This document shows, one piece after another, positions 1 to 64,000 of a stretch of DNA of 64,000 nucleotides (position 1 is its first letter; each line of letters begins with the position of its first letter). The stretch lies in the NCBI GenBank assembly GCA_963920635.1, contig OY987308.1, positions 3,538,225 through 3,602,224 on the forward strand. Reading direction: 5' to 3'. The notes under the pieces are model-generated. The model did no database searches. It saw only the letters and a list, made by a program, of their open reading frames with translations, and had not been told where the DNA came from. This stretch comes from Pseudeuparius sepicola (Eukaryota; Arthropoda; Insecta; Coleoptera; Anthribidae). Position numbers and translations under genes: made by a program.

Positions 1-3000
1 CGACCTCTGGTGACGACCAGTGGTACCCTAAATTATTATATATTGGCGCACCAAATTAATATATCGTGTTTTGATATATTTTTTTGCGTTTACTGTAATA
101 TATACTTTTGGGCGATGCGTAATATATAAATTTGACTACAAAAAGATTATTCACGCAAATTTCTATAAATAATATCATATAAAAAAATATTTCGACTTCG
201 GGCTTCTGCCCTTTCTGCTGCAGCGTTGCCGGTGCACTTTAGGGATGCGCGGCGCGACCTCTGGTGACGACCAGTGGTACCCTAAATTATTATATATTGG
301 CGCACCAAATTAATATATCGTGTTTTGATATATTTTTTTGCGTTTACTGTAATATATACTTTTGGGCGATGCGTAATATATAAATTTGACTACAAAAAGA
401 TTATTCACGCAAATTTCTATAAATAATATCATATAAAAAAATATTTCGACTTCGGGCTTCTGCCCTTTCTGCTGCAGCGTTGCCGGTGCACTTTAGGGAT
501 GCGCGGCGCGACCTCTGGTGACGACCGGTGGTACCCTAAATTATTATATATTGGCGCACCAAATTAATATATCGTGTTTTGATAAATTTTTTTGCGTTTA
601 CTGTAATATATACTTTTGGGCGATGCGTAATATATAAATTTGACTACAAAAAGATTATTCACGCAAATTTCTATAAATAATATCATATAAAAAAATATTT
701 CGACTTCGGGCTTCTGCCCTTTCTGCTGCAGCGTTGCCGGTGCACTTTAGGGATGCGCGGCGCGACCTCTGGTGACGACCGGTGGTACCCTAAATTATTA
801 TATATTGGCGCACCAAATTAATATATCGTGTTTTGATATATTTTTTTGCGTTTACTGTAATATATACTTTTGGGCGATGCGTAATATATAAATTTGACTA
901 CAAAAAGATTATTCACGCAAATTTCTATAAATAATATCATATAAAAAAATATTTCGACTTCGGGCTTCTGCCCTTTCTGCTGCAGCGTTGCCGGTGCACT
1001 TTAGGGATGCGCGGCGCGACCTCTGGTGACGACCGGTGGTACCCTAAATTATTATATATTGGCGCACCAAATTAATATATCGTGTTTTGATAAATTTTTT
1101 TGCGTTTACTGTAATATATACTTTTGGGCGATGCGTAATATATAAATTTGACTAAGAAAAGATTATTCACGCAAATTTCTATAAATAATATCATATAAAA
1201 AAATATTTCGACTTCGGGCTTCTGCCCTTTCTGCTGCAGCGTTGCCGGTGCACTTTAGGGATGCGCGGCGCGACCTCTGGTGACGACCGGTGGTACCCTA
1301 AATTATTATATATTGGCGCACCAAATTAATATATCGTGTTTTGATAAATTTTTTTGCGTTTACTGTAATATATACTTTTGGGCGATGCGTAATATATAAA
1401 TTTGACTAAGAAAAGATTATTCACGCAAATTTCTATAAATAATATCATATAAAAAAATATTTCGACTTCGGGCTTCTGCCCTTTCTGCTGCAGCGTTGCC
1501 GGTGCACTTTAGGGATGCGCGGCGCGACCTCTGGTGACGACCGGTGGTACCCTAAATTATTATATATTGGCGCACCAAATTAATATATCGTGTTTTGATA
1601 TATTTTTTTGCGTTTACTGTAATATATACTTTTGGGCGATGCGTAATATATAAATTTGACTAAGAAAAGATTATTCACGCAAATTTCTATAAATAATATC
1701 ATATAAAAAAATATTTCGACTTCGGGCTTCTGCCCTTTCTGCTGCAGCGTTGCCGGTGCACTTTAGGGATGCGCGGCGCGACCTCTGGTGACGACCGGTG
1801 GTACCCTAAATTATTATATATTGGCGCACCAAATTAATATATCGTGTTTTGATATATTTTTTTGCGTTTACTGTAATATATACTTTTGGGCGATGCGTAA
1901 TATATAAATTTGACTAAGAAAAGATTATTCACGCAAATTTCTATAAATAATATCATATAAAAAAATATTTCGACTTCGGGCTTCTGCCCTTTCTGCTGCA
2001 GCGTTGCCGGTGCACTTTAGGGATGCGCGGCGCGACCTCTGGTGACGACCGGTGGTACCCTAAATTATTATATATTGGCGCACCAAATTAATATATCGTG
2101 TTTTGATAAATTTTTTTGCGTTTACTGTAATATATACTTTTGGGCGATGCGTAATATATAAATTTGACTAAGAAAAGATTATTCACGCAAATTTCTATAA
2201 ATAATATCATATAAAAAAATATTTCGACTTCGGGCTTCTGCCCTTTCTGCTGCAGCGTTGCCGGTGCACTTTAGGGATGCGCGGCGCGACCTCTGGTGAC
2301 GACCGGTGGTACCCTAAATTATTATATATTGGCGCACCAAATTAATATATCGTGTTTTGATATATTTTTTTGCGTTTACTGTAATATATACTTTTGGGCG
2401 ATGCGTAATATATAAATTTGACTAAGAAAAGATTATTCACGCAAATTTCTATAAATAATATCATATAAAAAAATATTTCGACTTCGGGCTTCTGCCCTTT
2501 CTGCTGCAGCGTTGCCGGTGCACTTTAGGGATGCGCGGCGCGACCTCTGGTGACGACCGGTGGTACCCTAAATTATTATATATTGGCGCACCAAATTAAT
2601 ATATCGTGTTTTGATATATTTTTTTGCGTTTACTGTAATATATACTTTTGGGCGATGCGTAATATATAAATTTGACTAAGAAAAGATTATTCACGCAAAT
2701 TTCTATAAATAATATCATATAAAAAAATATTTCGACTTCGGGCTTCTGCCCTTTCTGCTGCAGCGTTGCCGGTGCACTTTAGGGATGCGCGGCGCGACCT
2801 CTGGTGACGACCGGTGGTACCCTAAATTATTATATATTGGCGCACCAAATTAATATATCGTGTTTTGATATATTTTTTTGCGTTTACTGTAATATATACT
2901 TTTGGGCGATGCGTAATATATAAATTTGACTAAGAAAAGATTATTCACGCAAATTTCTATAAATAATATCATATAAAAAAATATTTCGACTTCGGGCTTC

Positions 3001-6000
3001 TGCCCTTTCTGCTGCAGCGTTGCCGGTGCACTTTAGGGATGCGCGGCGCGACCTCTGGTGACGACCGGTGGTACCCTAAATTATTATATATTGGCGCACC
3101 AAATTAATATATCGTGTTTTGATATATTTTTTTGCGTTTACTGTAATATATACTTTTGGGCGATGCGTAATATATAAATTTGACTAAGAAAAGATTATTC
3201 ACGCAAATTTCTATAAATAATATCATATAAAAAAATATTTCGACTTCGGGCTTCTGCCCTTTCTGCTGCAGCGTTGCCGGTGCACTTTAGGGATGCGCGG
3301 CGCGACCTCTGGTGACGACCGGTGGTACCCTAAATTATTATATATTGGCGCACCAAATTAATATATCGTGTTTTGATAAATTTTTTTGCGTTTACTGTAA
3401 TATATACTTTTGGGCGATGCGTAATATATAAATTTGACTACAAAAAGATTATTCACGCAAATTTCTATAAATAATATCATATAAAAAAATATTTCGACTT
3501 CGGGCTTCTGCCCTTTCTGCTGCAGCGTTGCCGGTGCACTTTAGGGATGCGCGGCGCGACCTCTGGTGACGACCGGTGGTACCCTAAATTATTATATATT
3601 GGCGCACCAAATTAATATATCGTGTTTTGATATATTTTTTTGCGTTTACTGTAATATATACTTTTGGGCGATGCGTAATATATAAATTTGACTACAAAAA
3701 GATTATTCACGCAAATTTCTATAAATAATATCATATAAAAAAATATTTCGACTTCGGGCTTCTGCCCTTTCTGCTGCAGCGTTGCCGGTGCACTTTAGGG
3801 ATGCGCGGCGCGACCTCTGGTGACGACCGGTGGTACCCTAAATTATTATATATTGGCGCACCAAATTAATATATCGTGTTTTGATATATTTTTTTGCGTT
3901 TACTGTAATATATACTTTTGGGCGATGCGTAATATATAAATTTGACTACAAAAAGATTATTCACGCAAATTTCTATAAATAATATCATATAAAAAAATAT
4001 TTCGACTTCGGGCTTCTGCCCTTTCTGCTGCAGCGTTGCCGGTGCACTTTAGGGATGCGCGGCGCGACCTCTGGTGACGACCGGTGGTACCCTAAATTAT
4101 TATATATTGGCGCACCAAATTAATATATCGTGTTTTGATATATTTTTTTGCGTTTACTGTAATATATACTTTTGGGCGATGCGTAATATATAAATTTGAC
4201 TACAAAAAGATTATTCACGCAAATTTCTATAAATAATATCATATAAAAAAATATTTCGACTTCGGGCTTCTGCCCTTTCTGCTGCAGCGTTGCCGGTGCA
4301 CTTTAGGGATGCGCGGCGCGACCTCTGGTGACGACCGGTGGTACCCTAAATTATTATATATTGGCGCACCAAATTAATATATCGTGTTTTGATATATTTT
4401 TTTGCGTTTACTGTAATATATACTTTTGGGCGATGCGTAATATATAAATTTGACTACAAAAAGATTATTCACGCAAATTTCTATAAATAATATCATATAA
4501 AAAAATATTTCGACTTCGGGCTTCTGCCCTTTCTGCTGCAGCGTTGCCGGTGCACTTTAGGGATGCGCGGCGCGACCTCTGGTGACGACCGGTGGTACCC
4601 TAAATTATTATATATTGGCGCACCAAATTAATATATCGTGTTTTGATATATTTTTTTGCGTTTACTGTAATATATACTTTTGGGCGATGCGTAATATATA
4701 AATTTGACTACAAAAAGATTATTCACGCAAATTTCTATAAATAATATCATATAAAAAAATATTTCGACTTCGGGCTTCTGCCCTTTCTGCTGCAGCGTTG
4801 CCGGTGCACTTTAGGGATGCGCGGCGCGACCTCTGGTGACGACCGGTGGTACCCTAAATTATTATATATTGGCGCACCAAATTAATATATCGTGTTTTGA
4901 TATATTTTTTTGCGTTTACTGTAATATATACTTTTGGGCGATGCGTAATATATAAATTTGACTACAAAAAGATTATTCACGCAAATTTCTATAAATAATA
5001 TCATATAAAAAAATATTTCGACTTCGGGCTTCTGCCCTTTCTGCTGCAGCGTTGCCGGTGCACTTTAGGGATGCGCGGCGCGACCTCTGGTGACGACCGG
5101 TGGTACCCTAAATTATTATATATTGGCGCACCAAATTAATATATCGTGTTTTGATATATTTTTTTGCGTTTACTGTAATATATACTTTTGGGCGATGCGT
5201 AATATATAAATTTGACTACAAAAAGATTATTCACGCAAATTTCTATAAATAATATCATATAAAAAAATATTTCGACTTCGGGCTTCTGCCCTTTCTGCTG
5301 CAGCGTTGCCGGTGCACTTTAGGGATGCGCGGCGCGACCTCTGGTGACGACCGGTGGTACCCTAAATTATTATATATTGGCGCACCAAATTAATATATCG
5401 TGTTTTGATATATTTTTTTGCGTTTACTGTAATATATACTTTTGGGCGATGCGTAATATATAAATTTGACTACAAAAAGATTATTCACGCAAATTTCTAT
5501 AAATAATATCATATAAAAAAATATTTCGACTTCGGGCTTCTGCCCTTTCTGCTGCAGCGTTGCCGGTGCACTTTAGGGATGCGCGGCGCGACCTCTGGTG
5601 ACGACCGGTGGTACCCTAAATTATTATATATTGGCGCACCAAATTAATATATCGTGTTTTGATAAATTTTTTTGCGTTTACTGTAATATATACTTTTGGG
5701 CGATGCGTAATATATAAATTTGACTACAAAAAGATTATTCACGCAAATTTCTATAAATAATATCATATAAAAAAATATTTCGACTTCGGGCTTCTGCCCT
5801 TTCTGCTGCAGCGTTGCCGGTGCACTTTAGGGATGCGCGGCGCGACCTCTGGTGACGACCGGTGGTACCCTAAATTATTATATATTGGCGCACCAAATTA
5901 ATATATCGTGTTTTGATATATTTTTTTGCGTTTACTGTAATATATACTTTTGGGCGATGCGTAATATATAAATTTGACTACAAAAAGATTATTCACGCAA

Positions 6001-9000
6001 ATTTCTATAAATAATATCATATAAAAAAATATTTCGACTTCGGGCTTCTGCCCTTTCTGCTGCAGCGTTGCCGGTGCACTTTAGGGATGCGCGGCGCGAC
6101 CTCTGGTGACGACCGGTGGTACCCTAAATTATTATATATTGGCGCACCAAATTAATATATCGTGTTTTGATATATTTTTTTGCGTTTACTGTAATATATA
6201 CTTTTGGGCGATGCGTAATATATAAATTTGACTAAGAAAAGATTATTCACGCAAATTTCTATAAATAATATCATATAAAAAAATATTTCGACTTCGGGCT
6301 TCTGCCCTTTCTGCTGCAGCGTTGCCGGTGCACTTTAGGGATGCGCGGCGCGACCTCTGGTGACGACCGGTGGTACCCTAAATTATTATATATTGGCGCA
6401 CCAAATTAATATATCGTGTTTTGATATATTTTTTTGCGTTTACTGTAATATATACTTTTGGGCGATGCGTAATATATAAATTTGACTAAGAAAAGATTAT
6501 TCACGCAAATTTCTATAAATAATATCATATAAAAAAATATTTCGACTTCGGGCTTCTGCCCTTTCTGCTGCAGCGTTGCCGGTGCACTTTAGGGATGCGC
6601 GGCGCGACCTCTGGTGACGACCGGTGGTACCCTAAATTATTATATATTGGCGCACCAAATTAATATATCGTGTTTTGATATATTTTTTTGCGTTTACTGT
6701 AATATATACTTTTGGGCGATGCGTAATATATAAATTTGACTACAAAAAGATTATTCACGCAAATTTCTATAAATAATATCATATAAAAAAATATTTCGAC
6801 TTCGGGCTTCTGCCCTTTCTGCTGCAGCGTTGCCGGTGCACTTTAGGGATGCGCGGCGCGACCTCTGGTGACGACCGGTGGTACCCTAAATTATTATATA
6901 TTGGCGCACCAAATTAATATATCGTGTTTTGATATATTTTTTTGCGTTTACTGTAATATATACTTTTGGGCGATGCGTAATATATAAATTTGACTACAAA
7001 AAGATTATTCACGCAAATTTCTATAAATAATATCATATAAAAAAATATTTCGACTTCGGGCTTCTGCCCTTTCTGCTGCAGCGTTGCCGGTGCACTTTAG
7101 GGATGCGCGGCGCGACCTCTGGTGACGACCGGTGGTACCCTAAATTATTATATATTGGCGCACCAAATTAATATATCGTGTTTTGATATATTTTTTTGCG
7201 TTTACTGTAATATATACTTTTGGGCGATGCGTAATATATAAATTTGACTACAAAAAGATTATTCACGCAAATTTCTATAAATAATATCATATAAAAAAAT
7301 ATTTCGACTTCGGGCTTCTGCCCTTTCTGCTGCAGCGTTGCCGGTGCACTTTAGGGATGCGCGGCGCGACCTCTGGTGACGACCGGTGGTACCCTAAATT
7401 ATTATATATTGGCGCACCAAATTAATATATCGTGTTTTGATATATTTTTTTGCGTTTACTGTAATATATACTTTTGGGCGATGCGTAATATATAAATTTG
7501 ACTACAAAAAGATTATTCACGCAAATTTCTATAAATAATATCATATAAAAAAATATTTCGACTTCGGGCTTCTGCCCTTTCTGCTGCAGCGTTGCCGGTG
7601 CACTTTAGGGATGCGCGGCGCGACCTCTGGTGACGACCGGTGGTACCCTAAATTATTATATATTGGCGCACCAAATTAATATATCGTGTTTTGATATATT
7701 TTTTTGCGTTTACTGTAATATATACTTTTGGGCGATGCGTAATATATAAATTTGACTAAGAAAAGATTATTCACGCAAATTTCTATAAATAATATCATAT
7801 AAAAAAATATTTCGACTTCGGGCTTCTGCCCTTTCTGCTGCAGCGTTGCCGGTGCACTTTAGGGATGCGCGGCGCGACCTCTGGTGACGACCGGTGGTAC
7901 CCTAAATTATTATATATTGGCGCACCAAATTAATATATCGTGTTTTGATATATTTTTTTGCGTTTACTGTAATATATACTTTTGGGCGATGCGTAATATA
8001 TAAATTTGACTAAGAAAAGATTATTCACGCAAATTTCTATAAATAATATCATATAAAAAAATATTTCGACTTCGGGCTTCTGCCCTTTCTGCTGCAGCGT
8101 TGCCGGTGCACTTTAGGGATGCGCGGCGCGACCTCTGGTGACGACCGGTGGTACCCTAAATTATTATATATTGGCGCACCAAATTAATATATCGTGTTTT
8201 GATAAATTTTTTTGCGTTTACTGTAATATATACTTTTGGGCGATGCGTAATATATAAATTTGACTAAGAAAAGATTATTCACGCAAATTTCTATAAATAA
8301 TATCATATAAAAAAATATTTCGACTTCGGGCTTCTGCCCTTTCTGCTGCAGCGTTGCCGGTGCACTTTAGGGATGCGCGGCGCGACCTCTGGTGACGACC
8401 GGTGGTACCCTAAATTATTATATATTGGCGCACCAAATTAATATATCGTGTTTTGATAAATTTTTTTGCGTTTACTGTAATATATACTTTTGGGCGATGC
8501 GTAATATATAAATTTGACTAAGAAAAGATTATTCACGCAAATTTCTATAAATAATATCATATAAAAAAATATTTCGACTTCGGGCTTCTGCCCTTTCTGC
8601 TGCAGCGTTGCCGGTGCACTTTAGGGATGCGCGGCGCGACCTCTGGTGACGACCGGTGGTACCCTAAATTATTATATATTGGCGCACCAAATTAATATAT
8701 CGTGTTTTGATAAATTTTTTTGCGTTTACTGTAATATATACTTTTGGGCGATGCGTAATATATAAATTTGACTAAGAAAAGATTATTCACGCAAATTTCT
8801 ATAAATAATATCATATAAAAAAATATTTCGACTTCGGGCTTCTGCCCTTTCTGCTGCAGCGTTGCCGGTGCACTTTAGGGATGCGCGGCGCGACCTCTGG
8901 TGACGACCGGTGGTACCCTAAATTATTATATATTGGCGCACCAAATTAATATATCGTGTTTTGATATATTTTTTTGCGTTTACTGTAATATATACTTTTG

Positions 9001-12000
9001 GGCGATGCGTAATATATAAATTTGACTAAGAAAAGATTATTCACGCAAATTTCTATAAATAATATCATATAAAAAAATATTTCGACTTCGGGCTTCTGCC
9101 CTTTCTGCTGCAGCGTTGCCGGTGCACTTTAGGGATGCGCGGCGCGACCTCTGGTGACGACCGGTGGTACCCTAAATTATTATATATTGGCGCACCAAAT
9201 TAATATATCGTGTTTTGATATATTTTTTTGCGTTTACTGTAATATATACTTTTGGGCGATGCGTAATATATAAATTTGACTAAGAAAAGATTATTCACGC
9301 AAATTTCTATAAATAATATCATATAAAAAAATATTTCGACTTCGGGCTTCTGCCCTTTCTGCTGCAGCGTTGCCGGTGCACTTTAGGGATGCGCGGCGCG
9401 ACCTCTGGTGACGACCGGTGGTACCCTAAATTATTATATATTGGCGCACCAAATTAATATATCGTGTTTTGATAAATTTTTTTGCGTTTACTGTAATATA
9501 TACTTTTGGGCGATGCGTAATATATAAATTTGACTAAGAAAAGATTATTCACGCAAATTTCTATAAATAATATCATATAAAAAAATATTTCGACTTCGGG
9601 CTTCTGCCCTTTCTGCTGCAGCGTTGCCGGTGCACTTTAGGGATGCGCGGCGCGACCTCTGGTGACGACCGGTGGTACCCTAAATTATTATATATTGGCG
9701 CACCAAATTAATATATCGTGTTTTGATATATTTTTTTGCGTTTACTGTAATATATACTTTTGGGCGATGCGTAATATATAAATTTGACTAAGAAAAGATT
9801 ATTCACGCAAATTTCTATAAATAATATCATATAAAAAAATATTTCGACTTCGGGCTTCTGCCCTTTCTGCTGCAGCGTTGCCGGTGCACTTTAGGGATGC
9901 GCGGCGCGACCTCTGGTGACGACCGGTGGTACCCTAAATTATTATATATTGGCGCACCAAATTAATATATCGTGTTTTGATAAATTTTTTTGCGTTTACT
10001 GTAATATATACTTTTGGGCGATGCGTAATATATAAATTTGACTAAGAAAAGATTATTCACGCAAATTTCTATAAATAATATCATATAAAAAAATATTTCG
10101 ACTTCGGGCTTCTGCCCTTTCTGCTGCAGCGTTGCCGGTGCACTTTAGGGATGCGCGGCGCGACCTCTGGTGACGACCGGTGGTACCCTAAATTATTATA
10201 TATTGGCGCACCAAATTAATATATCGTGTTTTGATAAATTTTTTTGCGTTTACTGTAATATATACTTTTGGGCGATGCGTAATATATAAATTTGACTAAG
10301 AAAAGATTATTCACGCAAATTTCTATAAATAATATCATATAAAAAAATATTTCGACTTCGGGCTTCTGCCCTTTCTGCTGCAGCGTTGCCGGTGCACTTT
10401 AGGGATGCGCGGCGCGACCTCTGGTGACGACCGGTGGTACCCTAAATTATTATATATTGGCGCACCAAATTAATATATCGTGTTTTGATAAATTTTTTTG
10501 CGTTTACTGTAATATATACTTTTGGGCGATGCGTAATATATAAATTTGACTAAGAAAAGATTATTCACGCAAATTTCTATAAATAATATCATATAAAAAA
10601 ATATTTCGACTTCGGGCTTCTGCCCTTTCTGCTGCAGCGTTGCCGGTGCACTTTAGGGATGCGCGGCGCGACCTCTGGTGACGACCGGTGGTACCCTAAA
10701 TTATTATATATTGGCGCACCAAATTAATATATCGTGTTTTGATAAATTTTTTTGCGTTTACTGTAATATATACTTTTGGGCGATGCGTAATATATAAATT
10801 TGACTAAGAAAAGATTATTCACGCAAATTTCTATAAATAATATCATATAAAAAAATATTTCGACTTCGGGCTTCTGCCCTTTCTGCTGCAGCGTTGCCGG
10901 TGCACTTTAGGGATGCGCGGCGCGACCTCTGGTGACGACCGGTGGTACCCTAAATTATTATATATTGGCGCACCAAATTAATATATCGTGTTTTGATAAA
11001 TTTTTTTGCGTTTACTGTAATATATACTTTTGGGCGATGCGTAATATATAAATTTGACTAAGAAAAGATTATTCACGCAAATTTCTATAAATAATATCAT
11101 ATAAAAAAATATTTCGACTTCGGGCTTCTGCCCTTTCTGCTGCAGCGTTGCCGGTGCACTTTAGGGATGCGCGGCGCGACCTCTGGTGACGACCGGTGGT
11201 ACCCTAAATTATTATATATTGGCGCACCAAATTAATATATCGTGTTTTGATAAATTTTTTTGCGTTTACTGTAATATATACTTTTGGGCGATGCGTAATA
11301 TATAAATTTGACTAAGAAAAGATTATTCACGCAAATTTCTATAAATAATATCATATAAAAAAATATTTCGACTTCGGGCTTCTGCCCTTTCTGCTGCAGC
11401 GTTGCCGGTGCACTTTAGGGATGCGCGGCGCGACCTCTGGTGACGACCGGTGGTACCCTAAATTATTATATATTGGCGCACCAAATTAATATATCGTGTT
11501 TTGATAAATTTTTTTGCGTTTACTGTAATATATACTTTTGGGCGATGCGTAATATATAAATTTGACTAAGAAAAGATTATTCACGCAAATTTCTATAAAT
11601 AATATCATATAAAAAAATATTTCGACTTCGGGCTTCTGCCCTTTCTGCTGCAGCGTTGCCGGTGCACTTTAGGGATGCGCGGCGCGACCTCTGGTGACGA
11701 CCGGTGGTACCCTAAATTATTATATATTGGCGCACCAAATTAATATATCGTGTTTTGATAAATTTTTTTGCGTTTACTGTAATATATACTTTTGGGCGAT
11801 GCGTAATATATAAATTTGACTAAGAAAAGATTATTCACGCAAATTTCTATAAATAATATCATATAAAAAAATATTTCGACTTCGGGCTTCTGCCCTTTCT
11901 GCTGCAGCGTTGCCGGTGCACTTTAGGGATGCGCGGCGCGACCTCTGGTGACGACCGGTGGTACCCTAAATTATTATATATTGGCGCACCAAATTAATAT

Positions 12001-15000
12001 ATCGTGTTTTGATAAATTTTTTTGCGTTTACTGTAATATATACTTTTGGGCGATGCGTAATATATAAATTTGACTAAGAAAAGATTATTCACGCAAATTT
12101 CTATAAATAATATCATATAAAAAAATATTTCGACTTCGGGCTTCTGCCCTTTCTGCTGCAGCGTTGCCGGTGCACTTTAGGGATGCGCGGCGCGACCTCT
12201 GGTGACGACCGGTGGTACCCTAAATTATTATATATTGGCGCACCAAATTAATATATCGTGTTTTGATAAATTTTTTTGCGTTTACTGTAATATATACTTT
12301 TGGGCGATGCGTAATATATAAATTTGACTAAGAAAAGATTATTCACGCAAATTTCTATAAATAATATCATATAAAAAAATATTTCGACTTCGGGCTTCTG
12401 CCCTTTCTGCTGCAGCGTTGCCGGTGCACTTTAGGGATGCGCGGCGCGACCTCTGGTGACGACCGGTGGTACCCTAAATTATTATATATTGGCGCACCAA
12501 ATTAATATATCGTGTTTTGATAAATTTTTTTGCGTTTACTGTAATATATACTTTTGGGCGATGCGTAATATATAAATTTGACTAAGAAAAGATTATTCAC
12601 GCAAATTTCTATAAATAATATCATATAAAAAAATATTTCGACTTCGGGCTTCTGCCCTTTCTGCTGCAGCGTTGCCGGTGCACTTTAGGGATGCGCGGCG
12701 CGACCTCTGGTGACGACCGGTGGTACCCTAAATTATTATATATTGGCGCACCAAATTAATATATCGTGTTTTGATATATTTTTTTGCGTTTACTGTAATA
12801 TATACTTTTGGGCGATGCGTAATATATAAATTTGACTAAGAAAAGATTATTCACGCAAATTTCTATAAATAATATCATATAAAAAAATATTTCGACTTCG
12901 GGCTTCTGCCCTTTCTGCTGCAGCGTTGCCGGTGCACTTTAGGGATGCGCGGCGCGACCTCTGGTGACGACCGGTGGTACCCTAAATTATTATATATTGG
13001 CGCACCAAATTAATATATCGTGTTTTGATAAATTTTTTTGCGTTTACTGTAATATATACTTTTGGGCGATGCGTAATATATAAATTTGACTAAGAAAAGA
13101 TTATTCACGCAAATTTCTATAAATAATATCATATAAAAAAATATTTCGACTTCGGGCTTCTGCCCTTTCTGCTGCAGCGTTGCCGGTGCACTTTAGGGAT
13201 GCGCGGCGCGACCTCTGGTGACGACCGGTGGTACCCTAAATTATTATATATTGGCGCACCAAATTAATATATCGTGTTTTGATATATTTTTTTGCGTTTA
13301 CTGTAATATATACTTTTGGGCGATGCGTAATATATAAATTTGACTAAGAAAAGATTATTCACGCAAATTTCTATAAATAATATCATATAAAAAAATATTT
13401 CGACTTCGGGCTTCTGCGCTTTCTGCTGCAGCGTTGCCGGTGCACTTTAGGGATGCGCGGCGCGACCTCTGGTGACGACCGGTGGTACCCTAAATTATTA
13501 TATATTGGCGCACCAAATTAATATATCGTGTTTTGATATATTTTTTTGCGTTTACTGTAATATATACTTTTGGGCGATGCGTAATATATAAATTTGACTA
13601 AGAAAAGATTATTCACGCAAATTTCTATAAATAATATCATATAAAAAAATATTTCGACTTCGGGCTTCTGCGCTTTCTGCTGCAGCGTTGCCGGTGCACT
13701 TTAGGGATGCGCGGCGCGACCTCTGGTGACGACCGGTGGTACCCTAAATTATTATATATTGGCGCACCAAATTAATATATCGTGTTTTGATATATTTTTT
13801 TGCGTTTACTGTAATATATACTTTTGGGCGATGCGTAATATATAAATTTGACTAAGAAAAGATTATTCACGCAAATTTCTATAAATAATATCATATAAAA
13901 AAATATTTCGACTTCGGGCTTCTGCGCTTTCTGCTGCAGCGTTGCCGGTGCACTTTAGGGATGCGCGGCGCGACCTCTGGTGACGACCGGTGGTACCCTA
14001 AATTATTATATATTGGCGCACCAAATTAATATATCGTGTTTTGATATATTTTTTTGCGTTTACTGTAATATATACTTTTGGGCGATGCGTAATATATAAA
14101 TTTGACTAAGAAAAGATTATTCACGCAAATTTCTATAAATAATATCATATAAAAAAATATTTCGACTTCGGGCTTCTGCGCTTTCTGCTGCAGCGTTGCC
14201 GGTGCACTTTAGGGATGCGCGGCGCGACCTCTGGTGACGACCGGTGGTACCCTAAATTATTATATATTGGCGCACCAAATTAATATATCGTGTTTTGATA
14301 TATTTTTTTGCGTTTACTGTAATATATACTTTTGGGCGATGCGTAATATATAAATTTGACTAAGAAAAGATTATTCACGCAAATTTCTATAAATAATATC
14401 ATATAAAAAAATATTTCGACTTCGGGCTTCTGCCCTTTCTGCTGCAGCGTTGCCGGTGCACTTTAGGGATGCGCGGCGCGACCTCTGGTGACGACCGGTG
14501 GTACCCTAAATTATTATATATTGGCGCACCAAATTAATATATCGTGTTTTGATATATTTTTTTGCGTTTACTGTAATATATACTTTTGGGCGATGCGTAA
14601 TATATAAATTTGACTAAGAAAAGATTATTCACGCAAATTTCTATAAATAATATCATATAAAAAAATATTTCGACTTCGGGCTTCTGCCCTTTCTGCTGCA
14701 GCGTTGCCGGTGCACTTTAGGGATGCGCGGCGCGACCTCTGGTGACGACCGGTGGTACCCTAAATTATTATATATTGGCGCACCAAATTAATATATCGTG
14801 TTTTGATATATTTTTTTGCGTTTACTGTAATATATACTTTTGGGCGATGCGTAATATATAAATTTGACTAAGAAAAGATTATTCACGCAAATTTCTATAA
14901 ATAATATCATATAAAAAAATATTTCGACTTCGGGCTTCTGCCCTTTCTGCTGCAGCGTTGCCGGTGCACTTTAGGGATGCGCGGCGCGACCTCTGGTGAC

Positions 15001-15165
15001 GACCGGTGGTACCCTAAATTATTATATATTGGCGCACCAAATTAATATATCGTGTTTTGATATATTTTTTTGCGTTTACTGTAATATATACTTTTGGGCG
15101 ATGCGTAATATATAAATTTGACTACAAAAAGATTATTCACGCAAATTTCTATAAATATCATATTA
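1..15165. repeat. 254-bp tandem satellite array, 59 full monomers plus one broken monomer
   Basis: The same unit starts at 1, 255, 509 and so on to 14987, always exactly 254 bp apart. The array extends off the left edge. Each monomer has a GC-rich block of about 100 bp, which includes a GGGC-TTCT-GCCC hairpin and the palindrome ACCGGT inside GGTGACGACCGGTGGTACC, and an AT-rich block of about 150 bp with runs of TAATATATA. Monomers differ at only a few sites: CCAGTGG against CCGGTGG (first two monomers only), GATATATT against GATAAATT, ACTACAAAA against ACTAAGAAA, and CTGCCC against CTGCGC. The variants occur in runs of neighbouring monomers, which indicates local homogenisation. The last monomer loses identity at about 15150. 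No open reading frame or RNA gene is seen in the unit. Confidence 0.98.
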
Positions 15166-15258
15166 AAAAAATATATTAGCGCGAGAAATTTATATATTCA
15201 AAAATAATAATTTAGTCCGAAATGGCGCCTCATATTCCATCGTCTAAGCAAATCTAAA

Positions 15259-15408
15259 ATGAACTCTCCTGGAGTTTATTTATTTAATCATCTTCCTCCC
15301 GACAACCAATCTCTCGGCAGCGTCAAATTTAAGGAACGTATTGAAGAATTGTTACTGCAACATTGTTTTTACCCCGTGGATCTATTTTTAGCGGAGAATT
15401 GGCAGTGA
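15259..15408 (+). pseudogene. LINE (non-LTR retrotransposon) reverse-transcriptase C-terminal scrap
   Basis: A 49-codon frame directly after the satellite reads like the extreme C-terminus of CR1/jockey/R1-type reverse transcriptases: a LFNHLP block, then VKFKERIEELLLQHCFY, then a PVDLFLAENW end and a stop codon. In these families the conserved tail has the form 'FN.LP...s..FK..l...L....FYsvdEFL'. No catalytic domain lies upstream because the satellite begins there, so this is a 5'-truncated relic. The family call is by general resemblance only and could be another retroelement. Confidence 0.4.
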
Positions 15409-15488
15409 ACATATTTGTGTTTGTGCACTTATTTTTTTAACAGCATCATTATTTAGTATTCAAATTGTACAGGGTGGCTCACTATATA

Positions 15489-16662
15489 CAGTGTGTTTCA
15501 CTTCAAGTCGAGACAATTCATTATTTTTTACGGGTTGGCCGATTTTCAGAAACTTTTTTTTTAAATATAGTGACACAAATTTTTTCAGATTCGTCTTTTC
15601 CACGACCTACTACTATCAAAATTATACCCCCAAAAACTGCAAAAGTACATTATGCATTTTTTTAGGAAAAAAATGAATAACACAGTCGTATTGGCCCTAC
15701 CCGAAAACCACACATACCATGTTTCACGGTCATAGCTTATACAGGGCGCTCAGAAAATAGCTTCAAACATGGCAAAAATACGGTTTTTCGAAGTACCCTG
15801 TACAAACACCGAGAGGTATTTTAAAATTATTTCTTTGCAGTTTGATTCACATAAGCCAACAATTCCCACGATTTCATGGCCCTGCCTTATACAGGCCGTT
15901 CGCAATAAAAATACAAAAATCGAAAATAATGGTTTTTTTCTCTTGGTGTTTTATTAAATTTTTTTCTACAGTTTTGACTTATGTCTATTAAAAAACATAA
16001 ACAATATAAAATTTTAGAAAGTATTTTCAATAAAAAGCACCTTTTTTATTTGAAAAAGTTTAAAAATTGATTGGTATCCACGCATCCAGGGTGATTTATT
16101 GAAAATACTTTCTAAAATTTATGTTTTAATTAAACATAAGTTAAAATTGTAGAAAAAAATGTAAAAAAACACCAAGAGAAAAAAAACGATTATTTTCGAT
16201 TTTTGTATTTTTATTGCAAACGCCCTGTATATGGCAGGGCCATGAAATCGTGGGAATTGATGGCTTCTGTGAGCCCTAATCGAATTGCAAAGAAATAATT
16301 TTAAAATATTTCTCAGTGTTTGTACAGGATACTTCGAAAAACCGTATATTTGCCATGTTTGAAGCTATTTCCTGAACGCCCTGTATAAGCTATGATCGTG
16401 AAACATGATATGTGTGGTTTTCGGGTATGGCCAATACGACTGCGCTATTAATTTTTTTCCTAATAAAAATGCCTAATGTTCTTTTGCAGTTTTTGTTGGT
16501 ATAATTTTGATCGCAGTAGGTCATGGAAAAGACGAATCTGAAAAAAATTAGTGCCAAAATGTAGATCTTTAGGAGCACTATAATTTAAAAAAAAGTTTTT
16601 GAAAATCGGTCAACCCGTAAAAAAAATAATGAATTGTCTCGACTTGAAGTGAAACACACTGC
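15489..16662. mobile_element. Foldback element, about 1.17 kb, arms about 550 bp
   Basis: The left end CAGTGTGTTTCACTTCAAG is mirrored at the right end (…TTGAAGTGAAACACACTG), and the two halves are imperfect reverse complements along their length up to a spacer at about 16037-16091. No transposase frame is present. Short frames within the arms are non-coding. A solitary ACAGGGTGG end at 15469 lies just outside. Confidence 0.8.
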
Positions 16663-17050
16663 ATAAATAACTTAACTTGTTATTTTTTGAGGTGAGAAAA
16701 AAGTTTTTTTACAAAGGTTTTAGATACTACTACAAAGATTTTTGTGACGCTATTGGACCTTATACAGTGTGTTCTAGAAAGCCGTGGCAGACACAACTTA
16801 TGTTTTTTTTAATGGAACATAATGGAACACCTTGCATCTTTTTGGATTATTGAATTCTGTGCATTTTTCTGATTTCAACGAAGTATAATATGTTATATGT
16901 TCGCTCCAATCGTTCCTTCAGAACTGAGCTTTTTTGTGACGGATTATTCCTTGGGTCATAGGTTGCCATGGAAGACAAATGCCAAATTATAGTACCTACC
17001 TAATAATTATTGGCAGTTTGCAAGTATATTCACGCTTTGGAAAACAAAAT
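16663..17050. other. AT-rich interval without recognised gene
   Basis: I see no coding frame. A lone foldback-type end (ATACAGTGTGTTC at about 16763) is the only recognisable motif. Confidence 0.4.
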
Positions 17051-17057
17051 GGGCTAT

Positions 17058-17965
17058 TAAATCTTATTCGTGAAATAATTTCGACAAATACCACTCGTGC
17101 CGGAAATTTTTCTAAATAATTTTATTCTCAAGCCCTATTTTGCCCATTAGCAAAACCACTCGTACAAGTTGGGCTTTTATTTTCAGAGATAAAAGACCAA
17201 TTTTATACTCGTGATCTTTCCAGGCAAAATAGCGCTTTCGAAAAAATTATCGTATGTATTTAATATCACAACTGCCGGAAATTTTATCGATAATTTTTTC
17301 GAAAGCTCCATTTTGCCTAGAAAGATCACGAGTATAAACTGGGCTTTTATTTTCTGATAAAATCCCTCGAGCTTCGCTCTCGGGATTTATCACGTACCTA
17401 CTTCTTAAAGTTTGTGTGTTTCACACTGTTCTAAATTATGCAGCTTATAAATTATGTTGCGGAATTATTAAGCATTATATCAATGAATTTATATAACTTC
17501 TACATTGCTAAATTCTTGTTATTTAGACCTCCGCCTCCGTTTAAATTTATGACACATTCAGAAAATAAACCAACGCCGACAGGGTGTAGGTACAATCGCA
17601 TTTGCCTTGGATATCCAAGCGTCATGTTTGTTTACTCGAACGCTGCAGTCGAAGCTGTCAATAAACTCGTTCAAAATAAGTCGTTTTGGAAATGTAAACA
17701 TAGAAAAAATTAATACAGAAATTATTAAATCGTATTCGAGAAATAATCTCGACAAATACCACTCGCGCCGGAAATTTTTCTAGATAATTTTATTCTCAAG
17801 CCCTATTTTGCCCATTAGCAAAACCACTCGTAAAAACTGGGCTTTTATTTTCAGAGATAAAAGCCCAATTTATACTCGTGATCTTTCTAGGCAAAATAGC
17901 GCTTTCGAAAAAATTATCGATAAAATTTTCGGCACTAGTGATATTACATACGATAATTTATACAA
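17058..17965. repeat. Two direct copies and one inverted copy of a MITE-like repeat
   Basis: A block of about 190 bp is present at about 17058-17250 and again at about 17725-17945 in the same orientation. It runs from GAAATAAT.TCGACAAATACC through CAAGCCCTATTTTGCCCAT to CAAAATAGCGCTTTCG. The part containing AAAATTATCGATAAAATTTC and CTAGAAAGATCACGAGTATAAA recurs inverted at about 17270-17390. The interval 17400-17720 between the copies has a 91-codon frame without recognisable homology. Confidence 0.7.
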
Positions 17966-18095
17966 GTGCAATTATCGCTAGCAGAGGCATATGATTGGTT
18001 GGATTTTTATGGAAGGAGCTACCTTATTGGATGCAAGCAGTATGAGGGAAATAATCGCTGAAATTCTACTCTCTTAGTTACGTCCTAGTTACGCT

Positions 18096-18656
18096 ATAGT
18101 ATATTTCATTACGAGTCTGGAAATAACACGGGAAGTCATGCAAGCACGGAAAAATCTATTTCTGGACGCGTAATGAACGATATTTTTTATTATACTTCTT
18201 TGAAAACGGAAACTTAAAACATTTTATCGGCATATTATAATAAATTTAATTGACAAAAAATAAACAATGCAGACAATATAGTGTTTGGTATGTATGATGC
18301 GTTTCCATGGTTACTCTCAAATTATTTCAAAGGTGCTTTGTTGTAAATTAGTTATTGTCAGATAAGGTGAATAAAACGTCAAAAATATTACAGAAATGTA
18401 TCTAATTATTGAAACACTTACGAATTAAAATACAAAATAGGTACATGTTAAATATCAGAGAGCATATAGAGTTTCTTAAATTTAGTTTACTTTGCTGTAT
18501 ATTTCTATTTTAAAGCCATATATTCGGTATTTTTATTCAGCGCACGGAATGTTTTTCCATGCGCTGTTTCCGTGCGCTAGCCCGAAAAACCCCATCTTTC
18601 ATTATTGCTAAAACAGATGAAAATAAGGTGTTTCCAAAGAAGTATAATAAAAAACC
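18096..18656. mobile_element. Non-autonomous TIR element, family D, copy 1
   Basis: Inverted ends are TTTTTTATTATACTTCTTTG (about 18185) and CAAAGAAGTATAATAAAAAA (ending 18656). Upstream lies a small inverted pair CATTACGAGTCTGG…/…TTCTGGACGCGTAATG at 18107-18178, a second MITE. The interior shared with the two other copies includes a GCGCACGG…CCGTGCGC inverted pair at about 18540-18580 and CTAGCCCGAAAAACCCCATC. No protein frame is present. Confidence 0.65.
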
Positions 18657-18659
18657 AAT

Positions 18660-19040
18660 ATTGTGGCAATTTTGCAGAACATTCGCCTACAATACAAAAT
18701 AATCTTGTTCTGAAAACAATTCTTTAAATTTATGAAAGTTTCGTACATCTGGCAACAAAGCTAACGCGCATGATGGCAAGCGTCGTCCGATGCCTCATAC
18801 ACGCTTGACGCAAGTCAGTGGCAGTGGTAAATAGGGGGCCAAACAGGTAAAAATGCGGTTTAGAAAAAAAATAATTAAGGCTTTAAAAAGTTAGAATTTT
18901 TTAATTGCTATTTCCCCTACCTGCTGTTAAAATTAATTTAGTTATGAATAAATCACCCTGTATATGAACAATAGCAGTCAAATTTGATAGTTAACTTATA
19001 GTTCTAACTAATTTCTCTGGAATAGCCTGACCTAACCTAA
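18660..19040. other. Interval with no recognised gene
   Basis: No exon-like frame or RNA gene was found. I searched here specifically for upstream exons of the JHBP-type gene at 20012 and saw none. Confidence 0.35.
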
Positions 19041-19044
19041 TATA

Positions 19045-19906
19045 CCGGGAGATAGTGACAGATTTTTGGACGTGATTTTACTCAGTATGCCTTTCATAGG
19101 GCATTATGTTGCGTATATTCTCACAATAATAAGGTATGAATCAGAGGGTCATCCTGGGTTCTTCATGTAAAAAACTGAATTTTCAATTATTCGAAAAATA
19201 TGCGTTTTGATACGATTTTATACAGGCTGCCATGTGTTTTATAATGAAGTTCAAAATAGAAAATTTCTCGGAAAACCATAGGCATACCGTTAGGGTGGGT
19301 CCAAAGGGCTATTATTGCCACGTGATCTTGTATTTTAATTATTAATTTTTCCACGTTTCTGAACAAACTGCCAATGAGAAGTATGCAAGTTCTTATTATG
19401 AAAATGCTGAAAAAAGGATGGCATACCTTTCGCGCATGTCCAAGTACCTACTGTTTAAATTGAATGTTATTTAAACATTTAAACGAGTTATTCGATGTAA
19501 AGTGTACTTGGACATGCGCAAACGGTATGCCATCTTTCCTTCAGCAGTTTCATAACAAGAACTTGCATACTTCTCATTGGCAGCCTGTTCAGAAACGTGG
19601 AAAAATTAATTATTAAAATACAAGATCACGTGGCAATAATAGCCCTTTGGACCCACCCTAACAGTATGCCTATGGTTTTTCCAGAAATTTTCTATTTTGA
19701 ACTTCATTATAAAACACATGGCAGCCTGTATAAAATCATATCAAAACGCATATTTTCTGAATAATTGAAAACTTCGTCTTTCACATGAAGAACCCAGGAT
19801 GACTCTCCGATTCATACCTTATTATTGTGAGAATATGTGCCACATAATGCCCTTTGCAAGGCATACTGAGTAAAATCACGTCCAAAAATCTGTCACTATC
19901 TCCCGG
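19045..19906. mobile_element. Foldback element with CCGGGAGATAG ends
   Basis: The left arm starting CCGGGAGATAGTGACAGATT is mirrored by the right arm ending GTCACTATCTCCCGG. The arms are near-perfect over about 420 bp, around a small centre at about 19470-19490. A relic of one end of the same family lies at about 43985-44040. The element ends about 105 bp before the acceptor of the JHBP exon. Confidence 0.85.
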
Positions 19907-20011
19907 TTCATAACCTAGCTTGCTCCAGGTCCAACTAACTGTCAAGTTTGAGAGCTGTCGTTTCTCTTACGGTTTAATAATATTTTAGTGAATAATTTTT
20001 TACTTTGCCAG

Positions 20012-20313
20012 CTAACATGACCATAAACCATGAACTCAAAATGGCCGAAGAAACCAAAGATGGTAAAGTGTACTATAAAGTATTGTCCTACGTAGCGGAC
20101 TATGACGCAGAACTTGCGCATTACAAATTTGACAACTTGTTTGACGGTGACAAGGCTCTAGGCGATGGCCTAAATAAATTATTAAACGACGAATGGAGGG
20201 CCATATTCGACGATGTGAAATCGGGATACGCCGTGGCATATGCCGCCATTTTCAAGAAATACGCCGATATGGTTTTTGGAAAAATACCGGTGAAGGATTT
20301 GTTTGCAGAATGA
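20012..20313 (+). CDS. Terminal exon of a JHBP/takeout-family protein
   Basis: This exon encodes about 100 residues of the C-terminal half of a haemolymph juvenile-hormone-binding/takeout-type protein. Family members are secreted, bind hydrophobic ligands and act in feeding, circadian or chemosensory physiology. The diagnostic block is HYKFDNLFDGDKALGDGLNK, followed by LLNDEWRAIFDDV and the tail FGKIPVKDLF. Family members end with 'NLFnGd..Lgd..N.fLNenw..if' and 'kiPy.elF'. I start it at 20012 because TTTACTTTGCCAG is a good splice acceptor and the frame enters in phase 1; the ATG at 20017 would skip half the domain. The stop is TGA at 20311. The N-terminal exons (signal peptide, first cysteines) are not in the window. 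Confidence 0.85.
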
Positions 20314-20409
20314 ATATCTACGATATGTTTTTTTATATTATATGGGCGTATTTGTTTTGTTTTGTATATTGTTGTTTGCAAGCATAATGTAACGAATGTA
20401 TCTTTTATG

Positions 20410-20415
20410 AATAAA
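20410..20415 (+). promoter_or_regulatory. Polyadenylation signal AATAAA of the JHBP-type gene
   Basis: AATAAA occurs about 97 bases after the stop codon and is followed by T/A-rich sequence, as expected for an insect 3' UTR. Confidence 0.6.
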
Positions 20416-20582
20416 TAATTTTCAAATATCTTATCTTATCTTTCTAACTTTTATGTACCTACAAATAATCTATGAAAAAAGTTAAAATAAGTAGATTTTT
20501 TCTTACAAACATATATCGAAATCCTAAAGGTTTTCGTTAAAACATGGCGTCAGCTTCACTTTAAAGTTTTCTCTTATTTATA

Positions 20583-21753
20583 CAGGGTGAGTTTTCTTCG
20601 ATGCCCACTATGGGGATCTCGGAAACTAGCAGAGCTAGAGCAAAAGTTAAATGGGGAAAGAATTGCAGTTTTGAATGCTCAATCTAATGCCCCTTTTGGA
20701 TTTTTAAAAGAGTTCATGGCTCACTAGATATTTTGAAAAGCTCCGTTATTTCTGATTATACAGAAAAACTATAGAGACAAAAATTGTAGATAATTTTGGG
20801 CCTAATAAGATAATCTTATCCAATTTTTTATGTTGTTTGTGATTTTTGAGATATGACATAAACTTTTGTTTTTTTAAACGTAAATCATAGTTGAATGTGG
20901 CCTTATAAAATCGGCCACTTTTTGAGCTTTCCAAAGATATAATACTCGGCATAGTTATTACAAAAAATAAAAGAGCTATGGCTAATTTTCTGTTGTTTTT
21001 TTTTACTTTTTACATAGTCAGCCATGGAATATTTTCATAATTACGTTCTATTGTATAATAAGACATACTTCAAACTTTCAAATATTTTATTTTTAGCTGG
21101 TGACAAAATGTAACAAAATAAAACAAAAATTATCATGATGGAGCTCCACCACATAATTACTTGCCCGTAAGAAATTGCCTAGATCAGCTGAGTGACCTTT
21201 TAAAATAATAATAATTTTAATTTTAGTTTTTTAATTTTTGTTTTATTTCCTTACATTTTGTTACCAGCTAAAAACAAAATATTAGAAAGTTTCAAGTATG
21301 TCTAATTATAAAATAGAACGTAATTATGAAAATATTCCATGGCTGACTATGTGAAAATTTAAAAAAAAAACAGAAAATTAGCCATAGCTCTTTTATTTTT
21401 TATAAGGCTACAGCCAACTATGATTTACATTTAAAAAACACAAGTTTATGTCATATCTCAAAAATCACAAACAACAAAATTGGATCAGATTATCTTATTA
21501 AGCCCAAAATTATCTACAATTTTTGTCTCTACAGTTTATCTGTATAATAAGAAATAACGGAGCTACAGAGATCTGAAGAAATAGCAAAAAATCACTTTTT
21601 TCAAAATATCTAGTGAGCCGTGAACTTTTTTAAAAATCCAAAAGGGGCATTAGATTGAGCATTCAAAACTGCAATTCTTTCCCCATTTAACCTTTGTTCT
21701 AGCTCTGCTAGTTTCCGAGATCCCCATAGTGGGCATCGAAAAACCTAACCCTG
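20583..21753. mobile_element. Foldback element with TA duplication, about 1.17 kb
   Basis: It is flanked by TA at 20581 and 21754. The left end CAGGGTGAGTTTTCTTCGAT pairs with the right end ATCGAAAAACCTAACCCTG. Arms continue to a centre near 21200. It lies between the convergent JHBP-type and SDR gene ends. Confidence 0.88.
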
Positions 21754-22093
21754 TATAAAACCGTGTTTCTACTTTCCCTATAAATATGTGAAAAGGTAAA
21801 TGAGGTGCAGGGGATAGCCAAAAACTGACAATTTTCAATTTCGCCCTGTATCTTAAGAACGAAGGTGGCTATGAAAATTTTGTTTGGGACATCTTTAGTT
21901 TCATGAAAGACCAGAAGCCGCAAGTCTCTATCCCTAAAAATAAGGGAGATAACCTGCAAAAGTTCGAAAACGGGACACCTGTACTCTTAAATTTACGTAA
22001 TATGCCTATTTGAAACAAAAATATATGGACTTCATTTTGCACCACTTTGTAAAAGTAAAATATCGCTAAAGTAAAGTAGATATATTTCGGTAT

Positions 22094-22232
22094 CTACAAT
22101 ATGTGCGTTACCATATCATTTCTTTTTGGAAACGAAATCTGGTAAACACTCTTGGATTCTTCGGCAATAAAAATACCTCCATTTTCTCCTTCTTGTATCA
22201 CCTTGACCACTGCTTTACCAACGCATTCAGAT
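22094..22232 (-). CDS. SDR exon 5 (C-terminus)
   Basis: The acceptor ACCGTTTTAG is followed by a frame that completes the split proline codon exactly. It encodes SECVGKAVVKVIQEGENGG, then IFIAEESKSVYQI and a stop at 22094. The 'vg.AvvkvIq.geNGsvw..e' tail is characteristic of 15-PGDH-like insect enzymes. Confidence 0.88.
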
Positions 22233-25200
22233 CTAAAACGGAAAAAGTATTTGTTATAAACGAAACAATATATTTTATAAAAAAAAATAGTGTCTTTATG
22301 TGACTAAAAATTTCAACAAACGAGATCTGAGCATCACTCGGTAAAAAAATAAAAAAATTAGCCACAAACGGGAATTGAACCAGGGACCTCTCGCACCCAA
22401 TGCGAGAATCATGCCACTAGACCATTGTGCTTCCATACAAAATTTACTTAACTGGCCACATTTAAATTTAATTGCCATTCATAAAAGTTGAAGTCTATTT
22501 GATAGCTTTCATGTAAGTACATCGATGTTGAGTAGAATGAAGAGAAATCTACGAGTGGCCCCTGAGGAAAACATATGGAAAATTCGATTTTCCTATATAA
22601 TGTATACAGGGTGACCATATTTCGAGTCTATGCATGGGGCTTCTTGGTTATCTTAAGAGATACGAGGTCGGTTAAATCGGGGCAAAGTTGCGGAATTTGA
22701 TGCCGAGTAACATGGTAGAAAGAAATTTTGGCTGGCCCTTTTCGTTTTGAAAATAATGCGAAAAAAAACTGAAAATTGTCGTTTTCGTTTTTATTTTTTT
22801 AAACGAAAACGAATGGCGCTGGACATTTCTAAGTTAAACATAATTAAGGCACTTTTTACAAGGAATCTAAATTAGGCCTCGCATTTTTTTTTCACGCCTC
22901 CCTGGACAAAGATATGATGATCAACTTTTATTTTTCTTATGGGTGCAATATTGGATTTTTGCATTTTTGAAAATAGGATTTTTTTATGGTTAAAATGATA
23001 TGTCACACATTATGCTTTACTTTGTTTTTCTTGCCGTAATATCAATTTAATCGTTTTTGCATAGAGTGCCTTGGAAACGTATGCCCCATAATGTTTGACT
23101 TTTTGCATAGAGTGCCTTGGAAACATAAGCCTAGTTACCCATTGTTGCGAAGTGTGCTTTGGAATATTGTTTAACGGTTCAGTAAAAATTCGGTTAATGT
23201 TAAGTTTATTGATTAAATAAATCATAAACGTACCACGAGAGTATGATCTGAGATCTTGTTATTTATTCGGCATTTGTCATATAACATATAACACTAAAAG
23301 AGTCAAACTGGAAACACAAGAAGAACAAAAACCTTAGACGAGTAGACAATCCCATTTAACAATAAATGTTCAATTTGTCCTCCTTGTTCCTCAAGGCACA
23401 ATGCAGCATGTTTCCTTAAATTGTTTATGGCTCGTCCAATATCCCTTCGACGTCATTTATATTTGAGGAATAATAAATTCACGCTTTTCTTCATGTGAAA
23501 ATTAATTTTTTTCAGTAAAATAAAGTATCAGTAACACTTGAAATTGTAGGTACTAAACTATCAAACGTTATATGCGGCTTATGTTTCCAGGGCATTGTAT
23601 GCAGAAATGTCAATCATTATGGGGCTTACGTTTCCAAGGCACTCTATGCAAAAACGTCAAACATTACGGGGCTTGCGTTTCCACGGCACTCTATGCAAAA
23701 ACGATTAATTTGATATTACGGCAAGAAAAACAAAGTAAAGCATAATGTGTGACATATCACTTAAACCATAAAAAAATCCTCTTTTCAAAAATGCAAAAAT
23801 CCAATATGGCGCCCATAAAAAAAAAAGTTGATCGTCATATCTTTCTCCAGGGAGGCGAGAAAAAAAATTTGAGGCCATAGTTAGATTTCTTGTAAAAAAG
23901 TGCCTTAATAATGTTTAACTTAGAAATGTCCAGCGCCATTCGTTCTCGTTTAAAAAAATAAAAACGAAAACGACAATTTTCACTTTTTTTGCATTATTTT
24001 CAAAACGAAAAGGGCCAGCCAAAATTTCTTTTTACCATGTTACTCGGCATCAAATTCCGCAACTTTTCCCCAATTTAACCTCGTATCTCTTAAGATAACC
24101 AAGATCCCCATGCATAGACTCGCAAATACGGTCACCCTGTATATGTCAGCTCTAGTTTAAAAACTTTAAATTCTTCCACAAAATGAAAAGAGTCCTATAT
24201 TAAGCTGTCATTCATTTATCCATATTCCGCCCGCGGAAGTTTCCAATAAAGAAACTTATATTTTTTATGGAAAGACTTACGGCTGTAAGGCGGTCTTGTC
24301 GTAATTGAACTCTTCCGTGGCCGCTTGCATCATTTCCTTGCTCAAGATCATATTTCTGTGGTCGAGCGTCATGCCCGTCGAGGTTATGCCAGGGCAGACC
24401 GTCAAGACCTTGACCTTGGTCCTGTTGTAGGTCAACTTGCCGCCCAGGGCCATGCCCAAGCCGAGCAAGGCCATCTTGGACGCGCTGTAGACCGGCATGC
24501 ATTCGGACGGGTACACGCCGGTGATCGACGAAATGTTGACTATGATCCCTCCGGATTGTTGATAGTTCGGCAGGTAATTGTCGAGGGCCAGGTACGTGGA
24601 GCGCACGGTAGCGTTCTGAAAGCAGGGACGGCGGGGTTTGCAAACGTTTTTAAATTTTCCCGCGGTGGAAAGATCTTCTAAATAACACGTTACGGAACTG
24701 TTTCCTGTGCAAAAATTTTTTTCCTGCTCCCTTCCCCGTAAGTTCACTTTACATGCTCGCCAACAGGTCGGAAAGCGAAAGCGAAATGTTCGAGGTGCTG
24801 TTGCCTGAAAGAATTCCGCCAAGTGAGTTGCTTTGCTAAGATTTTGTTGCTGCGGTAAATAGATATTATGCTGTCATAGCAAAAAAAATTGCTGTGGCAA
24901 GTAAACCTGTTTTGCTAAAACTTCTTTGCTACCACAGCAAAATTTTTACTTGCGGTTAAAGGGTAGGTCACTAATAGAAATTCCAGTCGTTTTGTTACTA
25001 CAGGTGAGTGCAGTCTGCTGCAATGCACTCAGCTGTGGTCACGGGCGTAGCCAAGGGGGGGTTTCGGGGGTTCAAACCCCCCCCCCCCGAAATAAGCAAA
25101 ATATAAGCAAAATATTACCTAATATTATACCGAAAAAATACGAGGAGTGAAGAGTTAAATTATTATTACGTTTGAATATATTATGTAGTAATAGTAGCGC

Positions 25201-28200
25201 CTAGCGCCATCTTTTGACGAGAGGCAGACGCAGTTGCAGCCGAACTATTTTGTATTGTAGGGACACTTTGCGTTGTTTCTCGATTATTCGCCACGCCCCT
25301 CGGTCGAAATGAGCGGAACTTTGTGGAAGTTCGTGGAAGTTTCTGGACGGCTACTGGGCTGCTATATAAGCGGCGCCGCGGCGCGTGACCGCGCTTACGG
25401 CAGTATCGTTCCATGCGAACTCGAAGCGAATAAAAGTGAAAAGTGGTGAACGAATAGTGAAGAGAATTAAGTGTACCGTGTAAGTGAGTAATTTTAGTGC
25501 GCTGTTATTCGATGACCTTGTTAAGGATAGATACGTGAATCATTATTACTGTCGAAAATGGAGGGGAAAAAAAGGAAGGGTGATAAACTTAAAGGTATGG
25601 ACTACTGGAAAAAGTGGTGTAGTCAAGGTCAAGGGGTTTCTAATAAAGAAACAAATTTGGATTTAGCTATCAAAGCTTCAGCTACCTTGCATGCTGATAA
25701 GAAGACTGCCTACCCCGAAATCTAGTTTGGAATGCCTAGATATGTGCGATAAAAACCTTTATCCTAATATTTACACATTACTACAAATCTTGGCTACCAT
25801 TCCTGTATCCACTGCTACCCCAGAAAGGTCTTTCTCGAGCCTAAGGAGACTGAAAAACTATTTACGAAACACTACAAGTGAAAACAGACTTAATGGTTTG
25901 GCTCTAATGAACATTCACTATGGAACAGAAATTCATGCAGATAAAGTAGTGGATATATTTAAAAGAAAAAGCCGAAGATTTCTTCTTTAATGGTTTTAGA
26001 TTTAGCGCAGAGGAACGAAATTAATTTATCCATTTCATTTAAAGTTAAGAACTTTATAAATATGTCGTAGTTTTTCGGATGAATATATAGATATTAAATT
26101 TCATGTAAGTATATTTTTGTTGTTTTATTTACTTCTCAAACTAACCCCCCCCCCCCCAAAACTAAATCCTGGCTACGCCCGTGTATCAAATGTTCAACAA
26201 AAGCTTGCGGAATATTCTCCCATTCTTCAATAGCGACCACTATGAGTTGGTTGTGATTGGTTGATCTACGATTTCGAATCTTTTTTTTTGCGACAGCCTC
26301 ATAGATGCTTTATAGGATTCACGTCAGGCCATGTAATAAAGGGATATTAACATCATTTAGGTAGCCAATAACCTGTCTAGCGACATGGGGACGAGCGTGG
26401 TCCTGCATGAATAAAAAATTTAGTCCAAAAGGCATTACATGTTTGACAATAATGTTGTCTAGTAGGTACTATTGGGCATTCATAGACCTCGTACTTATAG
26501 GGACCAAGTCCGTATGAGCATCGAAGCAAATCCCCCCCCCCCCCCCCAAACATTTTAGAGACACCACCAAAAGGTACGTTAGGAATGATATTACCTTTCT
26601 CCTCACCTTCGCCAGATACGCTCACGTCCATCTGGAGATTTAAGGCTAACTCTAGTTTCATCGTAGAACAGAACTTGTTTCCAATCATTGATGGTCCAAT
26701 TCTGATGTAGCGTTGCAAAATTCAATCTCTGAACTTTGTGTTCTCTGGTAAGCAATGGTTTTTTGGCCGGTCTTCTGTTGGTCAATCCTGCTTCATGTAA
26801 ACGTCTTTTAACCGTTCGAGACGATATTAGGGTCGCCACCTGTCCTTTTTTGAAAAGGACAGTCCTTTTTTCAAACAAATTGTCCTTGCTACTTTTTTAG
26901 CCCCAAAAATTTTTACAAAATTTAAACTTTTTAATGTTTTGTTATAATTTAATTTGTAAGAAAATTTCTAGAACTGTGAAAACATTGTAACGCTACTTCC
27001 AATATTTTTGCCTGGAATAATCACAAGTTTTTTAAAGGCAATAGCATTTACAATGTTGTTACACGAAGTTGTATTGAGACACGATACGTTTACAATTGGA
27101 AAGTGAATAATTTTGTTATGAACTAAAAGAAGAAGAAGTCCTCGGAGAATATTATTCATTACTCTTCGGAAGGTGCTGGGTGCATTTTTGGGACCAAATG
27201 CCATGCTTTTAAATTGATAGTGACCTATGTCTGTAGAAAATGCCGTTTTAGGTATATCTTCTGGTGACATTACTTCGAATTTGACAAAATTTAAACTTTT
27301 TAATGTTTTGTTATAATTACAGCTTCTTTATCTTTTAATTTCACTTTATCTTTAAGAAATCGCCAACGGCATTTATCCCTTGATTTGAACTGACCAATGA
27401 CATTTAGTATTTCTTAAAGATAAAGAAAAATTAAAAGATAAAGAAGCTGTATGACCCAGGCTTTAATTTGTAAGAAAATTTCTAGAAAAATTTTTGACAA
27501 CGTCCTTTTTTCACTTTACAAAAGTTGGCAACCCTAGACGATATAGCGATATTTCGAACATCTGCTAATTCATTTTTTAGCAGATTGCTGGTGACTCTCC
27601 TGTCTCTGAGAGCACGTTGTCACAAAAAACGATCATCAATTTGATTAATGCAATGTTTTTGGCTTGCCCTGGTCCTCGATGGTACGAGCCCGTCTCATTA
27701 CATATTGCATTCAATATCCTTCATCGAGGAGAGTCTATGCTCGCACTGCATCCTCAACTGACAAATTTCTTTGGCGGTTCATTTTCCTTACTTTATTTAC
27801 TCGCAGATGAAACTCACAACATGCATGTGATAAAAACAATCACAATCGATTTTAAAACGGGGTTTAATACGAATTACTGTCAAAACAAGGTTATGCGGTA
27901 AGTACTATAGTTAGCTCAAATAGCAATTGTCACTGTCAAACAAGATCCGTAGCCTACTTGTCGAGGAAAAAATATAAAAGTATAAAAAATATTGAGAAAA
28001 ATATGAGTGGTGCGTTAATTTTGTCCAGCAGTTTATATATCATCGGCCTCGGAATTATTTTGACTTTTGACATATTAATATGTCGTTCAAAAACTATAAT
28101 ATATTATTATTTACTAATTATGTATTTATTTTCTTCTCTCAATCGAAATGAACGGAAAACGATCATTAAATATTTTCCTCAGTAGGTACGTTGATAGATG

Positions 28201-31200
28201 AATCGTGATTTCTGTATAAAAAATATTTCAAAAGACGCATTTCAACTTGTAGTGTATAGAGAAGTCAGGAAAAGTTTTCACAGAGTTTCAATTCACACCA
28301 AATATGTGAATAAGTTTTATTTCCACAAAGTTTGCGGAAGTAAAACCGAATCACCCTGTACATTTTGGCTAGTACTTACGACATTGACGTCAACTTGCTT
28401 GTCCCAGTCGATTTCGTTGACGATACCAACGTTGTTGACTACAATGTCAAGATTCTTGAAAGTGGACACCGTCCCCTCGAATGCATCTAAAATGTTCATG
28501 TATTAAGCAATGACATTTTTTTAGATAAGTCAACGTCAACGTACCAGTGCCTGACACGTTGCCGAAACCTGACACATGTTTTATTTATTTCAAAAATAAG
28601 CTAATGGGCAGACATAAATCCATTCTATTGAAATATTTATTGATAGGAGTCGCAGTAATGAGTTATACAGGGTGTTATTTAAGTACGTAGCCAAACTTCA
28701 AGGGGTGATTCTTTGAGTGATTTTAAGACAAAAAGTTTATATAAACATAGGTCCGGTATCGCTTCCTTTTCAAGATACAGGGTGTCAAACTTTTTTAAAA
28801 AATCTTTTTTTTCAACATCTTAATAATCCTTTAGCCGATTTTGTTTAAATCTGTCATTGTTATTTACGATAGAGAGGGGTTAATTTAGCCCTAAGTAGAT
28901 TCAAATTATTAAGTCCAGTGGCGTCCCTGGGGGCACCGTGACCAATATTTTTGAAAAAAAAAATGTGAACCACTGATTTTTTTAAAACTTTTATATTTTT
29001 CTCGCATTACGCAACTAAGATTACAACTTTTTGGTCTCTTGAATTTTTTTCGTATCTGGCTTCGTTTTTGAGAGAAAAAATAAAAACCACTTTATTGCAT
29101 GTCATTGCTTTGTTGTTGCATTGCTGCTTTCTCGAAAACGAAGCAAGATACGAACAAGATTCAAGAGAGCAAAAAATTGTATTCTTAGTTGCTTAATGCG
29201 AAAAAAATATAAAAGTAAATTACAATTATTATCCAGTCCAGTGGCGTACCTTAACCAATATTTTTGAGAAAAAGAAAATGTGCGCCACTGACTTTTTTTT
29301 AACTTTTCTATTTTTTCGCATTAAGCAACTAAGAATACAACTTTTTGGTCTCTACAATCTTGTTCGTATCTTGCTTCGATTTCGAGAAAGCAGCAAATGC
29401 CACAACAAAGCAATGACACGCAATAAAGTGGTTTTTATTTTTTTCTCTCAAAAACGAAGCCAGATACGAAAAAAATTCAAGAGACCAAAAAGTTGTATTC
29501 TTAGTTTCTTAATGCGAGAAAAATATAAAAGTTATAAAAAAAGTAAGTGGCGCACTTTTTTCTTCAAGAATATTGGTCACGGTGCCCCCGGGACGCCACT
29601 GGACTTAATAATTTGAGTCTACTTAGGGTTTAATTAACCCCTCTTTACCGTAAATAACACTGCCAGCTAAAGGATTATTAAGATGTTGAAAAAAAGATTT
29701 CTTAAAAAAAAGTTTGACACCCTGTATCTTGAAAACGAAGCGATACCGGACCTATGTTTATATAAACTTTTAATCTTAAATTCACTCGAAGAATCACCCC
29801 TTAAAGTTTGGCTACGTACTTAATAACACCCATAGTGTGTCCCCAGATGAGGTAAAGTTTCTTATATTTGATTTGTCGAGAAAAGTCATTCTTGATAAAA
29901 AAAAAGTTTTGCTTGTTCTTAAAATAAGATTGGCATGGAAAAAGTTAACATTACTTATACTGGGTGACCAGAAAATTGAAAAAACGTTAATTAACATAAG
30001 AGTAAACTGCCTCTATTTGTAGAGATAGTGAAAAAAATTATAAAGAAAATTTGTTCAGCGTGGTAAGCTACTTAAGTGTACAAAATTTCAAAAAATTAGG
30101 CCTACTTTGATTTTTTTGATGTTTTTTCTTATTTTTCTTTAATTAAATGGTTTTCTGTAAATAGCACGGGCGTAGCCAAGGGGGGGGGGGTTTCGGGGGT
30201 TCAAACCCCCCCCCCCCCCCCCCCGAAATACGCAAAATATTACCTAATATTATACCGAAAAAATACGAGGAGTGAAGAGTTAAATTATTATTACGTTTGA
30301 ATATATGTAGTAATAGTAGCGCCTAGCGCCATCTTTTGACGAGAGGCAGACGCAGTTGCAGCCGAACTATTTTGTATTGTAGGGACACTTTGCGTTGTTT
30401 CTCGATTATTCGCCACGCCCCTCGGTCGAAATGAGCGGAACTTTGTGGAAGTTCGTGGAAGTTTCTGGACGGCTACTGGGCTGCTATATAAGCGGCGCCG
30501 CGGCGCGTGACCGCGCTTACGGCAGTATTGTTCCATGCGAACTCGAAGCGAATAAAAGTGAAAAGTGGTGAACGAATAGTGAAGAGAATTAAGTGTACCG
30601 TGTAAGTGAGTAATTTTAGTGCGCTGTTATTCGATGACCTTGTTAAGGATAGATACGTGAATCATTATTACTGTCGAAAAATGGAGGGGAAAAAAAGGAA
30701 GGGTGATAAACTTAAAGGTATGGACTACTGTAAAAAGTGGTGTAGTCAAGGTCAAGGGGTTTCTAATAAAGAAACAAATTTGGATTTAGCTATCAAAGCT
30801 TCAGCTACCTTGCATGCTGATAAGAAGACTGCCTACCCCGAAATCTAGTTTGGAATGCCTAGATATGTGCGATAAAAACCTTTATCCTAATATTTACACA
30901 TTACTACAAATCTTGGCTACCATTCCTGTATCCACTGCTACCCCAGAAAGGTCTTTCTCGAGCCTAAGGAGACTGAAAAACTATTTACGAAACACTACAA
31001 GTGAAAACAGACTTAATGGTTTGGCTCTAATGAACATTCACTACGGAACAGAAATTCATGCAGATGAAGTAGTGGATATATTTAAAAGAAAAAGCCGAAG
31101 ATTTCTTCTTTAATGGTTTTATATTTAGCGCAGAGGAACGAAATTAATTTATCCATTTCATTTAAAGTTAAGAACTTTATAAATATGTCGTAGTTTTCGG

Positions 31201-32866
31201 ATGAATATATAGATATTAAATTTCATGTAAGTATATTTTTGTTGTTTTATTTACTTCTCAAACTAAACCCCCCCCAAAACTAAATCCTGGCTACGCCCGT
31301 GGTAAATAGTATGACAAAACTGTATGAACAAAGGTTACCCAGAATAGAAAACTGCACCTCATGACAAAATTTAACAATTCTAGGCCTACTTTGTATTTTG
31401 GCAAATATTGGAAGAAAATAAAAGTAGGCCAGGATTGTCAAAATTTTTTCATCGTACATAGTTTAATACTCTGAGTAACTTTTGTTAATATAGTTTTGTC
31501 ATACTATTTACAGAAAAACATTTAATCGAAGAAAAATAAGAAAAACAATCAAAAAATCAAAGTAGGCCCTACACTTTGAAATTTTGTACACCTAAGTAAC
31601 TGAAGACGCTGAACAAATTTTCTTTATAACTTTTTTCATTATCTCTACAAATAGAGGCAGTTTACTCTTATGTTAATTAACATTTTTTCAATTTTCTGGT
31701 CACCCAGTATAAGTAATGTTAACTTTTTCCATTCCAGTCTTATTTTAAGAACAAGCAAAACTTTTTATCAAGAATGACTTTTTCTCGAAAAATCAAATAT
31801 AAGAAACTTTACAAGAGTGCGGTACCCCATCTAGGGACACACCGTATATGTATATACAGGGTAAGCGTATTTCGCGTCTATGCATGGGGATCTTGGTTAT
31901 CTTAAGAGATACGAGGTCGGTTAAATTGGGGCAAAGTTGCGGAATTTGATGCCGAGTAACGTGGTAAAAAAAAATTTTCGTTTTGAAAATAATGCGAAAA
32001 AACTGAAAATTGTCGTTTTCGTTTTTATTTTTTTAAACGAAAACGAATGGCTCTGGACATTTCTAAGCTAAACATTATTAAGGCACTATTTTACAAGGAA
32101 TCTAAATATGACCTCGCAGTTTTTTCTCGCCTTCCTGGACAAAGATATGACGATCAACTTTTATTTTTCTTATGGACGCCATATTGGATTTTTGCATTTT
32201 TGAAAAGAGGATTTTTTTCTGGTTAAAATGATATGTCACACATTATGCGTTACTTTGTTTTTCTTGCCGTAATATCAAATTAATCGTTTTTTTTTTTCAT
32301 CAGTTTTAGGCTAAGGTCTAGTCAAAAATCACATTGGATGAAAAAATATAAATTATAAAATACTGATTATAAAAAAAATATATTGCAGATTTGATTTGGG
32401 CTGTTGGTAATTATTTCCAGTGATGTGTCTCCTACTTACTCCACATTAAGAATCATCAATAAAAGCGCTAAATTGATTTTTATAGATTAAAGTTTCATAA
32501 ATCAATCCTTAAGGTGTCAGGCACTGGTAAGTTTAAGTTACATACCTTCCATTTCCTTTTTCGAAGATACGTCAGCTTTGATAAAAATAACCCTGTTGGT
32601 ACCATACGTTTCTTTTAATTGTTGTACCACTTCTTGTCCTCTTCCTTCGTCTATGTCGATAACACTAACTCCCTGAGGATAAAATTTTAATACAGAAGTA
32701 ATATGATTAATTAGTACCTAATTACATTAACAATTTTTTTAAACTTGCTACCCACCCTTAATCCTTTCTTCAGAAGTTCCTCAACAATGGATAACCCAAT
32801 ACCATCGGCACCACCAGTTACCAAAGCGAATTTCCCGGTTAACTCAAACATGTTGTTACTTGACAT
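22094..32866 (-). CDS. Short-chain dehydrogenase/reductase, 15-hydroxyprostaglandin dehydrogenase type (5 exons)
   Basis: I reconstruct a complete 272-residue NAD-dependent SDR from five exons: 32866-32756, 32672-32546, 28486-28380, 24615-24281 and 22232-22094. All have GT/AG junctions, and phases 0, 1, 0 and 2 match exactly. The cofactor loop is TGGADGIG (residues 17-24). The acidic VIDID after beta2 favours NAD over NADP. The structural NNAG motif reads NNVG (97-100). The catalytic triad is S145 (NISSITG), Y158 and K162 (YSASK), with the 13-residue S-to-Y spacing of 15-PGDH. No signal peptide is seen, so it is likely cytosolic. Members oxidise hydroxy-fatty acids, prostanoids or alcohols; the substrate here is unknown. 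Start: MSSNNMFELTGK is typical for the family. Introns contain foldbacks, hAT, Tc1 and a tRNA-like sequence. No canonical AATAAA is seen in the first 100 bases after the stop. Confidence 0.92.
22361..22431 (-). tRNA. tRNA-Pro(UGG)-like sequence, probably a pseudogene
   Basis: On the minus strand the D-arm TGGTCTAGTGGCATGA, the anticodon arm CTCGC-ATTGGGT-GCGAG (anticodon TGG) and the T-loop GGTTCAATTCC follow tRNA-Pro closely. Two of seven acceptor pairs and two of five T-stem pairs are mismatched. It sits inside SDR intron 4 on the gene's own strand. A degenerate copy or SINE head is more likely than an active gene. Confidence 0.55.
22617..24139. mobile_element. Foldback element, about 1.5 kb, with inner repeated cassette
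   Basis: TA flanks it on both sides. The left end CAGGGTGACCATATTTCGAG pairs with the right end TACGGTCACCCTG. In the centre (about 23060-23700) a short motif around GAGTGCCTTGGAAAC occurs as direct and inverted copies, evidence of nested insertion. It fills most of SDR intron 4. A half-copy lies at 31857-32290. Confidence 0.88.
24281..24615 (-). CDS. SDR exon 4 (catalytic Ser-Tyr-Lys)
   Basis: The acceptor is CTGCTTTCAG and the donor is CAGCC|GTAAGT. It encodes 111 residues with NISSITG, YSASK and the CPGIT turn (the PG motif after beta6). Third codon positions are strongly G/C, unlike exons 1, 2 and 5. It enters in phase 0 and leaves in phase 2. Confidence 0.92.
25336..25370 (+). promoter_or_regulatory. 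hAT promoter: heat-shock-element-like array and TATA box
   Basis: GAAgtTTCtgGAc (25336-25348) fits the alternating nGAAn/nTTCn heat-shock element for two and a half units, with further GGAAGTTC blocks upstream. TATATAAG follows at 25363-25370, and CAGTAT lies about 30 bases further on as a possible initiator. The downstream leader is A-rich (AAGCGAATAAAAGTGAAAAG), like insect heat-shock leaders. The same arrangement is found at 30485-30492 and, inverted, at 40478-40485. Confidence 0.5.
25558..25725 (+). pseudogene. hAT element N-terminal transposase remnant, copy 1
   Basis: A 55-codon frame MEGKKRKGDKLKGMDYWKKW continues to HADKKTAYPEI and a stop. It is lysine-rich and looks like the start of a TTF/ZMYM-like hAT transposase. 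It ends at the internal deletion junction, which is shared by all three copies. No catalytic domain follows. Confidence 0.5.
25691..25990 (+). pseudogene. hAT C-terminal dimerisation domain, copy 1
   Basis: The frame contains LATIPVSTATPERSFSSLRR and LKNYLRNTTSENRLNGLALM, the hAT-family dimerisation signature. The upstream catalytic and insertion domains are absent, so this cannot be a functional transposase alone. The remaining peptide could in principle dimerise with full-length transposase. Confidence 0.85.
26828..27536. mobile_element. hAT-type MITE inserted in the Tc1 pseudogene
   Basis: Ends TAGGGTCGCCA and TGGCAACCCTA are imperfect inverted repeats of the common hAT consensus. The perfect 8-bp duplication GACGATAT flanks them (26820-26827 and 27537-27544). 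The interior carries a gypsy scrap and a hairpin at about 27317-27450 (AGCTTCTTTATCTTTTAATT and its inverse). Confidence 0.88.
26968..27270 (-). pseudogene. Ty3/gypsy reverse-transcriptase scrap inside the MITE
   Basis: The first 45 codons read SPEDIPKTAFSTDIGHYQFK, then SMAFGPKNAPSTFRRVMNNI, the 'KTAFsT..GhYef..mpFGl.NAP.TFqr.mn' motif block of gypsy reverse transcriptase. The YxDD box is missing; after LRGLLLLLVHN the sequence is unrelated. It is a fragment captured in, or inserted into, the MITE. Confidence 0.8.
28380..28486 (-). CDS. SDR exon 3 (NNVG motif)
   Basis: The acceptor is CATTTTAG and the donor is GTC|GTAAGT. It encodes FKNLDIVVNNVGIVNEIDW, where the NNAG structural motif of classical SDRs has valine instead of alanine. 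Phase 1 in, phase 0 out. Confidence 0.9.
28668..29832. mobile_element. Foldback element in SDR intron 2
   Basis: The left end CAGGGTGTTATTTAAGTACG is mirrored by CGTACTTAATAACACCC. Internal motifs such as GATACAGGGTGTCAAAC and CCAGTGGCGTCCCTGGGGGC also occur inverted (about 29580 and 29720). The symmetry centre is near 29260. It abuts the next foldback. Confidence 0.85.
30681..30848 (+). pseudogene. hAT N-terminal remnant, copy 2
   Basis: This is the same 55-codon frame as copy 1, with one W-to-C change (MDYCKKWC). It ends at the shared deletion junction. Confidence 0.5.
30814..31113 (+). pseudogene. hAT dimerisation domain, copy 2
   Basis: It is identical to copy 1 except for ADEVVDIF in place of ADKVVDIF near the end. 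The TPERSFSSLRR motif is intact; no catalytic region is present. Confidence 0.85.
31857..32290. mobile_element. One-armed relic of the 22617-24139 foldback family
   Basis: CAGGGTAAGCGTATTTCGCG and the following 430 bp match the left arm of the 22617 element, including GATACGAGGTCGGTTAAATT and CCGTAATATCAAATTAATCG. The sequence stops at a T-run without a mirrored arm. Confidence 0.75.
32546..32672 (-). CDS. SDR exon 2
   Basis: The acceptor is TTATCCTCAG and the donor is GAAG|GTATGT. Its 42 codons plus one base include VSVIDIDEGRG (beta2 and the acidic cofactor selector) and VIFIKADVS (beta3). It leaves in phase 1. Confidence 0.9.
32756..32866 (-). CDS. SDR exon 1 (start codon, cofactor-binding loop)
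   Basis: It encodes 37 residues from ATG at 32866 and ends at AAGG|GTGGGT in phase 0. It contains ALVTGGADGIG, the Rossmann-fold glycine loop. An initiator-like TCAGT lies about 30 bases upstream (A at 32897), compatible with a very short 5' UTR. Confidence 0.9.
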
Positions 32867-33989
32867 GGTAGTTTCAGAAAGAGAACATAATTTAACTGAT
32901 TTTACGATTTTATTAATTTCGCCGTATTAATGCTCAATCATGATTTATTAGGGTTTTTCCTTAAATAATCGTATATCAGGTCCAGCAAATCAAGTACCAG
33001 GTTTGTTTTTTTGTACAAGTTAATTAAAAACCATTCATTTTGTAGGTAAATATTTATCGGAACTTCAAAAGTTTCTTATGGAACACATAAAAAATAATAT
33101 CAACCAAATAACCATTCCTAGTGAACTCTTTTTTGAACATTGTCTTTTAGTATTTCCAAAATGTTAGGTCTATAAAAACCCGTAAAAAGTAAATTATTAT
33201 TATTACACACGTGCTTATTTTCCCCTTGCATTTCATTACGTTTATACAGGGTTTTCAAATATAAGTCGACACTATTGATAACTTCGTTATTATTCGAGCT
33301 ACAAAGTCAAACAAAGTTATACAGTGACCGGCAGAAAGTTGGACACAAATGGAAAACTTTTTTTTTATTAATTTCTCAGAAAATTTTATTCTTGATAAAA
33401 GTTGGTGCATCATTTCAAACTCAAAACGCACATATCAAAATTTAAACATCTCTTTTTGGATACGAGGTAGATTCAAAAATGTCAATATAGCTCACGAGTA
33501 AAGTACCCTTATTTTTTAAAATAAGGTAAAAAGTTACTTACAAAAGTTTAACTTTTTTTGTATTTATTGACCACCCTGTGCATTACAAAAAAAAACAAAA
33601 TACCGCAAGCGCAACTTATCATCGGATAACACATAAATTTGCTATTAAACTTTAATTTTGTTCGTTGTTCGATTCGCGCTGCTAGAAATTTAAATTAATC
33701 CAAATCAGGGTTTAAAAATATTAAATTTTTGTGTCCAGCTTTTTTTAAGTTTTTAACGAAATTAAAAGTCAACAGGTAGGTAGTTTCTTATTTATTACCA
33801 AACTTGTAAATTAGACTAGGTACTTGATTGTCATATCTCTCATAGTGTTCCTTTTATTTAACTTTAAATTTATCACCAAAAACAAGGATGGATTTTAATC
33901 AAACAGGGATTCATTTGTAAACGACTTCAAAAAAGGAGGAGGTTATCAATTCGGTTGTATGTTTTTTTTTTATGTTTGTTATCTCAGAA

Positions 33990-34860
33990 CTCCGTTATTT
34001 ATAAACCGATTTGGACAATTCTTTTTTATTTAAAAGGGTGTACCTATAGAATGGTCCCATTTAAGTTTGAAGAAAAAATTCCACCCCTAAGGGTGGACAA
34101 ATAGGATATGGAATTTTATATTGAACGGATTTCCATGATTATTTTTTTTATTAGAAGAAGTGGGCCCATTTAAATTTGAAGAAAAAATTCCACCCCTAAG
34201 GGTGGAAAAATAGGGGAGGAAATTTCATATTGGACCGATTTCGATGATTCTCTTTCTATTAGAAAGGGATTACTTTAGGAGTGACCCCATTTAAATTTGA
34301 AGAAAAAATTCCACCTCTAAGGGTGGACAAATAGGAGATGAAATTTCATATTGAACCGATTTCGATGATTCTTTTCTTATTAGAAAGGGAGTACCTTAGA
34401 GGTGGCCCCATTTAAATTTGAAGAAAAAATTCCACCCCTAAGGGTGGAAAAATAGGGATGAAATGTTATATTGGACCGATTTCGATGATTCTCTTTTTAT
34501 TAGAAAGGGATTACTTTAGGAGTGGCCCCATTTAAATTTGAAGAAAAAATTCCACCCCTAAGGGTGGACAAATAGGAGATGAAATTTCATAATGAACTGA
34601 TTTCGACGATTCTTTTTTTCTTAGAAAGGCAGTACCTTAGAGGTGGTCCCATTTAAATTTAAAGAAAAAATTCCACCCCTATGGGTAGATAAATAGGGGA
34701 TGAAAGTTCATATTGGACCGATTTGGATGATTCTTATAATATTAGAAAGGGATTGCCTTAGGGGTAGTCACATTTAAATTTTAAGAGAAAATTTTCAATC
34801 CTAAGGTTGGACAAATAGGGGATGGAATTTAATATTGGACCGATTTCGATATTTCTTAAT
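33990..34860. repeat. Minisatellite, about 120-bp period, 7 units
   Basis: The block around CCATTTAAATTTGAAGAAAA followed by TTCCACCCCTAAGGGTGG recurs at about 34056, 34165, 34286, 34406, 34526, 34648 and 34770. Each unit has the inverted pair CCACCCCTAAGGGTGG and a CCGATTTCGATGATTCTT spacer. Divergence rises toward the right end. Confidence 0.9.
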
Positions 34861-35377
34861 AATTCTCCACTAAAAATGAAATGTGCATACGGGCAAATTT
34901 GTGAAATCGGTGTTATTTTTTGTTTTGTTTTTCTTTTTTTTTTAATTTTAGTGGAGTGTGCGTACGGGCAAATTCGGTTTTAATTTTTTGTTTGTGATAA
35001 GGGCATGTTTTTTTACCTTCAACTTCTCAGCAACTTATGACTTCCTATAGTCCTTTTTTTCGAAAGGAAGTTGAATTCTGAACAAAAATTCTCATATGAC
35101 CTTTTATCCTAAAATCAAAAATGACAAAGCAATTGATGATTTTTCAAATTCATCATGGTGGCTGTTATTTCATAAACAACATTCGTTTCTTTTATAAATG
35201 CCATCAAGATTATGTCGAGCTGAAGTTTTGCTAGTAAACAGTTTGTTTTTTTTTTTTTTGAGGAAAAAATGCCTTTCAAGCAGCCACAAAAAGTGATATG
35301 AATTTTGACATAACTCTCGAACGCGACATTCGATTTTTATTCCTGTTTCACCATTCTAATCAGAGCAAAAACTACTA

Positions 35378-36577
35378 GGGGAAAGTGACCTATGACGGCC
35401 CCTTGCCTGTGACGGCCCTCAGCTCATATTTACTGCTATGAATGTTGGGCTGCCTAAATTTATTACTGTATTTGAACCTCTTGTTGGGTACTGTACTCTA
35501 ACGAATTTGTGATAGTCGGCATTGCTCTGGTGTTTTGTTTTCAAGAAAAAATGAATCAGGTGAGTGGTGATGTAATAATAATGTAATTTCAAATGTGTCT
35601 AGCGCAATAACAAATTGGGCTATGGAGGTTAAATTTGAACCAAACTGTTAACGCTGCTTTTGTAATAAAACCTCTGTGTCAGTTTTGAGGTTATGTTTGC
35701 TTGTAAGGGGAGTGACCTTCGTGTAGTATGAAACGTGTTTTTGCCTATGATGGCCCCCAAAGTGTGTTCGTATGATGGCCCCGGGGCCATCAATGGTACC
35801 ATAATTTTCGAATATAATTTGTCTTTTTTTATTTATTTTCGAATCGAAATAAAGAGAGGCGGCAGCAGTGGAGTGAACAGGATAATGGCTGCTGCTATAC
35901 AATCCGTGCAAAATAATGATATGGGATATACAATTGCGTCAAAAACATTTAATGTTCCTCGAACTACGTTACGTAGAAGACTTCGGTTAAATCAAGGTAG
36001 TACGAAGGGGTACTTAGGTGGTTACAAAGCTACATTTAATCCGGATATCGAAGCATAAATTGTCAAACATATAGTGAATTTAGAAACAAGATTTTTTGGA
36101 CTTAGCAGTGGAGAATTAAGAAAACTTTTATTCCAAATAGCAAAAAAACACCACCTTAAGCATCGATTCAATAGAGAAAAAGGAAAAGGAAAGTTAAGTT
36201 CCTTTTCAAGTACAGAAAGAGTTGTTATTTTTCAGAGTAGAACGTTTAGTTTGTATTTTGACATATTTTATTTATAATAAATGTTTTTTTCTCTATTTTG
36301 TGTTTATTTCGTAGCCAATTACCTCAAAAAAATTAATATATCTTTGTTTTTTTCGAAGGGTCCATCACAGGAGCCTCGGTGCCTATGATGGCCCCATCAA
36401 CATTTAAAAAAATAATAATAATTTGTGTTAAAAAATAATATTTAAATATTCTTATTGTTGATTAGTAAAAACACTCCATAACTGCTTACATTAAGCGCAA
36501 ATTCGTTTTGAAATTTTCACAGGTGTCAATATTATAGCCAATTAATGTTAGGGGGGCCATCAAAGGTAACCTTCCCC
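35378..36577 (+). mobile_element. pogo-type transposon relic, 1.2 kb, TA duplication
   Basis: TA-GGGGAAAGTGACC at the left and GGTAACCTTCCCC-TA at the right are imperfect inverted repeats of about 30 bp that continue into GGCCCC. This fits the Tc1/mariner/pogo superfamily. TATGATGGCCCC-like motifs recur internally at about 35391, 35745, 35771 and 36383. The DDE domain is deleted. Confidence 0.8.
35881..36180 (+). pseudogene. pogo-type transposase N-terminus (psq/CENP-B-like HTH)
   Basis: The frame shows an HTH of the psq/CENP-B N-terminal type: IMAAAIQSVQNNDMGYTIAS then KTFNVPRTTLRRRLR. A TAA at 36056 interrupts the frame. The same frame then resumes with IVKHIVNLETRFFGLSSGEL and the basic tail KHRFNREKGKGK, as in pogo/Tigger-like proteins of insects. 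Nothing of the catalytic domain follows. An upstream ATG at 35735 opens the frame, but the HTH begins near 35881. Confidence 0.75.
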
Positions 36578-36654
36578 TACTAGTATGCATATTAACCGAC
36601 TTTGTATTTATAATAATAAAGAAGTTGGCAAGAGTGCCCACTTTGAAAACCCTG

Positions 36655-37250
36655 TATACAAAAACGCCTCGAGCTGGGGCTTTCTATATAGCAACTAATG
36701 AGCCATATCCAAATGACGCAATCAATTTATTGTTAAAAAATCATACCTAATTTGTTTAATGATGTTCTTTAGATATTATAATTAATTTGCGCAACTGGCC
36801 TCCTTTTAGGTTTTTGATCGTTTTTTTAAGGAGCTTCAAGCTACAGTTTTTTTTATTTTAAACCTTTGGCAACATTTTTAGAGTGGCGCGCACCTTTGAA
36901 TTGTTTCGAAAAACTAATCAAGGCAAAATTATAAGGCACTTTTATGTATTTAAGTTTAGGAATTCTTGATAATACAGCAATTCAAATTTAAATTTCGAAT
37001 AGGGACGTTTTGATGATTTTCCAAAGTTGGCATTATTTGTTTCCTTTATTTGCGGTTCAGATTAGTGTAAAGCGATTAAAAAAATTTAAATTTAGCGGCT
37101 TTATGGGGCCATAAAATTCCGCAAATTTTAATATCATATTATAGTGATGGGAAGAATCGAATTAAATAATTCGATAATGGAATGAATCTAATCATTTCGA
37201 TTATTTTCAAATATCTCGAGATAGTTTTTTAGTAGTATTAAAATAGTAGC
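36655..37250. other. AT-rich interval without recognised gene
   Basis: There is no convincing frame. TCGATTATTTTC and ATTCGATAATGG-type short repeats lie at about 37150-37210. Confidence 0.35.
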
Positions 37251-37435
37251 GTACAGTGTATAGGGTGTCCCATTTTGGGTGTTTTTGGGTGTTTTTCTCA
37301 AAAATCTCGGTTATTATTAAAGCTAGAGGGTTGCGGTTTTCACGCCACTATACTACTTTTTTGACAGGAATTTGGTGGACCAATCAGATTTTAGATAAGT
37401 TTTATACTTTCCGCGCCTCTCTCCTGGCTACAACT

Positions 37436-37487
37436 TATATATATATATATATATATATATATACTTATATATATATATATATATATA

Positions 37488-37579
<92 letters not shown>

Positions 37580-37633
37580 TATATATATATATATATATAT
37601 ATATCTATAAGTATATATATATATATATATATA
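37436..37633. repeat. (TA)n microsatellite
   Basis: About 200 bp of TA repeats are broken by CTTATATA on the left half and ATAAGTATA on the right half, so the tract is itself roughly palindromic. It expanded from TTATATATATCGAC, which is short in the sister copy at 57231. Confidence 0.97.
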
Positions 37634-37866
37634 TCGACAAATTTAATCAACTATTTTTATAGATTTTTTTGGCGTAGAATCGAATGGAATAATTAGTTTT
37701 TTGGCAGCTTTAATAGTTTTTGAGATATGAACCAAAGTTATATATTTTTTAAATGGAAACCATAGTTCATACCTCAAAAACTATTAACGCCACCAAAAAA
37801 CTAATTATTTCATTCGATTCTACGCCAAAAGATCTATAAAAACAGTTGATTAAATTTGTCGATATA

Positions 37867-39034
37867 CAGTGTGACCCATTCTGATGTTGGACACCCTCAT
37901 AAAATCTGTAATTTGTGTCCGATTTTAGCCGGCTTTTTTTCTAAAAATAGATCACAAAAAGCTCTATTTTGGCGCAAAGTTTCAGATCTTAATCTCAATT
38001 TTCAAGGCCTACTATGAATTTTTTTCTAGTAAAAAAAGACGAAAACCCTTTAGCGATTTTTTTATTTAAAATCTGACAACACAGTGTTAATCAGGACACC
38101 CTAAAACCCCCACATACCAAATTTGAACAAAAAATACACAGGGAGTTCCATTCTGCAGGGTGTCAAAGTTGAGCAAAATAGGAATTTTACAGGCATCTGG
38201 CGAGTCAAGTGTGCCATGGAATTACTTCGAAACAGTTGGATGGTCAACAGGACCGCTCACAGTGTTGGTGCACAGAGATTCAATACAAAAATATACAGGG
38301 TATTTTTCTTTGGACCATCTCAAAATGCTGAATTTTTATGAAACTTTAAAGTAATTTATTTCTTTACAAAATACCAACCAACAAATAAAAAAACCATTTA
38401 AATTATCGGACCATACTCAATAAAGTCACTGTCTAAGATGTAAGATGATACATTTTTGCGTTTCCTGTTGTGGCACACCAGCCACCTTAACGCATATGGA
38501 CTTACTGACTGGTAGGCTTCTGTATTTTTTAGATTTACTCGATTTTTGACCCGTATAAAGTTCCAAAAATTCAGTAATTTGAGATGGCACAGATAAGAAT
38601 ACTCTGTATATTTTGTGTTGAACCTTTGCACGCCAACACCTTGAGTGGTCCTATTGACCTTTCAACTATTTTGAGGTGATTCCATGGCACACTTGACTTG
38701 GCAGATGACTTTAAAATTCCTATTTTACTCAACTTTGACACCCTGCAGAATGGAACTCCCTGTGTATTTTTTGTTCAAATTTGGTATATGGGGGTTTCAG
38801 GGTGTCCTGATTAACGCTGTGTTGTCAGATTTTAAATAAAAAAATCGCTAAAGGGTTTTCGTCTTTTTTTACTACAAAAAAATTCATAGTAGGCCTTGAA
38901 AATTGAGATTAAGATCTGAAACTTTGCATCAAAATAGAGTTTTTTGTGATCTATTTTTAGAAAAAAAGCCGGCTAAAATCGGACAAAAATTACAGATTTT
39001 ATGAGGGTGTCCAACATCAGAATGGGTCACACTG
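37867..39034. mobile_element. Inner foldback with CAGTGTGACCCATTCTG ends
   Basis: TA flanks both sides. The left CAGTGTGACCCATTCTGATG pairs with CATCAGAATGGGTCACACTG. A further inverted pair starts at 38137 (CACAGGGAGTTCCATTCTGC) and ends at 38764, again between TA dinucleotides, so at least one more element is stacked inside. Confidence 0.88.
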
Positions 39035-39856
39035 TATATAAGTTGTAGCCAGGAGAGAGGTTTCCAAAAAATCGAAAATTTCAGTCCTGCGCCAAGGCGC
39101 GGAAACTATAAAACTTATCTAAAATCTGAATGGTCCACCAAATTCCTCTCAAAAAAGTAGTACAGTGACGTGAAAACCGCAACCCTCTAGCTTTAATAAT
39201 AACCGAGATTTTTGAGAAAACACCCAAAAACACCCAAAATGGGACACCCTGTACACTGTCGAGATATTATCTACGAATCGAGAGCGAGACGTTGACTTGA
39301 AACGTTGAAACTTGAAACACCAAATATTACTAAAATCGAAATAGAAGCCGAACGCGGAACTGAACTCGAATTCTCGAACCGATGAAACAAAGTTCACAAA
39401 TATATCTAATTATAGGTAATTAAAAAGAGGGTTGAACATTGATTAGAAAAGATAAACTAAGCCAAAGTGCAGACTGCTCTATGCTGTATAGACCTGTTGA
39501 ACCGTCCCAATGCGGCGTTGCCACATGTTCGCGCAGGGCTTGTAAGTTTGAGAAGGTTGTGGCAGAGCTTTAATGTTGCACGCTTACGTAACATTAGAAA
39601 AGAAACAACGTTTTCAATTAAAACTTTTTGGAATTGTAACGAATGGGCCAATTTTTAGCGACTTTATTTTTTAACTAACTGTAATTTTTGACATCTAGAG
39701 AAAGTCACGTGACCAAGCACGGGCGTAGCCAGGATTTAGTTTTGGGGGGGGGGTTTAGTTTGAGAAGTAAATAAAACAACAAAAATATACTTACATGAAA
39801 TTTAATATCTATATATTCATCCGGAAAACTACGACATATTTATAAAGTTCTTAACT

Positions 39857-40156
39857 TTAAAGAAGAAATCTTCGGCTTTTTCTTTTAAATATATCCACTA
39901 CTTCATCTGCATGAATTTCTGTTCCATAGTGAATGTTCATTAGAGCCAAACCATTAAGTCTGTTTTCACTTGTAGTGTTTCGTAAATAGTTTTTCAGTCT
40001 CCTTAGGCTCGAGAAAGACCTTTCTGGGGTAGCAGTGGATACAGGAATGGTAGCCAAGATTTGTAGTAATGTGTAAATATTAGGATAAAGGTTTTTATCG
40101 CACATATCTAGGCATTCCAAACTAGATTTCGGGGTAGGCAGTCTTCTTATCAGCAT
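39857..40156 (-). pseudogene. hAT dimerisation domain, copy 3
   Basis: Identical at the protein level to copy 2, including TPERSFSSLRR and ADEVVDIF. Confidence 0.85.
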
Positions 40157-40289
40157 GCAAGGTAGCTGAAGCTTTGATAGCTAAATCCAAATTTGTTTCT
40201 TTATTAGAAACCCCTTGACCTTGACTACACCACTTTTTCCAGTAGTCCATACCTTTAGGTTTATCACCCTTCCTTTTTTTCCCCTCCAT
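40122..40289 (-). pseudogene. hAT N-terminal remnant, copy 3
   Basis: Same 55-codon frame as copies 1 and 2, with KPKG in place of KLKG. Confidence 0.5.
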
Positions 40290-40795
40290 TTTTCGACAGT
40301 AATAATGATTCACGAATCTATCCTTAACAAGGTCATAGAATAACAGGGCACTAAAATTACTCACTTACACGGTACACTTAATTCTCTTCACTATTCGTTC
40401 ACCACTTTTCACTTTTATTCGCTTCGAGTTCGCATGGAACAATACTGCCGTAAGCGCGGTCACGCGCCGCGGCGCCGCTTATATAGCAGCCCAGTAGCCG
40501 TCCAGAAACTTCCACGAACTTCCACAAAGTTCCGCTCATTTCGACCTAGGGGCGTGGCGAATAATCGAGAAACAACGCAAAGTGTCCCTACAATACAAAA
40601 TAGTTCGGCTGCAACTGCGTCTGCCTCTCGTCAAAAGATGGCGCTAGGCGCTACTATTACTACATAATATATTCAAACGTAATAATAATTTAACTCTTCA
40701 CTCCTCGTATTTTTTCGGTATAATATTAGGTAATATTTTGCTTATTTTGGGGGGGGGGTTTGAACCCCCGAAACCCCCCCTTGGCTACGCCCGTG

Positions 40796-41586
40796 TGACC
40801 AAGTTTGAGTGGATAATTTTTCATTGTTTTTAAGCGAAAGACAACCCCGAAGGACGACATTTGGTGGAGGCGCCGGACTCGAGATGGTAGATGACATTTA
40901 GAGGAGGCACCAGTCTTGAGGAGTCGATGGACATTTGGTGGAGGTGCCACTTTGGAGGACACTTGGTGCAGACGCCGTGGCTCTAAGGTCTCCTGGTGGA
41001 GGCACGTGAGGAACCCCTTGACGGACAGCTGGTGGAGAGACGTGAAGGACGCCAATCCAAGGGGCCAGCTCGACGTCTAGTGGAGAAGTCGAAATAAGAC
41101 ACCAGTAAACAAATTTCGATGCTAACTTTTTGCAGGACACTATTAGGACACTGCATATGTGTCCTATATAATTAACCTATATAATATTTTGTCTCAATTA
41201 AAATTATGATTGATTTCATTAAACAAAAACTAAATATAATTTTACAGAACTCTTTAGCCCGAAATATACACAAAATATGCTGAATCACATTCTGTCGTAA
41301 AAGATATATTTTTAAAGTTAAGAAACACTTAATTTTTAAGTGACCTTGAAAACGTCGTCTGCCAACAAAAGGTAACGTGTTTCTTATTACCACCTTTATA
41401 TGCTACAAGTTTTACCTGAAATTTCTTTTTGCGTTTTCCGTTTTTGTGATATTTTAGATAATTTTCGACCCTAATGTCAGTTCTTTATTTGCTAGCGTTT
41501 GTGTTTTTTTCGCGGAAAATACAAATTCAATACATCTGGCGACATAACATATGAACAGAACTGTACCCAACCAACCTACACACATA
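40796..41586. other. Interval with GGAGG/CCAC-rich imperfect repeats, no gene recognised
   Basis: Between 40850 and 41090 a theme like GACATTTGGTGGAGGCGCC repeats six or so times at roughly 35-45 bp with strong divergence. The rest is AT-rich and without a convincing frame. Confidence 0.4.
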
Positions 41587-42442
41587 CAGTATGTCCACGG
41601 ATAGACATCCCAAGAGGACAAATGGACCAAAAATTTCATTTTACGACAAAAAGTCATTCTTGAAAAAAAAGTCTGCTTTTCCTTAAAATAAGATTGGCAT
41701 GGAAAAAGTTAACATTACTTATACTGGCTGACCAGAAAATTGAAGAAACATTAATTAGCATATAAAAGTAAACTACCTGTATTTGTACAGATACTGAAAG
41801 AAGTTATAAAGAAAATTTGTTCAGCGTGGTAAGCTACTTAAGTGTACAAAATTTGAAAGCGTTAGGCCTACTTTGATTTTTTTTAATAAATGGTTTTCTG
41901 TAAATTGGACGACAAAACTTACTCAGAACAGAAAACTACGCATGATGACATAATTTAACGATTCAAGGCCTATCTTGTATTTTGGAAAATATTGGAGGAA
42001 ACTCAAACTAGGCCCAGGATTGTCAAAAGTTTTTTCGTCATACAAAGTTTCCTACTCTGAGTAACCTTTATTTATACAGTTTTGTCGTACTACCTACAGA
42101 AAATTATTTAATCCAATTATTTAATAAAAGAAAAATAAAAAAAAATAAAAAATGAAAGTAGGCCTAACGCTTTCAAATTTTGTACACTTAAGTAGCTTAC
42201 CACGCTGAACAAATTTTCTTTATAAATTTTTTCAGTATCTCTACAAATACAGATAGTTTACTCTTATGCTAATTAATAATGTTTCTTCAATTTTCCGGTC
42301 ACCCAGTATAAGTAATGTTAACTTTTTCCATGCCAATCTTATTTTAAGGACAAGCATAATTTCTTATCAAGAATGATTTTTGCCGTAAAATAAAATTTTT
42401 GGTCCATTTGTCCTCTTGGGATATCTATCCGTGGACATACTG
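41587..42442. mobile_element. Foldback element, 856 bp, TA duplication
   Basis: CAGTATGTCCACGGATAGAC at the left pairs with TATCCGTGGACATACTG at the right. The core of the arms is shared with 29835-31844 while the outer ends differ, so the two are sister elements with exchanged ends. Confidence 0.9.
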
Positions 42443-43340
42443 TATACAGTGTGTCGGCGTTTGCTTGTGAACACTCTAGGAATCTATGAAAAGCCGAGAA
42501 AAATTCGGCGTTAGATTTTTTTTTTGTTTGACCTAAGGGAAGATATATCACAGACATTAATATTTCGGTTGGGTAATTATTCCATGGCTATCTATCTTCC
42601 TTTCATGAAAGGTGCTTAGCGAACTTTAAGACGTACGTCGAATACAAATTGGAGGAGGAGACATGAGTGTAATTATGCGAGTGCAAGTAAAGCAATAGAT
42701 ATAGCGCTCTCTCTTTGATGATTTATTGCTGACTTCGCCTTTACATTCTGCCCTTACTATAGCTATGATTTTTTTTTTTTTAATGAACGAATAAATTTTC
42801 ACAGAACCATATTAGCCATAGCCATAACCACGGGGCGCAGTGTGGTGATCTTTTTTTGCAAATTGGTTAGGCTTTTATTATTGTACGTAGTATAGCCACT
42901 CTAGGTCATACCGGGTGTTTAAAAAAAACAAATTTGACGAAAAAATCATGTATTTAAAAAAATTAGTTAAAGAGAAAATTCGGGATTTCTCTGAGTTTTG
43001 TCGGTCCCCCTTGAAAATACATACTTAATTTTAACATTTTCTTACAATTGGAGGCATCTTCCTTTCCATTTTTTTTAATTTTGGACCCACTTTGTAACTT
43101 AAATTATTGATATTTTGTACAAAAGGTTTTAAGCTATGGAGAATTCGATGGCACCATCTATTTTATTCTTAAAATAATGTCTACTACGGTACTCTGAAAA
43201 TTGGTTATTTAAGAATGTTTTACGTTCATTTTTAATAAAGCCTAACAAAACATAGAGCAGACAAAAACATAAATAACAAATAAATATTTAACGACAAAGA
43301 GTTAAACTAATCATATCATATCTACTTTTTCATCCTGTAG
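42443..43340. other. Interval with solitary foldback ends
   Basis: ACAGTGTGTCGGCG (42445) and ACCGGGTGTTTAAAAAAAAC (about 42910) look like isolated ends. No gene is seen. Confidence 0.35.
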
Positions 43341-43370
43341 TAAATATTTTGATAGTTAAATTGCTTAAAG

Positions 43371-43480
43371 CTTATGGCAATAATCTTAATGGGACAGCCG
43401 AGGGGACAGCAGTTTTTACTAAACGTTTTCCGGACGAAGTGAATGACCGATCATCAAAATGTGCCTTGCAAATTCTTATA
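43371..43480 (+). pseudogene. Fragment resembling a DUF4817-type HTH of Tc1/mariner-like transposases
   Basis: AYGNNLNGTAEGTAVFTKRF then PDEV has the spacing of the 'YG...NgtaA...Y..RFP.r' HTH seen in the transposase at 51483. A shorter relative lies at about 47430-47520 (NNVNGTEVVNKLFPDEV). Both are isolated and lack a catalytic region. Confidence 0.3.
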
Positions 43481-43984
43481 GGTTTATATGCCTCTTCAGG
43501 TGGAATATTCGCAAATTTATGTTCTCCGATGAACCCTAAGGCATTCTTCCATTGCTCGCACCTTCAAATTTTCAATATTTTAATAATATATTTATATTGT
43601 TCTTCAATTAGTACCTAAGTATTCAAATGTCACATAAAAATGTTTTAATTTTTGTAGGTAGGTACCTCAAACTCAATCTTACCTTTCAGGGCCTTTAGGA
43701 AATGAAAAAAGGTAATACAGTCTTTTGAACTGGTTTTACAGCCATCCGCACTGCAGGCATTACTACAACACAGTCACGGTCGGTCGGTAATATTTTGCGC
43801 GCACACCCGGTAGAATGCGAACGAACCGCTCTCAGCTACACTGTGTACAGCTTATTTTCTTATATTAATTATAAGATATCGATCGGCTCGATGAGGAGGG
43901 GAGCGGGAGAGGGCAACAGGGAAACGTTTTTTTACACAAGGCCGAGTGCCCAGACTTATTAGCATATCTCTGGACGCTGATAAT

Positions 43985-44040
43985 ACCCATTGAAAGGCAT
44001 ACTGAGTAACGTCACGTCCAAAAATCAGTCACTATCTCCC
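43985..44040. mobile_element. End fragment of the 19045-19906 foldback family
   Basis: AAAGGCATACTGAGTAACGT through CAGTCACTATCTCCCG matches the right arm of the element at 19045-19906. The rest is absent. Confidence 0.7.
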
Positions 44041-44096
44041 GTCTACAAATACAGGCAACCAAACATACAATTCCCAGGGCACCCTTAAACTGTCTT

Positions 44097-44102
44097 TTTA
44101 TT
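44097..44102 (-). promoter_or_regulatory. Polyadenylation signal AATAAA of the GILT gene
   Basis: Minus-strand AATAAA lies about 92 bases beyond the TAG stop at 44194. Confidence 0.55.
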
Positions 44103-44193
44103 CGGTGCTTTGCTGAACGCCCAAATTTTTTCCAAGAAATAAACTCGTCTATTAAGTAATTATTATAAATACAATTATTTCAACAACACAGGT

Positions 44194-44454
44194 CTATGTC
44201 GTCGGCGAACGCTTGGCGTCGCAGACCTTCGGCTTGGTCCCGTTCATTTTGCTGCACACCGCTGCCGCGAAGTCCTTCAGGGACTGCGCCTGGACTTCCT
44301 CGTCGTAAACGCCTTCGAAAAGTATCGTGGGGATGAAACTTATGGTATCTACTTTCCAGGTCTTTTCACCGTTGGTAGCGAGCAGGTCGCCGCCTTCTTT
44401 CGATGTGAAGCACCTCGAAATTCTCGGCAAGTCCAATTCGTGGACCTTGGCACA
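44194..44454 (-). CDS. GILT: GILT exon 4 (C-terminus)
   Basis: The acceptor is GCTTACAG. It encodes CAKVHELDLPRISRCF, then a segment with ISFIPTILFEGVYDEE (the 'vPtI.fn.vy' conserved strand) and SLKDFAAAVCSKMNG. The stop is TAG at 44194. Confidence 0.93.
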   Translation of the reverse strand, partial: CAKVHELDLPRISRCFTSKEGGDLLATNGEKTWKVDTISFIPTILFEGVYDEEVQAQSLKDFAAAVCSKMNGTKPKVCDAKRSPTT

Positions 44455-47400
44455 CTGTAAGCAAACGACAGACGATCACAACGTATCTAGCTCATCAAAA
44501 GCGGTGACTTTTTCAAGTAATTTTTGGGAAACTCAATAATTCACTAATAGGATATTAGCAAAGTCTAAAGAATACTATACAGGGTTAACTATCACTTAGT
44601 ACAAAAAATTTTACCACGTGCGCAGTGTGGCCTAAGAAAACATAGAAAAATATTTTTAGATTTTTTTACGATCTTAAAAAAAAGGGTAAAAACCCCTATT
44701 TTCCCTGTAAATCTCCGCCTCTAATTAAGTCACCCAATATGGCTTCGGAACGTACTGTCAGCTTGAAGTTATTTCCGCGGTGTTGCCGTTGTTTTCGTAA
44801 GGGTGAAATAGTATATTTCATTACGAGTCTGGAAATAAAGATTTTTCCTTGAACATATTATATAAATTATATATATTATATATAAATTATAATAAATTTA
44901 GTTGACAAAAAATAAACAATGCAGACAATATAGTGTTTGGTAAGTATGATGCGTTTCCATGGTTACTCTCAAATTATTTCAAAGGTGCTTTGTTGTAAAT
45001 TAGTTATTGTCAGATTCATATATTATATTATTTAATCTGTGGGTCAGATAAGGTGAATAAAACGTCAAAAATATTACAGAAATGTATCTAAATATTGAAA
45101 CACTTAGGAATTAAATTATAATTAAATTACAAATTAAAATACAAAATAAGTACATGTTAAATAATATCAGAGAGCATATTATAGAGTTTCTTAAATTTAG
45201 TTTACTTTGCTGTATATTTCTATTTTAAAGCCATATATTCTGTATTTTTATTCAGCGCACGGAAAGTTTTTCCATGCGCTGTTTTCGTGCGCTAGCCCGA
45301 AAAACCCCATCTTTCATTATTGCTAAAACAGATGAAATTAAGGTGTTTTCAAAGGAGTACAGGGTGATTCAGTTTTATTCTGCGACACTTCAACAGATGA
45401 TAGAAAACAAAAAAATAACTGCACTTTCTTCTATAAACTATATCATTTTAAGGCCTTATAAAAAAGTTACAGGGTGTTAAAGTTATAAGAAATATGTGGA
45501 ATTTATTGAATATTTACCAAACTAGTTGAGATATTTAAGTCATATTTGGTACACGTTATAACGGTATGGGTTAGCGTAAAACCTGTTAATATCAAACACC
45601 TTGAACAACCAGTGGCGTAGAAGTGGGTAATTAGTATAATTGTTTTTAGAAAAAAAAATGAACCACCTTGTATTGCAATAAAATGTATTCAATTTCTTAT
45701 GTACATTTTAATTGTAAACAAAAATGCCCTCTTGGTAATTTTTTGTATGTGTCATAGTTTCGTGGCAAATTTGATTTTTTGTTTTATTTCGGGGTATTTC
45801 TCAAAAATTATCTAAAAAATTTGCTCCATAAGTATTACTAAAAGTGGAAATAATGTGTTTGCTACTTGAAATAAAGTAACTTTTTCCAATAAAGTTGCTA
45901 TAGTTTTGAAGATACAGGGTCTAATACAATTAAGGAAGATACAATTAATGTTACGCTCTGGATGTTGAAAAGTAAATCCTTGAATGGATAAGTTTATGGG
46001 GGGTTTGTTTAACGCTTGGAAAATCATATTAGCCCTGGAGGATTATGTATCGCACGTTCTTGATATTACTTTGTTGCATTCTCCGTAGATAATAAACAAA
46101 TTTAAATAATCTTCGTTTGTGTAATTTAAGCGCGCCGGCATTATTGTTGACAATAATTTATAAACCAAGTGACATTTCCTCAGCCGCGATTGTCTTTTCA
46201 ACGTCCACGGCTAATATGATTTTCCAAGCGTTAAGCAAACCCCGCATTTTATGGACGAAAACTGGGTTTTTCGTAAATTAATCGAAAATTACTGCATTTA
46301 GGTATAGGAAACCTTACACAAAGTTGTCATCATTTTTAGTGGTGAATAAGATCGCATAAAAAAAAATGGGGGTTTCCATTTGAAATTTTCGAGATTTAAG
46401 CACATTTTGAATGTAATTTTTATTCATATTTTGTGAACACCCTGTATAAGAACGGATTTGTTTCTCAGCAGAGATCACTAGGTCAGGGCTTCTGTTACAC
46501 GATGCCAAAAATTCGTTTTGAAATTTTGCGGTTTCCTCATATAAATTGCTAATTGACTTTAGGTCTGCACTGTCTGCACCTGTAATTTTTTTCGGAAAAA
46601 TGCAAATATCTCAAAAACGGTTGGATTTAGACATAAGACATGTTGCATGTTTTTTTTCAAAATGATGCCTAGAATCCAAAAATGCAATAATATACAGGGT
46701 ATTCCATTTGAGATAAGAAAGTTGGTATCGACTTCTGGTATAACCGGAAGTGCCAGATTCACCAAAATATTTTAGTTGAGCAGCGCCCATCCGCATTGGT
46801 GAGGTGCCAAATTTTCAGAATTTTCCTACTTTTATTTTTCCATATATAGATCGATGCAGTTCGTGGTGGGCCACCCTGTATATTGACTTTCCATTATGCA
46901 CAATAAGAGTAATAGGTATACCAGCAAAATAAGGGGCATAAAGCATAATATGTATATACTATAATAAAAATGCAGGTATTTTACTTTTTCCGTTTAAATA
47001 ACGCAAGATATACCTATAACTAGACATAGGGCAAGTAAAAATATAAATAAGTGTGTACCTAGGACCTAAGGACCAAACAAAATTATTTACATAGTTTACA
47101 AGTTTCGCAATATTCTAAGTTTTGGATTTGTTATTTTGTGGTTTTTAATTACCTGTTCGGAAATTTAAGTGTGTAGTAAATACGAACTCGCGTATATAAT
47201 GAAACCAAATAGTCGTGGGAAAAATTTGCACACGAATATATGTATTTTACTGATCGGAATTCCTTTAGTATTCGGAATTCCTTTGATAAGAAAATATGTT
47301 TTCTAAATTGATTATATATTCACTAAATTCTTGTGGAGGTACTGTCAAACTGCCGAATGGTCCTGAACTGCCTTCATAGGCTTTTTGTTCACAAAATATT

Positions 47401-50400
47401 GTTGACTTGTCTCTGCCTCCCAGATAACCATAAGCTTCTGGGAATAATGTTAATGGAACAGAAGTTGTTAATAAACTTTTTCCGGACGAAGTGCAATATT
47501 CGCAAGTTTATAGTCTTTGACAAACCCTTAGGCCTTCTTCCATTGCTGACATCTGCAATTATCCATATTTTTATTTACAACAAAGAAAGAAACACACCTG
47601 TGTATTATGTAATAATATAATAATATTTCGATGATTATAGAAATAATTGATTAAGACATTTTTCTTAGTTATACCATAGAAGAATCTCGAACCAAGGTCG
47701 ATCGAAGGCAGAAAAACATGCAGTCTAAAAAGTCAGCGCCGGTACGAGCGACGCCACCGCGGTCCCACTATAAAGTGAGACACCCTGTATATCGTTGAAA
47801 CCAGAAAAATGCCTAGATTTTGAAAATCGATAAATATACAGGGTGATCTCCAAAATGCGACATTTACTTGTTTTTCTGAATGCACAACAGAAATCGGAAG
47901 AAAATTTTATACAATTTTCATATTCACATTTTTTTTAATTAAAAACAAACAAGTTAAGGGTGGTAGAATGTCATGTGAATAATCCTGTAGAAACACATTA
48001 AAATTTTAAAAATATTTATCTTAAAAACTAGGACCGAAAAAATTACTTAAAGGTTAGATACCCGGTTAAAATTTTAACTCCTATTTCTGGGACACCCTGC
48101 ATGTTATTTTCTAAAATTTATTTGTGTCTTAAACAGATCCATTGAATTTTAATTGGGTTTTTCGCCACCAAACTGGTTAAAAGACAACTTTTCAAGTTGC
48201 CTGGAAAATTAATAAATTCTTAACAGTAAGTGAACTAAACTTTGAACTTGTAACTCAAACATATCTTCAAGAAATTTGTTTTCTGAGCTTTCGGAGAATA
48301 ATTCTTCCTCCTTTCTCAAAGATCATGTCACGTCAAAGTGACAGATTAATAAATTTCAGGTTAAAATGCCATGACAACAGAAACAATAGCCTAGCCACTT
48401 GTCTGATATTGTTCCAGGTGTGTTAAATCTAATTTTCTATACTAACTTCTCTTTGACTAAGTGGCAATAATATTTTAATGATATCCACTGAACATTCAGC
48501 AACACAATTGTCTGCATTTCCTAGAATAAATGCTGATTCTTTAATTTTTCGTCTATTTCGTACTTCTTTGAGAATTGGTTTGGACCTATCCCACAAAATC
48601 CTATGATTGTTATTAAAAGAGTGTTCGCATATTTTCGACTTCGAAATTTGATTTTGCCTGATATAACTTTTAGGTTTATTTAAACGAACGTTAAATGGAC
48701 TAAAAGTTTCCTCAACATAGAACTTTCCACATTCGCAAGGAATTTTTTTAAATGCAATTTTTTGAACATTGTACCTCATTAAATGACTTCGTTTTAACTA
48801 GCATCTGTCTTAATGTATTTTTGGTTTTAAATACTGTTCTGATATTAATTTAATTTAATTAATGTATTTTTTTAATAATTTTAATTAATTTATTTAATGT
48901 CAGAACAGCAATTTAGACCAAAAATACATTAAGATCGATGATAGTTAAAACGAAGCCATTTAATGAGGTACAAAGTTCAAAAAATTGCATTTATAAAATT
49001 CCTTGCGAATGTGGAAAGTTCTATGTTGAGGAAACTTGTAGGCTCGTTTAAAAGAAAATAAAAATTATATCAGGCAAAATCAAACTTTGAAGTCGAAAAT
49101 ATGTTAACACTCTTTTAATAACGATCATAGAATTTTGTGGGATAGGTCCAAACCAATTTTCAAAGAATAAGTAGGAAATAGACGAAAAATTAAAGAATCA
49201 GCATATTTATTCTAGGAAATACAAACAACTGTGTTGCTGAATGTTCAGTGGAATTCAGTAAAATAATATTGCCACTTATTCAAAGAGAAGTTAGTATACA
49301 GTGTGACCCAATTTGATACTGGACACCTCAGAAATATATGAAGGGCAAGGGAAAAACATGGTATCTATTTTTTTATTGGTAGTCCCAAGGGAGAGTATCT
49401 CATAGGCAGTGGTATTTGGATGAGGTAATTATTTCATGGCCTGCTATGATTATTTAAAATAGCAAATTTTCAAGAAACCCTATTAGGAATTTTTTTACGA
49501 CAAAATGATATTGAGTAAACTTGTTCAGAATGAAAAACTGAGTAGATTTGCAAAATTTGAAAAGTCTAGGCCTACTTTGATTTTTAGCTTTTTCGCCTTT
49601 TTCTCCCACTTTTTTCTTATAAATTATGTGTCCTTTATGGAGCTCTCACGTCAAAATATTATTGAGGAAACTTATCATAGTGAAAAAATAAAATTTGGAC
49701 GTGAAAGCTCCAGAAAGGACTCTTTTCTAAGAAAAAAGTGGGAGATAAATCTAAAAATCAAAGTAGGCCTAGACTTTTGAATCCACTCAGTTTTTCATTC
49801 TGAACAAGTTTTCTTAATGACATTTTGTCGTAGAAAACCCCAATGGGATTTCTTGAAAATTTGCTACCGCTACCGCTAAATAGAGACTATTTGCTTCCCT
49901 TGCCCTTCAAATATATATCTGAGGTGTCCAGTATGAAATTGGGACACACTGTAGACGATTAGATAGAACACAGGGTACAATATCAGATAGGTGGCTAGGC
50001 TATTGCTTCTGTTGTCATAACATTTTAACCTGGCATTTATTAATCTGTCATTTCACTTTGACGTGACATGATCTTTGAGAAAGGAGGAAGATTTATTCTC
50101 CGAAAGTTAAGAAAACAAATTTGTTGAAGATGTTTTTTGAGTTACAAGTTCAAAGTTTAGTTCATTTACTGTTAAAAATTTATTAATTTTCCAGGCAACT
50201 TGGAAAAGTTGTCTTTTAACCAGTTTGTTGGCGAAAAACCCAATTAAAATTCGATATGACCCTGGTATGTTATCCACTTACGTTTTCCATGTGCGTCAAG
50301 CCGGTGGGATTCCTCAACTTCATGACGCAGTTCACGAACTTCAGTTTCGTTCTTGGATCTTTCGTATGGAATAAGGCGCAAGATTGGAACTGGTTGCCCT

Positions 50401-53400
50401 TGCATTCAGATGGCCCGTGTTGACATGCGAACCTCCACGCCCCGTCGACGAGACTATGCTGAAAGTTTTCTTAAAAATCGCCAAATCGTTCTCTTAATTT
50501 AATCTTGATTTGAAGAAAACAAGGTACCACAAAAATACTAACAACGAACGAATAAAAACCTATAATATTTTCTAAAAATTTATTTAATACAGGGTGGTTC
50601 ACTTTTATGTGGTAGGACTTTAACATTAGATAGAAAATTTTATATCAACATATATCGGGGAAAGCTTAGTTTCCGAGATACAGGGCGTTGAAGTGTTGGA
50701 AAAAATATGAAGTATTTTTTACACTGTCCGAACCAGTGGAGATATTTAAACCAAATTTGATGTGTAGTATCACCTTTTTGACTACGATATTTAGTGATAA
50801 TATGAAGGTCCTGAAATAACCAGTGGTGGAGTTACGGGTTTTCACTATCACTAAATTTAAAACGTAATTAGTACGGACCTGTCTCACATCAACGTAAATT
50901 TTTTTTTTCGTAAAGTTCTTTCAATTCTCTACAAAAAGTGTATCTTGACATTTTTTTGTATCTGCCACGGTTGTGTAGTAAATAAATTATTTCGTTTCCA
51001 TCTCAGCCTTTTTTGCCTAAAAATGTGTTTTCTAAGATTATTGATAAATATCGCAAATAACAGAAATTAATTATGGAACACTTATCGGATTCAGCTATTT
51101 TATTTTTAATTTTATGGAAACAATTTTAAAAATAAACTGGCACTTGGTTTGAGGTACATTACTTTATTATCATTTTAACATTTTTATCAAATCTGTATTA
51201 TTTCTTAATAATTTTTATAATTCTAAATTTGTAGAATTCTAAATTATACCACGACGAGTAAAACATGATTCTTCCGCCCATAAAATGTTATTTAAAAATT
51301 GTCTTATTTCCTTTGACTACAAAATCCATCGACAAAATACTAATGTCCTTTCTGCATCGCCGTACTGGTGAAGATAAGTGTGCCATGGAAAAGAAAATCT
51401 TATTGACAGTTAATAATACAATAATCTGTCATCCAGTAGATGAACGTAGCAGCGCCGCAGTTTGTCTTTGTTAATAATTAAAATGCCGTTCCAATTTACA
51501 AATGAAGAGCAGGCTGACATCCATTTCTGCTATGGAGTTGCAAATGGGAACTCTGCGGAAGCAGCCAGAGAATACCGGAGGCGATTTCCAAATAGGCGCC
51601 ATCCGCGTCCCTCGGTGTTTGTTAACATGCACCGGCAATTCAGAACTCGCGGTCTGAGAACTAGAATCGTCGAACGAGGAAATGAAAACAATATCCAACA
51701 AGTCAGACGCAACAATGAGATTCTTCGTGAATTCGATAGGAATCCTACAACAAGTAGCAGAAGAGTGTCAGTGGCCCTACGTGTTTCAAAGTCTGCAATT
51801 TTGCGAGCTTTAAAAAGAGATCACAGGCATACGTATCATCTACAACCCGTACAAGGTTTAAGGCCCGGCGATGCAGAAAGAAGATTATAGTGTTTTGCCG
51901 ATGGATTTTGGAGTCAATTGAAGGAAATAGACAATTTTTAAATAACATTTTATGGACGGACGAGTCGTGTTTTACTCGTCGTGGAGTAGTAAACTTTCAT
52001 AATCAGCATATTTGGGCACAAGAAAACCCACATGCAATCCGGCCAAGAAATTTTCAGGTCGAATTTAGTGTCAATGTTTGGATTGGACTGTACAACCATC
52101 ATCTGTTTGGACCCTTTTTTTTGCCACAGCGAGTGAATGGTGACAATTTTTTGGAGTTTTTAGTAGCTGAGCATAATAATATGTGGGAAGACATTCCTTT
52201 AAACTTAAGATTGTTGGCTTGGTTCCAACTTGACGGCTGTCCTGCACATTTTCACCGAAATGTGAGGAACTGGTTAAATAATAACTTTCCAAATAGGTGG
52301 ATCGGACGAGGGGGACCGGTCGCTTGGCCACCACGTTCTCCGGACATAACACCTCTGGACTTCTTCGTATGGGGATTTTTAAAAGAACAAGTCTATGCGA
52401 CTCCTGTAGAAACAAGGGAACAACTTATTGATCGTATCAGAAATGCGTGCGATGAATTGAGAAATGGCAATTTAATCGATGCTGTTCAATCCGTTAGGCG
52501 TCGAAGTGAATTATGTGTGCAACAGAATGGATCACATTTTGAACAATTGTTGAATGTTGTACAAATTTAGAATTATAAAAATTATTAAGAAATAATACTA
52601 GATTTGATCAAAATGTTAAAATGATAATAAAGTAATGTACCTCAAACCAAGTGCCAGTTTATTTTTAAAATTGTTTCCATAAAATTAAAAATAAAATAGC
52701 TGAATCCGATAAGTGTTCCATAATTAATTTCTGTTATTTGCGATATTTATCAATAATCTTAGAAAACACATTTTTAGGCAAAAAAGGCTGAGATGGAAAC
52801 GAAATAATTTATTTACTACACAACCGTGGCAGATACAAAAAAATGTCAAGATACACTTTTTGTAGAGAATTGAAAGAACTTTACGAAAAAAAATTTACGT
52901 TGATGTGAGACAGGTCCGTACTAATTACTTTTTAAATTTAGTGATAGTGAAAACCCATAACTCCACCACTGGTTATTTCAGGACCTTCATATTATCACTA
53001 AATATCGTAGTCAAAAAGGTGGTACTACACATCAAATTTGGTTTAAATATCTCCACTGGTTCGGACAGTGTAAAAAATACTTCATATTTTTTCCAACACT
53101 TCAACGCCCTGTATCTCGGAAACTAAGCTTTCCCCGATATATGTTGATATAAAATTTTCATTTTAGATTATCTTTTTCTATCTAATGTTAAAGTCCTACC
53201 ACATAAAAGTGAACCACCCTGTATAATATAATATAATATCTTACCGCTGCCTTTCCGTAAGGAACAAGTTCGATGTCTAGATTCTCCTTGAGATCTTCAA
53301 AGTTTGGATAAAGTTGCCTGGTGAGAAACTCTATGCTGTCACTACACAAGGATTCATAATACACAGACACCTTCATCGATACCTGAAAAAAAATTAGGTA

Positions 53401-56400
53401 ACCAATGTGCAAACAGGGTATTTCATTAAGGGTAAAGAGGTACCACATCTCGGGAATTAATAGTCCTGGAGCTTTGGGAAATAGTATATTTCATTACGAG
53501 TCTGGAAATAAAGATTTTTCCGTGCGCGCGTGACAAATTCCCGTGTGAGTCGCAGCCGAACACGGGAAGTCATGCAAGCACGGAAAAATCTACTTCTGGA
53601 CGTGTAATGAACGATATTTTTTATTATACTTCTTTGAAAACGGAAACTTAAAACATTTTATCGGCATATTATAATAAATTTAATTGAGGAAAAATAAACA
53701 ATACAGACAATATAGTGTTTGAAAAGGGAAATAAGTGTATTTCCATGCAAATAATTTACTTAAAAATCATGGTAAAGCGCTTTCGGCTGTTAAGCCATCC
53801 TCAGTACCACTTGTCAAGTGTGTACAGGAAAATTGGAGCATAAAGCATTATACAACAGTAAAAAACCCATAAAATAGAAGGTCACACCAAGTCACATTTT
53901 AAAAACTTTGTGCTAGCCCGAAAAACCCCATCTTTCATTATTGCTAAAACAGATGAAAATAAGGTGTTTTCAAAGAAGTATAGTAAAAAATAATTTCCAG
54001 TGATTTTTCGTGACCACATTACTTAAGAAGATTTTTTTCCCAAAGCTCCAGGACTATCAATTCCTGATATATTGTACCTCTTCGCCCTTAATGAAACACC
54101 CTGTATATTATCTTTCCTTATTTAGGTCAGAACAAAAATGCAGGTAATTAAAAACCGATTTTTTAAAATTCAGCTGTAACCTTCTGCATTTTTTAAGGGG
54201 AGCAATTTTGAATATAAGTATAAGTGTGGTCAAATCGCCATACTTTGACGTCAAAAATCTAGGATTGAGTTATATTTTACAGCCATACAAATGTATGTAA
54301 TTTATTCTGGACAAACAATTAAGATAAACAATCAAACGTGTGCTTTATAATTTCAACTAGATTTATTTTTAGTAGAGGACACACAACAATTAATTATTAC
54401 GTTTTATTTTTTGCCGGGTTCTTAACCTTTAAACTAAATGTTGTTTGTTATTCATACGCGAGTTATTAAAACTTGTCTGTTTCATAGAACTTATCTGTTA
54501 AAGACATACAGTTTTTTTGCATGAATACATTAACAATTTTTTACCTCGTTGAATTATATTTTTGCACTTGTGGGACCAACACTATATTAAATAAGACCTA
54601 TGCATAGCGTTGTTTCAAGCGATCGCCACTGGCGCCACACGACGAAACAAATTTACACGGTGGTTTAATGTCAAAACCCCATTGTTGCAGAATCTTTTAT
54701 AAAAAAAAACATGCAAATGTGTCTGTTACAACGAATTTAATATCCAAAATAAAATAAAATAATAAATGATGTTTAGTGGCATATCAGGTAAAGGATATCA
54801 ATTGAAAAAAATGCACTCCAGCCGGGACTTGAACCCGGGACTCCTACTGTGGCCGTAGGCACTTTAACCAACTAAGCTACCGGAGATATGGGTTCCATCG
54901 GCTAGGCGTTATTTATTCCAATTGATATATAGTTAGTAGCGGTGAGATGTAGAAGACTTCGGCGTCTTCTACAGCTACTAGAAGGGGTTAGAGGGTGTAG
55001 GGAAACCATTCATTATTGTTGGTTATGTAAACTTCCTATTTTATTATTTATAATTATTACAGGTACTAAAAATCTTTCTGTGTTTCGTAAAATAAAATAT
55101 TTGTTTGTTATGCCCCTCTAATTTGACAAGTTCACATGGCATCTTTCCATACATTTTCAAGCAAGCAAGAGTATTTGGTACCTTTTGGTTTGAAATGAAG
55201 TCCATGGCTAGTTGTAGTGGAAGTAAGCATAAAACACATTAGATTTTTCAGTTTCTTCTTTATATGGAGGACTATTAGTTCGATTTGGAGCTATAAACAA
55301 AACTTTCTATTTTCATTCTTGCCTACGTTACAAAATACTCTTCCAAAATAATATCTAGAATTTTCGCTTCTTCAGCAGGTTGGTCAGATCACTTAATGGT
55401 CTGTGCAGTGGCATGTTTTCTGAAGAATATGCCATATTTAAGTATTATTTTAAAACGGTAAGATGGTGCTTGTTTTCCGTTTTCGTTATTAGTGATACGT
55501 TTGTGGGATATTTCGGTTTATCCGATTTTCAAATATTTTTAAAGTATTTCTGATTTGTTATTGGGAATAAAAAAAAACAATTTTCCCAACTATAGATAAG
55601 TTCCTGTAGAAATGTTAGTTGACTATGTAAATTCATAAAACTTTGATATTTGGGTTTCATGGGATGCTGATTAAAACTAAAAATAGTTAATAGTATTTTT
55701 CAAAATCTCGCATCGAAAAATCATACTTAAATCTATCATATTTAAGCATTATTTAAAAAAAATAAAAGCAAAAAAAACCTTTTTAAAAACAAGCTTTTAT
55801 TTAAGCCTTGTTCTAAAACGAATAAAAAGAAGATAAAAAACCTTTACAAAAAAAATATTTAAGCCATGTATTAAAACGACTAAAATAAAATAAAACAAGT
55901 CTAGGTTTTCGTTAAGATAATTCAATGCCAAATCGCGACAAGTTTTTGTAAATCAAAAAGCTTGACGCGCGGATGTTCATAAAAGTAGGTACCAATTAAT
56001 CTTATTGGGAAATGATTGGTTGATAAGAAAGTACCTACTTGCCAAAGTATGTGTTTTCTTCACAATTCGCGCAACAAGCTTTTTGATTTACAAACACTTG
56101 TCGAAATTTGGGATTGAATTATCTTAACGAAAACCTAGGCTTATTTTATTTTATTCGTTTTAGTACACGGCTTAAACAAAAACTTGTTTTTAAAAAGGTT
56201 TTTTTTGTCTTTTATTTTATTTTTTGCTTTTTAGTACCTATTTGATTCCCATATCAGGAGGGTGGTAAAGAAATTTAGTCCGCCATCTTGGGGCATCCGA
56301 TATATTGGATTTAGTGTGATGTCTGTAACATTATCGTTTTCTACTCTTCAAGCCCTTTCATTTGATACCCATATTAAGGGGGTTGACCAAAAATACATCA

Positions 56401-59075
56401 TCCGCCATCTTGTGGCGACCGCCATTTTGGAAGTATTACAATATCGAGTATTGCATATTGTATTATTGTCAGAACTAAAGGCGTTCGCAAAATTTTAGCT
56501 CAATCGGATGTCGGGATGTGGTTCTACTTCAGCATGCAAGATTCGACTCACACATTTATACATACATACATACATACCTACATACATACATACATATTAA
56601 GAGGGCAAGTTAAATAAAAGCTTGTATTGATGTGACAACGTTGACTCCCTGCAGACTGGAACTCCTTGTATATTTTTTGTATTTCGAAAATGGTAGGGAG
56701 TTCAAATGAAGCGGATTTTGATGGTCTTTCAAACAAAGAGAAAGTTTAGACGATATCTCCAAAAATAAAGCTTTTATAATTCATACTTTACACTACGCCC
56801 CAAAATTGTTAAAATTGTATCATAGCTCGTTAAAATTTCTCAACTTTCCAATAAAGTGGATTGAGTTATTTTTATATGTACAGGGTGTTTCAGAAAATCC
56901 TGCCATAACTTTTGGAGCACACAGAACTTCAAAAAATAAAAATAAAAATATTTAACCATGTGTCTATCGTCTTTAGTTTCTTAGATAAAGGACGTCCAAG
57001 TTTACTTTTTAAAATTATTGAATATTGACCGTATCTTCTACTGTACAGGGTGTCCCATTTTGGGTGTTTTTCTCAAAAATCTCGGTTATTATTAAAGCTA
57101 GAGGGTTGCGGTTTTCACGTCACTGTACTACTTTTTGAGAGGAATTTGGTGGACCAATCAGATTTTAGATAAGTTTTATAGTTTCCGTGCATTGGCGCAG
57201 GTTTTTGGAAACCTTTCTCCTGGCTACAACTTATATATATCGACAAATTTAATCAACTGTTTTTATAGATTTTTTGGCGTAGAATCGAATGGAATAATTA
57301 GTTTTTTGGTAGCGTTAATAGTTTTTGAGATATGAACTATGGTTTCCATTTAAAAAAAATATAACTTTGGTTCGTATCTCAAAAACTATTAACGCTACCA
57401 AAAAACTAATTATTCCATTCGATTCTACGCCAAAAAATCTATAAAAATAGTTAATTAAATTTGTCGATATATGTTGTAGCCAGGAGAGAGGTTTCCAAAA
57501 ACCTGCGCCAATGCGCGGAAACTACAAAACTTATCTAAAATCTGATTGGTCCACCAAATTCCTCTCAAAAAAGTAGTACAGTGACGTGAAAACCGCAACC
57601 CTCTAGCTTTAATAATAACCGAGATTTTTTAGGAAAACACCCAAAAACACCCAAAATGGGACACCCTGTACCATTTAAAGTGAGAAAAAATCCCCATGAA
57701 CGATGTAACAAAAACTATTCTTTTTCAAAATGGAAAGTATTGAATTTTACAAAATTTGGATTCCCTATTTCAAGAAAACCAATAGCCTATTTGGCATTTT
57801 TTTATCATTTTCAATGCACAATTGGTTTGTAACATTTAACAGCTGTAGGTGAAATTGTTATGTCTCCAATGTTCGATTTTGGGACACGTTTTGTCAATTT
57901 CAACCCAAATGGTTAATTTTATGGTTATAAAACAATAGTACACTTTTATTGCAAATGAAAAGATGCACTAAAATAATGGACTTTCAACACCAAAAAAAAA
58001 CTCAAAAAAGTTAAGAGTAAAAGAACCACCCAAAAACAGCGCAAGTGGCGCCCTCTGTGATATACGTAGAAATTGGCATTTGCAGCTTATTTTCCATCCC
58101 CAAAAACATAGTGGTGCCAAATTTCAATAATTTACCTATAGTCTATCCAAGTTACAGCGGCAGTAGATATAAACAAAGTCACATGACCGCCTTGCGATCC
58201 ATTAACAGGGTCGGACTAATATGAGATTCCAAGTGGCTTGTAATTCTGAACTAATTCTTTTAGAAGTTCTAAAATTTGTGTTTCTACCTTCCGCGGATCT
58301 TTATAATTTTCCTTAAATTAAGTAGCAAAATAAATTTACAGAATATACTGCTCGCGATCCGATCTAAAATATGCAGGAAACTCGACGGAGGGAAGAGTCG
58401 GCCCTGCATTATGCTCGCCGCGTAAACACTTGACATTTTATGACGGCCAGACCAATAAGAGAATAGGTCACGTGGTGGCCAATGTTTTGATCCACTGCCT
58501 CTGTAACTTGGATAATAGAAGATATGGTCAATATTCAATTTTAAAAAGTAAAATTGGATCTAAGAAACTAAAGACGATAGACACATGGTCAACAAGAATT
58601 TTATTTTTATTTTTTGAAGGTATGTATGCTCCAAAAGTTATGCCAGGGTTTTCTGAAACACCCTGTATACAGCCATAAAGATGTATGTAATTTATTGTCT
58701 GGATAAACAATTGACCTTTAAATAAACAATCAAACGTGTGTTTTATGACTTTAACTAGATTTATTTTTAGTAGACGCACAATTATTTATTACATATTTAC
58801 TTTTCGCGTGGTCCTTCACCCCAAAACTCAATGTTGTCTGTTATTAATACGCGGGTTATCTGCTTCTTAGAACTTATCTGTTAAAGACATTATTTTGTAA
58901 GCACAGGGCCATCAAAAACTCTTAACAGCTAGGTGTCAGCGTCAAAAATTTGAATTCTATGTTACACCCAGAAGCTTGTTTAATTATTACCAGAGGCCCA
59001 AGCAATAAACAAATAGGTACTTACGCACTGGTACATCAAGTAAGCGGCTGCCAGCGCGAAAACAATGGACTTCAT
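44194..59075 (-). CDS. GILT: GILT-family lysosomal thiol reductase (4 exons, complete)
   Basis: Four exons (59075-59025, 53382-53245, 50458-50282, 44454-44194) join in phase 0 at every intron to give 208 residues. GILT enzymes reduce disulphide bonds of proteins in lysosomes and serve antigen processing in vertebrates and antibacterial defence in insects. Residues 2-16 (KSIVFALAAAYLMYQ) form a short signal peptide. The active site is YYESLCSDS, a CxxS form (C30, S33) rather than CxxC. The family signature CQHGxxECxxNxxxxC is intact as CQHGPSECKGNQFQSC (75-90). Two more conserved cysteine regions (FVNC; CAKVHELD) follow, then the C-terminal VCSKM. The length matches insect GILTs. A TATTTAA/TCAGT pair about 55-80 bases upstream of the ATG may be the core promoter. 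The introns of 5.6, 2.8 and 5.8 kb are packed with mobile elements. Confidence 0.94.
44808..45360. mobile_element. Family D element, copy 2, cut by a foldback
   Basis: It matches copy 1 from GTATATTTCATTACGAGTCT to TTCAAAGGAGTA, but the left inverted end is lost and replaced by TATATAAATTATA repeats. The right inverted end is cut at TA, where CAGGGTGATTCAG begins. Confidence 0.65.
45361..45916. mobile_element. Single-armed foldback relic inserted in family D
   Basis: CAGGGTGATTCAGTTTTATT is followed by an order of motifs (GTTACAGGGTGTTAAAG, GAGATATTTAAG, CCAGTGGCGTAG, a TTTTTTGTATGTGTCA block) that parallels the terminal repeat of the transposon at 50590-53221. A diverged relative; no mirrored arm is visible. 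Confidence 0.55.
46695..46878. mobile_element. Short TA-flanked element, 184 bp
   Basis: TA-CAGGGTATTCCATTTG to GGGCCACCCTG-TA. Only the ends are inverted; the interior is not coding. Confidence 0.45.
47839..48099. mobile_element. Short element with CAGGGTGATCTCC/TGGGACACCCTG ends
   Basis: The ends are of the foldback type but match only over the first 8 bases. The interior shows nothing recognisable. Confidence 0.35.
48429..48779 (-). pseudogene. Penelope-like GIY-YIG endonuclease remnant, left copy
   Basis: The 116-codon frame holds the Penelope-type endonuclease: KIPCECGKFYVEETFSPFNV (the 'Y.ipC.CGk.YvGeT.R.l..R' block with G-to-E and R-to-S changes), then SKICEHSFNNNHRILWDR (the 's.i.eH....nH.i.wd' block) and KIKESAFI. 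In Penelope elements this follows the reverse transcriptase, which is absent here. The 3' flank extends to about 48150. Confidence 0.8.
48955..49275 (+). pseudogene. Penelope-like GIY-YIG remnant, right (inverted) copy
   Basis: This is an inverted, more decayed copy of the 48429-48779 sequence. It reads through IPCECGKFYVEET, then has indels and stops (for example a lost segment after GAGGAAACTTG). The 3' flank, shared with the left copy, resumes after a foldback at 49299-49951 and runs to about 50240. Confidence 0.75.
49299..49951. mobile_element. Foldback element, 653 bp, inserted in the right Penelope copy
   Basis: TA flanks both sides. CAGTGTGACCCAATTTGATA pairs with TATGAAATTGGGACACACTG. 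A smaller inverted pair around TCAAAGTAGGCCTAGACTTT lies inside. Confidence 0.9.
50282..50458 (-). CDS. GILT: GILT exon 3 (CQHG signature)
   Basis: The acceptor is CTTTCAG and the donor AAC|GTAAGT. It encodes 59 residues: HSLVDGAWRF, then CQHGPSECKGNQFQSC, then CVMKLRNPTGLTHMEN. The signature cysteines are all present. Confidence 0.95.
50590..53221 (+). mobile_element. Near-intact DD41D Tc1/mariner-superfamily transposon with about 650-bp TIRs
   Basis: TA duplications at 50588 and 53222 border CAGGGTGGTTCACTTTTATG and its inverse. Terminal repeats are 50590 to about 51236 and about 52562-53221 and are close to identical. The transposase (51483-52570) fills the interior and its stop codon touches the inner edge of the right repeat. 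The whole element lies in GILT intron 2, opposite in strand to the gene. Confidence 0.95.
51483..52570 (+). pseudogene. DD41D transposase with one frameshift
   Basis: ATG at 51483 begins an N-terminal HTH of DUF4817 type (YGVANGNSAEAAREYRRRFP, NRRHPRPSVF), then a second HTH (STSSRR-like PTTSSRRVSVALRVSKSAIL). After ERRL the frame hits TAG at 51888; the downstream frame from about 51890 continues as FCRWILESIEGNRQF. A single indel (-1 or +2) explains this. The catalytic residues are D in LWTDESCF, D in WFQLDGCPAHF and D in SPDITPLDFFVWG; exactly 41 residues separate the second and third, the DD41D spacing reported for the rosa-type group. Otherwise the protein is complete to VVQI and a stop. 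Confidence 0.92.
53245..53382 (-). CDS. GILT: GILT exon 2 (active site)
   Basis: The acceptor is TTTTTTTCAG and the donor GCG|GTAAGA. It encodes 46 residues including KVSVYYESLCSDSIEFL and ELVPYGKAA. The donor lies only 23 bases from the end of the DD41D transposon. Confidence 0.93.
53478..53991. mobile_element. Family D element, copy 3, with an inserted hammerhead-bearing segment
   Basis: It begins as copy 1 and includes the complete small MITE CATTACGAGTCTGGAAATAA to TTCTGGACGTGTAATG (about 53495-53608) and the left inverted end. From about 53722 to 53910 its normal interior is replaced by unrelated sequence with a ribozyme motif. It resumes at GTGCTAGCCCGAAAAACCCC. Confidence 0.65.
53769..53810 (-). 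ncRNA. Hammerhead ribozyme motif, type I, minimal helix III
   Basis: On the minus strand: helix I GUGGUA pairs with UACCAU (six pairs, one a wobble); core CUGAGGA (fits CUGANGA); helix II GGC-UUAACA-GCC; core GAA; helix III starts with A15.1 and is the palindrome AGCGCU; H17 is U. Predicted cleavage is between 53775 and 53774. Every conserved core base is present. The two-pair helix III with a 2-base loop suggests a dimeric form, as known for hammerheads of Penelope-like elements. Confidence 0.75.
54282..54510. repeat. Diverged direct repeat of 58669-58895, copy 1
   Basis: ACAGCCATACAAATGTATGT to AACTTATCTGTTAAAGACAT, about 230 bp, matches the copy 4.39 kb to the right in the same orientation. 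No frame; AATAAA-type motifs occur on the minus strand. The family is unknown. The rest of 54104-54800 shows nothing recognised. Confidence 0.75.
54815..54886 (-). tRNA. tRNA-like cloverleaf with CCA in the anticodon position, likely SINE-type or pseudo-tRNA
   Basis: On the minus strand six of seven acceptor pairs, the D-stem GCTT/AAGT, the anticodon stem CCTAC/GTAGG and the T-arm CCGGG-TTCAAGT-CCCGG all form. The anticodon loop is GGCCACA, with G rather than U at position 33, so normal decoding is doubtful. It resembles no standard tRNA-Trp body. A tRNA-derived repeat is the better reading. Confidence 0.55.
54890..55735. other. Interval without recognised gene (GILT intron 1)
   Basis: AT-rich. 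A short CGTCTTCTACA inverted motif lies at about 54955-54975. No coding frame or RNA gene was recognised. Confidence 0.35.
55740..56235. mobile_element. Foldback element, about 500 bp
   Basis: AAAAAACCTTTTTAAAAACA (about 55770) and CTAGGTTTTCGTTAAGATAA (55902) recur inverted at about 56190 and 56120. The centre lies near 56010 and contains GTAGGTACCAATT/AAGTACCTACTT. Confidence 0.75.
56250..56610 (-). repeat. Relative of the 60110-60660 repeat, opposite strand, with (CATA)n tail
   Basis: CCGCCATCTTG, ACTCTTCAAGCCCTTTCATT and TGATACCCATATTAAGGGGG match the 60.1-60.6 kb minisatellite in reverse orientation. It ends in CATACATACATA at 56558-56600, like the 3' tails of some non-LTR retroelements. 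Confidence 0.65.
56881..58665. mobile_element. Foldback element, about 1.8 kb, containing another foldback
   Basis: TA flanks both sides. CAGGGTGTTTCAGAAAATCC pairs with TTTTCTGAAACACCCTG. The left arm is interrupted by the 57046-57668 element. The centre has an inverted pair CCAAGTTACAGCGGCAGTAG / CACTGCCTCTGTAACTTGG. Confidence 0.85.
57046..57668. mobile_element. Foldback element, 623 bp, clean copy of the 37254 family
   Basis: TA flanks both sides. CAGGGTGTCCCATTTTGGGT pairs with ACCCAAAATGGGACACCCTG. It retains the simple TTATATATATCGAC segment that became a 200-bp TA tract in the other copy. Confidence 0.92.
58669..58895. repeat. Diverged direct repeat of 54282-54510, copy 2
   Basis: ACAGCCATAAAGATGTATGT to AACTTATCTGTTAAAGACAT. 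It lies about 130 bases from the GILT exon 1 donor. Confidence 0.75.
59025..59075 (-). CDS. GILT: GILT exon 1 (signal peptide)
   Basis: ATG at 59075 opens 17 codons, MKSIVFALAAAYLMYQC, ending at TGC|GTAAGT. The basic residue at position 3 and the hydrophobic run indicate secretion into the endolysosomal route. Confidence 0.85.
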
Positions 59076-60100
59076 GCTCGACGGTCTTTTCTTGGCGAAA
59101 CAATCCACCTACTGGAATGGAAGCAGACGACTGAGCGATTTAAATGATTAAATAATCGGCTTTGTCGCTGAGCGCCCAGTGAGATTTCATTCCGAATACC
59201 CATAGTCAATTTACGGTGAAGAGTCACAACATTAATCTTATCCTGTTGCCGGAGTTATAACGTCGAGTGAAGAATAAGAGGCACTACCAATGTCGTCAGA
59301 ACCTATAGACAGGTTGGTTTTGATAAACGCTTGACACCCAGAACTAATCACAATCTAAGCGCTCCATTAAATTATTCCGAAAATATCGCGAGATTGTCAG
59401 AAATTGCCCCTTCTTGTCGAGCCGTAGCGAACTTATTTCGACTCTAGGCTCGGAGGCTGGCGTCGTTAGACCATCCCCCGAGTCTTCGGGTGAGGTTCCG
59501 ACGCTTCCGGCGCCCCCAAACAAGAAAAAACATGCGATATCTAAGTGTGATTTTGGAGGAACATAACCGGGAATCACCGGGTGTATAGTTGGTTGATGGT
59601 TGACTTTCTGTCTTTGTTTGTAGCATGTTTTTAGAGTAGTATGGATATATATTTAATCTTGGAATCAAAATAAAGGGCATTTTAACAATGGGGCACCACG
59701 TCTATAGGTTTTGACGTCATTGGGCACTACCTTCAGTGAGGTAACATACATTTTTTTCAAAGTATCTGGGTACAGATACAGATACGTTAAAAAAGTATCT
59801 AGATACTTCCAGATACTTTCAAATACTATCAGTTAATTAGGAAAATTTCAGACCTCATAAGGCAATCAATATACTTACCTACTTAGATATTTATGAAACA
59901 AGTGTGGGTGTGTAGGTAAAGTAGAACTGTTTAGACAAATGTGAAGTTTAGATTGTTACTAATCAAAACAAGTTGTGGGTTAGTAGTTTATCGTGTTTAT
60001 CGTGAGCACTAAGTAGGTACTTTATGTACGGTGTTTTGGAAAAATGACTAAATCACACCCCATTTTATTACAAGCTTTTATTTAAATTGCAATGTATGTA
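59076..60100. other. GILT upstream region, with a GTATC/GATAC cluster
   Basis: GILT 5' flank. TATTTAA on the minus strand (59148-59154) and TCAGT (A at 59132) may be its core promoter, though the 22-base spacing is short. At 59758-59830, GTATC and GATAC occur about eight times in 70 bp. No other gene is recognised. Confidence 0.35.
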
Positions 60101-60109
60101 TGATTGAAT

Positions 60110-60660
60110 GTATGTTTAGGTTTAGGTCAAATCTTGCAAGATGAATTAGAACCACTTCCTGACATCCGAGCTGAAATTTTGCATACACCTTTAGTTCCGG
60201 TGACAATACAATATGCAATACTCAATATTGTAATACTTTCAAAATGGCCGTCGCGACAAGATGGCGGACGATGTATTTTTTATCAACCCCCTTAACATGG
60301 GTATCAAATGAAAGGGCTTGAATTGAAGGGTAGAAAACGATAAAGTTAGTGACATCACACTAAATTCAATATGGCCGCCCTTCTAAGATGGCGGATAATG
60401 TATATTTTTGTCTACCCCCTTGATAAGGGTATCAATAGAAAGGGCTTGAAGAGTAGAAAACGATAGAGTTAGTGACATCACACTAAATTCAATATGGCCG
60501 TCGCTCCAAGATGGCGGATGATGTATTTTTTTGTCAACCCCCTTAACATGGGTATCAAATGAAAGGGCTTGAAGAGTAGAAAACGATAAAGTTAGTGACA
60601 TCACACTAAATTCAATATGGCCGCCGCTCCAACACAGCGGATTACACTTTATTTTCCCTT
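60110..60660 (+). repeat. Minisatellite, about 123-bp period, 3 to 4 units
   Basis: CAAGATGGCGGA-like blocks lie at about 60256, 60384, 60507 and a decayed one at 60630. Each is followed by CCCCCTTAACATGGGTATCA, AATGAAAGGGCTTGAA and AGTTAGTGACATCACAC. Confidence 0.85.
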
Positions 60661-60854
60661 AATATGGGCATTAAAATTAAATCAAACCAAGGTAAACCCA
60701 TAATTTTGTTACATTATACAACTGTATATGATATAAAAGCTTGTCGCGAGAATATATATATATAATAAGGATGTAAGATTAGCGAGTGTAAATGTAATAA
60801 TTACAAGAAAAGGTGATAATGGGCAAACACTCAAAGTTAACAAAAAGAAAAAAC

Positions 60855-60910
60855 TAGTAACCGCATACACGTGTTTCATGCTATTTGGCAATCATCAGTA
60901 CGGTGTAACA
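60855..60910 (-). ncRNA. Hammerhead ribozyme motif, array unit 1
   Basis: Minus strand: core CUGAUGA, helix II UUGC-CAAAUA-GCAU, core GAA, helix III palindrome ACACGUGU ending in U16.1, then A17. Helix I pairs ACCGUA with UGCGGU; in this unit a U at 2.2 gives a G-U pair where the others have A. Predicted cleavage is between 60866 and 60865. The CAAAUA loop is the same as in natural metazoan hammerheads. Confidence 0.82.
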
Positions 60911-61180
60911 TTAACCAAATCAAAAGATAGGCATGATTTGGGAAGCAACAAATGAAGTCCAGGCAGGAGCCAACAGCACATTTGCAGCTTCAGTCAGCAC
61001 ATCCGCTATTTTGGGGCTTGTACTAACATCGCCACGGAGGCTGCTAAAGCGACCTGCGTGGAAATCTTCATAACCCAAGATACAATGACAATAAGGATGT
61101 AAGATGAGCGAGTGTAAATGTAATAATTACAAGAAAAGGTGATAATGGGCAAACACTCAAAGTAAACAAAAAGAAAAAAC

Positions 61181-61236
61181 TAGTAACCGCATACACGTGT
61201 TTCATGCTATTTGGCAATCATCAGTTCGGTGTAACA
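61181..61236 (-). ncRNA. Hammerhead ribozyme motif, array unit 2
   Basis: All core bases are intact. Helix I is ACCGAA against UGCGGU with one G-A mismatch. Helix III is ACACGUGU. Predicted cleavage is between 61192 and 61191. Confidence 0.82.
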
Positions 61237-61506
61237 TTAACCAAATCAAAAGATAGGCATGATTTGGGAAGCAACAAATGAAGTCCAGGCAGGAGCCAAC
61301 AGCACATTTCCAGCTTCAGTCAGCACATCCCCTATTTTGGGGCTTGTACTAACATCGCCACGGAGGCTGCTAAAGCGACCTGCGTGGAAATCTTCATAAC
61401 CCAAGATACAATGACAATAAGGATGTAAGATTAGCGAGTGTAAATGTAACAATTACAACAAAAGGTTTTAATGGGCAAACACTCAAAGCCAACAAAAAGA
61501 AAAAAC

Positions 61507-61562
61507 TAGTAACCGCATACACGTGTTTCATGCTATTTGGTAATCATCAGTTCGGTGTAACA
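61507..61562 (-). ncRNA. Hammerhead ribozyme motif, array unit 3 (helix II damaged)
   Basis: The core is intact, but helix II reads UUAC-CAAAUA-GCAU, so one of its three pairs is lost. It is the least likely to be active. Cleavage would be between 61518 and 61517. Confidence 0.7.
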
Positions 61563-61841
61563 TTAACCAAATCAAAAGATAGGCATGATTTGGGAAGCAA
61601 CAAATGAAGTCCTGGCAGGAGCCAACAGCACATTTGCAGCTTCAGTCAGCACATCCCCTATTTTGGGGCTTGTACTAACATCGCCACGGAGGCTGCTAAA
61701 GCGACCTGCGTGGAAATCTTCATAACCCAAGATACAATGACAATAAGGATAATAAGGATGTAAGATTAGCGAGTGTAAATGTAACAATTACAACAAAAGG
61801 TTTTAATGGGCAAACACTCAAAGCCAACAAAAAGAAAAAAC

Positions 61842-61897
61842 TAGTAACCGCATACAAGTGTTTCATGCTATTTGGCAATCATCAGTTCGGTGTAACA
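61842..61897 (-). ncRNA. Hammerhead ribozyme motif, array unit 4
   Basis: The core is intact. Helix III is ACACUUGU, which keeps the outer A-U, C-G and A-U pairs but is no longer fully palindromic. Cleavage would be between 61853 and 61852. Confidence 0.8.
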
Positions 61898-62167
61898 TTA
61901 ACCAAATAAAAAGATAGGCATGATTTGGGAAGCATCAAATGAAGTCCAGGCAGGAGCCAACAGCACATTTCCAGCTTCAGTCAGCACATCCCCTATTTTG
62001 GGGCTTGTACTAACATCGCCACGGAGGCTGCTAAAGCGACCTGCGTGGAAATCTTCATAACCCAAGATACAATGACAATAAGGATGTAAGATGAGCGAGT
62101 GTAAATGTAACAATTACAACAAAAGGTGATAATGGGCAAACACTCAAAACCAACAAAAAGAAAAAAC

Positions 62168-62223
62168 TAGTAACCGCATACAAGTGTTTCATGCTATTTG
62201 GCAATCATCAGTTCGGTGTAACA
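62168..62223 (-). ncRNA. Hammerhead ribozyme motif, array unit 5
   Basis: As unit 4 (ACACUUGU helix III). Cleavage between 62179 and 62178. Confidence 0.8.
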
Positions 62224-62493
62224 TTAACCAAATCAAAAGATAGGCATGATTTGGGGAGCAACAAATGAAGTCCAGGCAGGAGCCAACAGCACATTTGCAG
62301 CTTCAGTCAGCACATCCCCTATTTTGGGGCTTGTACTAACATCGCCACGGAGGCTGCTAAAGCGACCTGCGTGGAAATCTTCATAACCCAAGATACAATG
62401 ACAATAAGGATGTAAGATTAGCGAGTGTAAATGTAACAATTACAACAAAAGGTTTTAATGGGCAAACACTCAAAGCCAACAAAAAGAAAAAAC

Positions 62494-62549
62494 TAGTAAC
62501 CGCATACACGTGTTTCATGCTATTTGGCAATCATCAGTTCGGTGTAACA
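62494..62549 (-). ncRNA. Hammerhead ribozyme motif, array unit 6
   Basis: As unit 2 (ACACGUGU helix III). Cleavage between 62505 and 62504. Confidence 0.82.
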
Positions 62550-62819
62550 TTAACCAAATCAAAAGATAGGCATGATTTGGGAAGCAACAAATGAAGTCCA
62601 GGCAGGAGCCAACAGCACATTTGCAGCTTCAGTCAGCACATCCGCTATTTTGAGGCTTGTACTAACATCGCCACGGAGGCTGCTAAAGCGACCTGCGTGG
62701 AAATCTTCATAACCCAAGATACAATGACAATAAGGATGTAAGATTAGCGAGTGTAAATGTAACAATTACAACAAAAGGTTTTAATGGGCAAACACTCAAA
62801 GCCAACAAAAAGAAAAAAC

Positions 62820-62875
62820 TAGTAACCGCATACAAGTGTTTCATGCTATTTGGCAATCATCAGTTCGGTGTAACA
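62820..62875 (-). ncRNA. Hammerhead ribozyme motif, array unit 7
   Basis: As unit 4. Cleavage between 62831 and 62830. Confidence 0.8.
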
Positions 62876-63145
62876 TTAACCAAATCAAAAGATAGGCATG
62901 ATTTGGGAAGCAACAAATGAAGTCCAGGCAGGAGCCAACAGCACATTTCCAGCTTCAGTCAGCACATCCCCTATTTTGGGGCTTGTACTAACATCGCCAC
63001 GGAGGCTGCTAAAGCGACCTGCGTGGAAATCTTCATAACCCAAGATACAATGACAATAAGGATGTAAGATGAGCGAGTGTAAATGTAACAATTACAACAA
63101 AAGGTGATAATGGGCAAACACTCAAAACCAACAAAAAGAAAAAAC

Positions 63146-63201
63146 TAGTAACCGCATACAAGTGTTTCATGCTATTTGGCAATCATCAGTTCGGTGTAAC
63201 A
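63146..63201 (-). ncRNA. Hammerhead ribozyme motif, array unit 8
   Basis: As unit 5, its higher-order partner. Cleavage between 63157 and 63156. Confidence 0.8.
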
Positions 63202-63471
63202 TTAACCAAATCAAAAGATAGGCATGATTTGGGGAGCAACAAATGAAGTCCAGGCAGGAGCCAACAGCACATTTGCAGCTTCAGTCAGCACATCCCCTAT
63301 TTTGGGGCTTGTACTAACATCGCCACGGAGGCTGCTAAAGCGACCTGCGTGGAAATCTTCATAACCCAAGATACAATGACAATAAGGATGTAAGATTAGC
63401 GAGTGTAAATGTAACAATTACAACAAAAGGTTTTAATGGGCAAACACTCAAAGCCAACAAAAAGAAAAAAC

Positions 63472-63527
63472 TAGTAACCGCATACACGTATTTCATGCTA
63501 TTTGGCAATCATCAGTTCGGTGTAACA
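63472..63527 (-). ncRNA. Hammerhead ribozyme motif, array unit 9
   Basis: Helix III reads AUACGUGU, turning the second pair into U-G; otherwise as unit 6. Cleavage between 63483 and 63482. Confidence 0.77.
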
Positions 63528-63797
63528 TTAACCAAATCAAAAGATAGGCATGATTTGGGAAGCAACAAATGAAGTCCAGGCAGGAGCCAACAGCACATTT
63601 ACAGCTTCAGTCAGCACATCCGCTATTTTGAGGCTTGTACTAACATCGCCACGGAGGCTGCTAAAGCGACCTGCGTGGAAATCTTCATAACCCAAGATAC
63701 AATGACAATAAGGATGTAAGATTAGCGAGTGTAAATGTAACAATTACAACAAAAGGTTTTAATGGGCAAACACTCAAAGCCAACAAAAAGAAAAAAC

Positions 63798-63853
63798 TAG
63801 TAACCGCATACAAGTGTTTCATGCTATTTGGCAATCATCAGTTCGGTGTAACA
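63798..63853 (-). ncRNA. Hammerhead ribozyme motif, array unit 10
   Basis: As unit 7, its higher-order partner. Cleavage between 63809 and 63808. Confidence 0.8.
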
Positions 63854-64000
63854 TTAACCAAATCAAAAGATAGGCATGATTTGGGAAGCAACAAATGAAG
63901 TCCAGGCAGGAGCCAACAGCACATTTCCAGCTTCAGTCAGCACATCCCCTATTTTGGGGCTTGTACTAACATCGCCACGGAGGCTGCCAAAGCGACCTGC

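Follow-up and report, generated by a model that had tools for sequence, protein, structure and literature searches.

A 326-bp tandem satellite of Pseudeuparius sepicola with a type I hammerhead motif in each unit and a retrozyme-like layout

Repeats carrying type I hammerhead ribozymes have been described in animals ranging from cnidarians to amphibians, among them insects (PMC7229834, PMC2837043, and PMC3088659, in the parts drawn on here). In the passages of Cervera & de la Pena 2020 (PMC7229834) that concern them, the metazoan non-LTR retrozymes are described as tandem units of 170-400 nt with a GC content <50%, insects being among their hosts; their RNAs are said to be highly self-paired, and Penelope-like elements are, according to the authors, strong candidates for their mobilisation. 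The same passages report that the axolotl hammerhead HHR_Amex2 has a U-U at the base of helix II and that 22% of the unit was cut in an hour, dimers being cut far better. Natural hammerheads in which U10.1-U11.1 opens helix II exist, this being the best tolerated mispair, and the repeat-type hammerheads of Aedes aegypti, which have a palindromic stem III, may need dimers (both in the portion of PMC3088659 used here). Furthermore, schistosome satellite families carry functional hammerheads (PMC8490949, in the passage cited).

The window, i.e., the whole stretch of 64,000 nucleotides of P. sepicola analysed in the present work, contains at its right end a tandem array with a period of 326, 9.9 copies and 97% matches according to Tandem Repeats Finder, which is cut by the window end (Table 1). 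The unit starts (60764, 61090, 61416, 61751, 62077, 62403, 62729, 63055, 63381, and 63707) lie head to tail, thus confirming the ten-unit, 326-bp tandem satellite beginning at 60764 that a preliminary description of this DNA had proposed; the only step of 335 among steps of 326 is due to a 9-bp duplication. The units differ from one another at 0-12 positions, their alignment contains 20 variable columns, and, being mutual copies, they count as one observation rather than as ten independent ones. Stop-to-stop frames that overlap the array reach at most 77 aa (open ends counted), and the AUG within CUGAUGA opens a frame that ends after four codons (AUG AUU GCC AAA UAG). Probing positions 1-60763 with unit 6, doubled, did not retrieve any further copy of the unit (best match 14 bp, E 0.12). 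Pattern scans for relatives gave one match among the viral contigs (L001, whose region 4800-5300 has no such repeat) and at least 118 stretches among the genome contigs, with prokaryote titles for all among the 80 listed; both results were judged to be due to chance.

Table 1. Coordinates of the array, of its hammerhead motifs and of its junctions in the window. Cuts lie between the two positions given.
Feature	Coordinates	Strand	Predicted cut	Remarks
Left array edge	60751..60764	.		Unit base 1, preceded by 13 A/T bases; on the minus strand, 102 nt 3' of the cut in unit 1
Satellite array of 326-bp units	60764..64000	hammerhead sense = minus		9 full units and 1 truncated by the window end; GC 40.8%; Tandem Repeats Finder and unit alignment
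Hammerhead, unit 1	60860..60904	minus	60866/60865	Alone in having pairs at all 6 positions of helix I; RF00163 26.5 bits, E 0.0021
Hammerhead, unit 2	61186..61230	minus	61192/61191	RF00163 24.7 bits, RF02275 25 bits
Hammerhead, unit 3	61512..61556	minus	61518/61517	Helix II pair lost (G to A); RF02275 21 bits; absent from 64-kb search list; fails descriptor
Tandem 9-bp duplication AATAAGGAT	61742..61759	.		Unit 3/4 junction; second copy starts at the unit base of the left array edge
Hammerhead, unit 4	61847..61891	minus	61853/61852	Helix III ACACUUGU; Rfam match
Hammerhead, unit 5	62173..62217	minus	62179/62178	Helix III ACACUUGU; Rfam match
Hammerhead, unit 6	62499..62543	minus	62505/62504	Palindromic helix III ACACGUGU; Rfam match
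Hammerhead, unit 7	62825..62869	minus	62831/62830	Helix III ACACUUGU; Rfam match
Hammerhead, unit 8	63151..63195	minus	63157/63156	Helix III ACACUUGU; Rfam match
Hammerhead, unit 9	63477..63521	minus	63483/63482	Helix III AUACGUGU, C-G turned U-G; Rfam match
Hammerhead, unit 10	63803..63847	minus	63809/63808	Helix III ACACUUGU; Rfam match

All ten units harbor, on the minus strand, the motif CUGAUGA / 4 nt / CAAAUA / 4 nt / GAA / 8 nt / A, in agreement with the earlier observation of CUGAUGA, CAAAUA, and GAA in each of them. The elements follow one another as helix I 5' strand, CUGAUGA, helix II with the loop CAAAUA, GAA, helix III, A, and helix I 3' strand. The hammerhead core is conventionally numbered C3UGANGA9, G12A13A14, A15.1-U16.1, and H17, which agrees with the parts of the papers drawn on here, and this core is complete in each of the ten units. 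The loop CAAAUA and the stem I internal loop UUAC/UAC are likewise unbroken in 10/10 units; according to the Rfam consensus lines, the former is the loop of RF00163 and the latter the stem I internal loop of RF02275. The metazoan type I design that had been proposed is therefore upheld by the order of the elements and by both loops, which are as in the Rfam models; since the loops are identical to those of the models, we read them as homology and, on this sequence basis, take the motif to be a true homologue of the metazoan type I hammerheads.

The three helices are less regular. Helix III reads ACACGUGU in four units, ACACUUGU in five, and AUACGUGU in one, the last form being missing from the preliminary description, which had recognised the other two; it allows 3-4 of 4 pairs with hardly any loop and is fully palindromic (ACACGUGU) in 4/10 units only. 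The base of helix II is U-U in all ten units, as had been noticed, followed by three pairs in nine units and by two in unit 3, i.e., 2-3 of 4 possible pairs. The G-A mismatch previously attributed to helix I is present at its second position, as A-G, in nine units (5 of 6 pairs) and does not hold for unit 1, which alone has U-G there (6 of 6). The predicted cuts are spaced by 326 nt, once by 335; the pair of ends 60865 and 61192 suggested before lies in the right region and is one base off, the computed cuts falling between 60866 and 60865 and between 61192 and 61191.

In the whole 64-kb window no hammerhead reached the Rfam gathering scores, the only match at that level being a tRNA. When positions 60000-64000 were searched with an E limit of 10, all ten units matched RF00163 or RF02275, all below the gathering score (at best 26.5 bits vs. 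a threshold of 34 for RF00163, and 25 vs. 52 for RF02275). The covariance search that had been recommended thus places all ten units, on the minus strand, above chance, and none at the gathering score. The best E value (unit 1) was 0.0021 in 4 kb over 4227 Rfam families; 8/10 units had E <=0.0047 and the other two 0.087 and 0.14. In the 64-kb search the best E was 0.034, and the list up to E 10 contained nine of the ten units, all except unit 3. Moreover, a type I descriptor that ignores the loop sequences, composed after the motif had been seen, matched nine units (not unit 3); no match was obtained on either strand in 1-15174 and 15175-60763, and on one strand of 221.4 Mb of random sequence with a similar composition the descriptor was found in 13 of the 200-kb chunks, i.e., at about 0.06 matches/Mb. 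A 254-bp satellite contained no CTGANGA on either strand and gave no Rfam hammerhead match. That a satellite unit acquired a hammerhead-like string by accident would agree with scores under the gathering threshold, with the E value obtained once the whole window is searched and with the poor predicted folding described below; the E value in 4 kb with all the Rfam families and the rarity of the descriptor in random sequence, even before the loop matches are required, argue against such an accident, which we regard as highly improbable.

The array fits the metazoan non-LTR retrozymes by layout, size, GC content, hammerhead type and absence of a long frame, and on these sequence features we file it as retrozyme-like, which supports the tandem, retrozyme-like repeat of the preliminary description: it consists of tandem units of a few hundred bp (326), each with a type I hammerhead, and has a GC content of 40.8% (<50%). 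It shares with the retrozymes of PMC7229834, as presented in the passages cited, the type I hammerhead per tandem unit, the size, the GC content and the absence of a frame >77 aa, and it differs from them in a predicted ribozyme that is more defective than the invertebrate ones described there and in its three-unit order (see below). Compared by description with the axolotl HHR_Amex2 / Rtz_353 (same source and passages), the array has the same U-U at the helix II base, a weak helix III and tandem units of similar length (~350 bp in the axolotl), whereas it belongs to another animal group and adds the A-G of helix I. The pDo500 repeat of Dolichopoda cave crickets (PMC2837043, in the part used here) is also an insect satellite with an embedded hammerhead, for which single and double forms have been proposed; it is of ~500 bp and its hammerhead is significantly more conserved than the rest, unlike that of the present array. 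The Aedes aegypti repeat-type hammerheads, again compared by their description in the cited portion of PMC3088659, are from an insect, repeated, palindromic in stem III and proposed to form dimers, the tested form being inactive in vitro, whereas they are associated with interspersed repeats. As a sequence, the array would enlarge the metazoan retrozymes by one probable insect family, and its combination of an intact core, the helix II U-U and a (partly) palindromic helix III would represent a natural test of dimer-only hammerheads.

The ten-unit alignment was also used to compare the motif with the rest of the unit. Variable columns number 4/45 inside the motif and 16/281 outside it (Fisher p = 0.50); hence, this comparison does not reveal any signal of selection on the hammerhead. 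The invariant core, the cleavage base and the loop bases do not vary across the 10 units. Of the four changes in the motif, that of unit 1 adds a pair, that of unit 9 (C-G to U-G) preserves one, and the remaining two abolish one each, namely a helix II pair in unit 3 and the innermost helix III pair in 5/10 units. This absence of excess conservation and these lost pairs, together with the U-U at 10.1/11.1 in ten units, the A-G at 1.2/2.2 in nine, the unfavourable predicted folding and the three-unit higher-order repeat, would be expected if the hammerhead, inherited from an ancestral retrozyme, were now inactive, with unequal exchange maintaining and spreading the array as an ordinary satellite. 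The invariance of the core, cleavage and loop bases speaks against such a fossil, although weakly, given that there are only 20 variable columns in all, and hammerheads elsewhere can be active with the same U-U (PMC7229834 and PMC3088659, in the parts drawn on here); we consider an inactive remnant quite possible, though short of probable.

Concerning the predicted folding, the single 45-nt motif in the hammerhead fold has an energy of -4.4 kcal/mol in unit 1 and of +0.3 to +7.0 in the others, the best folds being at -3.7 to -6.9. By the same rules, the RF00163 consensus likewise misfolds (hammerhead -7.8 vs. best -12.8), so that the energy model undervalues real hammerheads too. The two-strand folds of the 45-nt motifs correspond, lone pairs aside, to a double hammerhead for units 2 and 1, units 6 and 5, and unit 6 with itself, and the best fold of units 3 and 2 does not; the dimer of unit 6 with itself is no stabler than shuffles (238 of 500 as good). 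With 15 nt extra on each side, the double hammerhead was displaced as the best two-strand fold in both units tried (units 1 and 6). In 9/9 two-unit transcripts, the ninth of which takes in the truncated unit 10, the double hammerhead lies 10.3-23.7 kcal/mol above the predicted best fold, and two single hammerheads, with helix III left free, lie 12.2-21.9 kcal/mol above it. The whole unit, in the one case computed (unit 6), is somewhat stabler than shuffled versions of it (z -2.0; 2 of 100 shuffles as good), its best fold not being the hammerhead. The monomer hammerhead as native fold, which is the best fold neither of unit 6 nor of the nine two-unit transcripts, was therefore discarded as unsupported.

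These computations, together with the lack of a match at the gathering score, do not support the ready self-cleavage of the transcripts that had been envisaged, and, with the defects in all three helices, they make ribozyme activity doubtful. The sequence would permit a weak, probably dimeric ribozyme, the folding models being against a strong activity. Since the ribozymes are weak as single motifs, cutting most likely needs paired motifs, and by analogy we favour dimeric cleavage, because the axolotl hammerhead with the same U-U cuts best as a dimer. Two motifs would pair through the palindromic ACACGUGU to form a double hammerhead, as in newt and axolotl; transcription of the array in the minus-strand sense would precede this step, and the cut RNAs may form circles and confer mobility on the unit.

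The relationships among the units bear on how the array grew. Units three places apart differ, from left to right, at 12, 8, 4, 2, 0, 2, and 1 positions, and neighbours at 4-10. From 61751 rightwards, at a lag of 978 bp, there are 5 mismatches in 1272 bases; four earlier mismatch positions in the list for this lag fall within the 9-bp insertion. The similarity at lag three implies that the units had already diverged when blocks of three of them were duplicated. Higher-order repeats are typical of exchange or amplification acting on DNA, and one round of copying from a single RNA circle would not yield such an order. The three-unit higher-order repeat thus points to a later, DNA-level expansion and does not by itself tell by which route the first copies arrived. 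Neither this structure nor the DNA-level expansion appears in the preliminary description.

Taken together, the data lead us to think, with moderate confidence, that the array belongs, as a satellite, with the metazoan non-LTR retrozymes; its ribozymes are weak singly and probably cut as dimers, and the visible array would later have grown at the DNA level as blocks of three units were duplicated. This reading draws its support from the Rfam matches of all units, the intact core and loops, the size, layout and GC content, the precedents for the U-U, the double-hammerhead folds, the stability of unit 6 and the lag-3 distances. Counted against the retrozyme and its dimer are the lack of a gathering score, the costly folds, a 45-nt dimer no stabler than shuffles, the restriction of the palindromic ACACGUGU to 4/10 units and the lack of extra conservation of the motif.

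The left edge of the array invites a comparison with Penelope-like elements, which have type I hammerheads, a tandem arrangement and insertion into AT-rich DNA (PMC11167929). In the element of the green anole, PAc, the start of reverse transcription lies at 111-118 nt of the frame and the hammerhead cut at 26 nt, which by our subtraction gives a cut-to-start distance of 85-92 nt; its target is AT-rich, its genomic copies end on the reverse-transcription starts, and its insertion in vitro did not need hammerhead cleavage (PMC11167929). In the array, the edge and the 9-bp scar share the same unit base, which corresponds to the 3' end of the hammerhead strand and lies in either place 102 nt past the cut; the scar is the only tandem duplication of 7-59 bp within the array. 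The 9-bp duplication is also explicable by replication slippage. The flank itself is a simple run of TA, and the window outside the satellites is 66% A/T, with 764/45513 positions there (1.7%) following 13 A/T bases. No special stem-loop was detected between cut and edge, this segment being no stabler than mononucleotide shuffles in the two units tried (z about 0).

By analogy with PAc, which also has its hammerhead upstream of a fixed insertion end and an AT-rich target, the edge resembles a Penelope-like insertion, a suggestive likeness that concerns one edge and one scar. We advance only tentatively, and as rather unlikely, the view that the array retains the scar of a retrozyme insertion, its visible sense 3' end and its only internal junction scar coinciding at a single base that lies 102 nt beyond the cut. 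This edge suggests a checkable answer to the question of which enzyme inserts animal retrozymes: if further array edges in the genome share that base, Penelope-type enzymes would mobilise retrozymes via a fixed internal priming site, with the hammerhead upstream.

The same features might indicate a direct origin of the unit from a Penelope-like element, part of whose hammerhead-bearing pseudo-LTR would have become a satellite; the type I hammerheads, tandem layout and AT-rich targets of such elements (PMC11167929) and the proximity of 102 nt to the 85-92 nt of the anole element would suit this origin. PAc, however, codes for a reverse transcriptase and an endonuclease, whereas no reverse transcriptase or GIY-YIG frame overlaps the array, whose frames do not exceed 77 aa and whose CUGAUGA AUG leads to a stop so soon. 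Moreover, the Penelope hammerheads are minimal, without helix III or loop contacts, according to the passage of a review cited here (PMC7761336), and the present motif has both loop motifs and a helix III of 3-4 possible pairs. Such a direct derivation therefore appears improbable.

As for the other frames of the window, the protein search gave no match at E 0.001 for the dehydrogenase frame. The transposase frame (DUF4817), which would suit an insect and perhaps a beetle but is a weak guide to the host because transposons can pass from one species to another, matched an unnamed protein (source code lgn) at 97% and had its best named match, at 77%, in the longhorn beetle Anoplophora glabripennis.

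The second copy of the 9-bp duplication (61742-61759) and the left edge of the array of 326-bp retrozyme-like units (60764) start at the same base of the unit, and this common start base lies 102 nt past the predicted cleavage site of the minus-strand hammerhead ribozyme motif. Just to the left of the array, a tandem repeat with a 123-bp unit is present in 3.2 copies (60238-60632).

A second satellite, unrelated to the 326-bp array, occupies the opposite end of the window (1-15174). It is composed of 59.7 copies of a 254-bp unit, with 99% matches, and the hammerhead core CTGANGA was absent from it on both strands.

The RNA genes, RNA-family matches and protein matches are listed in the table below. 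As for the transposase, the second of its two overlapping frames shares 97% identity with an unnamed protein and 77% with a protein from Anoplophora glabripennis.

RNA and protein features of the window
Feature	Position	Strand	Remarks
WsnRNA46 (Wolbachia sRNA 46)	19401-19551		Sub-threshold Rfam match (46.3 vs 65.3 bits, E 1.4e-06)
tRNA-Pro(TGG)	22359-22432		Weaker than tRNA-Trp(CCA)
Short-chain dehydrogenase match	24280-24873	minus	
Reverse transcriptase fragment	26971-27327	minus	Weak; RVT_1, 21.8 bits vs cut-off 29.6
Psq-type helix-turn-helix domain	35732-36055	plus	
Transposase	51450-52570		Spans two frames that overlap; DUF4817 domain in the first
GILT thiol reductase match	53191-53490	minus	
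tRNA-Trp(CCA)	54813-54886		Rfam match above cut-off as well
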